Source of the DNA: Burkholderia seminalis DSM 23518
GTDB taxonomy: Bacteria; Pseudomonadota; Gammaproteobacteria; Burkholderiales; Burkholderiaceae
Direction: 5' to 3'
Assembly: GCF_902832885.1 (NCBI RefSeq)
Contig: NZ_CADFDK010000025.1
Location: 1 to 41,633 of the forward strand
Length of the DNA: 41,633 nt
Shown here: piece after piece, positions 1 to 41,633 of the stretch
Layout: the number at the start of each line of letters is the position of its first letter
Numbering within the stretch: the first letter of the stretch is position 1
Program-made: the position numbers and the translations under genes
The notes under the pieces: generated by a model
Database searches by the model: none
The model's input: only the letters and a program-made list of their open reading frames with translations
What the model was told of the DNA's origin: nothing

Positions 1-119
1 CCGTGCGCGAAGTTGATGATGCCGAGAATGCCGTACACCATCGTGTAGCCCAACGCGATGATGGCGTAGACACTGCCGAGCACCAGCCCGTTCAGAATTT
101 GTTGGACAAAAATGTCCAT
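1..119 (-). CDS. livH: LivH-type ABC transporter permease, N-terminus (partial)
   Basis: Only the first 39 or so codons lie in the window; the gene runs off the left edge. The translation begins MDIFVQQILNGLVLGSVYAI and continues through ALGYTMVYGILGIINFAHG. This is the characteristic first segment of inner-membrane permeases of the branched-chain amino acid (HAAT) ABC family. It follows the substrate-binding protein gene on the same strand after a 74-bp gap, so it is the next gene of that transport operon. LivM, LivG and LivF genes would be expected further left. What the system carries cannot be told from this fragment. Confidence 0.85.
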   Translation of the reverse strand, partial: MDIFVQQILNGLVLGSVYAIIALGYTMVYGILGIINFAH

Positions 120-147
120 GTCACTCCCAAGAGTTGATTACTATTGG

Positions 148-169
148 ATCGGCATGCGAGAACGCCGAT
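148..169 (-). repeat. Small inverted repeat between binding-protein gene and livH
   Basis: ATCGGC (148-153) and GCCGAT (164-169) form a 6-bp stem with a 10-base loop in the gap between the two transport genes. Intergenic hairpins at this point in transport operons often protect the upstream binding-protein message. Here that role is inference and the stem is short. Confidence 0.3.
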
Positions 170-193
170 TACTCGTCGTTCTCGCTCGAAGTA

Positions 194-1330
194 TCACTGC
201 GTCGGACTGAGGTTATCGCCCGACACTTTGTACACGGTCACCGGCGCATCAATCCATTCACCGTTCTTGTCGAACGCGACCTTTCCGACCAGCGTCGAGA
301 ACTGGATTTGCTTGAGCATCGGAACGAACTTTTCGGGGTCCGTCGAATTCGCCGCCTTCATCGCCTGCGCGACCACCATCGTGGCCGAATAGAATGCCGG
401 CGAGTAAACATCGTTCTTCACACCGAATTGCTTTTCATACCGTGCCGCGAATTCCGGACCACCGGGCAACGTCGCGAGCGGTGCGCCGCCTTCGGCGCAA
501 TACCCCCGCCCATTCAGCGTTCCGGCAGCCAGCTTCGGCATATCGACCGAGCAGATCCCGTCCCCGCCTAGCACCGGAACCGCAAGACCCAACTGCTTGG
601 ACTGTCGCCCGATGGCGGCTGCCTGCGCGTAGTACCCGCCGTAGAAGATCGCGTCCGGGCGTTGAGCCTTGATGTGCGTCAGAATCGCGTTGAAGTCCGT
701 TGCCTTGTCGTTGGAATATTCCCTGGCGACGACGTCGATACCGTTCTTCTTCGCCGTCGCGGCAAACACGTCAGCTACGCCTGATCCGTATGCCGTGCGA
801 TCGTCGATCACCGCCACGCGTTTTGCATGCAATACCTTTGCCGCATATTCGGCCATGCGTGCGCCCATCACGTTGTCATTGGCCGCAAGCCGGAAGACAT
901 ACGGGAAGCTCTGCTGCGTGATCGCCGGATTTGAAGCGGCGCCGGTAATCATCGGAACACGCGCATTGTTGTAGATGCGGGAGGCGGGAATGGTCACGCC
1001 GGAGTTGTAGTGGCCGATGACCGCCTTCACACCCGAATCGACGAGCTTCTGAGCGACAGAGACGCCCGTTTTGGGATCTGCAGCATCGTCCTCGGACAGC
1101 ATTTCGAACTTGATGGATTGACCGTCGACGACGATCGGCGTCCGATTCAGCTCTTCAATCGCCAGCCGCACGCCTCGCTCATCGTCCTTGCCGAAATTCG
1201 ATTGGCCGCCCGTCAACGGGCCCGCGACACCGATCCTGACAGTCTGATCCGCATGCGCGGCAGAAATCAATGCGGGGCTGATTCCCCCGAGCAACAGGGT
1301 GGCGATGGTGAGTTTGTGACAGTACTTCAT
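194..1330 (-). CDS. Branched-chain amino acid-type ABC transporter substrate-binding protein
   Basis: A 378-residue periplasmic binding protein of the LivK/HAAT family. The chosen ATG is followed by a signal peptide (MKYCHKLTIATLLLGG, then a small-residue stretch ending AAHA), and a GGAGG lies just upstream. The mature part starts TVRIGVAGPLTGGQSNFGKD, the typical first strand of the family. The ligand-binding lobes follow, with GHYNSGVTIPASRIYNN and TDFNAILTHIKAQRPDAIFY segments. An in-frame extension upstream of the signal peptide is rejected as non-coding. The gene follows the class II aldolase gene on the same strand and precedes livH, so transport and aldolase are probably co-transcribed. 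HAAT proteins bind amino acids, amides, urea or aromatic acids; the ligand here is unknown. Confidence 0.92.
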   Translation of the reverse strand: MKYCHKLTIATLLLGGISPALISAAHADQTVRIGVAGPLTGGQSNFGKDDERGVRLAIEELNRTPIVVDGQSIKFEMLSEDDAADPKTGVSVAQKLVDSGVKAVIGHYNSGVTIPASRIYNNARVPMITGAASNPAITQQSFPYVFRLAANDNVMGARMAEYAAKVLHAKRVAVIDDRTAYGSGVADVFAATAKKNGIDVVAREYSNDKATDFNAILTHIKAQRPDAIFYGGYYAQAAAIGRQSKQLGLAVPVLGGDGICSVDMPKLAAGTLNGRGYCAEGGAPLATLPGGPEFAARYEKQFGVKNDVYSPAFYSATMVVAQAMKAANSTDPEKFVPMLKQIQFSTLVGKVAFDKNGEWIDAPVTVYKVSGDNLSPTQ

Positions 1331-1427
1331 GTGAAACCTCCGTGGCGTGGGCAAATTGGGTAGTCGACATGGTTGCAGCGTCAGGAGCGCGGGCACGAGA
1401 TGGCCGATTGCGCTTGACGTGGGATAG

Positions 1428-2201
1428 TCAGTCCCGCCAGTGCGGTTGTGCAGATTCCAGAAGCCGCTTGAGCGAGCGAAAATGAAGTCGTGCATATTCA
1501 TCTCGATCACGGTCGAATTCACGAGAAGTCCGACGAGCCAGTTCGTCGCTCACGCGCTTAAGCGGACGCCCGCTCGACATCGCGAGGATTTGGATCTGGG
1601 CGGCTCGTTCGAGGTAGTAGAGATCGTCGAGTGCCGCGGCAATCGAAGGGCCCGTGACTATCACGCCGTGGTGCTCGAGCATCAGGACACGCTTGGAAGA
1701 CAACGCGGCGGCAATCCGGTCTCCTTCCTGTTCGCTGAGTGCAAGTCCTCCGTATTCCGAATGATCACGGTCGTAGGCAATGCGATCGAAAAAGCGAAGG
1801 CTGTTCTGATGGCACATTTCGAGGCGAAAGCCGTCGAGCGTCGTCAGTGCCGTGGCATAAGGCATGTGCGTATGAAGTACGCATGCGGCATCAGGCGAGG
1901 CGCGATGAACTCGGGAATGGATGTTGAGCGCGGTTTTCTCGACTCGTCCGACTCCGTCGATTACCGAGCCGGCGGAATCGACGAGCAGCAAATCAGCCGG
2001 TCGGATCTCTTCGAAGCTGAGTCCGAACGGATTGATCAGATACGTTTCCCGACTGCCCGGGAGCAAGAGACTGAAATGGTTGCATGTGCCCTCGTGGAAG
2101 CCGAGGCGCGCGGCGATGCGAAATGCCGCGGCCAGATCGTCGCGAGCATTCGCGAGCTCATCGGTCTTCGATCCAGGAAAAAAATCGGTGGCGTGTGCCA
2201 T
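1428..2201 (-). CDS. Class II aldolase/adducin family protein
   Basis: A cytoplasmic zinc enzyme of the fuculose-phosphate aldolase/adducin fold, 257 residues. Visible hallmarks are GFHEGTCNHFSLLLPG near residue 40, the metal-binding pair in VLHTHMPYATAL (about residue 110), and the third metal histidine in LEHHGVIVTGPSIAAAL (about residue 178). The family contains retro-aldolases, decarboxylases (OtnC/LtnC) and epimerases, so the reaction cannot be fixed. The ATG at 2201 is preferred; a TTG at 2243 would add 14 residues, and neither has a strong ribosome-binding site. It is the first gene of the leftward transport operon and is divergent from the MocR regulator, which suggests it cleaves or decarboxylates the imported compound or a derivative. 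Confidence 0.85.
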   Translation of the reverse strand: MAHATDFFPGSKTDELANARDDLAAAFRIAARLGFHEGTCNHFSLLLPGSRETYLINPFGLSFEEIRPADLLLVDSAGSVIDGVGRVEKTALNIHSRVHRASPDAACVLHTHMPYATALTTLDGFRLEMCHQNSLRFFDRIAYDRDHSEYGGLALSEQEGDRIAAALSSKRVLMLEHHGVIVTGPSIAAALDDLYYLERAAQIQILAMSSGRPLKRVSDELARRTSREFDRDRDEYARLHFRSLKRLLESAQPHWRD

Positions 2202-2258
2202 GGGGTCGTCCAGTGCAAGTATGCGTATGCGATTCCCCTTCAATGTAGTGAATCAAAC

Positions 2259-2277
2259 CTGCACGGATACATGTACA
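2259..2277 (+). promoter_or_regulatory. Putative MocR operator, copy 1
   Basis: CTGCACGGATACATGTACA. A copy matching at 14 of 19 positions lies 58 bp to the right in the same orientation, and a third in reverse orientation lies upstream of the kinase gene. It sits between the divergent aldolase and regulator genes, close to the aldolase start. MocR-type regulators usually bind direct repeats in such gaps. Assignment to this regulator is inference. Confidence 0.55.
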
Positions 2278-2316
2278 CTTTAAAACGAGGGTGACTAACT
2301 GTATTGGGTTCGTCGC

Positions 2317-2335
2317 CTGCACGGTTATATGGGCC
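2317..2335 (+). promoter_or_regulatory. Putative MocR operator, copy 2, over the regulator's -10 region
   Basis: CTGCACGGTTATATGGGCC, with the first 15 bases closest to copy 1. It covers a plausible -10 (TATATG, 2326-2331) that is 16 bp downstream of TTGGGT (2304-2309). Binding here would let the regulator repress its own gene. This is read from sequence only. Confidence 0.5.
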
Positions 2336-2362
2336 GGTATTTTTGATGTGATAGGTGCGGCG

Positions 2363-3766
2363 ATGAAACCGATACTGACGCTCGATCCCCAGGGGGAATC
2401 GTCCCTGGTTCAACAGATCGTGGCCGGGCTGACGGCAACGGTGAACGAAAGAACCTGGCGGTCCGGGGCCAAGGTTCCGAGCATCCGCGTATTCGCCGAG
2501 GCACATGGCGTGTCGACATTTACGGTCGTCGAAGCATACGATCGCCTGGTGGCGCAAGGCGTCTTGATGGCACGGCGTGGATCCGGCTTTTATGTCGCGG
2601 ATCGAAGCCGTAGCGAGATACCTCCGACCATCGAGAAACTCAACGAGGAATTCACGAACGGATGGTCGCTGCGTAACGTTCTGGAGGGAACGGAAGGCAC
2701 GATTCACGCGGGCTCGGGATGGATTCCAGAGGCATGGTTCGACGCGGACGGCCTTGGGCGGGCGCTAAGACAGGTAGCGGCGCAGCCGCGATCTCTATTG
2801 GGGTACGGGCACGCAAAGGGGTATGAGCCGTTGCGTGAGCAAATCGTGCGGCAACTTGCGGAACACGAGATCGAGGCAAGTTCCACGGGCATCGTCACTA
2901 CGCTGGGTGCCAACCAGGCGCTGGATCTCGCCATTCGTCATCTTACGCGCGAGGGCGATACCGTGCTGGTAGACGAGCCCTGCTACAGCGATCTGCTCGT
3001 TGCATTGCGATTGCGCAGGATCAAGGCAGTCGGGATTCCGATGACACCTACCGGTCCGGACGTCGTTTCGATGGAGCAGGCGTTCGAGACTCATCGCCCC
3101 AAAGTGTTCTTCACCAATACGCGGCTGCATAATCCGACCGGTGCGAGCTACAGCTCGGCATCGGCATTCAAGGTCCTGAAGCTTGCCGAGCGCTACGACT
3201 GCATCATCGTCGAGGACGACGTCTCTGCCGGTCTGGTGTCCGGAAATTCAGTCGCGCTCGCGTCCATGGATCAATTGAAACGAGTGGTCTACGTCGGCAG
3301 CTTTTCAAAGACCATCGGTGCCGGCCTGCGCGTGGGATTCGTGGCCGCGGAGCCCGCGCTTCTCGAGGGTTTGCTTTACCAGAAGCTGGTGTCCGGAATG
3401 TCGACGCCGACGATCACGGAGCAACTGGCACATGCAGTGCTGTCCGAAGGACACTTCAGGAAGCAGGCCGAGCAATTGCGCGATCGTCTCGCTACCGCGC
3501 AGGAACGGACCTGTCGCCGGCTTGAATCGATCGGTTTTGAAGTGTTCTGCGAACCTCGATCCGGAATGTTCGTATGGGCACGGCCCGCGGGAATCAATTG
3601 CGATTCAGCCGAACTCGCTGTACGTGCGGTCGACCACAAGATTCTTCTGGCGCCAGGCAATCTTTTCTACGCCACCAATCCAACCAGTAGTTGGCTGCGA
3701 TTCAATGTTGCGCACTGCAACTTCGATCGTCTTTATGCGTTTCTGGCGCATGCCATTACACACTGA
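2363..3766 (+). CDS. MocR-type (GntR/aminotransferase) transcriptional regulator
   Basis: A 467-residue fusion of an N-terminal GntR winged helix (about residues 10-80: VPSIRVFAEAHGVSTFTVVE, then the RRGSGFYV wing) to a fold-type I aminotransferase-like domain. PLP-site motifs are intact: HNPTG (N257), IIVEDD (about 285) and SFSKTIGAGLRVGF with the Schiff-base lysine near residue 316. MocR proteins (GabR, TauR, PdxR, EnuR) sense amino compounds through PLP, so an amino-acid-like inducer is likely. The ATG at 2363 is chosen because homologous proteins begin close to MKPILTLDPQG; an upstream GTG at 2291 is in frame but would run through the promoter and operator. It is divergent from the aldolase/transport operon and precedes the kinase-enolase-OCD genes. 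Confidence 0.9.
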   Translation: MKPILTLDPQGESSLVQQIVAGLTATVNERTWRSGAKVPSIRVFAEAHGVSTFTVVEAYDRLVAQGVLMARRGSGFYVADRSRSEIPPTIEKLNEEFTNGWSLRNVLEGTEGTIHAGSGWIPEAWFDADGLGRALRQVAAQPRSLLGYGHAKGYEPLREQIVRQLAEHEIEASSTGIVTTLGANQALDLAIRHLTREGDTVLVDEPCYSDLLVALRLRRIKAVGIPMTPTGPDVVSMEQAFETHRPKVFFTNTRLHNPTGASYSSASAFKVLKLAERYDCIIVEDDVSAGLVSGNSVALASMDQLKRVVYVGSFSKTIGAGLRVGFVAAEPALLEGLLYQKLVSGMSTPTITEQLAHAVLSEGHFRKQAEQLRDRLATAQERTCRRLESIGFEVFCEPRSGMFVWARPAGINCDSAELAVRAVDHKILLAPGNLFYATNPTSSWLRFNVAHCNFDRLYAFLAHAITH

Positions 3767-3930
3767 CCCGGTCTCGTCACGAAGCCGCCAGGGAATCGGC
3801 GTCGCGCAACGAACCGGTGATCTCTCGAACCCACTCGAGTCGGCACGCGCATGAGCTAGCGTCCACGCCGTGCGCGGATCCAAGTGTGCAGGCAACAAGG
3901 CCACTACAGTTATCTGACGATCCACCGCAG

Positions 3931-3949
3931 TGTGCATGTATCTGTTTGG
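3931..3949 (-). promoter_or_regulatory. Putative MocR operator, copy 3, upstream of the kinase gene
   Basis: On the + strand TGTGCATGTATCTGTTTGG. Its reverse complement matches operator copy 1 at 14 of 19 positions, including the block GATACATG. It lies 74 bp before the kinase start in an otherwise featureless 257-bp gap, and gives the rightward genes their own candidate control site. Confidence 0.45.
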
Positions 3950-4023
3950 CTCGATTGCATAAATTGACGGACAACACGTCGTTCATGATTTCGATGCGGC
4001 GGTAACTCCGATCAATTTTCAGC

Positions 4024-5433
4024 ATGAAAAAGATACGAAATTACGAAGCACTCCTCTCGAATGGCGTCGTTTCGTCACGGCAGATCGTACTCGAGATCGC
4101 GGACCGGACACTCGACAGGCTCGACAGCTACCAGCGAATTCGAAGCATCATGCGCATGGAAGGTAGCGTACTGCATATCGGAACGCGCTCGTGGGACCTT
4201 TCGCGCAAGCGAAACGTCTATCTGGTCGGCGCTGGCAAGGCTTGCAACCACATGGCAATGGCAGTCGACCATGTGTTGGGTGATCGCCTGACGCACGGTA
4301 TCGCCATCGTGAAAATCCGGGAAGAATCGGACCGTTTCAACAAGACCGAGGTGTTCGTCGGCGGGCATCCCCTCCCGAACGAAGAAGGCCATCGGGCATC
4401 GAAGCAAATCATCGAACTCGTCGATCAGGCCGGACCAGACGACTTGTTCATCGCGGTGATCAGCGGCGGAAGTTCGGCGCTCATGTCCTGTCCGATCGAA
4501 GGAATCAGCCTGCAGGACGAGATCGATACCACGGATGTGCTGCTGAAATCCGGTGCAGGCATTTACGAGATCAATGCCGTGCGCCGCCACATTTCGGCCT
4601 TGAACGGCGGGATGTTGGCGCAGCGCATACAGGACACGGGTGCCGAACTGATCGGTTTCGGCATCAGCGACGCGGTCGGATCGCCTGCCACGAGTGACAT
4701 TTCGGTGCCCTACGCCGCCTACAAAAGCACGCCGATCGGTCCCGACATGACGACCCTGGACGACGCTCGCGCCACGATCATCAATCGCAACGTGGCCGAT
4801 CGCCTGCCCAAAAGCGTTGTCGACTATCTGATGAACGCAGGCCCCGACGCGGAGACCCCGAAGGCCTTTCCGGACAATACCTACTTCCTGCTCAACACGC
4901 TGCCCGACTCCTGCATTTACGCCAAGGCAGTCTGCGAGGAGATGGGTATCCCCGCAATGATCGTGTCGTCGTTCCTTGAAGGAGAAAGTCGCGACGCCGG
5001 CACCTTCTTCGCGTCGATGGCGCGCGAAATCCAGACGTACGGCAACCCGATCAAGCCCCCTTGCGTGCTTCTCAGCTCCGGTGAGGTGACGACGCTTATC
5101 GACGATAACAGCGTGATCAAGGGGCACGGCGGGCCTGGTCAGGAAATGGCCGCAAGTTTCGCTATCGCGGCGGCCAAAACGACGGGCGCCTGCCTGCTGT
5201 CGATCGACAGCGAAGGCACGGACGGCACGGCGACGGTGGCGGGAGGCATGACGGACTCGACCAGCTTCACCGCGGCTGCCGCAAAGGGAGTCAACCTCTA
5301 TCAGGCACTGCGCGAGCACAGCTGCTTCGAAGCACTCGAGTCGATCGACTCCGCCATTTTCACCGGCAACACCGGTACCAACCTGTGTGACTTGAACATC
5401 CTTTATGTTCCTGAACCGAACGGGAGCAAGTGA
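4024..5433 (+). CDS. Glycerate 2-kinase family protein (DUF4147-MOFRL)
   Basis: A 469-residue member of the class II glycerate 2-kinase family (TtuD/GckA, sometimes annotated hydroxypyruvate reductase). The N-terminal nucleotide-binding domain shows VYLVGAGKACNHMA, GGHPLPNEEGH and ISGGSSALMSCPIEGISL. A central block holds GAGIYEINAVRRHIS and GFGISDAVGSPAT. The C-terminal MOFRL domain has LLSSGEVTTLI, GHGGPGQEMA and DSEGTDGTATVAGGM. The family phosphorylates D-glycerate at O2. The GRNQE motif of classical members is GPGQE here and the SDV-G-D loop is altered, so the true substrate may be a glycerate analogue. No clear ribosome-binding site precedes the ATG. The stop codon is one base before the start of the enolase-like gene, so the two are translationally linked and probably consecutive steps. 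Confidence 0.85.
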   Translation: MKKIRNYEALLSNGVVSSRQIVLEIADRTLDRLDSYQRIRSIMRMEGSVLHIGTRSWDLSRKRNVYLVGAGKACNHMAMAVDHVLGDRLTHGIAIVKIREESDRFNKTEVFVGGHPLPNEEGHRASKQIIELVDQAGPDDLFIAVISGGSSALMSCPIEGISLQDEIDTTDVLLKSGAGIYEINAVRRHISALNGGMLAQRIQDTGAELIGFGISDAVGSPATSDISVPYAAYKSTPIGPDMTTLDDARATIINRNVADRLPKSVVDYLMNAGPDAETPKAFPDNTYFLLNTLPDSCIYAKAVCEEMGIPAMIVSSFLEGESRDAGTFFASMAREIQTYGNPIKPPCVLLSSGEVTTLIDDNSVIKGHGGPGQEMAASFAIAAAKTTGACLLSIDSEGTDGTATVAGGMTDSTSFTAAAAKGVNLYQALREHSCFEALESIDSAIFTGNTGTNLCDLNILYVPEPNGSK

Positions 5434-5434
5434 C

Positions 5435-6709
5435 ATGGAAGACAAGATCACATCCGTCCGGGCACTTCAGATCATCGATTGCAAGTGCCGGCCCGCAGTC
5501 GAAGTCGAGGTGCGCACCGAAAGCGGTGCGGTTGGTCGAGGTGCGGCACCCACCGGCACTTCCGTCGGGATGCACGAATCGTTCGTCCTGCGGGACGGCG
5601 ATCCAGCGACCTACGACGGGCTCAGTGTTCATAACGCCGTCGACAACGCGGTCAATGTAATTGGTCCGGCGCTGATCGGCATGAACGTGTTCGATCAGCG
5701 AGCGATCGACGAAAAAATGATCGCGCTCGATGGCACACCCAATAAGTCCCGCCTCGGCGGAAACACGATTTACTCGGTATCCATCGCGGCATTCCGTACG
5801 GCGGCGAATGCCCGATCGATTCCGCTGTACGCTCACATCGCCGGCCGCGACATCAGGACCGTGCCGGTCCCATGCTTCAACGTGATCAACGGCGGACGAT
5901 ACGATGGGCTCACCCAGCCGTTCAACGAGTTCCTGATCGTGCCGTACGGCACTGACAGTGTCGACTTCGCCATCGAAATGGCGGTGGCCGTGTTTCAGAA
6001 GCTTGGCCATGTACTGACCGAATATCTGGGCCACAAACCTCAAGTCGCCAGTTCCTATGGCTACGCCGCCCCTTCGGATGACCCGGAAGTCGTGTTGACG
6101 CTGATGCAAAAGGCCATCGACGCCTGTGGCTATACAGGCCGGATCGCGTTTGCGCTCGATTGCGCGTCAAGCGAGATGTACGACAAGGAAACCCGCACGT
6201 ATCTGCTGAAAGGCAAACGGGTGTCCACCTCCGAACTCATTGCCTATGCCCGCTTCCTGACCGAGAAATTCAATTTGGTCTTCATCGAGGATTTGCTCGA
6301 TGAAAACGACTGGGAAGGTTACAGCACGGCGGTTCGAGAAATTCGACGATCGATCATTCTGGGCGACGATCTCACGGTCACCAGTCTCCCGTTACTTGAG
6401 CGGGCTTTCGAGACTCGTGCCGTGGACGGGTTCGTGTTGAAGCCGAACCAGGTCGGAACGATCACGGAGGCGATGGACGCCTATCGATTTGCGCTGCAAC
6501 ACGGAATGATCGCGGTGCCCTCGGGCCGCTCCGGTGGTGTCGTGGATGACGTCGTGATGGATTTTTCGGTCGGCCTCGAAGTTCCGCTCCAGAAGAATGG
6601 CGCGCCCCGTTCCGGCGAGCGGATCGAAAAGCTCAACTTTCTGTTGCGGGCAAATGCGCGAATCCCGGGTTGCCGCCTCTACGACATTTCACCACTTCTC
6701 CGATTCTGA
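5435..6709 (+). CDS. Divergent enolase paralogue
   Basis: A 424-residue protein that aligns end to end with phosphopyruvate hydratase. Metal ligands are kept: D242 in ALDCASSEMY, E285 in FIEDLLDE and the aspartate pair 311-312 in GDDLTVT. The catalytic lysine is kept (K336 in VLKPNQVG), as is the second lysine (K387 in QKNGAP). Missing or changed are the DEGG loop carrying the acid/base glutamate (replaced near residues 206-210 by SSYGY), the histidine of SHRSGE (SGRSGG at 363-368), the mobile loop SGAST (TGTSV at 40-44) and the loop histidine (Y156). It is therefore unlikely to be a housekeeping enolase. GGGAG sits 9 bp upstream of the ATG. It follows a glycerate-kinase homologue by one base, suggesting it dehydrates a 2-phosphorylated acid made by that enzyme. 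Confidence 0.85.
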   Translation: MEDKITSVRALQIIDCKCRPAVEVEVRTESGAVGRGAAPTGTSVGMHESFVLRDGDPATYDGLSVHNAVDNAVNVIGPALIGMNVFDQRAIDEKMIALDGTPNKSRLGGNTIYSVSIAAFRTAANARSIPLYAHIAGRDIRTVPVPCFNVINGGRYDGLTQPFNEFLIVPYGTDSVDFAIEMAVAVFQKLGHVLTEYLGHKPQVASSYGYAAPSDDPEVVLTLMQKAIDACGYTGRIAFALDCASSEMYDKETRTYLLKGKRVSTSELIAYARFLTEKFNLVFIEDLLDENDWEGYSTAVREIRRSIILGDDLTVTSLPLLERAFETRAVDGFVLKPNQVGTITEAMDAYRFALQHGMIAVPSGRSGGVVDDVVMDFSVGLEVPLQKNGAPRSGERIEKLNFLLRANARIPGCRLYDISPLLRF

Positions 6710-6770
6710 CCACTGAGTCGGGATCGAAGCTTGACACCCAACATCTTCCTTTTTCGACGAGGTCTGCACC

Positions 6771-7889
6771 ATGTATCCCAAAATCGACTTTCTGTACCTT
6801 TCCGAGCCGGACATGATCGCAGTTGGCGTGCTGGATGCCGCGCGCTGCGTGTCCGTATGCGAGGAGACATTCGGACTCCTCGGCAGAGGCGACTATCTGA
6901 TGGGTGGCGCCAATCACAATAACCACGGAATGAACATCGTCTTCCCGAAAGAGACGAAGTTCCCGAACATGCCGGTTGCCGGTCCGGACCGCCGCTTTGC
7001 TGCAATGCCCGGTTATCTGGGCGGTCGCTTCGACGTGTGCGGCAACAAATGGTACGGATCGAATCACGCCAATGCCGAGAAAGGCCTGCCGCGCTCGATC
7101 TTGACCATGATGCTCAATGACAAGGACACGGGCGCGCCGCTGGCGCTGATGTCGGCGAACTTGTTGAGCGCGGCCCGAACCGGAGCCGTGCCGGGAGTGG
7201 CGGCAAAGTATCTAGCCAACCAAGATGCGAGAAGTATGTCTGTTATCGGTTGCGGCCCGATCAACAAGGCGTGCTTCACCGCGATCATGACCCAGCTCGG
7301 CTCGATCCAGCACGTCGTCTGTTTCGACGTCTTCCTCGACAAGGCGAACGAGTTCGCCGGTTGGGTTCAGCAAACGTACGGGATTTCCGCCACCGGTACC
7401 GATGAGGCCGAGAAAGGCTTCCGTGATGCAGATGTCATCACCGTGGCAGCGTCGCGTCTGAAGCCGCTTTATTTCAAGGACGAATGGATCAAGGAGGGCG
7501 CGACCATTCTCGTCTCAGGCCCGTTCAATACCGACGAGTCGTTCCTGACCGGCGCCAGGATCGTATACGACCATACCCCGCTGCAGGAAGCCTATGTCGA
7601 GGACGCAATCGCATCGGGCAACAAGGAAGGCTACTACAGCAGCGTCATTGGCGGCCCGTTCTTCCGTCTGATCGATGCAGGCAAGCTGCCCGCCCTGCCT
7701 GACTCGACCAGCCTCGGTCATGTCGTGAATGGCGACAAGCCGGGCCGGGAGAGCACGAAGGAGCGTGTCATCTTCATAGCATGCGGGATGGCGGTTTTCG
7801 ACATCAGCTGGGGGACGGAGCTCTATAACAACGCGCGGGAAAGGAAGATCGGCACGTCCCTCAATTTGTGGGAAAAGCCGGCTCTCTGA
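6771..7889 (+). CDS. Ornithine cyclodeaminase/mu-crystallin family protein
   Basis: A 372-residue NAD(P)-binding protein. An N-terminal substrate domain (residues 1-130) has GGRFDVCGNKWYGSN, holding the lysine expected to bind a substrate carboxylate, and LLSAARTGAVPGVAAKYLA. A Rossmann region starts SVIGCGPINKACFTAI (about residue 158). It most resembles the subgroup annotated as 'tyramine oxidase subunit B' (from memory, MxxxIDFLYLSEPDMIAAGV start and NHNxHG motif), whose function is not well established. Characterised relatives act on amino/imino acids: ornithine cyclodeaminase, alanine dehydrogenase, EutC and the iminosuccinate reductase BhcD. It is the last recognised gene of the rightward group, 61 bp after the enolase paralogue. 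It supports an amino-acid substrate for the cluster. Confidence 0.8.
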   Translation: MYPKIDFLYLSEPDMIAVGVLDAARCVSVCEETFGLLGRGDYLMGGANHNNHGMNIVFPKETKFPNMPVAGPDRRFAAMPGYLGGRFDVCGNKWYGSNHANAEKGLPRSILTMMLNDKDTGAPLALMSANLLSAARTGAVPGVAAKYLANQDARSMSVIGCGPINKACFTAIMTQLGSIQHVVCFDVFLDKANEFAGWVQQTYGISATGTDEAEKGFRDADVITVAASRLKPLYFKDEWIKEGATILVSGPFNTDESFLTGARIVYDHTPLQEAYVEDAIASGNKEGYYSSVIGGPFFRLIDAGKLPALPDSTSLGHVVNGDKPGRESTKERVIFIACGMAVFDISWGTELYNNARERKIGTSLNLWEKPAL

Positions 7890-7973
7890 TCGGGTCGCCG
7901 TGAATCGCACTCCCGGCAATTGAGCCGCCTGGATCCCCCCGGAAAGTGCCGAGCGCCAGTGTCGGGGCTTTCC

Positions 7974-8002
7974 TGAGCCTTCGGCCATAGGCCGAAGGCT
8001 CA
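7974..8002 (+). terminator. Perfect 13-bp hairpin after the OCD gene
   Basis: TGAGCCTTCGGCC and GGCCGAAGGCTCA pair perfectly around the loop ATA, 85 bp after the OCD stop codon. There is no T-run after the stem, so it is only terminator-like; it may act as a transcript 3' end or a boundary element. A second, shorter pair GGAAAG/CTTTCC (7941-7946, 7968-7973) abuts it. Confidence 0.5.
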
Positions 8003-8422
8003 TGCCGGGCGAATGCTGGCGAGCGTCGAGGTTTGGGACTGCTTGCACCAAGTACTCTTGGCAAAGCTGCGTGCAGCGGACCGCCTCGATTGGTCACGTT
8101 GATCTGAGTAACCGTGTTGAATGACAAGCTGTGAGAGGTTGATTTTGAGCATTCAGGTGTTAGCCACCCCTCGTCATTTACATCGCTCGCGACGCACTTT
8201 TTCCACTTCGACGCAATGATAAGTTTGCGCACTTCATTGAATTTCAGAATAAAAACCTCAGGACCAGCGTGAATTCGCGAATACGACGAAAATTCCACAT
8301 TGATATGAATTTTTATTCAAAGACAACATATCGAGACTGCGGACATCTTTTCTGAGAAACAACAACACGCACCACACCGAGCCCCCAAGCAGCACCCCCC
8401 CGTACCGGCATCCATCCACATA

Positions 8423-8442
8423 ACTGTACCGGTACTGTACAG
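8423..8442 (+). promoter_or_regulatory. Operator-like repeats upstream of the LysE-type gene
   Basis: Two ACTGTAC units start at 8423 and 8434, exactly 11 bp apart, with the palindrome GTACCGGTAC (8426-8435) across them. They lie about 60-75 bp before the start of the exporter gene. One-turn spacing suggests a regulator dimer site. The regulator is not adjacent and is unknown. Confidence 0.45.
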
Positions 8443-8499
8443 AAAACCGTCGCTAAACTGACCTCCATCCCAGTCCAGAACAGAAATGGAGAATCCGCG

Positions 8500-9117
8500 A
8501 TGGAATTCCTCACCCTCAGCGCGTTGCCCGCCGGCATGCTGTTCGCGCTCGTCACGTCGATCACGCCCGGCCCGAACAACACGATGCTGCTCGCATCCGG
8601 CGTCAACTTCGGTTTCCGCCGCACGATGCCGCACCTGTTCGGCATCAGCATGGGCGTCGCGATCCTGATGCTCAGCGTCGGCTTCGGCCTCGGCGAGGCG
8701 TTCAAGCGCCTGCCGCTGCTGTATACGATCCTCGAGGCCGCCAGCGTCGCGTACCTGCTGTACCTCGCGTGGCGCATCGGCACGTCGGGCGAGGTGAAGG
8801 CGCACGGCGCCAAGCCGCGGCCGATGACGTTCGTCGAAGCCGCCGCGTTCCAGTGGGTCAACCCGAAAGCCTGGATGATGGTGCTGACCGCCGCGACGAC
8901 GGTCCGCCTGTCCGCCGACTACGGGATGAACGCCGCATGGATGTCCGTCGTGTTCATCCTGATCGGCTTCCCGTGCATCTGCCTGTGGGCCGCGTTCGGC
9001 CTCGGCCTGCGCCGCTTCCTGTCGAATCCCCGCGCGCTGCGCATCTTCAACGTGACGATGGCCGTGCTGCTGATCCTGTCTCTGTATCCGCTCGTCGCGC
9101 ACCTGCTGCCGCAGTAA
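8500..9117 (+). CDS. LysE/RhtB-family amino acid exporter
   Basis: A 205-residue inner-membrane protein with about six hydrophobic segments. The family signature SITPGPNNTMLLASGVNFGFRR lies at residues 20-42, and FQWVNPKAWMMVLTA near residue 127 corresponds to the NPK motif of RhtB-type exporters. A GGAG precedes the ATG by about 8 bp. Members export amino acids or homoserine lactones by proton exchange; the substrate here is unknown. It is the first gene with the high-GC codon use of the rest of the window. A two-site operator-like element lies upstream. Confidence 0.9.
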   Translation: MEFLTLSALPAGMLFALVTSITPGPNNTMLLASGVNFGFRRTMPHLFGISMGVAILMLSVGFGLGEAFKRLPLLYTILEAASVAYLLYLAWRIGTSGEVKAHGAKPRPMTFVEAAAFQWVNPKAWMMVLTAATTVRLSADYGMNAAWMSVVFILIGFPCICLWAAFGLGLRRFLSNPRALRIFNVTMAVLLILSLYPLVAHLLPQ

Positions 9118-9225
9118 GCGCTCACGGCGCGCCCGTTGAGATTCGCGCAAGGCAGGCGTACCCTTTTGGTACGGGCGCGCGCAACCGCTTCGCCGGTTGC
9201 GCCGCAGCTGTCGGGAGACAAGCCG

Positions 9226-9474
9226 ATGAAGCCACTGCTGAGGGCGGGCGAACACATCGAGGGCGTGCACTGGATCGCCGAGTATCACCCGCTCACGCAC
9301 GATATCCGCGTGCTGCGCGAGAACATCGAAGTCGGCACTTACTGCGCGCCGCCGACACTGTTCGGCGACGAGGAAGAGATGGGCGCCGCGAACCACGACG
9401 ATCATCGCGGCCGGGAGGCCGCACTGCGCGCGTATCTGCGCAATTTCGTCAAGGAACACGACGCGGAAGAATAG
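9226..9474 (+). CDS. Small hypothetical protein
   Basis: An 82-residue acidic soluble protein (MKPLLRAGEHIEGVHWIAEY, ending EHDAEE) with no domain I recognise and no membrane segment. GGGAG lies about 9 bp before the ATG, which supports this start over an upstream in-frame ATG at 9136 that would add arginine-rich sequence unlike a protein start. It stands alone between the exporter and the convergent pcaK, with a shared hairpin terminator beyond its stop. Confidence 0.6.
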   Translation: MKPLLRAGEHIEGVHWIAEYHPLTHDIRVLRENIEVGTYCAPPTLFGDEEEMGAANHDDHRGREAALRAYLRNFVKEHDAEE

Positions 9475-9500
9475 CGGCCCGAGCGGTGCCGCTGGAAGCG

Positions 9501-9523
9501 GGGCCGGCGCAACGCACCGGCCC
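9501..9523. terminator. Bidirectional terminator-like hairpin
   Basis: GGGCCGG (9501-9507) pairs with CCGGCCC (9517-9523) around a 9-base loop, in the 58-bp gap between the rightward small gene and the leftward MFS gene. No clear T-run follows on either strand. Confidence 0.45.
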
Positions 9524-9532
9524 TTGCGTCGC

Positions 9533-10891
9533 TCAATGCCCGAGCGACTCGATCTTGCCGGCCGGCTGCGCGACGCCATGCGGCCGCGCCGTCTGCTTGA
9601 TCAGCAACGCGATGCACGCGAGCACGCCCGCAACGGCGATCGTCGCGAACACGCCCGCGAACGAGAAGTGCCGGCGCGTCAGTTCGGCGACGAGGAACGA
9701 TCCCGCGATCCCGCCGAAGCGGCCGACGCCGAGCATCCATGCGACGCCCGTGCCGCGCCCTTCGGTCGGATAGAACGCGGCGGCCAGCGCCGGCATCGAC
9801 GATTGCGCGGTGTTCATCAGCACGCCGGCCACGAACACGATCAGCACGAGCAGCCCGACGTTGCCGGCCGCCTGCCCGATCGCGTACACGCTCACCGCCG
9901 TCAGCGCGTAACACACGGCGATCACGCGGTTCGCGTTGAAGCGGTCCATCAGCACGCCGCACAGCACGGCGCCCACGCCGCCGAGCGGGAACAGTGCCGA
10001 GATCAGCGTCGCGCTCTTCGGCGTCAGCCCCGCATCCTTCAGCAGGATCGGCATCCAGTTGATCGACGCGTAGAAGATCACGAGGCCCATGAAGTACGCG
10101 AGCCACAGCATCACCGAGCCGACGATGTACGAGCGCGACAGCACGACGCCGAGGCCCTTGCTGCCGGTTTGCGGCGCGGCTTCGGTCATCGCGAACGAGC
10201 CGGCGTTCAGCGCGTCGCGCGAGATGCGCGCGAGCGTGGCGCGGATCCTGTCGATGGACTGACCGCTCGCGACCATGAAGCGCACCGATTCCGGCATCTT
10301 CAGCAGCAACAGCACGCCGAGCAGCAGCGGCGTCACGCCGCCGAGCACCAGCACGCTGCGCCAGCCGAAATGCGGAATCATCCACGCGGCCAGGAAGCCG
10401 CCGAACGCGGCGCCAAGCGGGAAGCCGCAGAACATCAGGTTGATCACGGTCGCACGGCGCTTGTCCGGGCAGAACTCGCCCATCATCGTGACCGCGTTCG
10501 GCATCGCCGCGCCGAGCCCGACGCCGGTGATGAAACGCAGGATCGTCAGATGCCCGATCGTGTTCGAGAAGGCGGACATCAGGCACGCGACGCCGAACAG
10601 GAACACCGAGCCGAGCAGCAGCGAGCGGCGCCCGAGCCGGTCGGACAGCGGGCCCGACACGAGCGCGCCGCACGCGAGGCCGAACAACGCGGCACTCAGC
10701 ACCGGGGCGAGATCGGGTTTGGTCAGGTTCCATTCGCCGAGCAGCGACGGCGCGATGAAACCGATCGCGGCCGTATCGAAGCCGTCGAGCAGCACGATCA
10801 CGAAACACATGAGGAACACGAGCCATTGAAAGCCGCCGAACGGCTGCTCGTTGATGAAGGTCTGGACATCGACCACGGGTGCGCGATTCAT
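9533..10891 (-). CDS. pcaK: MFS aromatic acid:H+ symporter (PcaK-like)
   Basis: A 452-residue inner-membrane transporter with about 12 hydrophobic segments. CFVIVLLDGFDTAAIGFIAPSL in helix 1 (DGFDTA) and GPLSDRLGRRSLLLGSV after helix 2 are hallmarks of the AAHS family, which takes up 4-hydroxybenzoate, protocatechuate and similar acids. The ATG at 10891 has AGGAG about 8 bp upstream; the longer frame is rejected. It is the last gene of the pob/pca block and probably imports the block's substrate. A structured 198-bp gap separates it from pcaC, so its expression may be set separately. Confidence 0.85.
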   Translation of the reverse strand: MNRAPVVDVQTFINEQPFGGFQWLVFLMCFVIVLLDGFDTAAIGFIAPSLLGEWNLTKPDLAPVLSAALFGLACGALVSGPLSDRLGRRSLLLGSVFLFGVACLMSAFSNTIGHLTILRFITGVGLGAAMPNAVTMMGEFCPDKRRATVINLMFCGFPLGAAFGGFLAAWMIPHFGWRSVLVLGGVTPLLLGVLLLLKMPESVRFMVASGQSIDRIRATLARISRDALNAGSFAMTEAAPQTGSKGLGVVLSRSYIVGSVMLWLAYFMGLVIFYASINWMPILLKDAGLTPKSATLISALFPLGGVGAVLCGVLMDRFNANRVIAVCYALTAVSVYAIGQAAGNVGLLVLIVFVAGVLMNTAQSSMPALAAAFYPTEGRGTGVAWMLGVGRFGGIAGSFLVAELTRRHFSFAGVFATIAVAGVLACIALLIKQTARPHGVAQPAGKIESLGH

Positions 10892-11010
10892 CGCGAGTCT
10901 CCTGGATATAGGTACGAGCAAGACGGCATGAAGCCGTGCCCTTTCTTTGTTCGCGCACCGGCCATCCGGTGCGCCGCGTGCCGATGCTCTGCCGGCACGT
11001 TCATCGATCC

Positions 11011-11048
11011 CGTCGCGCGACCCGCTTGCGACAGCAAGCCGCGCGACG
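11011..11048 (-). repeat. Long bulged hairpin between pcaC and pcaK
   Basis: An outer 9-bp stem (CGTCGCGCG 11011-11019 with CGCGCGACG 11040-11048) and an inner 6-bp stem (GCTTGC 11024-11029 with GCAAGC 11034-11039) share a GACA loop. One 4-base bulge (11020-11023) interrupts the stem. It lies in the transcribed gap and could attenuate readthrough from pcaC into pcaK or stabilise the pca message; it has no T-run. Confidence 0.5.
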
Positions 11049-11089
11049 GCGGCCGGCCGCCCTCAGCCGGCCGCGCCTGACCGGCCGTC

Positions 11090-11476
11090 TTACGCGGCCG
11101 CGTCCTGTTCCTTGAAGATCTTGTCCGCGAGATGGAACGCGGAATTCGCGGCCGGCACGCCGCAATAGATCGCGGTCTGCAGCAGCACTTCCTTGATCTG
11201 GTCGCGCGTCACGCCGTTGTTGCGCGCGGCGCGCAGGTGCAGCGCCAGTTCCTCGCCGCGGTTCAGCGCGACCATCATCGCGATGGTCAGCAGGCTGCGC
11301 GTATGGCGCGGCAGGCCGTCGCGCGTCCAGATCTCGCCCCATGCATAGCGCGTGATCAGGTTCTGGAATTCGTCGGTCACCTCGGTGCGGTTCTCGAGCG
11401 AGCGGTCGACGTGCGCGTCGCCGAGCACCGCGCGGCGCACCTTCATCCCTGCTTCGTAACGTTCCTGGTCGTCCAT
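11090..11476 (-). CDS. pcaC: 4-carboxymuconolactone decarboxylase
   Basis: A 128-residue cytoplasmic enzyme that converts 4-carboxymuconolactone to 3-oxoadipate enol-lactone in the protocatechuate branch of the beta-ketoadipate pathway. It covers the full family length and starts RYEAGMKVRRAVLGDAHVDR. The conserved core FQNLITRYAWGEIWTRDGL and ARNNGVTRDQIKEVLLQTAIYCG, with its catalytic region, is intact. It lies 10 bp downstream of pcaD on the same strand and is a stand-alone gene, not the PcaCD fusion (PcaL) of some actinobacteria. Confidence 0.95.
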   Translation of the reverse strand: MDDQERYEAGMKVRRAVLGDAHVDRSLENRTEVTDEFQNLITRYAWGEIWTRDGLPRHTRSLLTIAMMVALNRGEELALHLRAARNNGVTRDQIKEVLLQTAIYCGVPAANSAFHLADKIFKEQDAAA

Positions 11477-11486
11477 CGTCGTTACC

Positions 11487-12272
11487 TCATGCGTTCAGGA
11501 AATCGAGCAGCGCACGGTTGAAGCCGTCGGTGCACTCGATGTTCGAAATGTGCGCGGCGTCGAATTCGACGTGCAGCGCACCGGGAATCGCGGCAGCAAG
11601 CGCGCGGCCCTGGTCGGGCGGCGTCGACATGTCCTTCGCGCCGGTCACGACGAGCACCGGCAGCGTGATGCCCTTCACCTCCTCGCGCAGGTCGGCGGCG
11701 TTCAGCGCGTCGCAGTTCGCCGCGTAGCCGTCCTTGTCGGTATGCACGAAGGTGTCGCGGATCGCGTCGAACAGGCGCGGCTCGCGTTCGACGAATGCGT
11801 CGGTGAACCAGCGCGGCAGCACGGCGTCGGCGAGCGCGGCCATGCCTTCGGCACGCGCCTTCTGCGCACGCGGCACCCACACTTCCGGCGAACCGATCTT
11901 CGCGGCGGTATTCGACAGCACCGCGCGCACGATGCGTGACGGGTAGCGCGCGGCGAGCGCGGCGCCCGTCAGCCCGCCCATCGAAATCCCGCAGAAATGC
12001 GCGCAGTCGATGCCGACGTGGTCGAGCAGGCCGATCACGTCGCCGGCGAGCTGCTCGATCGCGTACGAACCGGCCGGCGCGTCGGAATGACCGTGGCCGC
12101 GCGTGTCGTAGCGCAGGATGTTGAAGTGCTGCGTGAGCGGGCGGATCTGCGGCGCCCACATCTGCAGGTCGGCGCCGAGCGAGTTCGAGAAGACGAGCCA
12201 CGGCGCGTCGGCGCGCGCGGCACGGTCGATCCGGTAATGCAGTTTCACGCCGTTGACAGTGGCGAAAGGCAT
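11487..12272 (-). CDS. pcaD: 3-oxoadipate enol-lactonase
   Basis: A 261-residue alpha/beta hydrolase that opens 3-oxoadipate enol-lactone. The nucleophile elbow GISMGG carries the serine near residue 98. YDTRGHGHSD precedes it, VVTGAKDMSTPP carries the acid, and FDAAHISNIE holds the catalytic histidine. The start ATG at 12272 shares one base with the pcaB stop (TGATG on the coding strand), showing translational coupling; the longer open frame upstream is a shadow of pcaB. Confidence 0.95.
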   Translation of the reverse strand: MPFATVNGVKLHYRIDRAARADAPWLVFSNSLGADLQMWAPQIRPLTQHFNILRYDTRGHGHSDAPAGSYAIEQLAGDVIGLLDHVGIDCAHFCGISMGGLTGAALAARYPSRIVRAVLSNTAAKIGSPEVWVPRAQKARAEGMAALADAVLPRWFTDAFVEREPRLFDAIRDTFVHTDKDGYAANCDALNAADLREEVKGITLPVLVVTGAKDMSTPPDQGRALAAAIPGALHVEFDAAHISNIECTDGFNRALLDFLNA

Positions 12273-13645
12273 CAATGTTCTCCTGGTTGTTGCGCGCCCG
12301 CATGCAGCGCGAGCACGGCGTCGACATAGGCCTGCGCCTCGCCGACGTAATGTGCGGGATCGAGCAGCCGCGCGAGCGCGTCGCGCGACAGGTGCGCCGA
12401 CACGGTCGCATCGGCGGCGAGCACGTCGAACAGCGTCGCGCCGGTGCGCACCGCTTCCTTCGACGCATGCTCGACGACATGGTGCGCATCGAGGCGGCCG
12501 ATGCGGTCGCCGAGCGCGAGCATCACGGCTTCGCCGAGGATCAGCCCGTGCGTGAGGTCGAGGTTCGCGGCGAGGCGTTCGGTATTGACGTCGAGCCCCG
12601 CGACGATCTGCGCGATCTGCGCGAGCGCGCCGCCCGTCAGGCGCGCGAGGTCGGGCAGCGCATCCCATTCGGCCTGCCAGCCGCCGAGCGCGCGTTCGTG
12701 CTCCTGCACCATCCCCGCGAATACGGTCGCGACGAGGCCCGGCGCGCGCACCGCGGCGGTCAGTACGGCCGCGCAGCCGACCGGGTTGCGCTTGTGCGGC
12801 ATCGTCGACGAGCCGCCCTTGCCGGCGGCCGCCGGTTCGCCGAGCTCGCCGACTTCGGTCTGCATCTGCAGCGACACGTCGCGCGCGATCTTGCCGAGCG
12901 TGCCCGTCAGCATCCCGAAGCAGGACGCGGCTTCCGCGATGCGGTCGCGCTGCGTATGCCACGGCACGGCCGGCGCTTCAAGCCGCAGGTCGGCCGCGAG
13001 CGCGGCAGTGACGCCGCTCGCCTGCTCGCGCAGGCTCGCGAGCGTGCCGGCCGCGCCGCCGAACTGCAGCACGAGCGCCCGCGCGCGCAATTCGGCGAAG
13101 CGCGCGCGATGGCGCAGCAGCGCGTCGAGCCACTGGGCGAATTTCAGGCCGAGCGTGATCGGCAGCGCCTGCTGCAGCCACGTGCGGCCGATCATCGGCG
13201 TCGCGCGGTGCGTGCGCGCGAGCGCCGCGAGCGACGCGCACGCTTCGTCGAGCATCGGTTCGAGCACGTCGAGCGTGTCGCGCAGCTGCAGCACGGTCGC
13301 GGTATCGATGATGTCCTGGCTCGTTGCGCCCCAATGCACGAACTTCGCGGCCTCGGGGTCGTCGGCCTTCACCTGCGCGGTGAGCTGCTTGACGAGCGGA
13401 ATCGCGAGATTGCCGCCGAGCGCCGCGCCATGCGCGAGCGCGTCGGCGTCGAGCCGGCCGGCGTCGCATGCGCGTTCGATCGGCGCGACCGCGGTGGCGG
13501 GAATCACCTGCCGCGCGGCGAGCGCGCGCGCGAGCGCGGCCTCGACGTCGAGCATCCGCTGGATCGTCGCGCGGGGCGACCAGATCCGGTTGAGCGGCTC
13601 GGTGCCGCAGATGAGGGAGGTCAGGCGGGCGCTGTCTTCAAGCAT
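12272..13645 (-). CDS. pcaB: 3-carboxy-cis,cis-muconate cycloisomerase
   Basis: A 457-residue member of the fumarase/aspartase superfamily that lactonises 3-carboxy-cis,cis-muconate. The superfamily signature GGSSTMPHKRNPVGCA is present near residue 270, with WGATSQDIIDTATVLQ and GRTWLQQALPITLG further upstream. The start MLEDSARLTSLICGT at 13645 is preferred to an upstream in-frame codon because family members begin there. It overlaps pcaD by one base and follows pcaJ after 88 bp. Confidence 0.93.
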   Translation of the reverse strand: MLEDSARLTSLICGTEPLNRIWSPRATIQRMLDVEAALARALAARQVIPATAVAPIERACDAGRLDADALAHGAALGGNLAIPLVKQLTAQVKADDPEAAKFVHWGATSQDIIDTATVLQLRDTLDVLEPMLDEACASLAALARTHRATPMIGRTWLQQALPITLGLKFAQWLDALLRHRARFAELRARALVLQFGGAAGTLASLREQASGVTAALAADLRLEAPAVPWHTQRDRIAEAASCFGMLTGTLGKIARDVSLQMQTEVGELGEPAAAGKGGSSTMPHKRNPVGCAAVLTAAVRAPGLVATVFAGMVQEHERALGGWQAEWDALPDLARLTGGALAQIAQIVAGLDVNTERLAANLDLTHGLILGEAVMLALGDRIGRLDAHHVVEHASKEAVRTGATLFDVLAADATVSAHLSRDALARLLDPAHYVGEAQAYVDAVLALHAGAQQPGEH

Positions 13646-13733
13646 GGCATCGGATTGGGGAAACGGCGTGTGCCTATTGTCCACCCAAGCGGGCCGGCCT
13701 GCGCGCGAGCGCACGCGCCGGCACGCCGGCGGT

Positions 13734-14390
13734 TCAGGCAGCCGCCTTCTGCGTCGCGTCGATCAGCGGCACGCCGGTCAGCTTCTGCAGTTCGTCGAAC
13801 GACAGGTCGGTGAAGATCTCGCTCACCGCGAGGCCGTCGGCCGTCACGTCGAGCACCGCGAGATCCGTATAGATACGGCTTACGCATTGCACGCCGGTGA
13901 CCGGATACGAGCACTGCGCGACGATCTTGCTTTCGCCCTGCTTCGTCAGGTGCTCCATCATCACGAACACCTGCTTCGCGCCGATCGCGAGATCCATCGC
14001 GCCGCCGACGGCCGGAATCGCATCGGGTGCGCCCGTATGCCAGTTCGCGAGGTCGCCGGTCGCCGACACCTGGAACGCGCCGAGCACGCAGTAGTCGAGA
14101 TGGCCGCCGCGCATCATCGCGAACGAATCGGCGTGGTGGAAATACGCGCCGCCGGTGAGCAGCGTCACGTGCTGCTTGCCGGCGTTGATCAGTTCGTCGT
14201 CTTCCTCGCCCGGCGCGGGCGCGGGGCCCATGCCGAGCAGGCCGTTCTCGCTGTGCAGGAAGATTTCCTTGCTCGGGTCGAGGTGGTTCGCCACCAGCGT
14301 CGGCACGCCGATACCGAGGTTCACGTACGCGCCTTCGGGGATGTCCTGGGCGACGCGCTTGGCCATTTCATCGCGGGTCAGTCGTTTCAT
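13734..14390 (-). CDS. pcaJ: 3-oxoadipate CoA-transferase subunit B
   Basis: A 218-residue beta subunit of succinyl-CoA:3-ketoacid CoA-transferase. It starts MKRLTRDEMAKRVAQDIPEG, followed by YVNLGIGVPTLVANHL and then HSENGLLGMGPAP, which holds the catalytic glutamate of the family (SENG). The start at 14390 has AGGAG upstream on the coding strand. It pairs with the A subunit 64 bp upstream. The enzyme activates 3-oxoadipate with CoA from succinyl-CoA. A pure acetoacetate transferase (ScoB) is an alternative on sequence alone, but the operon context favours PcaJ. Confidence 0.92.
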   Translation of the reverse strand: MKRLTRDEMAKRVAQDIPEGAYVNLGIGVPTLVANHLDPSKEIFLHSENGLLGMGPAPAPGEEDDELINAGKQHVTLLTGGAYFHHADSFAMMRGGHLDYCVLGAFQVSATGDLANWHTGAPDAIPAVGGAMDLAIGAKQVFVMMEHLTKQGESKIVAQCSYPVTGVQCVSRIYTDLAVLDVTADGLAVSEIFTDLSFDELQKLTGVPLIDATQKAAA

Positions 14391-14454
14391 GTCGGGTCTC
14401 CTGGCGACCGGGGCTGACGCTTCAGCGCTTGCTCCGGTCCCATACAAAGTTCGG

Positions 14455-15171
14455 TCAGGCAGCTTGCGAAGCGGCGTGTTCGGCGGCCAGCTCGGCCGCG
14501 TGCGCGGCCTGCGGCACCTCGACGACGCGCTGGACGAAAATGCCCGGCGTCACGATGTGTTCCGGGTTCAGCGCGCCGAGCGGCACGACTTCCGACACCT
14601 GCACGATCGCGACCTTCGCGGCGCTGGCCATGATCGGCCCGAAGTTGCGCGCGGTCTTGCGGTACACGAGGTTGCCCCAGCGATCGCCCTTGTACGCCTT
14701 CACGAGCGCGAAATCGGCGTGGATCGGCGTCTCGAACACGTACGGCTTGCCGTCGATCACACGCGTTTCCTTGCCTTCCGCGAGCTTGGTGCCGTAACCC
14801 GTCGGCGTGAAGAAGCCGCCGATGCCGGCGCCTGCCGCGCGGATGCGCTCCGCGAGGTTGCCCTGCGGCACGAGCTCCAGCTCGATCTCGCCCGCCCGGT
14901 ACAGCCCGTCGAATACCTGCGAATCGCTCTGGCGCGGGAACGAGCAGATGATCTTGCGCACCTGCTTCGCCTTCAGCAGCGCCGCGAGGCCGGTCTCGCC
15001 GTTGCCCGCGTTGTTGTTGACGATCGTCAGGTCGCGCGCGCCCTGCTCGATCAGCGCGTCGATCAGCTCGGACGGCATGCCGGCCGTGCCGAAGCCGCCG
15101 ATCATGATTGTCGCGCCATCGTGGATGTCGGCCACCGCCGACTGGAGCGATTCGAAAATCTTGTTGACCAT
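14455..15171 (-). CDS. pcaI: 3-oxoadipate CoA-transferase subunit A
   Basis: A 238-residue alpha subunit. It starts MVNKIFESLQSAVADIHDGA, then has MIGGFGTAGMPSELIDAL with the glycine-rich coenzyme A loop, LTIVNNNAGNGETGLAALL, and GGFFTPTGYGTKLAEGKE. It forms the heteromer with PcaJ encoded next. It is the first gene after a strong IclR-type operator in the 143-bp gap behind pobA, so the pcaIJBDCK genes probably have their own regulated promoter in addition to any readthrough from pobA. Confidence 0.93.
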   Translation of the reverse strand: MVNKIFESLQSAVADIHDGATIMIGGFGTAGMPSELIDALIEQGARDLTIVNNNAGNGETGLAALLKAKQVRKIICSFPRQSDSQVFDGLYRAGEIELELVPQGNLAERIRAAGAGIGGFFTPTGYGTKLAEGKETRVIDGKPYVFETPIHADFALVKAYKGDRWGNLVYRKTARNFGPIMASAAKVAIVQVSEVVPLGALNPEHIVTPGIFVQRVVEVPQAAHAAELAAEHAASQAA

Positions 15172-15270
15172 GTCTCTTCCTGATACGAACCCGCGGCTCG
15201 ATGCGCGGCCTGTCGAGGGGACACGCGCGTGCCGCGTGCCGCGCCGGGGCCGACGTCGATCCCGGCATTT

Positions 15271-15304
15271 GTTCGCTCATCGAACCTAGATTCGATTAGC
15301 GAAC
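15271..15304 (-). promoter_or_regulatory. PcaR-like (IclR family) operator
   Basis: GTTCGCTCATCGAA (15271-15284) and TTCGATTAGCGAAC (15291-15304) are inverted repeats matching at 13 of 14 positions around CCTAGA. Each half fits the GTTCGATAATCGCAC-type box known for the IclR-family activators PcaR, PobR and CatR. It lies 100-133 bp before pcaI and only 11 bp past the pobA stop. Confidence 0.7.
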
Positions 15305-15314
15305 GATGGGCCGA

Positions 15315-16547
15315 TCATAGAGGCGCGCACAGCGCGTTGTCAAGGCGGGTTCCCTCGGGGGCCGTCGCGTCGTCGAACGGCAATCCGACGTAGTTTTCGG
15401 CGAGCGACTGCGCGGCGGCCCGCGAGCGCGTCACATATTTCAGTTCGGCAAACTTCAGGCGATTGACGAACGGCGAGTCGTCCGGCGACGCGTGCAGCAT
15501 GTTCGTCATGAAGTACGAGAAGTGCTCGGCGCGCCACACGCGTTCGAGGCAGGTCGCCGAATAGGTGTCGAGCGGCGTCGCGTCGCCCGTCCGGTAGCGT
15601 GCGCCGAGCGCGCGAGACAGCGCGCGGACGTCGGCCACCGCGAGGTTCATCCCCTTCGCGCCGGTCGGCGGCACGATATGCGCGGCATCGCCGGCGAGAA
15701 ACAGGCGCCCGTGCTGCATCGTCTCCGACACGAAGCTGCGCATCGGCGTCACGCTCTTCTGCGTGATCCGGCCCTCGGTCGGCGTCCAGCCCGTGTCGTT
15801 CGAGAAGCGCGTGTGCAGTTCGTCCCAGATCCGCGCGTCGGACCATTCGGCGAGATCCTCGTCGGGCTTGCATTGCAGGTACAGGCGCGTGACCGTCGGC
15901 GAGCGCATCGAGAACAGCGCGAAACCGTTGTCATGATGGGCGTACACGAGCTCGTCGAGCGACGGCGCGGCGTCGGCGAGGATGCCGAGCCACGCGAACG
16001 GGTAGACACGCTCGAACGTCTTCAGCCGCTCCGCGGGAATCGTCTGGCGCGCGATGCCGTGGAAGCCGTCGCAGCCGGCGATGTAGTCGCAGTCGATGCG
16101 GTCCGCACGGCCGTCCGCATGCTTGAACGTGACGAACGGGTGCTCGCCTTCGACATCGTGCAGCGCGACATCGCTGACCTCGAAGTGCATCGGGTGGCCG
16201 TGCTCGACGCCGGCCGCGATCAGGTCGCGCACGACTTCGTGCTGGCTGTAGACGGTGATCGCGCGCCCGCCGGTCAGCTCGGACAGGTCGATGCGATGGC
16301 GCCGGCCGTCGAACAGGAGTTCGATGCCGTGATGTTCGAGCCCTTCGCGGCGCATCCGGTCACCGAGGCCGGCTTCGTTCAGCGTGTCGACCGTCCCCTG
16401 CTCCAGCACGCCGGCGCGGATGCGGTTCTCGCAGTATTCGCGCGAACGCGCTTCGACGAGGATGGAATCGACGCCTTGCAGGCGCAGCAGATGGGAAAGC
16501 AAAAGGCCGGACGGACCGGCGCCGATGATGGCGACCTGGGTGCGCAT
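15315..16547 (-). CDS. pobA: 4-hydroxybenzoate 3-monooxygenase
   Basis: A 410-residue FAD-dependent hydroxylase that makes protocatechuate from 4-hydroxybenzoate with NADPH and O2. The FAD fingerprint VAIIGAGPSGLLLSHLL is at the N-terminus. GCDGFHGIAR (about residue 160) is the DG motif, and RLFLAGDAAHIVPPTGAKGM (about residue 280) is the second FAD motif. The start MRTQVAIIGAG has AGGAG upstream. It is upstream of pcaI on the same strand and divergent from a LysR gene. Its product feeds protocatechuate ring cleavage, but the protocatechuate 3,4-dioxygenase genes (pcaGH) are not in this window. Confidence 0.95.
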   Translation of the reverse strand: MRTQVAIIGAGPSGLLLSHLLRLQGVDSILVEARSREYCENRIRAGVLEQGTVDTLNEAGLGDRMRREGLEHHGIELLFDGRRHRIDLSELTGGRAITVYSQHEVVRDLIAAGVEHGHPMHFEVSDVALHDVEGEHPFVTFKHADGRADRIDCDYIAGCDGFHGIARQTIPAERLKTFERVYPFAWLGILADAAPSLDELVYAHHDNGFALFSMRSPTVTRLYLQCKPDEDLAEWSDARIWDELHTRFSNDTGWTPTEGRITQKSVTPMRSFVSETMQHGRLFLAGDAAHIVPPTGAKGMNLAVADVRALSRALGARYRTGDATPLDTYSATCLERVWRAEHFSYFMTNMLHASPDDSPFVNRLKFAELKYVTRSRAAAQSLAENYVGLPFDDATAPEGTRLDNALCAPL

Positions 16548-16663
16548 TGTTCGTCTCCTGAACATTGGTTCGAGTAATGGAACGCATTTGAGCGCTTTCC
16601 CGACTATGCGGCAACGCGATTCAGGAGATATGTTGTATACGTTTTGACGATACTGGCCCGGCG

Positions 16664-17590
16664 ATGGAAGCGCTCGATCTGAACCTGATTCCCTACCTCG
16701 TCGCGCTCGACGACACGCGCAACGTGAGCCGCGCGGGCGACCTGCTCGGCGTGAGCCAGCCGCGCGTGAGCACCGCGCTCGGGCGGCTGCGCGAGTATTT
16801 CGGCGATCCGCTGTTCGTGCGCACGTCGCGCGGGATGGAGCCGACGCCGCGCGCGCTCGCGCTGCTGCCGGCCGCTCGCGACGCGCTCGCGCAGATCGAG
16901 CGCGGCCTCGTCGCGCCGCACGACTTCGACCCGGCCGCGAGCACGCATACGTTCTCGATCGCGCTGTCGGACGTCGGCGAGATCGTGTTCCTGCCGAAGC
17001 TGCTGCAGGCGTTCGCGACGCGCGCGCCGCACGCGAACCTGCGTTCGGTCTCGCTCGCGCACGACGAAGTCGGGCGCGGCCTCGAAGCCGGGTCGATCGA
17101 TCTCGCGGTCGGCTACTTCCCCGACCTCGACGGCAACAACTTCTTCCAGCAGCGGTTGTTCACGCACCGGTTCGTGTGCCTGATGCGGCGCGGCCATCCG
17201 TTCGAGCAGACGCCGCCGTTCACGGTCGAGCAGTTCCTCACCTGCGGCCATGCGGTGGTGCGCGCCGAAGGCCGCAGCCAGGAGGTGCTCGAGAAATATC
17301 TCGCGAAGCAGCGCATGCAGCGCCGCGCGGTGCTCGAGACGCCGCACTTCATGAGCCTGCCGTTCATCCTGAGCCGCACCGACCTGATCGCGACGGTGCC
17401 GCATGCGATCGGCTATGCGTATGCGGCCGAGCACGCGTTCATCGTGCCCGTCGAGCCGCCGCTCGCGCTGCCGCGCTTCGACCTGAAGCAGCACTGGCAC
17501 CGCAAGTACCACAACGATCCGCGCACCGCTTGGCTGCGCGGGGTCGTCGCGTCGCTGTTCAACGACGAGCAGGATGAATGGCCGAAGTGA
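16664..17590 (+). CDS. LysR-family regulator, divergent from pobA
   Basis: A 308-residue LysR-type protein. The N-terminal helix-turn-helix is DTRNVSRAGDLLGVSQPRVSTALGRLREYF with the FGDPLFVRTSRGMEPT extension, followed by an effector domain. The subgroup resembles NodD/LinR-type regulators. Its 116-bp divergent gap with pobA suggests that it controls pobA, where other bacteria use AraC- or IclR-type PobR. A 4-hydroxybenzoate effector is inference. No clear T-N11-A repeat could be singled out. Confidence 0.88.
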   Translation: MEALDLNLIPYLVALDDTRNVSRAGDLLGVSQPRVSTALGRLREYFGDPLFVRTSRGMEPTPRALALLPAARDALAQIERGLVAPHDFDPAASTHTFSIALSDVGEIVFLPKLLQAFATRAPHANLRSVSLAHDEVGRGLEAGSIDLAVGYFPDLDGNNFFQQRLFTHRFVCLMRRGHPFEQTPPFTVEQFLTCGHAVVRAEGRSQEVLEKYLAKQRMQRRAVLETPHFMSLPFILSRTDLIATVPHAIGYAYAAEHAFIVPVEPPLALPRFDLKQHWHRKYHNDPRTAWLRGVVASLFNDEQDEWPK

Positions 17591-17652
17591 CGAAGGGTGA
17601 GCGCGGGGCCGCACGCACGACCCGCGAAAGCATGAAACAATGGCCGGATATC

Positions 17653-17669
17653 GGCCGCCGGAGGCGGCC
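17653..17669 (+). terminator. Hairpin between the LysR gene and folE
   Basis: GGCCGCC (17653-17659) pairs with GGCGGCC (17663-17669) around GGA, ending 17 bp before the folE start. It could be the end of the LysR message or a structure in the folE leader. Confidence 0.35.
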
Positions 17670-17686
17670 TTCGATGGAGCCACTAC

Positions 17687-18322
17687 ATGGGTAAGGGAAA
17701 GAAAACCGTGCGGCCCGAGCCGGCCGTCACCCGGCCGAGCCGCGAAGAAGCGGAAGACGCCGTCCGCGTGCTGTTGCGCTGGGCCGGCGACGATCCCGCA
17801 CGCGAAGGCCTGATCGATACGCCCGCGCGCGTCGTGCGCGCGTACGAGCAGTTCTTCGCCGGCTACGCGCTGGAGCCGCGCGACATCCTCGCGCGCACGT
17901 TCAGCGAAGTCGACGGCTACGACGAGATGATCGTGCTGAAGGACATCCGCTTCGAGAGCTACTGCGAGCACCACATGGTGCCGATCATCGGCCGCGCGCA
18001 CGTCGCGTATCTGCCGAACCATCGCGTGGTCGGCATCTCGAAGCTCGCACGCCTCGTCGACGCATTCGCGAAGCGCCTGCAGATCCAGGAAAAGATGACC
18101 GTGCAGATCGCCGACACGCTGTTCGACGTGCTGCAGCCGAAGGGCGTCGGCGTGATCCTCGAAGCCGCGCACCAGTGCATCTCGACGCGCGGCGTGCACA
18201 AGCCGGGCGTCGAGATGGTCACGTCGCGCATGCTCGGCACGTTCCGCACCGATCCGTCGACGCGGCGCGAATTCCTGTCGATCGTCGCGAATCCTTCTTC
18301 AGTCAACCTCACGAATACCTGA
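17687..18322 (+). CDS. folE: GTP cyclohydrolase I
   Basis: A 211-residue type I enzyme that converts GTP to 7,8-dihydroneopterin triphosphate, the first pterin step. Zinc ligands are visible in [22 protein letters not shown] (C and H near 100-104) and in [15 protein letters not shown] (second cysteine near 165), so it is a zinc-dependent FolE. The first ATG ([11 protein letters not shown]) is used; the charged first 15 residues are a normal extension. The stop TGA overlaps the next ATG by one base, coupling it to a pteridine-reductase-like SDR. Confidence 0.95.
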
Positions 18323-19125
18323 TGGCGCAGACGAAGCAAGCGGCGCACGCGCCCGTCGTGCTCGTGACCGGCGCCGCGCGCCGGGCCGGGCGCGCGTTCG
18401 CCGAGTATTTCGCGAAGCACGGCTATCGCACCGCGGTGCATTACGACCGCTCGGCCGATGCGGCGCAGGCAACCGCGCGCGCGATCGCCGAAAGCGGGCA
18501 CGATGCGGTCGCGCTGCAGGCCGACCTGTCGGATGCCGCGCAGATCGCCGCGCTGATCGACCAGGTGTATGCGCGCTTCGGGCGCCTCGACGTACTGGTC
18601 AACAACGCGTCGGTGTTCTGGCAGGACCATTTCCCGAGCTTCGACCTCGCGGCGTTCGACCAGGCATGGGCCGTCAACTGCCGCGCGCCGATCCTGCTCA
18701 CGCGGGCATTCTACGAACGGGCGCGCGCCGCCGGCACGCAGGGCGTCGTCGTGAACGTGGTCGACCAGAAGATCAAGGAAAACTTTCACCGCGACCACTT
18801 CAGCTACACGGTCGCGAAGGCCGCGCTCGGCAACCTCACGCAGATGCTCGCGCTGTCGTCCGCACCGGTGCTGCGCGTGAACGCGGTGTTCCCCGGGCTG
18901 ATGCTGCCGAGCGACGACCAGACGCAGGCCGATTTCGAACACGCGAGCCGCGCGTCGACGCCGCTCGCGCGCATCGCCGGCCCCGACGACGTCGCGAGCG
19001 CGATCCTGCTGCTGACCGGCAATGCGTACAACGGCGTGGATTTCGTCGTCGATGCGGGACAGAACCTGATCCGCGTCGACCAGGACGTGCTGTACAAGCA
19101 CCGCTCGCCGGACGGCAAGCACTGA
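18322..19125 (+). CDS. folM: FolM/PTR1-like dihydropteridine reductase (SDR)
   Basis: A 267-residue short-chain reductase. The cofactor loop is VTGAARRAGRAFAEYF, the TGxxxRxG variant typical of pteridine reductases rather than the usual TGxxxGxG. VNNASVFWQDHF matches the NNASxF stretch of FolM/PTR1, and the catalytic pair is in YTVAKAALGN. It overlaps folE by one base, so the two are co-translated. The pair is likely to make a reduced pterin such as tetrahydromonapterin or to reduce dihydropterins. The earlier in-frame start inside folE is rejected. Confidence 0.8.
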   Translation: MAQTKQAAHAPVVLVTGAARRAGRAFAEYFAKHGYRTAVHYDRSADAAQATARAIAESGHDAVALQADLSDAAQIAALIDQVYARFGRLDVLVNNASVFWQDHFPSFDLAAFDQAWAVNCRAPILLTRAFYERARAAGTQGVVVNVVDQKIKENFHRDHFSYTVAKAALGNLTQMLALSSAPVLRVNAVFPGLMLPSDDQTQADFEHASRASTPLARIAGPDDVASAILLLTGNAYNGVDFVVDAGQNLIRVDQDVLYKHRSPDGKH

Positions 19126-19135
19126 CGCACACGGC

Positions 19136-19160
19136 GCGCGCCCGTGCGAAGCGGGCGCGC
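19136..19160. terminator. Convergent terminator hairpin
   Basis: GCGCGCCCG (19136-19144) pairs with CGGGCGCGC (19152-19160) around TGCGAAG, in the 49-bp gap between the convergent folM-like and serine acetyltransferase genes. No T-run is present. Confidence 0.5.
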
Positions 19161-19174
19161 CGCCGCCCGCCGCG

Positions 19175-20095
19175 TTACGGCTTCTCGGCGCTCCCGCCTT
19201 CGCGAACCTTGCCCTGCGCGACGCTGGTGCCAGGCGGCACGCTGTGCGTGAGCCACACGTTGCCGCCGATCACCGAGCCGCGTCCGATCGTCACGCGGCC
19301 GAGAATCGTCGCGCCCGCGTAGATCACCACGTCGTCCTCGACGATCGGGTGCCGCGCATTGCCCTTCACCAGCGCGCCTTCGCCATCGGCCGGGAAACTC
19401 TTCGCGCCGAGCGTGACGGCCTGGTACACGCGCACGCGCTCGCCGATGATCGCGGTTTCGCCGATCACCACGCCGGTGCCGTGGTCGATGAAGAAGCTCG
19501 GGCCGATCTGCGCGCCCGGGTGGATATCGATGCCGGTGGCCGAGTGCGCGATTTCATTGATGAAGCGCGCGAGCAGCGGCACGCCAAGCCGGTGCAGCGC
19601 GTGGGCGAGCCGATGGTGCATCATCGCGAACACGCCGGGGTAGCACAGCAGGATCTCGGTGATGTGCTGCGCGGCCGGATCGCCCGCATACGCGGCCTGG
19701 ATGTCGCTGACGAGCAGCGCGCGGACCGCCGGCAACTGCCGGCCGAATTCGCGCGCGATCTCGAACGCGCGTTCGTCGAGCTCGGCGAACGGCGTATCGG
19801 CATGCTCGGGCAGGAACGGCAGCGCACGGCGAATCTGCTCGGCCAGGATGCGCAGCGTGCTTTCGAGCGTGTGGCCGACGTAATAATCGACGCTTTCGTC
19901 GGTCAGGTCCGGTGCGCCGTAGTGCGTCGGAAACATCGACGCGCGCAGGCCGGTCACAATCTTGCAGATCGCATCGCGCGACGGCAGTTCGCGGATGCCG
20001 CGCGGATGACGCGTGCGATGGAGTTCCTCGCGCGACTCGCGCAAGCCGGCGACGATTTCTTCGAGGCCCCACTGACGGGCGGGTGATGTCGACAT
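19175..20095 (-). CDS. Serine O-acetyltransferase (EpsC/SrpH type)
   Basis: A 306-residue left-handed beta-helix acetyltransferase that makes O-acetylserine for cysteine synthesis. After an alpha-helical N-terminal half comes EIAHSATGIDIHPGAQIGPSFFIDHGTGVVIGETA, which contains the catalytic Asp-His region and the first hexapeptide turns. VYQAVTLGAKSFP and NARHPIVEDDVVIYAGATILG follow. At about 300 residues it fits the longer EpsC/SrpH group rather than the 270-residue enteric CysE. The ATG at 20095 is used; another in-frame ATG lies 12 bp upstream. Confidence 0.88.
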   Translation of the reverse strand: MSTSPARQWGLEEIVAGLRESREELHRTRHPRGIRELPSRDAICKIVTGLRASMFPTHYGAPDLTDESVDYYVGHTLESTLRILAEQIRRALPFLPEHADTPFAELDERAFEIAREFGRQLPAVRALLVSDIQAAYAGDPAAQHITEILLCYPGVFAMMHHRLAHALHRLGVPLLARFINEIAHSATGIDIHPGAQIGPSFFIDHGTGVVIGETAIIGERVRVYQAVTLGAKSFPADGEGALVKGNARHPIVEDDVVIYAGATILGRVTIGRGSVIGGNVWLTHSVPPGTSVAQGKVREGGSAEKP

Positions 20096-20232
20096 ATGCC
20101 AATGCACGCAGCCGCGCTCGGTCGCACGGCCGCTAATAAAGTGACGGGTTCCGCAAGATTACCGCGTTTTTCGTCCGGGAGCGGGACACCGGGGCTCGAC
20201 CGGACGGCCAGTGCTGCACCGGCGCGGCGGCG

Positions 20233-20466
20233 TCACATCGTGACGCTGCTCGCGTCGATCCATCGCACGGCCCAGTCGCGCGCGTGCGCGATCGCGTCGC
20301 CTTCGTCGTTGAACTGGAGCTCGATCGGAAAAAAACGGTTCGCAACGAGCTCCCCGTCGCTCGATCGGGAGATCACGACGTAGGGCTTGAACGACCCGTC
20401 GCTGGCGCGCGCGGGCGCGCAATTCAACAGATAACCGCGGTGCGTGAAGGCAGTAGTCGCTTGCAT
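20233..20466 (-). CDS. Small conserved-type hypothetical protein
   Basis: A 77-residue protein without membrane segments: MQATTAFTHRGYLLNCAPAR, then a SDGSFKPYVVISRSSDGELV core and an end in ARDWAVRWIDA. An AGAGGTGG sequence precedes the ATG. The sequence resembles short Burkholderiales proteins of unknown function that share a strand-rich core and a C-terminal W-x-W helix; the exact family could not be fixed. Confidence 0.65.
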   Translation of the reverse strand: MQATTAFTHRGYLLNCAPARASDGSFKPYVVISRSSDGELVANRFFPIELQFNDEGDAIAHARDWAVRWIDASSVTM

Positions 20467-20745
20467 GAATCCGCCACCTCTAGTCCCTTGCTTTGTTGTT
20501 CACTACCCGTCTCCAAGGGGTGCTGCGGCGCCCCGGCGCGGGCAGAGGCGGCGCGTCTGCATCCCCTGTCGCCGCTTCGCAGGAAAAGAATCATACTCTG
20601 TAGAAAACGTGTCTTCTAGCTGAAATAAATCATGACAAATCAGTGCGCGCCGCGCGGCTGCGGCGGTCGCTCGCGCGCCTTTTCCCGTCGTGCCCGGAAC
20701 GGGATTTGCTTCGATCCGGAGCGTTTCGCCGCCAGGAGAGCCGCG

Positions 20746-21153
20746 ATGGAATCATCCGGTCAAACAGGTCGTGTGCATCCGCGCAGCATCGAGCTCGACA
20801 ACGACGACACGCACGACAGCACGGTCGACACCGACGGCAAGAACCGCGAGGCGTCGCGCCTCGCCGGCGGCGGGCCGATCTCGCCCGACCAGATCACGCG
20901 CAGCAATGCGTCGCTCGTCAACGCGATGCCGGAAGCCGGCGACGGCTTCGCCGGGTTCGACAGCCGCCCCGGCGGCAACCATCCGGCATTCGCGCTGCGC
21001 GCGGGCTACATGGTGATCGAGAAAGGTTTCGACGCGCCGGCTCCGGGCGACGCGCCGTTCGGCCCCGTTCACAGGATGTACGGCAGCGCGTACTGGCCCG
21101 GCCACGGACGGCGGCCGGAACGCATCATCGAACTGACGGCCGTACCGCGATAG
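20746..21153 (+). CDS. Hypothetical protein
   Basis: A 135-residue hydrophilic protein, rich in Asp, Gly and Pro in its first two thirds. It starts MESSGQTGRVHPRSIELDND and ends in HRMYGSAYWPGHGRRPERII. AGGAG lies 6 bp before the ATG at 20746, which decides the start against a longer frame beginning at 20632. No signal peptide, membrane span or known domain was recognised. The preceding 279-bp gap is AT-rich near 20580-20640, which is compatible with its promoter, and contains an inverted TAGAA/TTCTA pair at 20601-20618. Confidence 0.6.
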   Translation: MESSGQTGRVHPRSIELDNDDTHDSTVDTDGKNREASRLAGGGPISPDQITRSNASLVNAMPEAGDGFAGFDSRPGGNHPAFALRAGYMVIEKGFDAPAPGDAPFGPVHRMYGSAYWPGHGRRPERIIELTAVPR

Positions 21154-21660
21154 CCGGCGCGCCGTTTGAATCGATCGTTCGTTTGCGCAACGGCACCGGT
21201 CGGCGACCGGTGGCGGCGGACCGGCGTGCGCGACCGATGCTCGATTGAACGATTTCACGCATCGGCATCCACGGCTTCATGCATGCCGCGAATCGTGCCA
21301 ATGCCCATGCGTTGATCGAAGTCATGTCGAAACGGCCCGGTTGCGATTGAATGGCGACACGGGCGGTGCATCGACGTGTCTGTCGCGCCCGGCTGGTGCA
21401 TGTCCTCATGCGTTCCCGCCGCCGACGCGCGCGGCGGCCACGACCGAGCCGCACGCGACGCACCCCGCGTCGCGCGGTGCGGCATGCGCCGCGCGCCTGG
21501 CCGTTCGCCGCAGCGGCAGGCGCCGTGCGGCCGCGCGACCCGGCGGGCGCCGCACTGCAAAGTCCCCGCCGTTGGTTTACCCTGCCTCGCAGCATCGCGC
21601 ATTGCCCAGCCCGATCGGCCATCCGGCCGACTTCGTTTCAACCCGCCATTCGGAGACACT
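21154..21660. other. Gene-free gap upstream of the universal stress protein gene
   Basis: 507 bp with only arginine- and alanine-rich open frames on both strands, the usual artefact of very GC-rich non-coding DNA. No ribosome-binding site plus start with a plausible protein, no clear FNR box (TTGAT-N4-ATCAA) and no long hairpin were found. It probably carries the promoter of the following gene. Confidence 0.5.
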
Positions 21661-22128
21661 ATGTACAAGCGTATTCTGGTTGCCGTCGACGGCAGCGACA
21701 CGTCCCGCCACGCGTTCGATGCCGCGCTGGCGCTTGCGAAAGCGCACGGCGCCGAGCTGCAACCGTTCTACGTCGTCGAGAACGCCGCGATCTACTACAA
21801 CGTGCCCGGCTACGATCCGTCCGTGCTGCGCGATCAGCTCGTCGCGCAGGGCAACGCACTCGCGCAGGATTTCACGAAGCTGATGCAGGCCGCCGGCGTG
21901 AAAGGCGAAACACGGCAGAACGAAGCGACGTCGCTCAACGATGTCTCGTCGTTGATCCTCGATGGTGCAAAGGCGTTCGGCGCCGATCTGCTCGTGCTCG
22001 GCACGCATGGCCGCCGCGGCTTCCGCCGCCTCGTGCTCGGCAGCATCGCCGAACAATGCGTGCGGCACGCCACCGTGCCCGTGCTGCTGATCCCCGCGGC
22101 CGCGAACGTCGACGAACAGCCTGCCTGA
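21661..22128 (+). CDS. Universal stress protein (UspA family)
   Basis: A 155-residue single-domain Usp. It starts MYKRILVAVDGSDTSRHAFD and has the ATP-binding C-terminal motif GTHGRRGFRRLVLGSIAEQ (G-2x-G-9x-G-S) followed by VPVLLIP. The motif indicates the ATP-binding subgroup. It is 103 bp upstream of an FNR-type regulator on the same strand, consistent with a role in oxygen limitation, which is inferred from context. An upstream in-frame extension of arginine-rich sequence is rejected. Confidence 0.9.
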   Translation: MYKRILVAVDGSDTSRHAFDAALALAKAHGAELQPFYVVENAAIYYNVPGYDPSVLRDQLVAQGNALAQDFTKLMQAAGVKGETRQNEATSLNDVSSLILDGAKAFGADLLVLGTHGRRGFRRLVLGSIAEQCVRHATVPVLLIPAAANVDEQPA

Positions 22129-22231
22129 ACGGTATCCGGCACGCGCCGCCGGTCGCGACGTTTTGTCACCCGACAGCGGCAACTTGCGGTGGGACAATGA
22201 TTCCGTCGATCCAACGCCGGAGTAAACGATC

Positions 22232-22978
22232 ATGCTGACGCCCGTCGCCACACGTCCCGCCGCCACGCCGCACACCGGTAGCTGGGCGCCTCGCCAGGCC
22301 GCGCACTGCTCGTCGTGCGCAATGCGGCACCTGTGCATGCCGCAGGGCCTGGCACCCGAAGCACTCAGCCGCCTCGAGTCGGTCATCTGCGCGGCACGCC
22401 CCGTCAAGCGCGGCGAAGCGCTGTTCCGCGAAGGCGACGCATTCGACAACCTGTACGCGGTGCGCTCGGGTTCGCTGAAAACCGTCGCGACCCGCCACGA
22501 CGGCCGCGAACAGGTCACGGGCCTGCATCTCGCCGGTGAAGCGCTCGGCCTCGACGGCATCTGCGACGATACCCACCCGCGTACCGCGGTCGCGCTGGAA
22601 GACAGCTCCGTCTGCGTGATCCCGTACAGCGCGCTCAAGGCACTGTGCTCGGAAGCCGGCTCGATGCAGCTGCGCATGCACAAGCTGATGAGCGAACAGA
22701 TCGTGCGCGAAACGTCGCAAACGATGCTGCTCGGTTCGCTGAATGCGGAAGAGCGCGTCGCCGCCTTCCTGCTCGACGTGTCGTCGCGCTACCTGAAGCG
22801 CGGCTACTCGCCGTCGGAATTCAACCTGCGGATGACGCGCGAAGACATCGGCAGCTATCTCGGCATGACGCTCGAAACGGTCAGCCGCACGCTGTCGAAG
22901 TTCCAGAAGCGCGGCTTGATCGAAATGCAGGGCCGCCACGTGCAGATCGTCGACTTCGACGGCCTGCAGCACGTCTGA
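22232..22978 (+). CDS. fnr: FNR-type oxygen-sensing regulator (Crp/Fnr family)
   Basis: A 248-residue regulator with an N-terminal cysteine cluster, HCSSCAMRHLCMP (cysteines near 26, 29 and 35). A further cysteine in LDGICDDTHPRTA completes the four ligands expected for an oxygen-labile [4Fe-4S] cluster. The cNMP-fold domain runs to about residue 145, a long dimer helix follows, and the helix-turn-helix is TREDIGSYLGMTLETVSRTLSKFQKRG. It has the E-x2-SR pattern (ETVSR) that reads TTGAT half-sites in FNR/ANR. GGAG lies about 10 bp before the ATG. A short palindrome (TGTC-ACCC-GACA, 22164-22175) upstream is a weak autoregulation candidate. Confidence 0.88.
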   Translation: MLTPVATRPAATPHTGSWAPRQAAHCSSCAMRHLCMPQGLAPEALSRLESVICAARPVKRGEALFREGDAFDNLYAVRSGSLKTVATRHDGREQVTGLHLAGEALGLDGICDDTHPRTAVALEDSSVCVIPYSALKALCSEAGSMQLRMHKLMSEQIVRETSQTMLLGSLNAEERVAAFLLDVSSRYLKRGYSPSEFNLRMTREDIGSYLGMTLETVSRTLSKFQKRGLIEMQGRHVQIVDFDGLQHV

Positions 22979-22985
22979 TCCCGCT

Positions 22986-23008
22986 CGGCGCGCACGGCTC
23001 GCGCGCCG
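22986..23008. terminator. Convergent terminator hairpin
   Basis: CGGCGCGC (22986-22993) and GCGCGCCG (23001-23008) form an 8-bp stem around ACGGCTC. It fills the 48-bp gap between fnr and the convergent LysR gene. Confidence 0.5.
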
Positions 23009-23026
23009 CCGGCATCGCCTGCCGAA

Positions 23027-23920
23027 TCAATCGAGAAACAGCGCGGCGCGCGTCTTCAGCGCCGCGCTGAAATCGTCGAGCCAGCCGATCGACAGGCGCC
23101 AGCTCTGCCAGTAGAGATCGATGTCGACGGTGCGCCCGCGCGACATGTCCACGAGCTCACCCGCCGCCAGCTGGCGATCGACCATCCGGTCCGGGCACAT
23201 CCCCCATCCCAATCCCGTTTCGCATGCGCGCAGATAGCCTGCCACGTGCGGTATCCAGTGCTGCGGCGGATCGAGATCCGCGCGTGTCACGCGCCGGATG
23301 AAACGCGCCTGCAGCCCGTCCTTCGGATTGAACATCACGCACGGCGCGCGGCGCAGCGCGTCGCGCGTGATGCCCGCGTTGAAATAGCGGTCGTAAAACG
23401 CCGGCGAGCACACCGCGCGATAACGGATGCGGCCGAGCCGTTCCGACCGGCATCCCTGGATCGGCTCGGCCTGCGCGGTCACGGCGCCCTGCACGCTGCC
23501 GTCGCGAATGCGCGACGCCGTGTAATCCTGGTCGTCGATCACGAGGTCGAGCAACGTCTCGCGCTCGGTGCAGAACGGCCCGACCGCATCGATGAACCAC
23601 GTCGCGACGCTGTCGTCGTTGACGGCCACGCGCAGCGTCGGCCACGCACTCGCGATCTGGCCCGGCAGCGCCGGCATCCGGCCGCCCAGTTCGGCCTCGA
23701 GCAACTGCACGCGTTCGGTATGCCGGCACAGCAGCGCGCCCGACGTCGTCGCGACGCACGGCTGCCCGCGCTTGACGAGCACGCTGCCGACGCGCTCCTC
23801 CAGCAGCTTCACGCGCTGCGACACGGCCGACGGCGTGACATTCAGCTCCTTGGCCGCCCGTTCGAACGAACCATGCCGGATCACGGCCGCGAGGGCATCG
23901 AGCAACGCGTAGTCGAGCAT
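23027..23920 (-). CDS. argP: ArgP/LysG-type LysR regulator
   Basis: A 297-residue LysR protein. It starts MLDYALLDALAAVIRHGSFERAAKELNVTPSAVSQRVKLLEERVG, a classical IciA/ArgP/LysG helix-turn-helix. The effector domain keeps the family features LRVAVNDDSVATWFI and GLGWGMCP. These proteins sense lysine or arginine and activate the exporter gene transcribed divergently, which is exactly the arrangement seen here (110-bp gap to a LysE gene). Confidence 0.88.
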   Translation of the reverse strand: MLDYALLDALAAVIRHGSFERAAKELNVTPSAVSQRVKLLEERVGSVLVKRGQPCVATTSGALLCRHTERVQLLEAELGGRMPALPGQIASAWPTLRVAVNDDSVATWFIDAVGPFCTERETLLDLVIDDQDYTASRIRDGSVQGAVTAQAEPIQGCRSERLGRIRYRAVCSPAFYDRYFNAGITRDALRRAPCVMFNPKDGLQARFIRRVTRADLDPPQHWIPHVAGYLRACETGLGWGMCPDRMVDRQLAAGELVDMSRGRTVDIDLYWQSWRLSIGWLDDFSAALKTRAALFLD

Positions 23921-23927
23921 TAGATTT

Positions 23928-23944
23928 CCTTAATCCGCATTAGG
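23928..23944. promoter_or_regulatory. Candidate ArgP/LysG binding site
   Basis: CCTTAAT-CCGC-ATTAGG is an imperfect AT-rich inverted repeat in the divergent argP/lysE gap. It also fits the T-N11-A form of LysR boxes. It lies only 8 bp from the regulator start, as expected for autorepression plus activation of the exporter. Confidence 0.45.
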
Positions 23945-24030
23945 TGAATTAGCTTCTCTTATCTTCATGCTGACCGCAGACTAGCGCTACCCGATTCATT
24001 CGTCTACTGCCCATCCCGCTGCCCATCATC

Positions 24031-24651
24031 ATGAACTGGCTCGCTTTTTCCCACGGCGCCGCCCTGTGCGGATCGCTCATCGTCACCATCGGCGCGCAGA
24101 ACGCGTTCGTCCTCCGCCAGGGCATCATGCGCGCGCACGTCGGCAAGATCGTGCTGCTGTGCGCGCTGTCCGACATGATCCTGATCGGCGCGGGCGTCGG
24201 CGGCGCATCGGTGCTCGTCGAACGCTATCCGGCCTTCGTCCATGCGGTGCTGTATGTCGGGCTCGCGTATCTCGCCTGGTTCGGCATCAACGCGCTGCGC
24301 CGCGCGTTCAAGCCGGGCTACGCCACGCTCGACGTGCGCGGCGACGCGGTCGCGCCGCCGTCGCAGGGCGGGCTCGCGATCGTGCTGATGACGCTCGCGT
24401 TCACGTGGCTCAACCCGCACGTGTATCTCGACACGTTCCTGCTGATCGGCACGGCCAGCGCACGCGAACCGGAAGGCGCACGGCTCGCGTTCGCGATCGG
24501 CGCGATGACGGTCAGCGTCGTGTGGTTCCTCGGGCTCGGCTACGGCGCGCGCCTGCTGGCGCCGTGGTTCCGCAAGGCCGTTGCGTGGCGCGTGCTGGAC
24601 GGCGCGATCGGCAGCATGGTGCTGTTTCTCGCGGCGGTGCAGTTGCGCTGA
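24031..24651 (+). CDS. lysE: LysE/ArgO-type basic amino acid exporter
   Basis: A 206-residue inner-membrane protein with about six spans. It starts MNWLAFSHGAALCGSLIVTIGAQNAFVLRQGIMRAHV; the GAQNAFVLRQG segment is the signature of true LysE/ArgO proteins, as opposed to RhtB-type members. FTWLNPHVYLDTFLLIG is the second hallmark. It exports lysine and/or arginine and is divergent from its likely activator gene argP. A strong terminator follows. Confidence 0.92.
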   Translation: MNWLAFSHGAALCGSLIVTIGAQNAFVLRQGIMRAHVGKIVLLCALSDMILIGAGVGGASVLVERYPAFVHAVLYVGLAYLAWFGINALRRAFKPGYATLDVRGDAVAPPSQGGLAIVLMTLAFTWLNPHVYLDTFLLIGTASAREPEGARLAFAIGAMTVSVVWFLGLGYGARLLAPWFRKAVAWRVLDGAIGSMVLFLAAVQLR

Positions 24652-24994
24652 CGGCTCCCCCCGGACGGGCGGCCGACTGCCGCCCGTCTTTCCCACCGCG
24701 CCGGCACCCCGCCCGCGCAGCCTGCCTCCTCGTCGCACACGCCGCCGTAAAAAATTCGCTCCCGATCGAACGCAGCCGCACGAAACGCTCACGTAACGGA
24801 CGGCGCATCCGCCATCTGCCGCGAGCCATCCATCATCGCGGCGACGCACCGGCTGCACGAACCGGAGCGATCGGCGAGAATGTCCGGTGTCCCGCGACAA
24901 CGGCGGAACCGCATCGCGCACGCCGCCGTCCCGCCGCATTCGTATCGCCCCATCCGCAGTTCAATCCCGTCACCCGCAGTTATCGGAGAGGAAC
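24652..24994. other. Gap between lysE and the aldo/keto reductase gene
   Basis: 343 bp. The first 40 bases hold the lysE terminator; the rest shows no gene or repeat and presumably holds the promoter of the following reductase gene. Confidence 0.5.
24664..24688 (+). terminator. Rho-independent terminator of lysE
   Basis: GACGGGCGGC (24664-24673) pairs with GCCGCCCGTC (24679-24688) around CGACT, followed by TTTCCC. It lies 12 bp after the lysE stop codon. Confidence 0.7.
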
Positions 24995-25942
24995 ATGGCA
25001 TACCGCACCCTCGGCACATCGACCATCCAGGTTTCGCCGCTCGCGTTCGGCGGCAACGTCTTCGGCTGGACCGTCGACGAAAGCACGTCGTTTTCGCTGC
25101 TCGACGCGCTCGCCGACACCGGCATCAACTTCATCGACACGGCCGACGTCTATTCGGCCTGGGTCCCCGGCAACAGCGGCGGCGAATCGGAAACCATCAT
25201 CGGCAAGTGGCTCAAGCGCTCCGGCAAGCGCGAGCAGGTCGTGATCGCCACCAAGGTCGGCCTGCTGGCCGCGCGCGCGGGGCTGACGAAGGACAACATC
25301 CTGAAAGCCGTCGACGATTCGCTCGGCCGCCTGCAGACCGACCATATCGACCTGTATTTCTCGCATCGCGATCTCGCCGATACGGCCCCGCTCGAGGAGA
25401 CGCTCGGCGCGTATCAGACGCTGATCGACGCCGGCAAGGTGCGCATCATCGGCGCGTCGAACTACAGCGGCGCGCGCCTGCGCGAAGCCGCCGCGATCAG
25501 CCAGCGCGACGGGCTGCCCGCATACCAGGTGATCCAGCCCGAGTACAACCTGATCGACCGCGCCGGCTACGAACGCGATCTCGAGCCGGTCGTGCGCGAC
25601 CTGAAGCTCGGCGTCGTCAACTACTACGCGCTCGCGAGCGGCTTCCTGTCGGGCAAGTACCGCAGCGAGGCCGACCTGAAGAAGAGCGTGCGCGGGGATC
25701 GTGTCGCCGGCTATCTGAACGAACGCGGCCTGCGCATCCTCGCGGCACTCGACGCCGTGTCGGCGAAGCACCACACGCAGCCGGCCGCGATCGCGCTCGC
25801 GTGGCAGATCGCGCGGCCGACGATCACCGCGCCGATCGCCAGCGCGACGTCGCTCGCGCAGCTCGACCTGCTCGGCGAGGCGATCCGCCTGCAACTCGAT
25901 CAGGACGATATCCGCCAGATCGACGAGGCCAGCGCGCCCTGA
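24995..25942 (+). CDS. Aldo/keto reductase
   Basis: A 315-residue NADPH-dependent (beta/alpha)8 reductase. It starts MAYRTLGTSTIQVSPLAFGGNVFGW. The catalytic tetrad is visible: Asp and Tyr in FIDTADVYSAW (near 46-51), Lys in VVIATKVGL and His in DLYFSHRDLAD. The end shows the cofactor-binding pattern TAPIASATSLAQL. The length fits the AKR11/YajO-like group. GAGAGG precedes the ATG; an upstream in-frame start at 24887 is rejected. The physiological substrate is unknown and there is no operon partner. Confidence 0.92.
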   Translation: MAYRTLGTSTIQVSPLAFGGNVFGWTVDESTSFSLLDALADTGINFIDTADVYSAWVPGNSGGESETIIGKWLKRSGKREQVVIATKVGLLAARAGLTKDNILKAVDDSLGRLQTDHIDLYFSHRDLADTAPLEETLGAYQTLIDAGKVRIIGASNYSGARLREAAAISQRDGLPAYQVIQPEYNLIDRAGYERDLEPVVRDLKLGVVNYYALASGFLSGKYRSEADLKKSVRGDRVAGYLNERGLRILAALDAVSAKHHTQPAAIALAWQIARPTITAPIASATSLAQLDLLGEAIRLQLDQDDIRQIDEASAP

Positions 25943-26124
25943 GACCCGTGGCGGCAGCAGGCCGGCCGGAGAAGTCGCGCGATTCGCGCGGTTGCACGGC
26001 CGGCCTGTGACATATGTACGCCGGTATCACCGTCCGCGCGGACACGGACAATCGCGGAATCACGGATGGATACAATGGCGCGCATCCCTCGCGCCCGAAC
26101 CCATCCCACGCACCCGGACCGCCG

Positions 26125-26913
26125 ATGACCCGCATCCCGCGCCGCGCCCGATTCTCCCGCCCGCTCGCCGCGGCGATCGCCGCGCTGCTCGGCTGCGCGC
26201 CGGCCCTGTCCGTCGCCGGCTGGTACGAAATCGCGAACTACACGGGCACGATCGGCCACGCACCCGTTCACGTATCGCTGCAGACCTACGACGCCATCAA
26301 CCGCAACGACGCAGGCCGCTGGCGCGTCGACGGCAGTTATTACTACGACGCGCACCGCAAGCCGATCCCGTTGCAGGGTCGGCGCACGCCCGACGGCCAC
26401 ATGACGCTGTGCGAAGCATCGCAGCCCGCGTCGACGGCCGACTCGCCGGTCGTGCCGGCCGCGTCGCCCACGCGGCCGAAGCCTTGCCCGATCGCGCTGA
26501 ACCTCGCCGGCAAAACGGTGACCGGCACGTGGGACGACGGCCGCCACACCTTCCCGATCACGCTGAACGAAGTCGGACGGCTGAACGACAACGACCAGGA
26601 TCATCTCCAGCTCGACGGCGTGGTCGATATCCCCATGTGGTATCGCACCAGGACGCACATGCTGGTCGGTGTTTATGCGCTGTCCGACACGTGCGGCATC
26701 GCGATGCGGTCGCTGCGCGCCGTGAACGTCGCGACCGGCCGCGTCGACCGCACGATCGCGCTCGGCTGCGACGCGGGGATGCTGATGACGTCGATCTACG
26801 CGAACGTCACCGACGCACGGCGTGCCGGCTACGTGAGCGTCGCGTTCCGCGGCGGCAAGATGGGTGACGAGCGGGACGTGCCGCTCGGGCTGCCCTCGTC
26901 TTCGTCGAAGTGA
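26125..26913 (+). CDS. Exported protein of unknown function
   Basis: A 262-residue protein with a clear signal peptide: MTRIPRRARFSRPLAAAIAA, then LLGCAPALSVAGW, cleavage probably after VAG or SVA. A lipoprotein box reading around LLGC is possible but less likely. The mature part is beta-rich (YEIANYTGTIGHAPVHVSLQ, GKTVTGTWDDGRHTFPITL) and has two cysteines near CPIAL and DTCGIAM. No family was recognised. It stands alone between the aldo/keto reductase and an AraC gene. Confidence 0.7.
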   Translation: MTRIPRRARFSRPLAAAIAALLGCAPALSVAGWYEIANYTGTIGHAPVHVSLQTYDAINRNDAGRWRVDGSYYYDAHRKPIPLQGRRTPDGHMTLCEASQPASTADSPVVPAASPTRPKPCPIALNLAGKTVTGTWDDGRHTFPITLNEVGRLNDNDQDHLQLDGVVDIPMWYRTRTHMLVGVYALSDTCGIAMRSLRAVNVATGRVDRTIALGCDAGMLMTSIYANVTDARRAGYVSVAFRGGKMGDERDVPLGLPSSSSK

Positions 26914-26937
26914 GCCCGCGCCGGCTGCCCGAAAATC

Positions 26938-26978
26938 ACGGCCGTGTCTTGACTCGTACGGCCGCTTCCGTTGACTCG
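26938..26978 (+). repeat. Imperfect tandem repeat upstream of the first AraC gene
   Basis: ACGGCCG...TTGACTCG occurs twice: ACGGCCG at 26938-26944 and 26958-26964, TTGACTCG at 26949-26956 and 26971-26978. The 20-22-bp period is about two helical turns, as in AraC-type direct-repeat operators, and it lies about 140 bp before the regulator start. Either TTGACT could also serve as a -35 element. Confidence 0.45.
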
Positions 26979-27116
26979 GCCGGACATCGATCGCGCAACC
27001 GCCCGCCGCGCCCCGCTGCAAGCGCGTGACGCGCCGGCCCCGGGTCTTTCACGGATTGACCGCGCCGTTCGACGTGCCCGAGACTGCGCCGCTCGGGCGG
27101 TCATTGGGAGAACGTC

Positions 27117-28085
27117 ATGCCGGATACCAGCACGGAGATCGCCACGGTCTCGACGCGCGCCGTACGCGGCGCCGAGCGCGTCGACTTCTGGGTCGACCAT
27201 GTCGCGCGCACGCTCGTGCGGATCGAATGCAGCGGAAAGTCGTCCGAAGGCATCGATGCGTCGATGCGCACGCGCGATCTCGGGCTGTTCCGCGCATGCG
27301 ACATCGTCGCGAACCGGCATGCGGTCGTGCGCACGCCGCACAACATCCACACGGATCAGCGCGACGCCATCTTCATCTGCCTGATGCACGCGGGGCAGGG
27401 CTATACGTTCCAGGACGTCGACTGCATGCAGCACGCGCCCGGCGACCTCGTGCTGTACGACACGTCGATGCCGTACGGTCACGGCTTTCCGGCCGACATG
27501 GCGATGACCGTGCTCGACGTGCCGCGCGACGTGTTCGAAGCGCGCGTCGGCCCGTGGCGCTACCGCAGCCTCGTCAAGATCGATCGCGACGACGGCGTGA
27601 CGTCGTGGGCCGTGCGGCAGGTGGTCGGGCTGCTCGCCGCGCCGCACGAGCCGACGCCCGACGCGCGCGAACGGCGCGCCGCCGCGCTCCTCGATCTCGT
27701 GCAGTCGATGCTGCGGCTACGCGACGGCGACACGTCGCCGACCAAGTCGACCGTCCACACGCTGTCGCGCGCGAAGGCCTTCATCGACAGCCATCTCGCC
27801 GACGACGATCTCGACAGCCAATCGGTGAGCCGTGCGATCAACCTGTCGCCGCGCCAGCTTGCGCGCGTGTTCGAGATCGAAGGGATGCCGCTCACGCGCT
27901 ACATCCTCGCGCGGCGGCTCGAACGGTGCCGTGCCGACCTGCGCGACCGGTCGCTGAAGCACCTGACGGTCAGCGAAATCGCGTTCCGCTGGGGCTTCAA
28001 TAACAGCGCGCACTTCAGCCGCAGCTACCGCGCGCGATTCGGCGAGACGCCGAGCGCGTCGCGCGCACCCGCCGACGCCCGCTAG
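27117..28085 (+). CDS. AraC-family regulator (1)
   Basis: A 322-residue protein. It has an N-terminal AraC_binding_2-like sensor domain (FICLMHAGQGYTFQDVD and PGDLVLYDTSMPYGHGFP near 85-125). The C-terminal double helix-turn-helix is LDSQSVSRAINLSPRQLARVFEIEGMPLTRYILARRLERC, then VSEIAFRWGFNNSAHFSRSYRARFGETPS. GGGAG precedes the ATG. The gene is 151 bp upstream of a GMC oxidoreductase gene on the same strand, the likely target. The domain layout is that of FeaR/XylS-like activators of catabolic genes. Confidence 0.9.
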   Translation: MPDTSTEIATVSTRAVRGAERVDFWVDHVARTLVRIECSGKSSEGIDASMRTRDLGLFRACDIVANRHAVVRTPHNIHTDQRDAIFICLMHAGQGYTFQDVDCMQHAPGDLVLYDTSMPYGHGFPADMAMTVLDVPRDVFEARVGPWRYRSLVKIDRDDGVTSWAVRQVVGLLAAPHEPTPDARERRAAALLDLVQSMLRLRDGDTSPTKSTVHTLSRAKAFIDSHLADDDLDSQSVSRAINLSPRQLARVFEIEGMPLTRYILARRLERCRADLRDRSLKHLTVSEIAFRWGFNNSAHFSRSYRARFGETPSASRAPADAR

Positions 28086-28236
28086 CGCCCGTTCGCGCGC
28101 CGCCACCCGCCGCCGTGTCCGGGCGAGGCAAGCACGGCGGCCGTCCCGGTCAAATGGGGCCGCAACCCGTTCGCTAAGCTGGCTTCCTGCGCGGCGGCAC
28201 GCGTTCCGCCGCCCGACAACAAGGAGAAGAAGCGGG

Positions 28237-29802
28237 ATGGAGACGTACGACCACATCGTCGTCGGCGGCGGTTCGGCCGGCTGTACGGTCGCGCATCGGC
28301 TGGTGACGGCCGGCAGGCGCGTACTGCTGCTCGAGGACGGCCCGAAGGACGACAGCCTGTTCATCCGGATTCCGGCGACGTTCATCCGCGTGCTCGGCAC
28401 ACGGCGCACGGTCACGTTCGAGAGCGAGCCGCAGCCCGGCGCGGCCGGCCGCAAGACCTATGTGCCGCAGGGCCGCACGCTCGGCGGCGGCAGTTCGGTC
28501 AACGCAATGCTGTACGTGCGCGGCACGCGCGACGACTACGACGACTGGGCCGCGCTCGGCTGCACGGGCTGGAGCTGGGACGACGTGCTGCCCGTGTTCA
28601 AGCGCGCCGAATCGCACCTGCGGCTGTCCGAGCCGTTCCACGGCACCGACGGGCCGTTGAAAGTCGGCGACACGCGCTTCCGGCATCCGCTGAGCCTCGC
28701 GTTCGTGAAGGCGGCGCAGGAAACCGGCATCGCGTACAACGACGACTTCAACGGCGCCGCGCAGCACGGCGTCGGCTTCTATCACACGACGATCTTCGAC
28801 GGGCAGCGCGGCAGCACCGCGGCCACCTATCTCGCCGAGGCGCTCGGCCATCCGAACCTGCGCGTGCTGACCGGCTGCCGCGTGACGCGCATCCGGTTCG
28901 ACGGGCGGCGTGCCGCCGGCGTCGAATGGCGCACCGAAGGCGGCGCAACGGGCGCGGCCGCCGCACGCGCCGACGTCGTGCTCGCGGCCGGCGCGCTGAG
29001 CACGCCGAAGCTGCTGATGCTGTCGGGCATCGGGCCCGGCGCGCACCTGCGCGCGCACGGCATCGACGTGCTGCACGACAGCCGTGACGTCGGCGCGAAC
29101 TATCAGGATCATCTCGAGGTGTCGATCTACGGCCGCAGCCACGCGCCGGTCAGCCTGCTCGGCGAGGATCGCGGGCTGAAGGCGCTGCGGCACGGGCTGC
29201 AGTGGATGCTGTGCCGCACGGGCCTGCTGACGTCGAACGTGGTCGAATCGGGCGCGTTCGTCGATACGACGGGCGGCGGCCGCCCGGACATCCAGTTCCA
29301 CGTGCTGCCGACGCTCGTCGGCGACGTCGACCGCGCGCCGCTGCCCGGCCACGGACTGTCGATCAACCCGTGCCTGCTCAGGCCGCGCTCGCGCGGCTCC
29401 GTGCAACTGCGCGGCAACGATCCGGCCGCGCCGATCCTGTTCGACAGCGGTGCGCTGTCGGATCCGGCCGATGTCGACGGCCTCGTGCGCGGTGTCGCGC
29501 TCGCGCGGCGGATCATCCGCGCACCGTCGCTCTCGCGCATCGTCCGCGAAGCCGAGACGTTGAGCGACGCGACGCTCGCCGATTACGTGCGGCGCCGCGC
29601 GAAAACCGTCTATCACCCGGCCGGCACGTGCCGCATGGGGAACGACGACGAGGCGGTCGTCACGCCGCACCTCAACGTGCGGGGCGTCGACGGATTGCGG
29701 ATCTGCGATGCCTCGGTGATGCCGCGCATCGTGTCCGGCAACACGAACGCGCCGACGATCATGATCGCGGAGCGCTGCGCCGAGTTCATGCTGGCGGAGT
29801 GA
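28237..29802 (+). CDS. GMC-family FAD oxidoreductase
   Basis: A 521-residue flavoprotein of the glucose-methanol-choline family. The FAD dinucleotide fold is DHIVVGGGSAGCTVAHRL at the N-terminus. GMC signature 1 is PQGRTLGGGSSVNAMLYVRG (about 82-100), and signature 2 lies near GALSTPKLLMLSGIGPG (about 250). The catalytic His and Asn are in YHPAGTCRMG and SGNTNAPTIMIAE. Members oxidise primary alcohols, polyethylene glycol or choline to aldehydes. The substrate here is unknown; the nearby alcohol dehydrogenase and dioxygenase suggest a shared catabolic role. Confidence 0.92.
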   Translation: METYDHIVVGGGSAGCTVAHRLVTAGRRVLLLEDGPKDDSLFIRIPATFIRVLGTRRTVTFESEPQPGAAGRKTYVPQGRTLGGGSSVNAMLYVRGTRDDYDDWAALGCTGWSWDDVLPVFKRAESHLRLSEPFHGTDGPLKVGDTRFRHPLSLAFVKAAQETGIAYNDDFNGAAQHGVGFYHTTIFDGQRGSTAATYLAEALGHPNLRVLTGCRVTRIRFDGRRAAGVEWRTEGGATGAAAARADVVLAAGALSTPKLLMLSGIGPGAHLRAHGIDVLHDSRDVGANYQDHLEVSIYGRSHAPVSLLGEDRGLKALRHGLQWMLCRTGLLTSNVVESGAFVDTTGGGRPDIQFHVLPTLVGDVDRAPLPGHGLSINPCLLRPRSRGSVQLRGNDPAAPILFDSGALSDPADVDGLVRGVALARRIIRAPSLSRIVREAETLSDATLADYVRRRAKTVYHPAGTCRMGNDDEAVVTPHLNVRGVDGLRICDASVMPRIVSGNTNAPTIMIAERCAEFMLAE

Positions 29803-29844
29803 CGCGGCGCGCGTGCGGCATGCGGCACCGCGCCGAAAGCAAAA

Positions 29845-29867
29845 GCGGCGCGTGACCCACGCGCCGC
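29845..29867 (-). terminator. Rho-independent terminator for AraC gene (2)
   Basis: GCGGCGCGTG (29845-29854) pairs perfectly with CACGCGCCGC (29858-29867) around ACC. On the minus strand it is followed by TTTTGCTTT. It lies between convergent genes and best serves the leftward AraC gene. Confidence 0.72.
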
Positions 29868-29888
29868 CGAACCTGCGAAAGCCGGGCC

Positions 29889-30869
29889 TCAGCCCCCGGC
29901 CGCACGCGCCGCATCGCGCAGCGCCATCGGCGACGCGCCGTAGCGCTCGCGGATCGCGCGGCTGAAGTGCGCCTGGCTCGAAAACCCCCAGCGAAACGCG
30001 ATCTCGCCGATGCTCGTCTTGCGCAGCCGCGCGTCGGTCAGCTCGCGATGCGCGTGCGACAGCCGCTCCGACCAGATGTGCTGCGTGATCGACTCGCCTT
30101 CGGCCGCGAAGAGCCGGCCCAGATGCCGCAGCGACAGCCCGACCGCGTCCGCGACGGCCTGTGGCCCGAGTTCCGGCTCGCCGAGATGCGTCGCGATGTA
30201 CTGCTTCGCGGTCAGCAGGTACGACAGCGACGCACGCGACGCGCCCGCGCCGTTGACTTCCGTGTCGATGAGTTCCGCGATCAGCGTGCGCGTATGCTCG
30301 ACGAACCGCGCGGCATCGTGCGCCACCGGATCCTTCATGAAACGCTCGACGCTCGCGCGCAACGTCGCGCCGAGCATCGCGCCCGCGCCCGGTTTTGGCG
30401 CGATCCGCAGCGGCAGCGCGGCCAGCTCCGCGTCGAGCCGCTCGTCGAACGACGTGACCGGCATGTCGATCAGCAGCTGCCGCATCGGCGTCAGGAATCC
30501 GAACAGATAGGGCACGCGCGTGTCGTAGACGACGACATCGCCGGCTTCCGCGAGCAGGCACCGGTCGCGCTGGATGAAATACGCGCGCCCGCTCAGGATC
30601 TGGCACGCGAACAGCGATTCCTTCGGCAGCTGGCGCACCAGCGCGGGGCTGCGCTCGATCACGTGATCCTGACCGCTGATGTCGGCGATGCCGAGGCCCG
30701 GCAGCGCGATATCGGTCTTCTCGACCTCGAGCCCGGCCGGCGACAGCGACGAGCAGCGCAGCCCGACCAGCGTCGCCGCATTGAACGCATCCCAGTACGC
30801 CATCCTGTCGCGCGCCGGCACGTCGGCCGTCGAGCCTCGCGTGCGTGAAAAAACGGTCGAATTCGTCAC
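29889..30869 (-). CDS. AraC-family regulator (2)
   Basis: A 326-residue protein with a sensor domain (FACQILSGRAYFIQRDRCLLAE, AGDVVVYDTRVPYLFGFLTP) and a C-terminal AraC domain (LGPQAVADAVGLSLRHLGRLFAAEG, then TSIGEIAFRWGFSSQAHFSRAIRERYGASP). The GTG at 30869 is chosen because AGGAGG lies 4 bp upstream; an ATG would add 31 residues of low-complexity sequence. It is divergent from the cupin/MFS/ADH/SDR operon (176-bp gap) and is its probable activator. It is clearly a paralogue of the AraC regulator at 27117. Confidence 0.87.
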   Translation of the reverse strand: MTNSTVFSRTRGSTADVPARDRMAYWDAFNAATLVGLRCSSLSPAGLEVEKTDIALPGLGIADISGQDHVIERSPALVRQLPKESLFACQILSGRAYFIQRDRCLLAEAGDVVVYDTRVPYLFGFLTPMRQLLIDMPVTSFDERLDAELAALPLRIAPKPGAGAMLGATLRASVERFMKDPVAHDAARFVEHTRTLIAELIDTEVNGAGASRASLSYLLTAKQYIATHLGEPELGPQAVADAVGLSLRHLGRLFAAEGESITQHIWSERLSHAHRELTDARLRKTSIGEIAFRWGFSSQAHFSRAIRERYGASPMALRDAARAAGG

Positions 30870-31045
30870 GTCGCCTCCTGCGGGCGCCCGCCGCGCGGAG
30901 CGGCACGGATTGGGGGATGGTTCGTCTGGATTTTGGTGCGATGCAATGTCCGGCGCGGTCAAGCAATTCGTCCAGCCCAGTCAAGAGCGGCGCGCACCGG
31001 CTGGCTAAAGTCGAGCCCACGACAACCCATAGAAGGAGACAAACC

Positions 31046-31579
31046 GTGGTCGACCAAGCCGTATCCGAATTCTGGCAAAACATTCCGGCGATTGCCAATC
31101 CGTTCAAGCCCGATGCGCTGCCCGAAGCGTACATCCCGAACGCGGCCACCGACGACGAACGCTATTACGTTCCGTTCACCGAAACGGTTTCGTCCCGGCC
31201 GCTGTGGATCTCGCCGTCGCAGAACAAATGGTGCGACATCCTGATGGCCAAGGAAGCCGGGCTCGTGAACCGGCACTATCACCCGCACGAGGTGTTCGCG
31301 TACACGCTGTCCGGCAAATGGGGCTACCTGGAACACGAATGGACCGCGACGAAGGGCGACTTCGTGTACGAAACGCCCGGCGAAGGCCACACGCTCGTCG
31401 CGTTCGATCACCCCGAGCCGATGCGCGCGTTCTTCATCGTCAAGGGGCCGCTGATCTGGCTCGACGACGAAGGCAACCCCGACGGCTACTTCGACGTGCA
31501 TTCGTACATCGCGATGTGCAAGGCGCATTACGAGAAGGTCGGCCTCGGCGCGCAAGCGATCGAGAAGCTGTTCCGCTGA
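31046..31579 (+). CDS. Cupin dioxygenase, 2,4'-dihydroxyacetophenone dioxygenase-like
   Basis: A 177-residue single-domain cupin. The metal site is in LVNRHYHPHEVFAYTLSGKW (His-x-His and Glu near 72-80), followed by YLEHEWTATKGDFVYETPGEGHTL with the last histidine. The GKWxYLEHxW...GExHTL pattern is, from memory, that of the ChrR-like/2,4'-dihydroxyacetophenone dioxygenase family, which cleaves an alpha-hydroxyketone C-C bond. The start is GTG with AGAAGGAG about 8 bp upstream. It is the first gene of a four-gene operon; the next gene begins 18 bp later. The true substrate is uncertain. Confidence 0.75.
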   Translation: MVDQAVSEFWQNIPAIANPFKPDALPEAYIPNAATDDERYYVPFTETVSSRPLWISPSQNKWCDILMAKEAGLVNRHYHPHEVFAYTLSGKWGYLEHEWTATKGDFVYETPGEGHTLVAFDHPEPMRAFFIVKGPLIWLDDEGNPDGYFDVHSYIAMCKAHYEKVGLGAQAIEKLFR

Positions 31580-31597
31580 CGCACGACGAGGCGCCCC

Positions 31598-32902
31598 ATG
31601 ACATCCCCGTCTTCCTCCCGGTCCCCCTGGACGTACGAGAACAGGCTGCTGCTGATCCTGTTCATGACGTTCGGCTTCGTCTTCTTCGACCGCCTCGCGC
31701 TGTCGTTCCTGTTCCCGTTCATGTCGGCCGAGCTGCACCTGACGAACACGCAGCTCGGCATGGTGTCGTCCGCACTGGCGCTCACGTGGGCGCTGTCGGG
31801 CGCCGCGACCGGCGCATGGTCCGATGCGCGCGGCACGCGCAAGCCGCTGCTGATCGCCGCCGTGCTCGGCTTTTCCGTGTGCTCGGCACTCTCCGGGCTC
31901 GTCGGCGGCTTCGCGAGCCTGATCGCGTTCCGCGCGCTGATGGGCATTGCGGAAGGCCCCGTGCTGCCGCTGTCGCAATCGCTGATGGTCGAAAGCTCGA
32001 CGCCGAGCCGCCGCGGCTTGAACATGGGCCTGCTGCAGGGTTCGGCCGCCGGCCTGCTCGGCGCGATGATCGGCCCGCCGGTCGTGATCGGCATCGCCAC
32101 CGCGTACGGCTGGCGCGAGGCGTTCTACGTGTCGTGCATCCCGGGCTTCCTGATCGCGTTCTGCATCTGGCGCTGGGTGCGCGAAGTGCCGCCCGGCGGC
32201 GCGCGGCACGTGCAGGCCGACGGCACCGGCGCGCCGGCCGCGAGCGGCGCGGCGATCAACCGCTGGGCGCTGCTGAAGGAACGCAACATCCTGCTCTGCG
32301 TGCTGATCAGCTGCTTCTTCCTCACGTGGTTCGTCGTGATCATCTCGTTCGCGCCCGTCTTCCTCGTGGAAAGCCGCCACCTGTCGCCGTCCGACATGGG
32401 CATCGTGATGACCTGCCTCGGCGCCGCGTGGGTGTTCTGGGGCTTCGCGGTGCCGGCGATCTCCGACCGGATCGGCCGCAAGCCGACGATGATCGTGTTC
32501 GCGCTGATCGCGGCCGTGTGCCCGCTGGTGATGATCCATGTCGGGTCGGTCTGGGCGCTCGGTGCGCTCGTGTTCGTCACCTATACGGGCCTCGGCTGCT
32601 TCACGCTGTTCATGGCGACGATCCCGGCCGAAACGGTGCCGCCGCGCGCGATCGCCAGCGCGCTCGGGCTGATCATGGGCGCCGGAGAGCTGATCGGCGG
32701 CTTCGTCGCGCCCACTGTCGCAGGCTTTGCCGCGGACAGGTATGGCCTGCAGTTCGCGATGTGGACGTCGGCGACCGGCGCGATCCTCGCGTGCGTGCTG
32801 TCGTTCGGCCTCGTCGAAACCGCGCCGGCCGTGCTGCGCAAGCGCGCGCTCGCCGGTGCCGCCGCCAGCCGCCTCGACACGCCAAACCTCGGAGGACGCT
32901 GA
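31598..32902 (+). CDS. MFS transporter
   Basis: A 434-residue permease with about 12 spans. FVFFDRLALSFLFPFM lies in helix 1, GAWSDARGTRKPLLIAAV follows helix 2 and PAISDRIGRKPTMIVF is the mid-protein repeat. It resembles anion:cation symporters and sugar-acid/aromatic-acid carriers. It sits between the cupin and the alcohol dehydrogenase genes, one base before the latter, and so probably imports the operon's substrate. Confidence 0.88.
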   Translation: MTSPSSSRSPWTYENRLLLILFMTFGFVFFDRLALSFLFPFMSAELHLTNTQLGMVSSALALTWALSGAATGAWSDARGTRKPLLIAAVLGFSVCSALSGLVGGFASLIAFRALMGIAEGPVLPLSQSLMVESSTPSRRGLNMGLLQGSAAGLLGAMIGPPVVIGIATAYGWREAFYVSCIPGFLIAFCIWRWVREVPPGGARHVQADGTGAPAASGAAINRWALLKERNILLCVLISCFFLTWFVVIISFAPVFLVESRHLSPSDMGIVMTCLGAAWVFWGFAVPAISDRIGRKPTMIVFALIAAVCPLVMIHVGSVWALGALVFVTYTGLGCFTLFMATIPAETVPPRAIASALGLIMGAGELIGGFVAPTVAGFAADRYGLQFAMWTSATGAILACVLSFGLVETAPAVLRKRALAGAAASRLDTPNLGGR

Positions 32903-32903
32903 C

Positions 32904-34025
32904 ATGCGGGCACTCCAATGGCATGGCCCGCGCGACGTCCGTCTCGTCGACATCGACACGCCGCGCGTCGGCCCCGGCGACGTACGCATCGCGATCGCGT
33001 ATTGCGGGATCTGCGGCAGTGACCTGCACGAATATGCGGACGGCCCCCACGCGATTCCCGTCGACGCGCCGCACCCGCTGTCGCGCCGCACCGCGCCGCT
33101 GACGCTCGGCCACGAGTTCTGCGGCACCGTCGTCGAAGTCGGCGAAGGCGTGACGGCGCTGCGCGCGGGCGACCGCGTCGCGGTCGAGCCCGAGTACCGC
33201 TGCAGCCAGTGCGCGTACTGTCGCGCCGGGTCGTACAACCTGTGCGTGTCGATGGGCTTCGCCGGGCTGATGGGCGACGGCGGGATGGCCGACTTCGCGG
33301 TCGTGCCGGCCTACATGCTGCATCGCCTGCCCGACGGCGTGAGCCTCGAGCAGGCCGCGGTGATGGAGCCGGCCGCCGTCGCGCTGCATGCGCTGCGGCG
33401 CGGCGCACTGCGGCTCGGCGAGACCTGCGCGGTGTTCGGGCTCGGACCGATCGGCCTGCTGCTGATCATGCTCGCGAAGCTGCAGGGTGCGACGACGATC
33501 GTGGCTGTCGACGTGTCGCCCGAGCGGCTCGCGGCCGCCACGCGCGTGGGCGCGACGCATGCGTTCGACGCGCGTGCGCTCGACGCCGGCACGTTGCAGG
33601 ATGCAATCCGCACGGCGACAGGCGGGCTCGGCGTCGATGCGAGTTTCGAGGCGGCCGGGCTGCCGGCCACGTTCGAGTCGGCGATGCAGGCGCTACGCAA
33701 GGGCGGCCGCCTCGTGATGGTCGGCCTGATGCCGCATGCGGGCTTCGACGCGTTCCGCGCGGTCAACGACGAGCTGACGTTCACCGCGAGCGTCGGTTAC
33801 CGACACGCGTACGAAGACCTGCTGCGCATCGTCGCGTCGGGCGCGCTCGATCTCACGTCGATCGTCACGCGCACGGTGTCGCTCGAGGACGCCGTCGCCG
33901 ACGGCTTCGATGCGCTGCTCGCCGACCGCACGCAGATCAAGATTCTCGTTTCACCCGCGCAACGGCCCGCCCGTCGCGCCCATCTCACCGGGAGTGCCGA
34001 GCATGAGTCGTCAGTGGGCGTTTGA
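32904..34025 (+). CDS. Zinc-dependent alcohol/polyol dehydrogenase
   Basis: A 373-residue medium-chain dehydrogenase. The catalytic zinc site is in [13 protein letters not shown] and [15 protein letters not shown]. The structural zinc cysteines are in [17 protein letters not shown], and the Rossmann loop is [17 protein letters not shown]. The sequence is closest in style to 2,3-butanediol and sorbitol/threonine-type dehydrogenases. GGAGG precedes the ATG. The last 23 bp overlap the next gene, and the C-terminal tail after [14 protein letters not shown] looks dispensable. Confidence 0.88.
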
Positions 34026-34725
34026 AGGCCAGTCCGTCGTCGTGACGGGCGGCACGTCGGGCATCGGCGCGCGCACCGCGTTGCGGTTCGCGCAAGCCGG
34101 CGCGTCGGTCGTCGCACTCGGGCTCGACGCCGCCGGCCCGCATGCGCCCGTGCATGCGGGCATCCGCTGCGTGGCGCTCGACGTGACCGACAGCGATGCG
34201 CTCACGCGTACGATCGCGGCGCTGCCGCGGCTCGACGTGCTCGTCAACGGCGTCGGCATCAGCCGGCACGCGGACGAATACCGGATGGACCAGTTCGAGC
34301 TCGTGCTGAACGTGAACCTGACGTCGGTGATGCGCGCGTCCGACGCCGCCCGGCCGGCGCTGTCGGCACACGGCGGCAGCATCGTCAATATCGCGTCGAT
34401 GTACACGTACTTCGGCAGCAAGGACCGGCCCGCGTACAGCGCGAGCAAGGGCGGCATCGCGCAGCTCACGCGCTCGCTCGCGCAGGCGTGGGCCGATCGC
34501 GGCATCCGCGTGAACGCGGTCGCGCCCGGCTGGATCGACACGCCGCTCAGTACCGGCCTGAAGGCCGACGCGCAGGCGTCGCGCCGCATCCTCGAGCGCA
34601 CGCCGCTCGGGCGCTGGGGCACGGCCGACGAGGTCGCGGAAGTGATCCTGTTCCTCTGCTCGCCCGGCGCGTCGTTCGTGACCGGCGCGGTCGTGCCGGT
34701 GGACGGCGGGTACTCGACGGTCTAG
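34003..34725 (+). CDS. Short-chain dehydrogenase/reductase
   Basis: A 240-residue classical SDR. The cofactor motif is [26 protein letters not shown] replaces the usual NNAG, the active site shows [23 protein letters not shown] (Tyr-x3-Lys), and [14 protein letters not shown] and [13 protein letters not shown] close the protein. The start ATG lies 23 bp inside the preceding dehydrogenase gene with GGGAG upstream, so the two are translationally coupled. The two oxidoreductases may act in series on hydroxyl groups of the imported compound. Confidence 0.9.
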
Positions 34726-34802
34726 CGCTCGGCGCGCGGGACATCGGCGGATTCGCGAAACCCGCCGATACCCGTCGCGCGGCCGGCTCTCTTCCGTTGC
34801 CG

Positions 34803-34827
34803 CCGAACCGGGATTCTCCCGGTTCGG
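34803..34827 (+). terminator. Rho-independent terminator of the cupin operon
   Basis: CCGAACCGGGA (34803-34813) pairs perfectly with TCCCGGTTCGG (34817-34827) around TTC and is followed by GTTTGTTC. It lies 77 bp after the SDR stop and separates the operon from the porin. Confidence 0.8.
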
Positions 34828-34849
34828 GTTTGTTCATATCAATCAGTAG

Positions 34850-34879
34850 TCCGATCAAAAAATATCCGATCCGATCGGA
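34850..34879 (+). promoter_or_regulatory. Repeated TCCGATC half-sites upstream of the porin gene
   Basis: TCCGATC occurs at 34850-34856 and 34865-34871, and inverted (GATCGGA) at 34873-34879. The last two form a perfect 15-bp palindrome centred on C34872. The array ends 23 bp before the porin start, in a promoter-like AT-rich stretch, and suggests an operator. The binding protein is unknown. Confidence 0.5.
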
Positions 34880-34902
34880 AACATGTGAGGAGCACATTGG
34901 AG

Positions 34903-35994
34903 ATGACGAAAAAGACCTTACTGGCACTCGCGGCCTGCACGCTTCCGGCTGCGGCGTTTGCACAGAGCAGCGTGACGATGTTCGGGCTGATGGACGCCGG
35001 CATCAGCTATGTCAGCAATCAAGGCGGCCACGGCGCCGCGAAATTCGACGACAACATCTTCTTTCCGAACCTGCTCGGCTTCGAGGGCAAGGAGGATCTC
35101 GGTGCGGGCACGCGCGCGATCTTCCGGCTCGTGAACCAGTATTCGCTCGGCAACGGCTCGATCATCGGCGGCGGGCTGTTCGCGCGCACCGCCTACGTCG
35201 GGCTGCAGAACGACCGGTACGGCACGCTGACGCTGGGCAACCAGTACGAGTTCATGGTCGATTCGCTGGCCGCCAGCGGCAACGAGATCGCGCAGGATCT
35301 CGTCGGCCTGTACGGCTTCCGCAACGGACCGTTCGACAAGCTCGCGCTGCCGAACAACCCGACGGGCGCGTTCGACTGGGACCGCGTCGCGGGCAGCAAT
35401 CGCGTCGCGAATTCGGTCAAGTACACGAGCCCGTCGCTGTCGGGCCTGACCTTCGGTGCGCTGTACGGCTTCGGGAACGTCGCGGGGTCGATCGGCGCGA
35501 ACAACACGGTCAGCGTCGGTGCGAGCTACGACAACGGCCCGTTCGGCGCGGGCGCGGCCTATACGAACCAGAAATACGGCGCCGTCGGCGGACTGCCGCC
35601 CACCAGCGTGCGCAACTGGGGCGCGGGCCTGCATTACACGGTCGGCACGGTCACGGGGAAGGCGCTCTTCACGACCGTGCACAACGCGCAGAACGGCGCG
35701 GGCGCATGGTCGGCGGAAGCCGGTGCCGCATGGCACCCGTCGCCCGCCTGGGTCGTCGGCGCGAGCTATACCTACATGAAGGGCAACGACACGCTCGACA
35801 ACGCGCATGCGCATCAATTCCTGGCCGCCGTCCAGTACTGGCTGTCGAAGCGCACGATGGTGTATGTCGCCGGCGTGCATCAGCGCACCGGCCACGGCAG
35901 CAACGCGCAGATCAACGGCGTGATGGATGCGGACGGCGCATCGAGCGGCGCCCAGCAGTCGATCGCGCGGATCGGGTTCAGTACGCGGTTCTGA
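34903..35994 (+). CDS. Gram-negative trimeric porin
   Basis: A 363-residue outer-membrane porin of the Burkholderiales OmpC type. The signal peptide is MTKKTLLALAACTLPAAAFA, and the mature end QSSVTMFGLMDAGISYVSNQ is the standard first strand. GFEGKEDLGAGTRAIFRL and TAYVGLQNDRYGTLTLGNQY follow, and the protein ends in the typical aromatic residue (IARIGFSTRF). AGGAG is 10 bp before the ATG; a TTG two codons earlier is an alternative. It lies beyond the terminator of the cupin operon and may let that operon's substrate into the periplasm. Confidence 0.93.
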   Translation: MTKKTLLALAACTLPAAAFAQSSVTMFGLMDAGISYVSNQGGHGAAKFDDNIFFPNLLGFEGKEDLGAGTRAIFRLVNQYSLGNGSIIGGGLFARTAYVGLQNDRYGTLTLGNQYEFMVDSLAASGNEIAQDLVGLYGFRNGPFDKLALPNNPTGAFDWDRVAGSNRVANSVKYTSPSLSGLTFGALYGFGNVAGSIGANNTVSVGASYDNGPFGAGAAYTNQKYGAVGGLPPTSVRNWGAGLHYTVGTVTGKALFTTVHNAQNGAGAWSAEAGAAWHPSPAWVVGASYTYMKGNDTLDNAHAHQFLAAVQYWLSKRTMVYVAGVHQRTGHGSNAQINGVMDADGASSGAQQSIARIGFSTRF

Positions 35995-36176
35995 CAGCGG
36001 GGGCTGGAGGGGGGAAGCTGCCCCTTCCGTCTGCCGTGAAAATACGGTGCAACGGCAAGCGACGCATGCATCGGGAATAAATCCGGCCCGGTCCCGGTAC
36101 ATCGGGTGTCGCCACGCCGTTCGCTGCGCCGGACGCGCGGGTGCGCGGCACCCTACCCGAATCTGCGAGACCGCTC

Positions 36177-36716
36177 ATGTCACAGCCCAACCACGCCGCC
36201 TACGCACGCTTCGCGATCGCCATGCACGGGTCGATCGCGATCCTGATCCTGTTGAACCTCTCGATCGGGCTCTACATGGATACGTTTCCGCACAACTCGC
36301 CGCAGTTCAACGGCATCCTGTTCTATCACGCGTCGATCGGCAGCCTGATCTTCATGCTGACCGTGCCGCGCCTCGCCTGGCGCGCGACGCACACCCCGCC
36401 GCCGCTGCCGGACAACGTCCCGGCCTGGCAGGCGCGGATCGCCGGTGCGTTGCACGGCGTGCTGTACCTGCTGCTGCTTCTCGTGCCGCTGACCGGCTAC
36501 GTGCACCGCCTCGCCGGTGCGCACGCGGTCAGCTTCTTCGGCATCACGGACCTGCCGATGCTCGTCGGCCGCGACGAACCGTTGCGACTCCTGACCGATA
36601 CGCTGCATCGCGCGCTGGTGCTGACGCTCGGCCTGCTGCTGGCCCTGCACGTCGGCGCCGCGATGAAGCACAAGTTCGTGGATCGCGACGGGGTGGCGGA
36701 GCGGATGGGCATCTGA
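36177..36716 (+). CDS. Cytochrome b561 family protein
   Basis: A 179-residue inner-membrane di-haem b protein with four spans. Histidines positioned as haem ligands appear in FAIAMHGSIAIL, ILFYHASIGSLIF, LTDTLHRALVL and LLALHVGAAMKHKF. It is of the YodB/CybB type, which passes electrons from quinol, including to oxidants such as superoxide. The ribosome-binding site is weak. It stands alone between the porin and a convergent small gene. Confidence 0.9.
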   Translation: MSQPNHAAYARFAIAMHGSIAILILLNLSIGLYMDTFPHNSPQFNGILFYHASIGSLIFMLTVPRLAWRATHTPPPLPDNVPAWQARIAGALHGVLYLLLLLVPLTGYVHRLAGAHAVSFFGITDLPMLVGRDEPLRLLTDTLHRALVLTLGLLLALHVGAAMKHKFVDRDGVAERMGI

Positions 36717-36729
36717 AGGAAACGGGCAC

Positions 36730-36750
36730 ACGCGCCGGCCCGCGGCGCGT
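36730..36750. terminator. Convergent terminator hairpin
   Basis: ACGCGCCG (36730-36737) and CGGCGCGT (36743-36750) pair around GCCCG in the 48-bp gap between the cytochrome b561 gene and the leftward small gene. Confidence 0.5.
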
Positions 36751-36764
36751 CGTTCGGCTGCCGC

Positions 36765-37253
36765 TCACCGCGCACCGCAGCGATTCCGGTGGACGATCTC
36801 GGGATCGACGCTCACGCGCCCCGGCGAAATCCGCATCATCACCAGCTTGGCATCGCCGCCCGGCGTCGACCACAGGCTCACCTGCGTCAGGTCGGTCCCG
36901 TTCGACGACCTCAGCCAGCGCACCATGCGGACCTGATCGGGAAAGCAGGTCGTCGCGCCTTCGTTGTCTTCGACGATGGTCCCGTACGCTTTCAGCATCG
37001 CACGCATCGCGTCGACGGCCTGCGCGCGTGATACGGTCGCGCGCATCGCGTCGGCCGCGTCGTCGTAGATCGCGTCGAACGCCTGCGCGTTGAAGCGCTG
37101 CACGACCAACGCTTCCGCCCGAAGCGCGGCCTGCCTGTCGTCGGCGTAGTAGCCGAAGTGGATGCGCATGCCGAGCGCGAACCATGCGACGCCCGCCAGC
37201 GCAACCAGCGCCAGCGCGACCTGCCACGTACGGTTCGCGGCTTTCGATCCCAT
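36765..37253 (-). CDS. Membrane-anchored protein of unknown function
   Basis: A 162-residue protein with one N-terminal hydrophobic segment (WQVALALVALAGVAWFALGM) and a periplasmic domain of about 120 residues. The domain contains NAQAFDAIYDDAADAMRATV, a pattern of small NTF2-like or DUF-type domains. The start MGSKAANRTW at 37253 has AAGAGG about 9 bp upstream; an ATG 24 bp earlier is possible. A small gene lies immediately upstream on the same strand. Family not recognised. Confidence 0.65.
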   Translation of the reverse strand: MGSKAANRTWQVALALVALAGVAWFALGMRIHFGYYADDRQAALRAEALVVQRFNAQAFDAIYDDAADAMRATVSRAQAVDAMRAMLKAYGTIVEDNEGATTCFPDQVRMVRWLRSSNGTDLTQVSLWSTPGGDAKLVMMRISPGRVSVDPEIVHRNRCGAR

Positions 37254-37266
37254 GGTCGGCGACCTC

Positions 37267-37470
37267 TTACGAGACATCGGCGCCGTCGTGCATGTCACGC
37301 GGCGCCGCACCGGTAGTCAACACGCGCGAATCCTCGATGCGCTGCCTGGCCTCGGCGACGATACGCAACGATTCGCGGACGAATGCGTCATCCGCGGCCG
37401 CCTCGAGCAGCAGCGCGTCGGCGCGTTGACGCCGGTCTTGGCGTGGATTGTGCGGCAGGATGAACGTCAT
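37267..37470 (-). CDS. Possible small protein
   Basis: A 67-residue frame: MTFILPHNPRQDRRQRADAL, then a helical stretch FVRESLRIVAEARQRIEDSR and an end in HDGADVS. It ends 13 bp before the membrane-protein start, as in a two-gene unit. Amphipathic-helix composition and position argue for a real gene. The ribosome-binding site is poor and no family is recognised, so it may be non-coding. Confidence 0.4.
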   Translation of the reverse strand: MTFILPHNPRQDRRQRADALLLEAAADDAFVRESLRIVAEARQRIEDSRVLTTGAAPRDMHDGADVS

Positions 37471-37689
37471 TCGAATTTTCCAGGGCGCGGAAAGCGAGAG
37501 CCGCTTCTCAAGCGCGCTCGTCCGGGCGAGCGCGCCGATTGTCGCCACTGAGTGCACGGACCACAACACACCGGCATCGGAATTGACCATTGTTGACATG
37601 GGCGACGGTGCGGGAGGTCATCGCGCGATGCACGGCGTCCCCCTCACCGACCCAATCCAACCCCAAATAAATCCCCTTGACGCCCTATC

Positions 37690-37727
37690 TTTCGATATAT
37701 ATCTTTAGATATGTTTTTCGATATATA
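37690..37727 (+). promoter_or_regulatory. Putative PadR/YqjI operator
   Basis: TTTCGATATATA occurs twice (37690-37701 and 37716-37727), 26 bp start to start. ATATCTTTAGATAT (37699-37712) between and overlapping them has ATATC/GATAT palindromic arms. The tract ends 10 bp before the PadR-type gene and is strikingly AT-rich in this genome. It likely covers the promoter and mediates metal-responsive autorepression; the assignment is inference. Confidence 0.65.
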
Positions 37728-37737
37728 GGACAGGATC

Positions 37738-38448
37738 ATGCGACACAATCACTTCCGCGGCCATGACCGTTGCGACGGTCATGGTGCGCATGCCCGCCCC
37801 GACTGGTTCGCCGGTCTCTGGTACGCGATCGGCCGCCACCGCCGCGGCCACGACATGTTCGGTGGCGGCCCGTTCGGCGGCCGGGGCGGGCGCGGCGGCT
37901 TTGGCGATTTCGGCGACGACGGTATGCCGCGCGGCCGCCAGTTCAGCTCCGACGATCTCCAGTTGCTGCTGCTCGCGCTGGTCGCCGAACAGCCGAGCCA
38001 CGGCTACGAGCTGATCAAGGCGCTCGACACGCGTTCCAACGGTTTCTACAGCCCGAGCCCCGGCATGGTGTATCCGGCGCTCACGTATCTGGAAGAAGTC
38101 GGCTTCGTCGCATCGCAGGCGGAAGGCAACCGCAAGCGCTATGCGCTGACCGACGCCGGCCGCGCGCATCTCGATGCGCAGCGCGAACGCGTCGACACGC
38201 TGTTCGCTCGCCTCACGCACCTCGCACGCAAGATGGAATTCATGCGCCGCGCGTTCGCCGGGGAATCGGCGGGCAACGAAGCACCGGACGAATCGCAGGC
38301 CGGCTGGCTGCCGGAGTTCGTCGAGGCGCGCCTCGCGCTCAAGCGGGCGCTGCTGCACAAGAGCGCAGCCGACGCCGACGAACAACGCCGCATCGCGGCC
38401 ATCATGCGCCGTGCGACGGCCGAAATCGAAGGCGGCTCCGGCGCGTGA
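37738..38448 (+). CDS. YqjI-like PadR-family metal-responsive regulator
   Basis: A 236-residue regulator. The first 45 residues are rich in histidine (MRHNHFRGHDRCDGHGAHAR) and then Gly/Arg. The PadR winged helix follows (DDLQLLLLALVAEQPSHGYELIKALDTRSNGFYSPSPGMVYPALTYLEEVGFV). The C-terminal dimer helix begins near residue 150. E. coli YqjI has the same His-rich extension, binds nickel and represses the ferric reductase gene yqjH; here too the gene downstream is a YqjH-type reductase (38-bp gap). AGGA precedes the ATG. Confidence 0.85.
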   Translation: MRHNHFRGHDRCDGHGAHARPDWFAGLWYAIGRHRRGHDMFGGGPFGGRGGRGGFGDFGDDGMPRGRQFSSDDLQLLLLALVAEQPSHGYELIKALDTRSNGFYSPSPGMVYPALTYLEEVGFVASQAEGNRKRYALTDAGRAHLDAQRERVDTLFARLTHLARKMEFMRRAFAGESAGNEAPDESQAGWLPEFVEARLALKRALLHKSAADADEQRRIAAIMRRATAEIEGGSGA

Positions 38449-38486
38449 TCCGCGCCGCCCCGTCAAACCTCAAGGAGAACGGATTG

Positions 38487-39307
38487 ATGCAGAACACATC
38501 CGAACGCACCGTGACCCGCGTGCGCCATACCCTCAAGTTCCGCCTGCTGCAGGTCCTGCGCGTGCGTGCCGTGACGCCGCACCTGCTGCGCGTCACGCTC
38601 GGCGGCCCCGATCTCGCGGATTTCGAGTCCGCGTCGTTCGACGATCACGTGAAGGTGTTTTTCCCCCGCCCGGTGCGGAACGGCCCGCGATGCCAACGCT
38701 CGGCGCGAACGGCCCCGAGTTTCCGGAAGGCGAACCGAAGCCGGTCGCGCGCGACTTCACGCCGCGCCGCTTCGATCGCGCCGCCCGCGAGCTCGATCTG
38801 GAATTCGTGCTGAACCATCCGGGCCCCGCGTCGCAATGGGCCGCGCAGGCACGTGTCGGCCAATGGCTCGGCATCGGCGGCCCGCGCGGTTCGTTCGTCA
38901 TCCCGACCGGTTTCGACTGGCATCTGCTGATCGGCGACGATACGGCGCTGCCGGCCGTCGCGCGGCGTCTCGAGGAATTGCCGGCCGGTGCGCGTGCGGC
39001 TGTCGTGCTGGAAGTCGCCGATCGTGCCGCGCAAATCTCGTTCGACACGCGCGCCGACGTGCATGAAGTCTGGCGCTTCCGCGCCGAAGCCGACGCGGCG
39101 GACGGCGATGCGCTGTTGGATGCCGTCCGCGACCTGCCGTTGCCGTCGTCCGGCGACGGCTACGTGTGGGCGGCCGGCGAAGCGCTGTCGATGCGGGCAG
39201 TCCGCCAGCACCTGACCGGCGAGCGCGGCGTCGACAAGTCGCGCATCCGCGCGGCGGCCTACTGGAAGCGCGGCGCGGCGGCCGTGCACGAAACGCTGGA
39301 AGACTGA
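38487..39307 (+). pseudogene. Siderophore-interacting ferric reductase (YqjH-like), split by a -1 frame change
   Basis: The frame from ATG 38487 (AAGGAG upstream) gives MQNTSERTVTRVRHTLKFRL, then LLRVTLGGPDLADF and DDHVKVFFP, and then loses similarity and stops at 38813. The -1 frame takes up the protein: PPGAERPAMPTLGANGPEFP, RDFTPRRFD (FAD motif of SIP proteins), HPGPASQWA, GDDTALPAVARRLEELP and GDGYVWAAGEA to 39307. Joined at 38660-38666 (T-TTC-CCC) the product is 273 residues, the normal family length. Possible causes are a one-base deletion in the T5C5 tract, a sequencing error or -1 ribosomal frameshifting. The family reduces ferric siderophores with NADPH to release iron. Confidence 0.8.
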
Positions 39308-39313
39308 CGGGGG

Positions 39314-39338
39314 CGGGTACCCGGTAAACGGGCACCCG
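39314..39338 (+). terminator. Hairpin after the ferric reductase gene
   Basis: CGGGTACCCG (39314-39323) pairs with CGGGCACCCG (39329-39338) with one mismatch around GTAAA, 6 bp after the stop codon. No T-run follows. Confidence 0.45.
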
Positions 39339-39474
39339 GTCGACCGGCGGATGACACAATCGTGGCGTCCGCGCACCAGCGGGCTTGGCACCGGTATCGC
39401 GGCTGGTATATATCTGTATCTGCGACGCCGCTGTCAGGCGACAGCCGCCGCAGCCCGCCCAGGAGCGCCCGGTC

Positions 39475-39699
39475 ATGACAAAAGAAAGCCACGCTTCGCC
39501 TTTCCTTCGCCACCTGAAGATCGTCGGCTATTGCGGCCTCGCCGCGGTAGTGCTCGCGCTGTTCGTCGCGATGTGCGCGATCCTGAAGGAAAGCGCCCTC
39601 GAGCGCGATGCCGCTCAGCACCCGACCGATACGTCCGAACTGCACGATGCGGGCGGCGGCCCGTCCGCGTCGGCCGATTCGGCCAAGACACCCGGCTGA
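39475..39699 (+). CDS. Small single-span membrane protein
   Basis: A 74-residue protein. A basic N-terminus (MTKESHASPFLRHLK) is followed by one membrane segment (IVGYCGLAAVVLALFVAMCA) and a polar, disordered tail. AGGAG lies about 10 bp upstream of the ATG. No family recognised. The next gene is convergent. Confidence 0.55.
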   Translation: MTKESHASPFLRHLKIVGYCGLAAVVLALFVAMCAILKESALERDAAQHPTDTSELHDAGGGPSASADSAKTPG

Positions 39700-39725
39700 C
39701 GCCGTCCTGCCCGATTTCCGTTCAT

Positions 39726-40307
39726 TCAGGGCGCGTGCCGGCGCCCCATCACGACCGCGTGTACCGAATCGCCGATCCGTTCGAGCAGCGCGATCGCGCG
39801 TTGCCCGCACAGGTGCGCGGCCAGCGCGCCGGCCGTACCGACCAGCACGCCGCCTGCCATGTCGAACGGCCAGTGCACACCCGCATACACGCGCCCCCAT
39901 GCAATCACCACGGCCAGCGCGACCATCACGAACCCGGTGACGCGGGTCGTGCCGCCGAGCATCAGACCGACCGCCATGCTCCACGCAAACGTCATGTGAT
40001 CGCTCGGAAACGAGCTGTCCGGCGCGTGCGGAATCAGTTGCGTGCCGACGCCGGCCATGAACGGGCGCGGCGAGAACCAGACATGCCCGATCACTTGCGC
40101 GAGCACGAGCGCCACGCACACGCCGACGCCGGCTTCGATCGCCTGGCGTCGTGTCGGGCGCGCGCCGAAGATCCAGGTGAGCAGCAGCATCGCCGGCAGC
40201 ACATAGACCAGCCAGTCGGCAGCGAAGATCGCGAGGCGGGCGACGCCCGGCTGCGGCGCAACCCCGGCGTTGAGGGCGGAAAAGAGGGTGAGATTGAGGT
40301 TCTGCAT
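39726..40307 (-). CDS. PAP2-family phosphatase (undecaprenyl-diphosphatase/lipid phosphatase)
   Basis: A 193-residue inner-membrane phosphatase. The three PAP2 motifs are present: GHVWFSPRPF (motif 1, R-P), SSFPSDH (motif 2) and WGRVYAGVHWPFDMAGG (motif 3, R and H with the final D). The PSDH form is typical of BcrC/YbjG-type undecaprenyl pyrophosphatases and lipid A phosphatases. Five or six spans. ATG 40307 is preferred over a TTG 21 bp upstream. A consensus PmrA-type box followed by a suitable -10 lies 72 bp upstream, suggesting control by the polymyxin/low-Mg response system. Confidence 0.88.
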   Translation of the reverse strand: MQNLNLTLFSALNAGVAPQPGVARLAIFAADWLVYVLPAMLLLTWIFGARPTRRQAIEAGVGVCVALVLAQVIGHVWFSPRPFMAGVGTQLIPHAPDSSFPSDHMTFAWSMAVGLMLGGTTRVTGFVMVALAVVIAWGRVYAGVHWPFDMAGGVLVGTAGALAAHLCGQRAIALLERIGDSVHAVVMGRRHAP

Positions 40308-40361
40308 GAATCCGGTTGCGTGGGGCAAAAAAACGACCGGTTGCCCGGCCTGATACGAACG

Positions 40362-40395
40362 ATGCTAGGGCGCGCCCGCTTAAGCGATGCTTAAT
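40362..40395 (-). promoter_or_regulatory. PmrA-type box and promoter of the PAP2 gene
   Basis: Read on the minus strand: ATTAAG-CATCG-CTTAAG (40395 to 40379) fits the PmrA/BasR consensus HTTAAK-N5-HTTAAK. After 11 bases comes TAGCAT (40367-40362), a fair -10. That spacing is normal for OmpR-family activation. Because the core TTAAGC-GAT-GCTTAA is palindromic, the rightward reading also fits. Confidence 0.6.
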
Positions 40396-40444
40396 GCGTT
40401 CGCCGCCGGGGCGAAGGCCGCCGCGGCGAACGCACTTAGAGCAT
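40387..40444. repeat. 20-bp hairpin with two single-base bulges
   Basis: TGCGTTCGCCGC (40395-40406) pairs perfectly with GCGGCGAACGCA (40423-40434) over a 16-base loop. The stem extends outward by eight more pairs (40387-40394 with 40436-40444), one of them G-T, with bulges at C40435 and A40440. It lies between the divergent PAP2 and adc genes, so it is not an ordinary terminator. The left arm overlaps the PmrA-type box. Confidence 0.6.
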
Positions 40445-40739
40445 GCACCGCAACACAAGTTCACACAATTGTCATATTCCCGCGCGACCGTCTCCCGCAA
40501 AGGCTCACCCCGCCTCCCGAAAAGGCTCACCTTTTTCACATCGTGGTGTCATCGGCGCGTGCGACCATCGGACCGCCGGGCGCCTTCCCCGCCGTTGGTA
40601 TCGTTCATCTCAATATTTACGCCGCAAATCATTCGAAATCGGCAACAATTAATTCCAGATGCGGCATCGCACAACGGCAACGCACAGGCATACGATTACG
40701 AGCACTCATCCACGAAGCGATCAACAACAAGGAGTCCGC
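40445..40739. other. Upstream region of adc
   Basis: Non-coding stretch with a relatively AT-rich second half (40600-40739). It presumably holds the adc promoter. I see no recognisable operator or RNA element. Confidence 0.45.
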
Positions 40740-41480
40740 ATGAAAGCCAGCGATGTCCGATCGAAAGCGTTTGCGATGCCGTTGACCAGCCCTGCCTTCC
40801 CGATGGGTCCGTACCGTTTCGTCGATCGTGAGTTTCTGATCATCACGTATCGCACCGATCCGGACCGTCTCCGTGAAATTGTCCCCGAGCCGCTGCAGGT
40901 TACCGAGCCGCTCGTGCATTACGAATTCATTCGCATGGCCGATTCGACCGGTTTCGGCGACTACACCGAAAGCGGCCAAGTCATCCCCGTCGAATACAAC
41001 GGCCAGCCGGGCGGCTATACGCTCGCGATGTATCTCGACGATCACCCGCCGATCGCCGGCGGCCGCGAGCTGTGGGGCTTCCCGAAGAAGCTCGCGTCGC
41101 CCACGCTGCACGTGAACACCGATCACATCCTCGGCACGCTCGACTACGGCAAGGTGCGCGTCGCCACCGGCACGATGGGCTACAAGCACAAGGAACTCGA
41201 CATCGACGAGCAGACGAAGCGGCTCGCCGGCCCCAATTTCCTGCTGAAGATCATCCCGCACGTCGACGGCACCGCGCGCGTCTGCGAACTCGTGCGCTAT
41301 TACATGCAGGACATCAAGATGAAGGGCGCGTGGACGGGCCCCGCGTCGCTCGAACTGGCGCCGCATGCGCTTGCGCCCGTGGCCGACCTGCCCGTGCTCG
41401 AAATCGTCGAGGCCCGGCACCTGGTCGCCGATTTGACGCTGGGCCTCGGCGAAGTCGTCTACGATTACCTGGCCAAGTAA
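40740..41480 (+). CDS. adc: Acetoacetate decarboxylase
   Basis: A 246-residue enzyme that splits acetoacetate to acetone and CO2 through a Schiff base. The active-site pair is in [14 protein letters not shown] (lysines 116-117; the first matches the catalytic lysine of the clostridial enzyme). The glutamate-rich site is formed from [10 protein letters not shown], and the length equals that of known Adc proteins. AAGGAG lies 6 bp before the ATG. The next gene, 52 bp later, encodes a 3-hydroxybutyrate dehydrogenase-like SDR, so both act around acetoacetate from PHB or ketone-body turnover. Confidence 0.95.
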
Positions 41481-41532
41481 CACGTCCGCAGTCCTTTCTC
41501 CCTGTCAAACCTTTCATCACGGGAATTCGAAC

Positions 41533-41633
41533 ATGAGCAACCTGAATGGCAAGACCGCAGTCGTCACGGGCGCCGCGAGCGGCATCGGCAAGGAAATCGC
41601 CCTCGAGCTCGCCAAGGCGGGCGCGGCCGTCGC
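41533..41633 (+). CDS. 3-hydroxybutyrate dehydrogenase-like SDR, N-terminus (partial)
   Basis: The first 33 codons only, MSNLNGKTAVVTGAASGIGK and then EIALELAKAGAAVA, cut by the window end. The TGxxxGIG cofactor loop identifies a classical SDR. The position directly behind adc and the wording of the N-terminus match D-3-hydroxybutyrate dehydrogenases, which interconvert 3-hydroxybutyrate and acetoacetate. Another SDR function cannot be excluded from so short a piece. Confidence 0.75.
   Translation, partial: MSNLNGKTAVVTGAASGIGKEIALELAKAGAAV

Follow-up and report, generated by a model that had tools for sequence, protein, structure and literature searches.

Few enzymes are as conserved and as uniform in function as enolase, and we know of no catabolic job outside glycolysis ascribed before to enolase proper. 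Other reactions do occur among its homologues, as with methylaspartate ammonia-lyase, a member of the enolase superfamily that eliminates ammonia, and the CPEP synthase of phosphinothricin biosynthesis. Phosphorylation of a hydroxyl followed by elimination of the adjacent amine is known from pairs of amino-alcohol kinase and ammoniophospholyase, for example that acting through 5-phosphohydroxylysine. The three-gene module described here is likened to these systems, and to the kinase-lyase pairs in its working only; the lyases of those pairs are PLP enzymes, and no homology to them is claimed.

The window, the whole stretch of DNA analyzed, is the complete contig NZ_CADFDK010000025.1 of Burkholderia seminalis DSM 23518 (41,633 bases). 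Six open reading frames had been described at its left end, and all are present with the families earlier given to them, as judged by profile matches.

1-8500, no strand: lower-GC segment carrying the genes (56-61% GC, 50% at 8001-8500, versus 65-71% rightward)
194-1330, minus: Liv-type periplasmic binding protein, Peripla_BP_6 (PF13458, 2.4e-58)
1428-2201, minus: class II aldolase family protein, Aldolase_II (PF00596, 7e-45; PRK06486 over cut-off)
2363-3766, plus: MocR-type regulator, GntR plus aminotransferase (PF00392 and PF00155)
4024-5433, plus: kinase in the class II glycerate 2-kinase family (DUF4147 plus MOFRL), altered subfamily (PF13660, 2.6e-58; PF05161, 3.4e-23)
5435-6709, plus: enolase-like protein without the catalytic acid, Enolase_N plus Enolase_C (PF00113, 3.6e-58; PF03952, 1.8e-44)
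6771-7889, plus: OCD/mu-crystallin NAD(P)-type enzyme, PRK06199 subfamily, OCD_Mu_crystall (PF02423, 4.1e-59)

The starts of the binding-protein, aldolase, and MocR genes are the first plausible ATG in each case, as chosen by us. The kinase and enolase-like genes had been placed one base apart, and this is correct: the kinase stop codon TGA (5431-5433) is followed by a single C and then by the ATG of the enolase-like gene at 5435, upstream of which stands GGGAG. The mechanical start of the enolase-like reading frame, 5405, overlaps the kinase gene. The binding-protein gene lies 193 bases from the left end of the contig and is the sole Liv component on it; because the window is the whole contig, any Liv permease or ATPase genes would lie beyond that end. 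Scans for promoters and terminators found no more than in shuffled sequence, and the window holds no tRNA. Repeats within 1-9000 are short and imperfect and were judged to be due to chance.

When the six-gene neighborhood was sought in other genomes, the linkage of kinase, enolase-like, and OCD genes proved conserved and that of the MocR, Liv, and aldolase genes did not. The kinase and enolase-like genes adjoin in 48 of 48 compared loci, which are not independent of each other (L018 and L085 are near-identical, L034 and L098 come from one genome, and several are short) and which cover Pseudomonadota, Bacillota, Planctomycetota, and Synergistota. The OCD gene is found within the fetched DNA in 42 of these 48, a tally that omits L101 to L104, the first being a duplicate of L015 and the other three having been fetched for the OCD gene. 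Kinase-enolase-like fusions occur in five loci (L030, from Paenibacillus rhizosphaerae, and L034, L035, L037, and L097). Sinorhizobium kostiense (L023) is an example of a soil relative with all three proteins. By comparison, a kinase or OCD partner was detected at E <= 1e-8 in none of 39 canonical-enolase control loci. On these counts, the preliminary description was right to treat the three proteins as one unit.

In a sample of 200 genomes of the family, that of the window among them, the enolase-like, OCD, and kinase genes were all traced to the same three genomes, and the remaining 197 hold none of these genes at the cut-offs used; in one of the three genomes, G123, the kinase match covers residues 1-265 only, lies on another contig, and contains one stop. 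Kinase and enolase-like gene were also found on the same nine plasmid records, and the module moves horizontally. Two results run against our reading. A Paraburkholderia sabiae plasmid carries an OCD gene at 72%, and neither the kinase nor the enolase-like gene was found on that record. Moreover, G322, G301, and G246, genomes in which kinase and enolase-like genes are present, lack an OCD homologue at E <= 1e-40; the enolase-like protein of L099, from G322, nevertheless has the usual residues.

The conserved unit consists of the kinase, enolase-like, and OCD genes only, and the view of all six as one regulon in general is not supported. At a threshold of at least 35% identity, a MocR homologue neighbors the kinase in 13 of the 33 proteobacterial loci; homologues of the Liv-type binding protein and the aldolase are each present in 3 of 33, the latter at 45-47%; none of these was found in the 15 non-proteobacterial loci. 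The binding protein has an 84% homologue adjoining MocR in L014 and homologues at 39-40% in L009 and L011. The regulator itself is of MocR type, joining a GntR HTH to an aminotransferase domain of fold type I, and no named MocR equivalog lay over its cut-off among 25 of the 80 models. These three genes are local additions, MocR being a local partner in Burkholderiaceae, and the relatives give no support to the earlier suggestion that the aldolase cuts the carbon skeleton.

The enolase-like proteins fall in one clade apart from canonical enolases, and leaving-group residues of the active site are lost in them. Residues are counted over 40 proteins. Dropped beforehand were the split hit of L086 and the translations of L007, L026, L042, L045, and L076, in which the alignment contained a stop, probably because it overran the gene end. 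In yeast numbering, the metal ligands Asp246, Glu295, and Asp320 and the base Lys345/346 are kept in 40/40, and the Lys and Arg residues that hold carboxylate and phosphate are kept as well; Arg375 and Ser376, the holders of the alpha phosphate in enolase, are kept in 40 and 37, respectively, and Glu168 is retained. The catalytic acid Glu211 is replaced in all 40 (Ser in 39, Ala in 1), His373 is Gly in all 40, and the His159 position is Tyr in 34, Asn in 5, and Cys in 1, in contrast to enolase (EC 4.2.1.11), where all three are invariant in 38 of 38 canonical sequences. Tyr is found at position 218 in 40/40, and no gain of an acidic residue that could hold ammonium was seen around Glu211 and His373 among the positions specific to the subfamily. 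The earlier reading of this enolase as non-canonical thus holds; the plain dehydration of a 2-phosphoglycerate-type acid proposed with it is disfavored, as the acid for water loss is replaced throughout.

The kinase is altered in parallel. It shares the DUF4147 and MOFRL domains with the class II glycerate 2-kinases (GckA/TtuD/GLYCTK type), but its identity to seven canonical members, taken from related genomes, is 29-33%. After hits with less than 85% query coverage or with a stop were dropped, for the kinase and OCD alignments alike, the GGRNxE, TGPTxTN, SGGG, and SDG motifs were altered in 47 of 47 module kinases relative to the seven canonical rows, and the kinase of the window stays under both glycerate 2-kinase equivalog cut-offs (172.1 versus 550 and 128.8 versus 670 bits). 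The Arg-to-Pro change alone is no proof of a new substrate, because the solved homologue 1x3l also carries GGPN.

The OCD protein fits the PF02423 profile and fold, its fold model being weak at residues 43-86. PRK06199 (497.3 bits versus a cut-off of 362) is the sole model over its cut-off among the 13 matches listed, where no named equivalog was reached, and the fold model lies closest to SbnB, alanine dehydrogenase, iminosuccinate reductase (BhcD), and pyrroline-2-carboxylate reductase.

Because the enolase-like protein has lost the acid and His373 and the kinase has changed with it, conversion of glycerate to 2PG and PEP is unlikely, and we put the probability that this is a distinct module not catalyzing that sequence at roughly 0.9. 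A second glycerate kinase and enolase that make 2PG and PEP under special regulation would be very improbable: it would have to accommodate the replaced acid in 40/40, the changed motifs in 47/47 with both equivalog cut-offs missed, and the presence of a canonical enolase as well in 13 of 14 genomes. No description of the three-gene set was found in the open-licence literature searched, going by titles among the matches listed, in keeping with the preliminary description, which knew of no such pathway. The set suggests a catabolic pathway not yet described, whose substrate is probably a hydroxy acid that contains nitrogen.

It can be hypothesized how such a pathway may run. The kinase family phosphorylates next to the carboxylate with 2-phosphoglycerate as product, according to PMC2063504, and the module kinase may phosphorylate the hydroxyl adjoining the carboxylate of some hydroxy acid, though not of glycerate. 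This product would be bound by the enolase-like enzyme via its conserved metal sites, Lys345/346 would take the alpha proton, and a beta substituent able to leave without a proton from the missing Glu211, in all likelihood an amino group, would be expelled. A phosphorylated isoserine- or beta-hydroxyaspartate-type compound, of the kind named in the preliminary description, is a candidate substrate, from which an enol-phosphate (PEP or a substituted PEP) and ammonium would arise, and the OCD enzyme may make, reduce, or cleave an imine upstream or downstream of this step. The amino leaving group is the favored candidate, and the scheme as a whole, with OCD action on an imine, is put forward tentatively. 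It could be speculated further, with rather less assurance, that this constitutes a PLP-free "phospho-ammonia-lyase," in which a MOFRL kinase acts on a 2-hydroxy-3-amino acid, an acid-less enolase expels the amine to leave a phosphoenol, and the pair has spread by transfer among plant- and gut-associated bacteria. If so, the ATP spent on phosphorylation would be recoverable through pyruvate kinase. The scheme of a catabolic module with amine loss has in its favor the linkage and fusions, the presence of all three genes in the same three of 200 genomes, the shared plasmid records, the pattern of kept and lost active-site residues, the parallel change of the kinase, and the position of the OCD model; the nitrogen-free company of some loci, the three genomes without OCD, the GGPN of 1x3l, and the missing gain of an acidic residue speak against it.

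RidA-type proteins (8), glutamate dehydrogenase (6), HyuA or HyuB (14), and DAO-family proteins (16) occur in the 33 proteobacterial loci and gave no match in the 39 control loci. This company counts in favor of the scheme above, and the nitrogen chemistry proposed at the outset is likely. The RidA-type neighbors, and distant relatives in which OCD, Rid, and FAD oxidoreductase stand together, would also suit a route for beta-hydroxy amino acids. Here the kinase would act on the beta hydroxyl, loss of the alpha proton and of phosphate on the enolase-like enzyme would follow, and the resulting enamine or imine would be reduced by OCD or hydrolyzed by a RidA-type protein. Such a route, an ATP-driven counterpart of dehydratase and imine reductase pairs such as BhcB/BhcD, has a leaving group that likewise needs no acid, and the OCD model lies near the iminosuccinate and pyrroline-2-carboxylate reductases. 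We consider it unlikely, however, as PLP dehydratases offer a cheaper way, the holders of the alpha phosphate, Arg375 and Ser376, are kept, and the kinase family places its phosphate beside the carboxylate (PMC2063504).

A substrate without nitrogen, either a hydroxy-dicarboxylate or a sugar acid resembling tartrate, malate, or tetronate, with OCD acting on a hydroxyl or keto group or in a side step, is doubtful to a similar degree. Some loci do have nitrogen-free-looking company. Loci of Planctomycetota and Bacillota carry TRAP or TctABC transporters and homologues of Lar-type racemases (the Lar homologue being nearest a malate racemase model, yet under its cut-off), a sugar-acid dehydratase occurs in 4 and a xylose-isomerase-like protein in 16 of the 33 proteobacterial loci, and sugar ABC genes are also seen. 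The counts of sugar ABC ATPases and of amino-acid ABC ATPases are unspecific, each being found in 11 of 39 control loci too. L040 and L100, moreover, have a kinase and two enolase-like genes without OCD. Against this stand the OCD gene in 42 of 48 loci, the RidA, glutamate dehydrogenase, and amino-acid-type genes nearby, and the absence, to our knowledge, of OCD-family enzymes with hydroxy-acid substrates. It is also conceivable, if improbable, that the enolase-like protein is an epimerase or racemase of a 2-phospho acid or a non-catalytic regulator of the kinase; the loss of leaving-group residues with base and metal ligands kept would agree with this, and Tyr 218 could act as a second acid/base, but a non-catalytic role is hard to square with the conserved metal site, and no epimerase is known to us among enolases proper.

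Other substrates were considered. In Burkholderiaceae, the surroundings of the module include a 4-hydroxyproline epimerase, another member of the proline-racemase family, and a DAO-family protein; as these have no homologues in the 15 non-proteobacterial loci, direct use of 4-hydroxyproline was rejected and the genes are treated as a neighboring pathway. Sulfolactate, with sulfite loss to PEP, is not favored, given no sulfite exporter or oxidizer in the chosen sample of neighbors and no conserved gained basic residue at the listed enolase-like positions. Opine or Amadori compounds, with OCD opening a secondary amine, are possible substrates. HyuA and HyuB are nearest to caprolactamase subunits, with scores of 525 and 346 bits where the cut-offs are 1000.

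A mobile, coherent clade without the catalytic acid, with the residues for proton abstraction kept and with a linked kinase of its own, implies a reaction, and probably a nutrient, that has yet to be assigned. The enolase-like protein of the window, with Enolase_N and Enolase_C at full length, scores 357.9 bits against the TIGR01060 cut-off of 300 and is named phosphopyruvate hydratase by that model; genome annotation and metabolic models can therefore include a spurious second enolase for as long as the clade is not separated.

The window is one whole 41,633-base contig of a 7.97-Mb genome, with a GC content of 56 to 61% over its first 8 kb, 50% at 8001-8500, and 65 to 71% beyond. The six genes of the preliminary description were all found there by open reading frame and family searches, in the families it had assigned; the further genes listed for 8500-14447, to the right of the lower-GC segment, were called by eye from translations.

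194-1330, minus strand, Liv-type binding protein
1428-2201, minus strand, class II aldolase
2363-3766, plus strand, MocR regulator
4024-5433, plus strand, DUF4147/MOFRL kinase
5435-6709, plus strand, enolase-like protein
6771-7889, plus strand, OCD-family protein
8500-9117, LysE-type protein (by eye)
9533-10921, minus strand, MFS transporter (by eye)
within 8500-14447, putative protocatechuate-pathway genes: carboxymuconolactone decarboxylase-like, PcaD-, PcaB-, and CoA-transferase-like (by eye)

For the enolase-like gene, ATG 5435 is the likeliest start; it follows the kinase stop by one base and has GGGAG upstream.

The proposal that all six genes form one regulon is not supported in general by relatives, where the conserved unit is instead the kinase, enolase-like, and OCD genes. 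Sampling one genome per species, and taking the best 80 of 178 relatives, we kept 79 loci, 40 with close enolase-like relatives (52 to 87% identity) and 39 with ordinary enolases (38 to 40%). With additional loci, the close relatives gave a tally of 48 (33 proteobacterial and 15 other), and in every one the genes for kinase and enolase-like protein are immediate neighbours; in five (L030, L034, L035, L037, and L097) the two are a single open frame of 895 to 926 residues. An OCD homologue lies within the fetched DNA of 42/48 (32/33 proteobacterial, 10/15 others), and neither kinase nor OCD homologue was found in the 39 canonical-enolase control loci (E <= 1e-8). MocR occurs in 13, the Liv-type binding protein in 3, and the aldolase in 3 of the 33 proteobacterial loci, and none of them in the other 15. 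In the window's family, the same three of 200 genomes carry all three module genes, and the remaining 197 carry none at the cut-offs used. Nine plasmid records hold the kinase, and the same nine the enolase-like gene; an OCD gene of at least 60% identity is on these and a tenth, from Paraburkholderia sabiae. Of 15 chosen genomes, 14 contain an OCD homologue, two of them (those of L028 and L031) with none next to the kinase/enolase-like pair; genome searches found none in G246, G301, and G322. Searches of the open-licence literature for the gene set or its parts gave, among the papers listed, no description of the set; one may exist in subscription papers or preprints.

By sequence comparison, the kinase is altered in parallel with the enolase-like protein. 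Relative to seven canonical MOFRL kinases from five searched genomes (29 to 33% identity), all 47 members compared share R to P in GGRNxE, P to N in TGPTxTN, G to S in SGGG, and D to E in the SDG motif, the first to be read with caution since GGPN is also present in a solved homologue, 1x3l (hypothetical protein PH0495). Characterised class II kinases convert D-glycerate to 2-phosphoglycerate (PMC2063504). A canonical enolase is present in 13 of 14 genomes examined, the 14th (G249) being a metagenome assembly, and therefore an extra 2PG-to-PEP enzyme seems unnecessary. A Pandoraea genome holds a third enolase homologue (G251:C35:21346-22599), 47% identical to the window genome's canonical enolase.

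The module is best read as having spread by horizontal transfer, because its identity pattern departs from that of canonical enolases, it is rare, and its GC is lower. The enolase-like protein is 77 to 82% identical to counterparts in Pantoea (L026), Mesorhizobium (L007), and Sinorhizobium (L023), whose canonical enolases are only 66 to 67% identical to that of the window genome; in the nearer relatives G118 and G253 it is the canonical enolase that is closer (99%, against 84% for the enolase-like protein). It occurs, counting each reference genome, in 3/200 genomes of the window's family, 4/295 of the order of G242, and 1/247 of the family of G245. One genome holds two copies, the second (L098, G242:C14) with its OCD match in two pieces and a partial kinase match.

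Within flanks of up to about 10 to 12 kb (at least 35% identity), the 33 proteobacterial loci include HyuA or HyuB (14), xylose-isomerase-like (16), DAO-family (16), proline-racemase-family (12 and 15), shikimate-dehydrogenase-like (16), and RidA-type (8) proteins and glutamate dehydrogenase (6), none with a match in the 39 control loci; ABC ATPases, by contrast, do match there. One proline-racemase-family neighbour scores over the 4-hydroxyproline epimerase cut-off, which places hydroxyproline genes close to the module in Burkholderiaceae. In Planctomycetota and some Bacillota, Lar-type homologues are among the neighbours, as are TRAP or TctABC transporters. Transporters vary by lineage, so what the three enzymes act on is probably an intermediate reachable from several starting compounds. 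Some organisms among L003-L042, L083-L086, and L104 come, by their database records, from mimosoid legumes (Leucaena, Calliandra, and Mimosa), as presumably do further source organisms; this might point to a non-protein amino acid of plants.

Association, fusion, transfer, and altered residues are the established part of this picture. Chemically, the kinase would phosphorylate the position next to the carboxylate, and Lys346 of the enolase-like protein would remove the alpha proton, expelling a beta group for which protonation is not required. As this leaving group, an amine agrees best with the OCD, RidA, and glutamate dehydrogenase genes nearby and with the loss of Glu211. The main alternative is that phosphate is expelled from a beta-phosphorylated amino acid; next comes a nitrogen-free hydroxy-dicarboxylate.

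A further diverged variant (L040, 8526-12574; L100, 6916-11289) pairs the same kinase (65 to 66%) with two tandem enolase-like genes, whose products have Gln or Gly at 373 and have lost Lys396. One locus is flanked by TctC, TctA, and a weak Lar_N match, the other by a Na+/H+-antiporter-family protein, and no OCD homologue was found in either genome. On the P. sabiae plasmid (L104, 4700-15783), a record in which neither kinase nor enolase-like gene was found, the OCD gene (72%) is near a threonine-synthase-like PLP enzyme, an ABC transporter, and D-serine ammonia-lyase. More distant OCD relatives (L105, L106, and L107; 43 to 45%) are annotated "tyramine oxidase subunit B", a name under which we found no paper in the open-licence literature, and adjoin Rid-family and FAD oxidoreductase genes.
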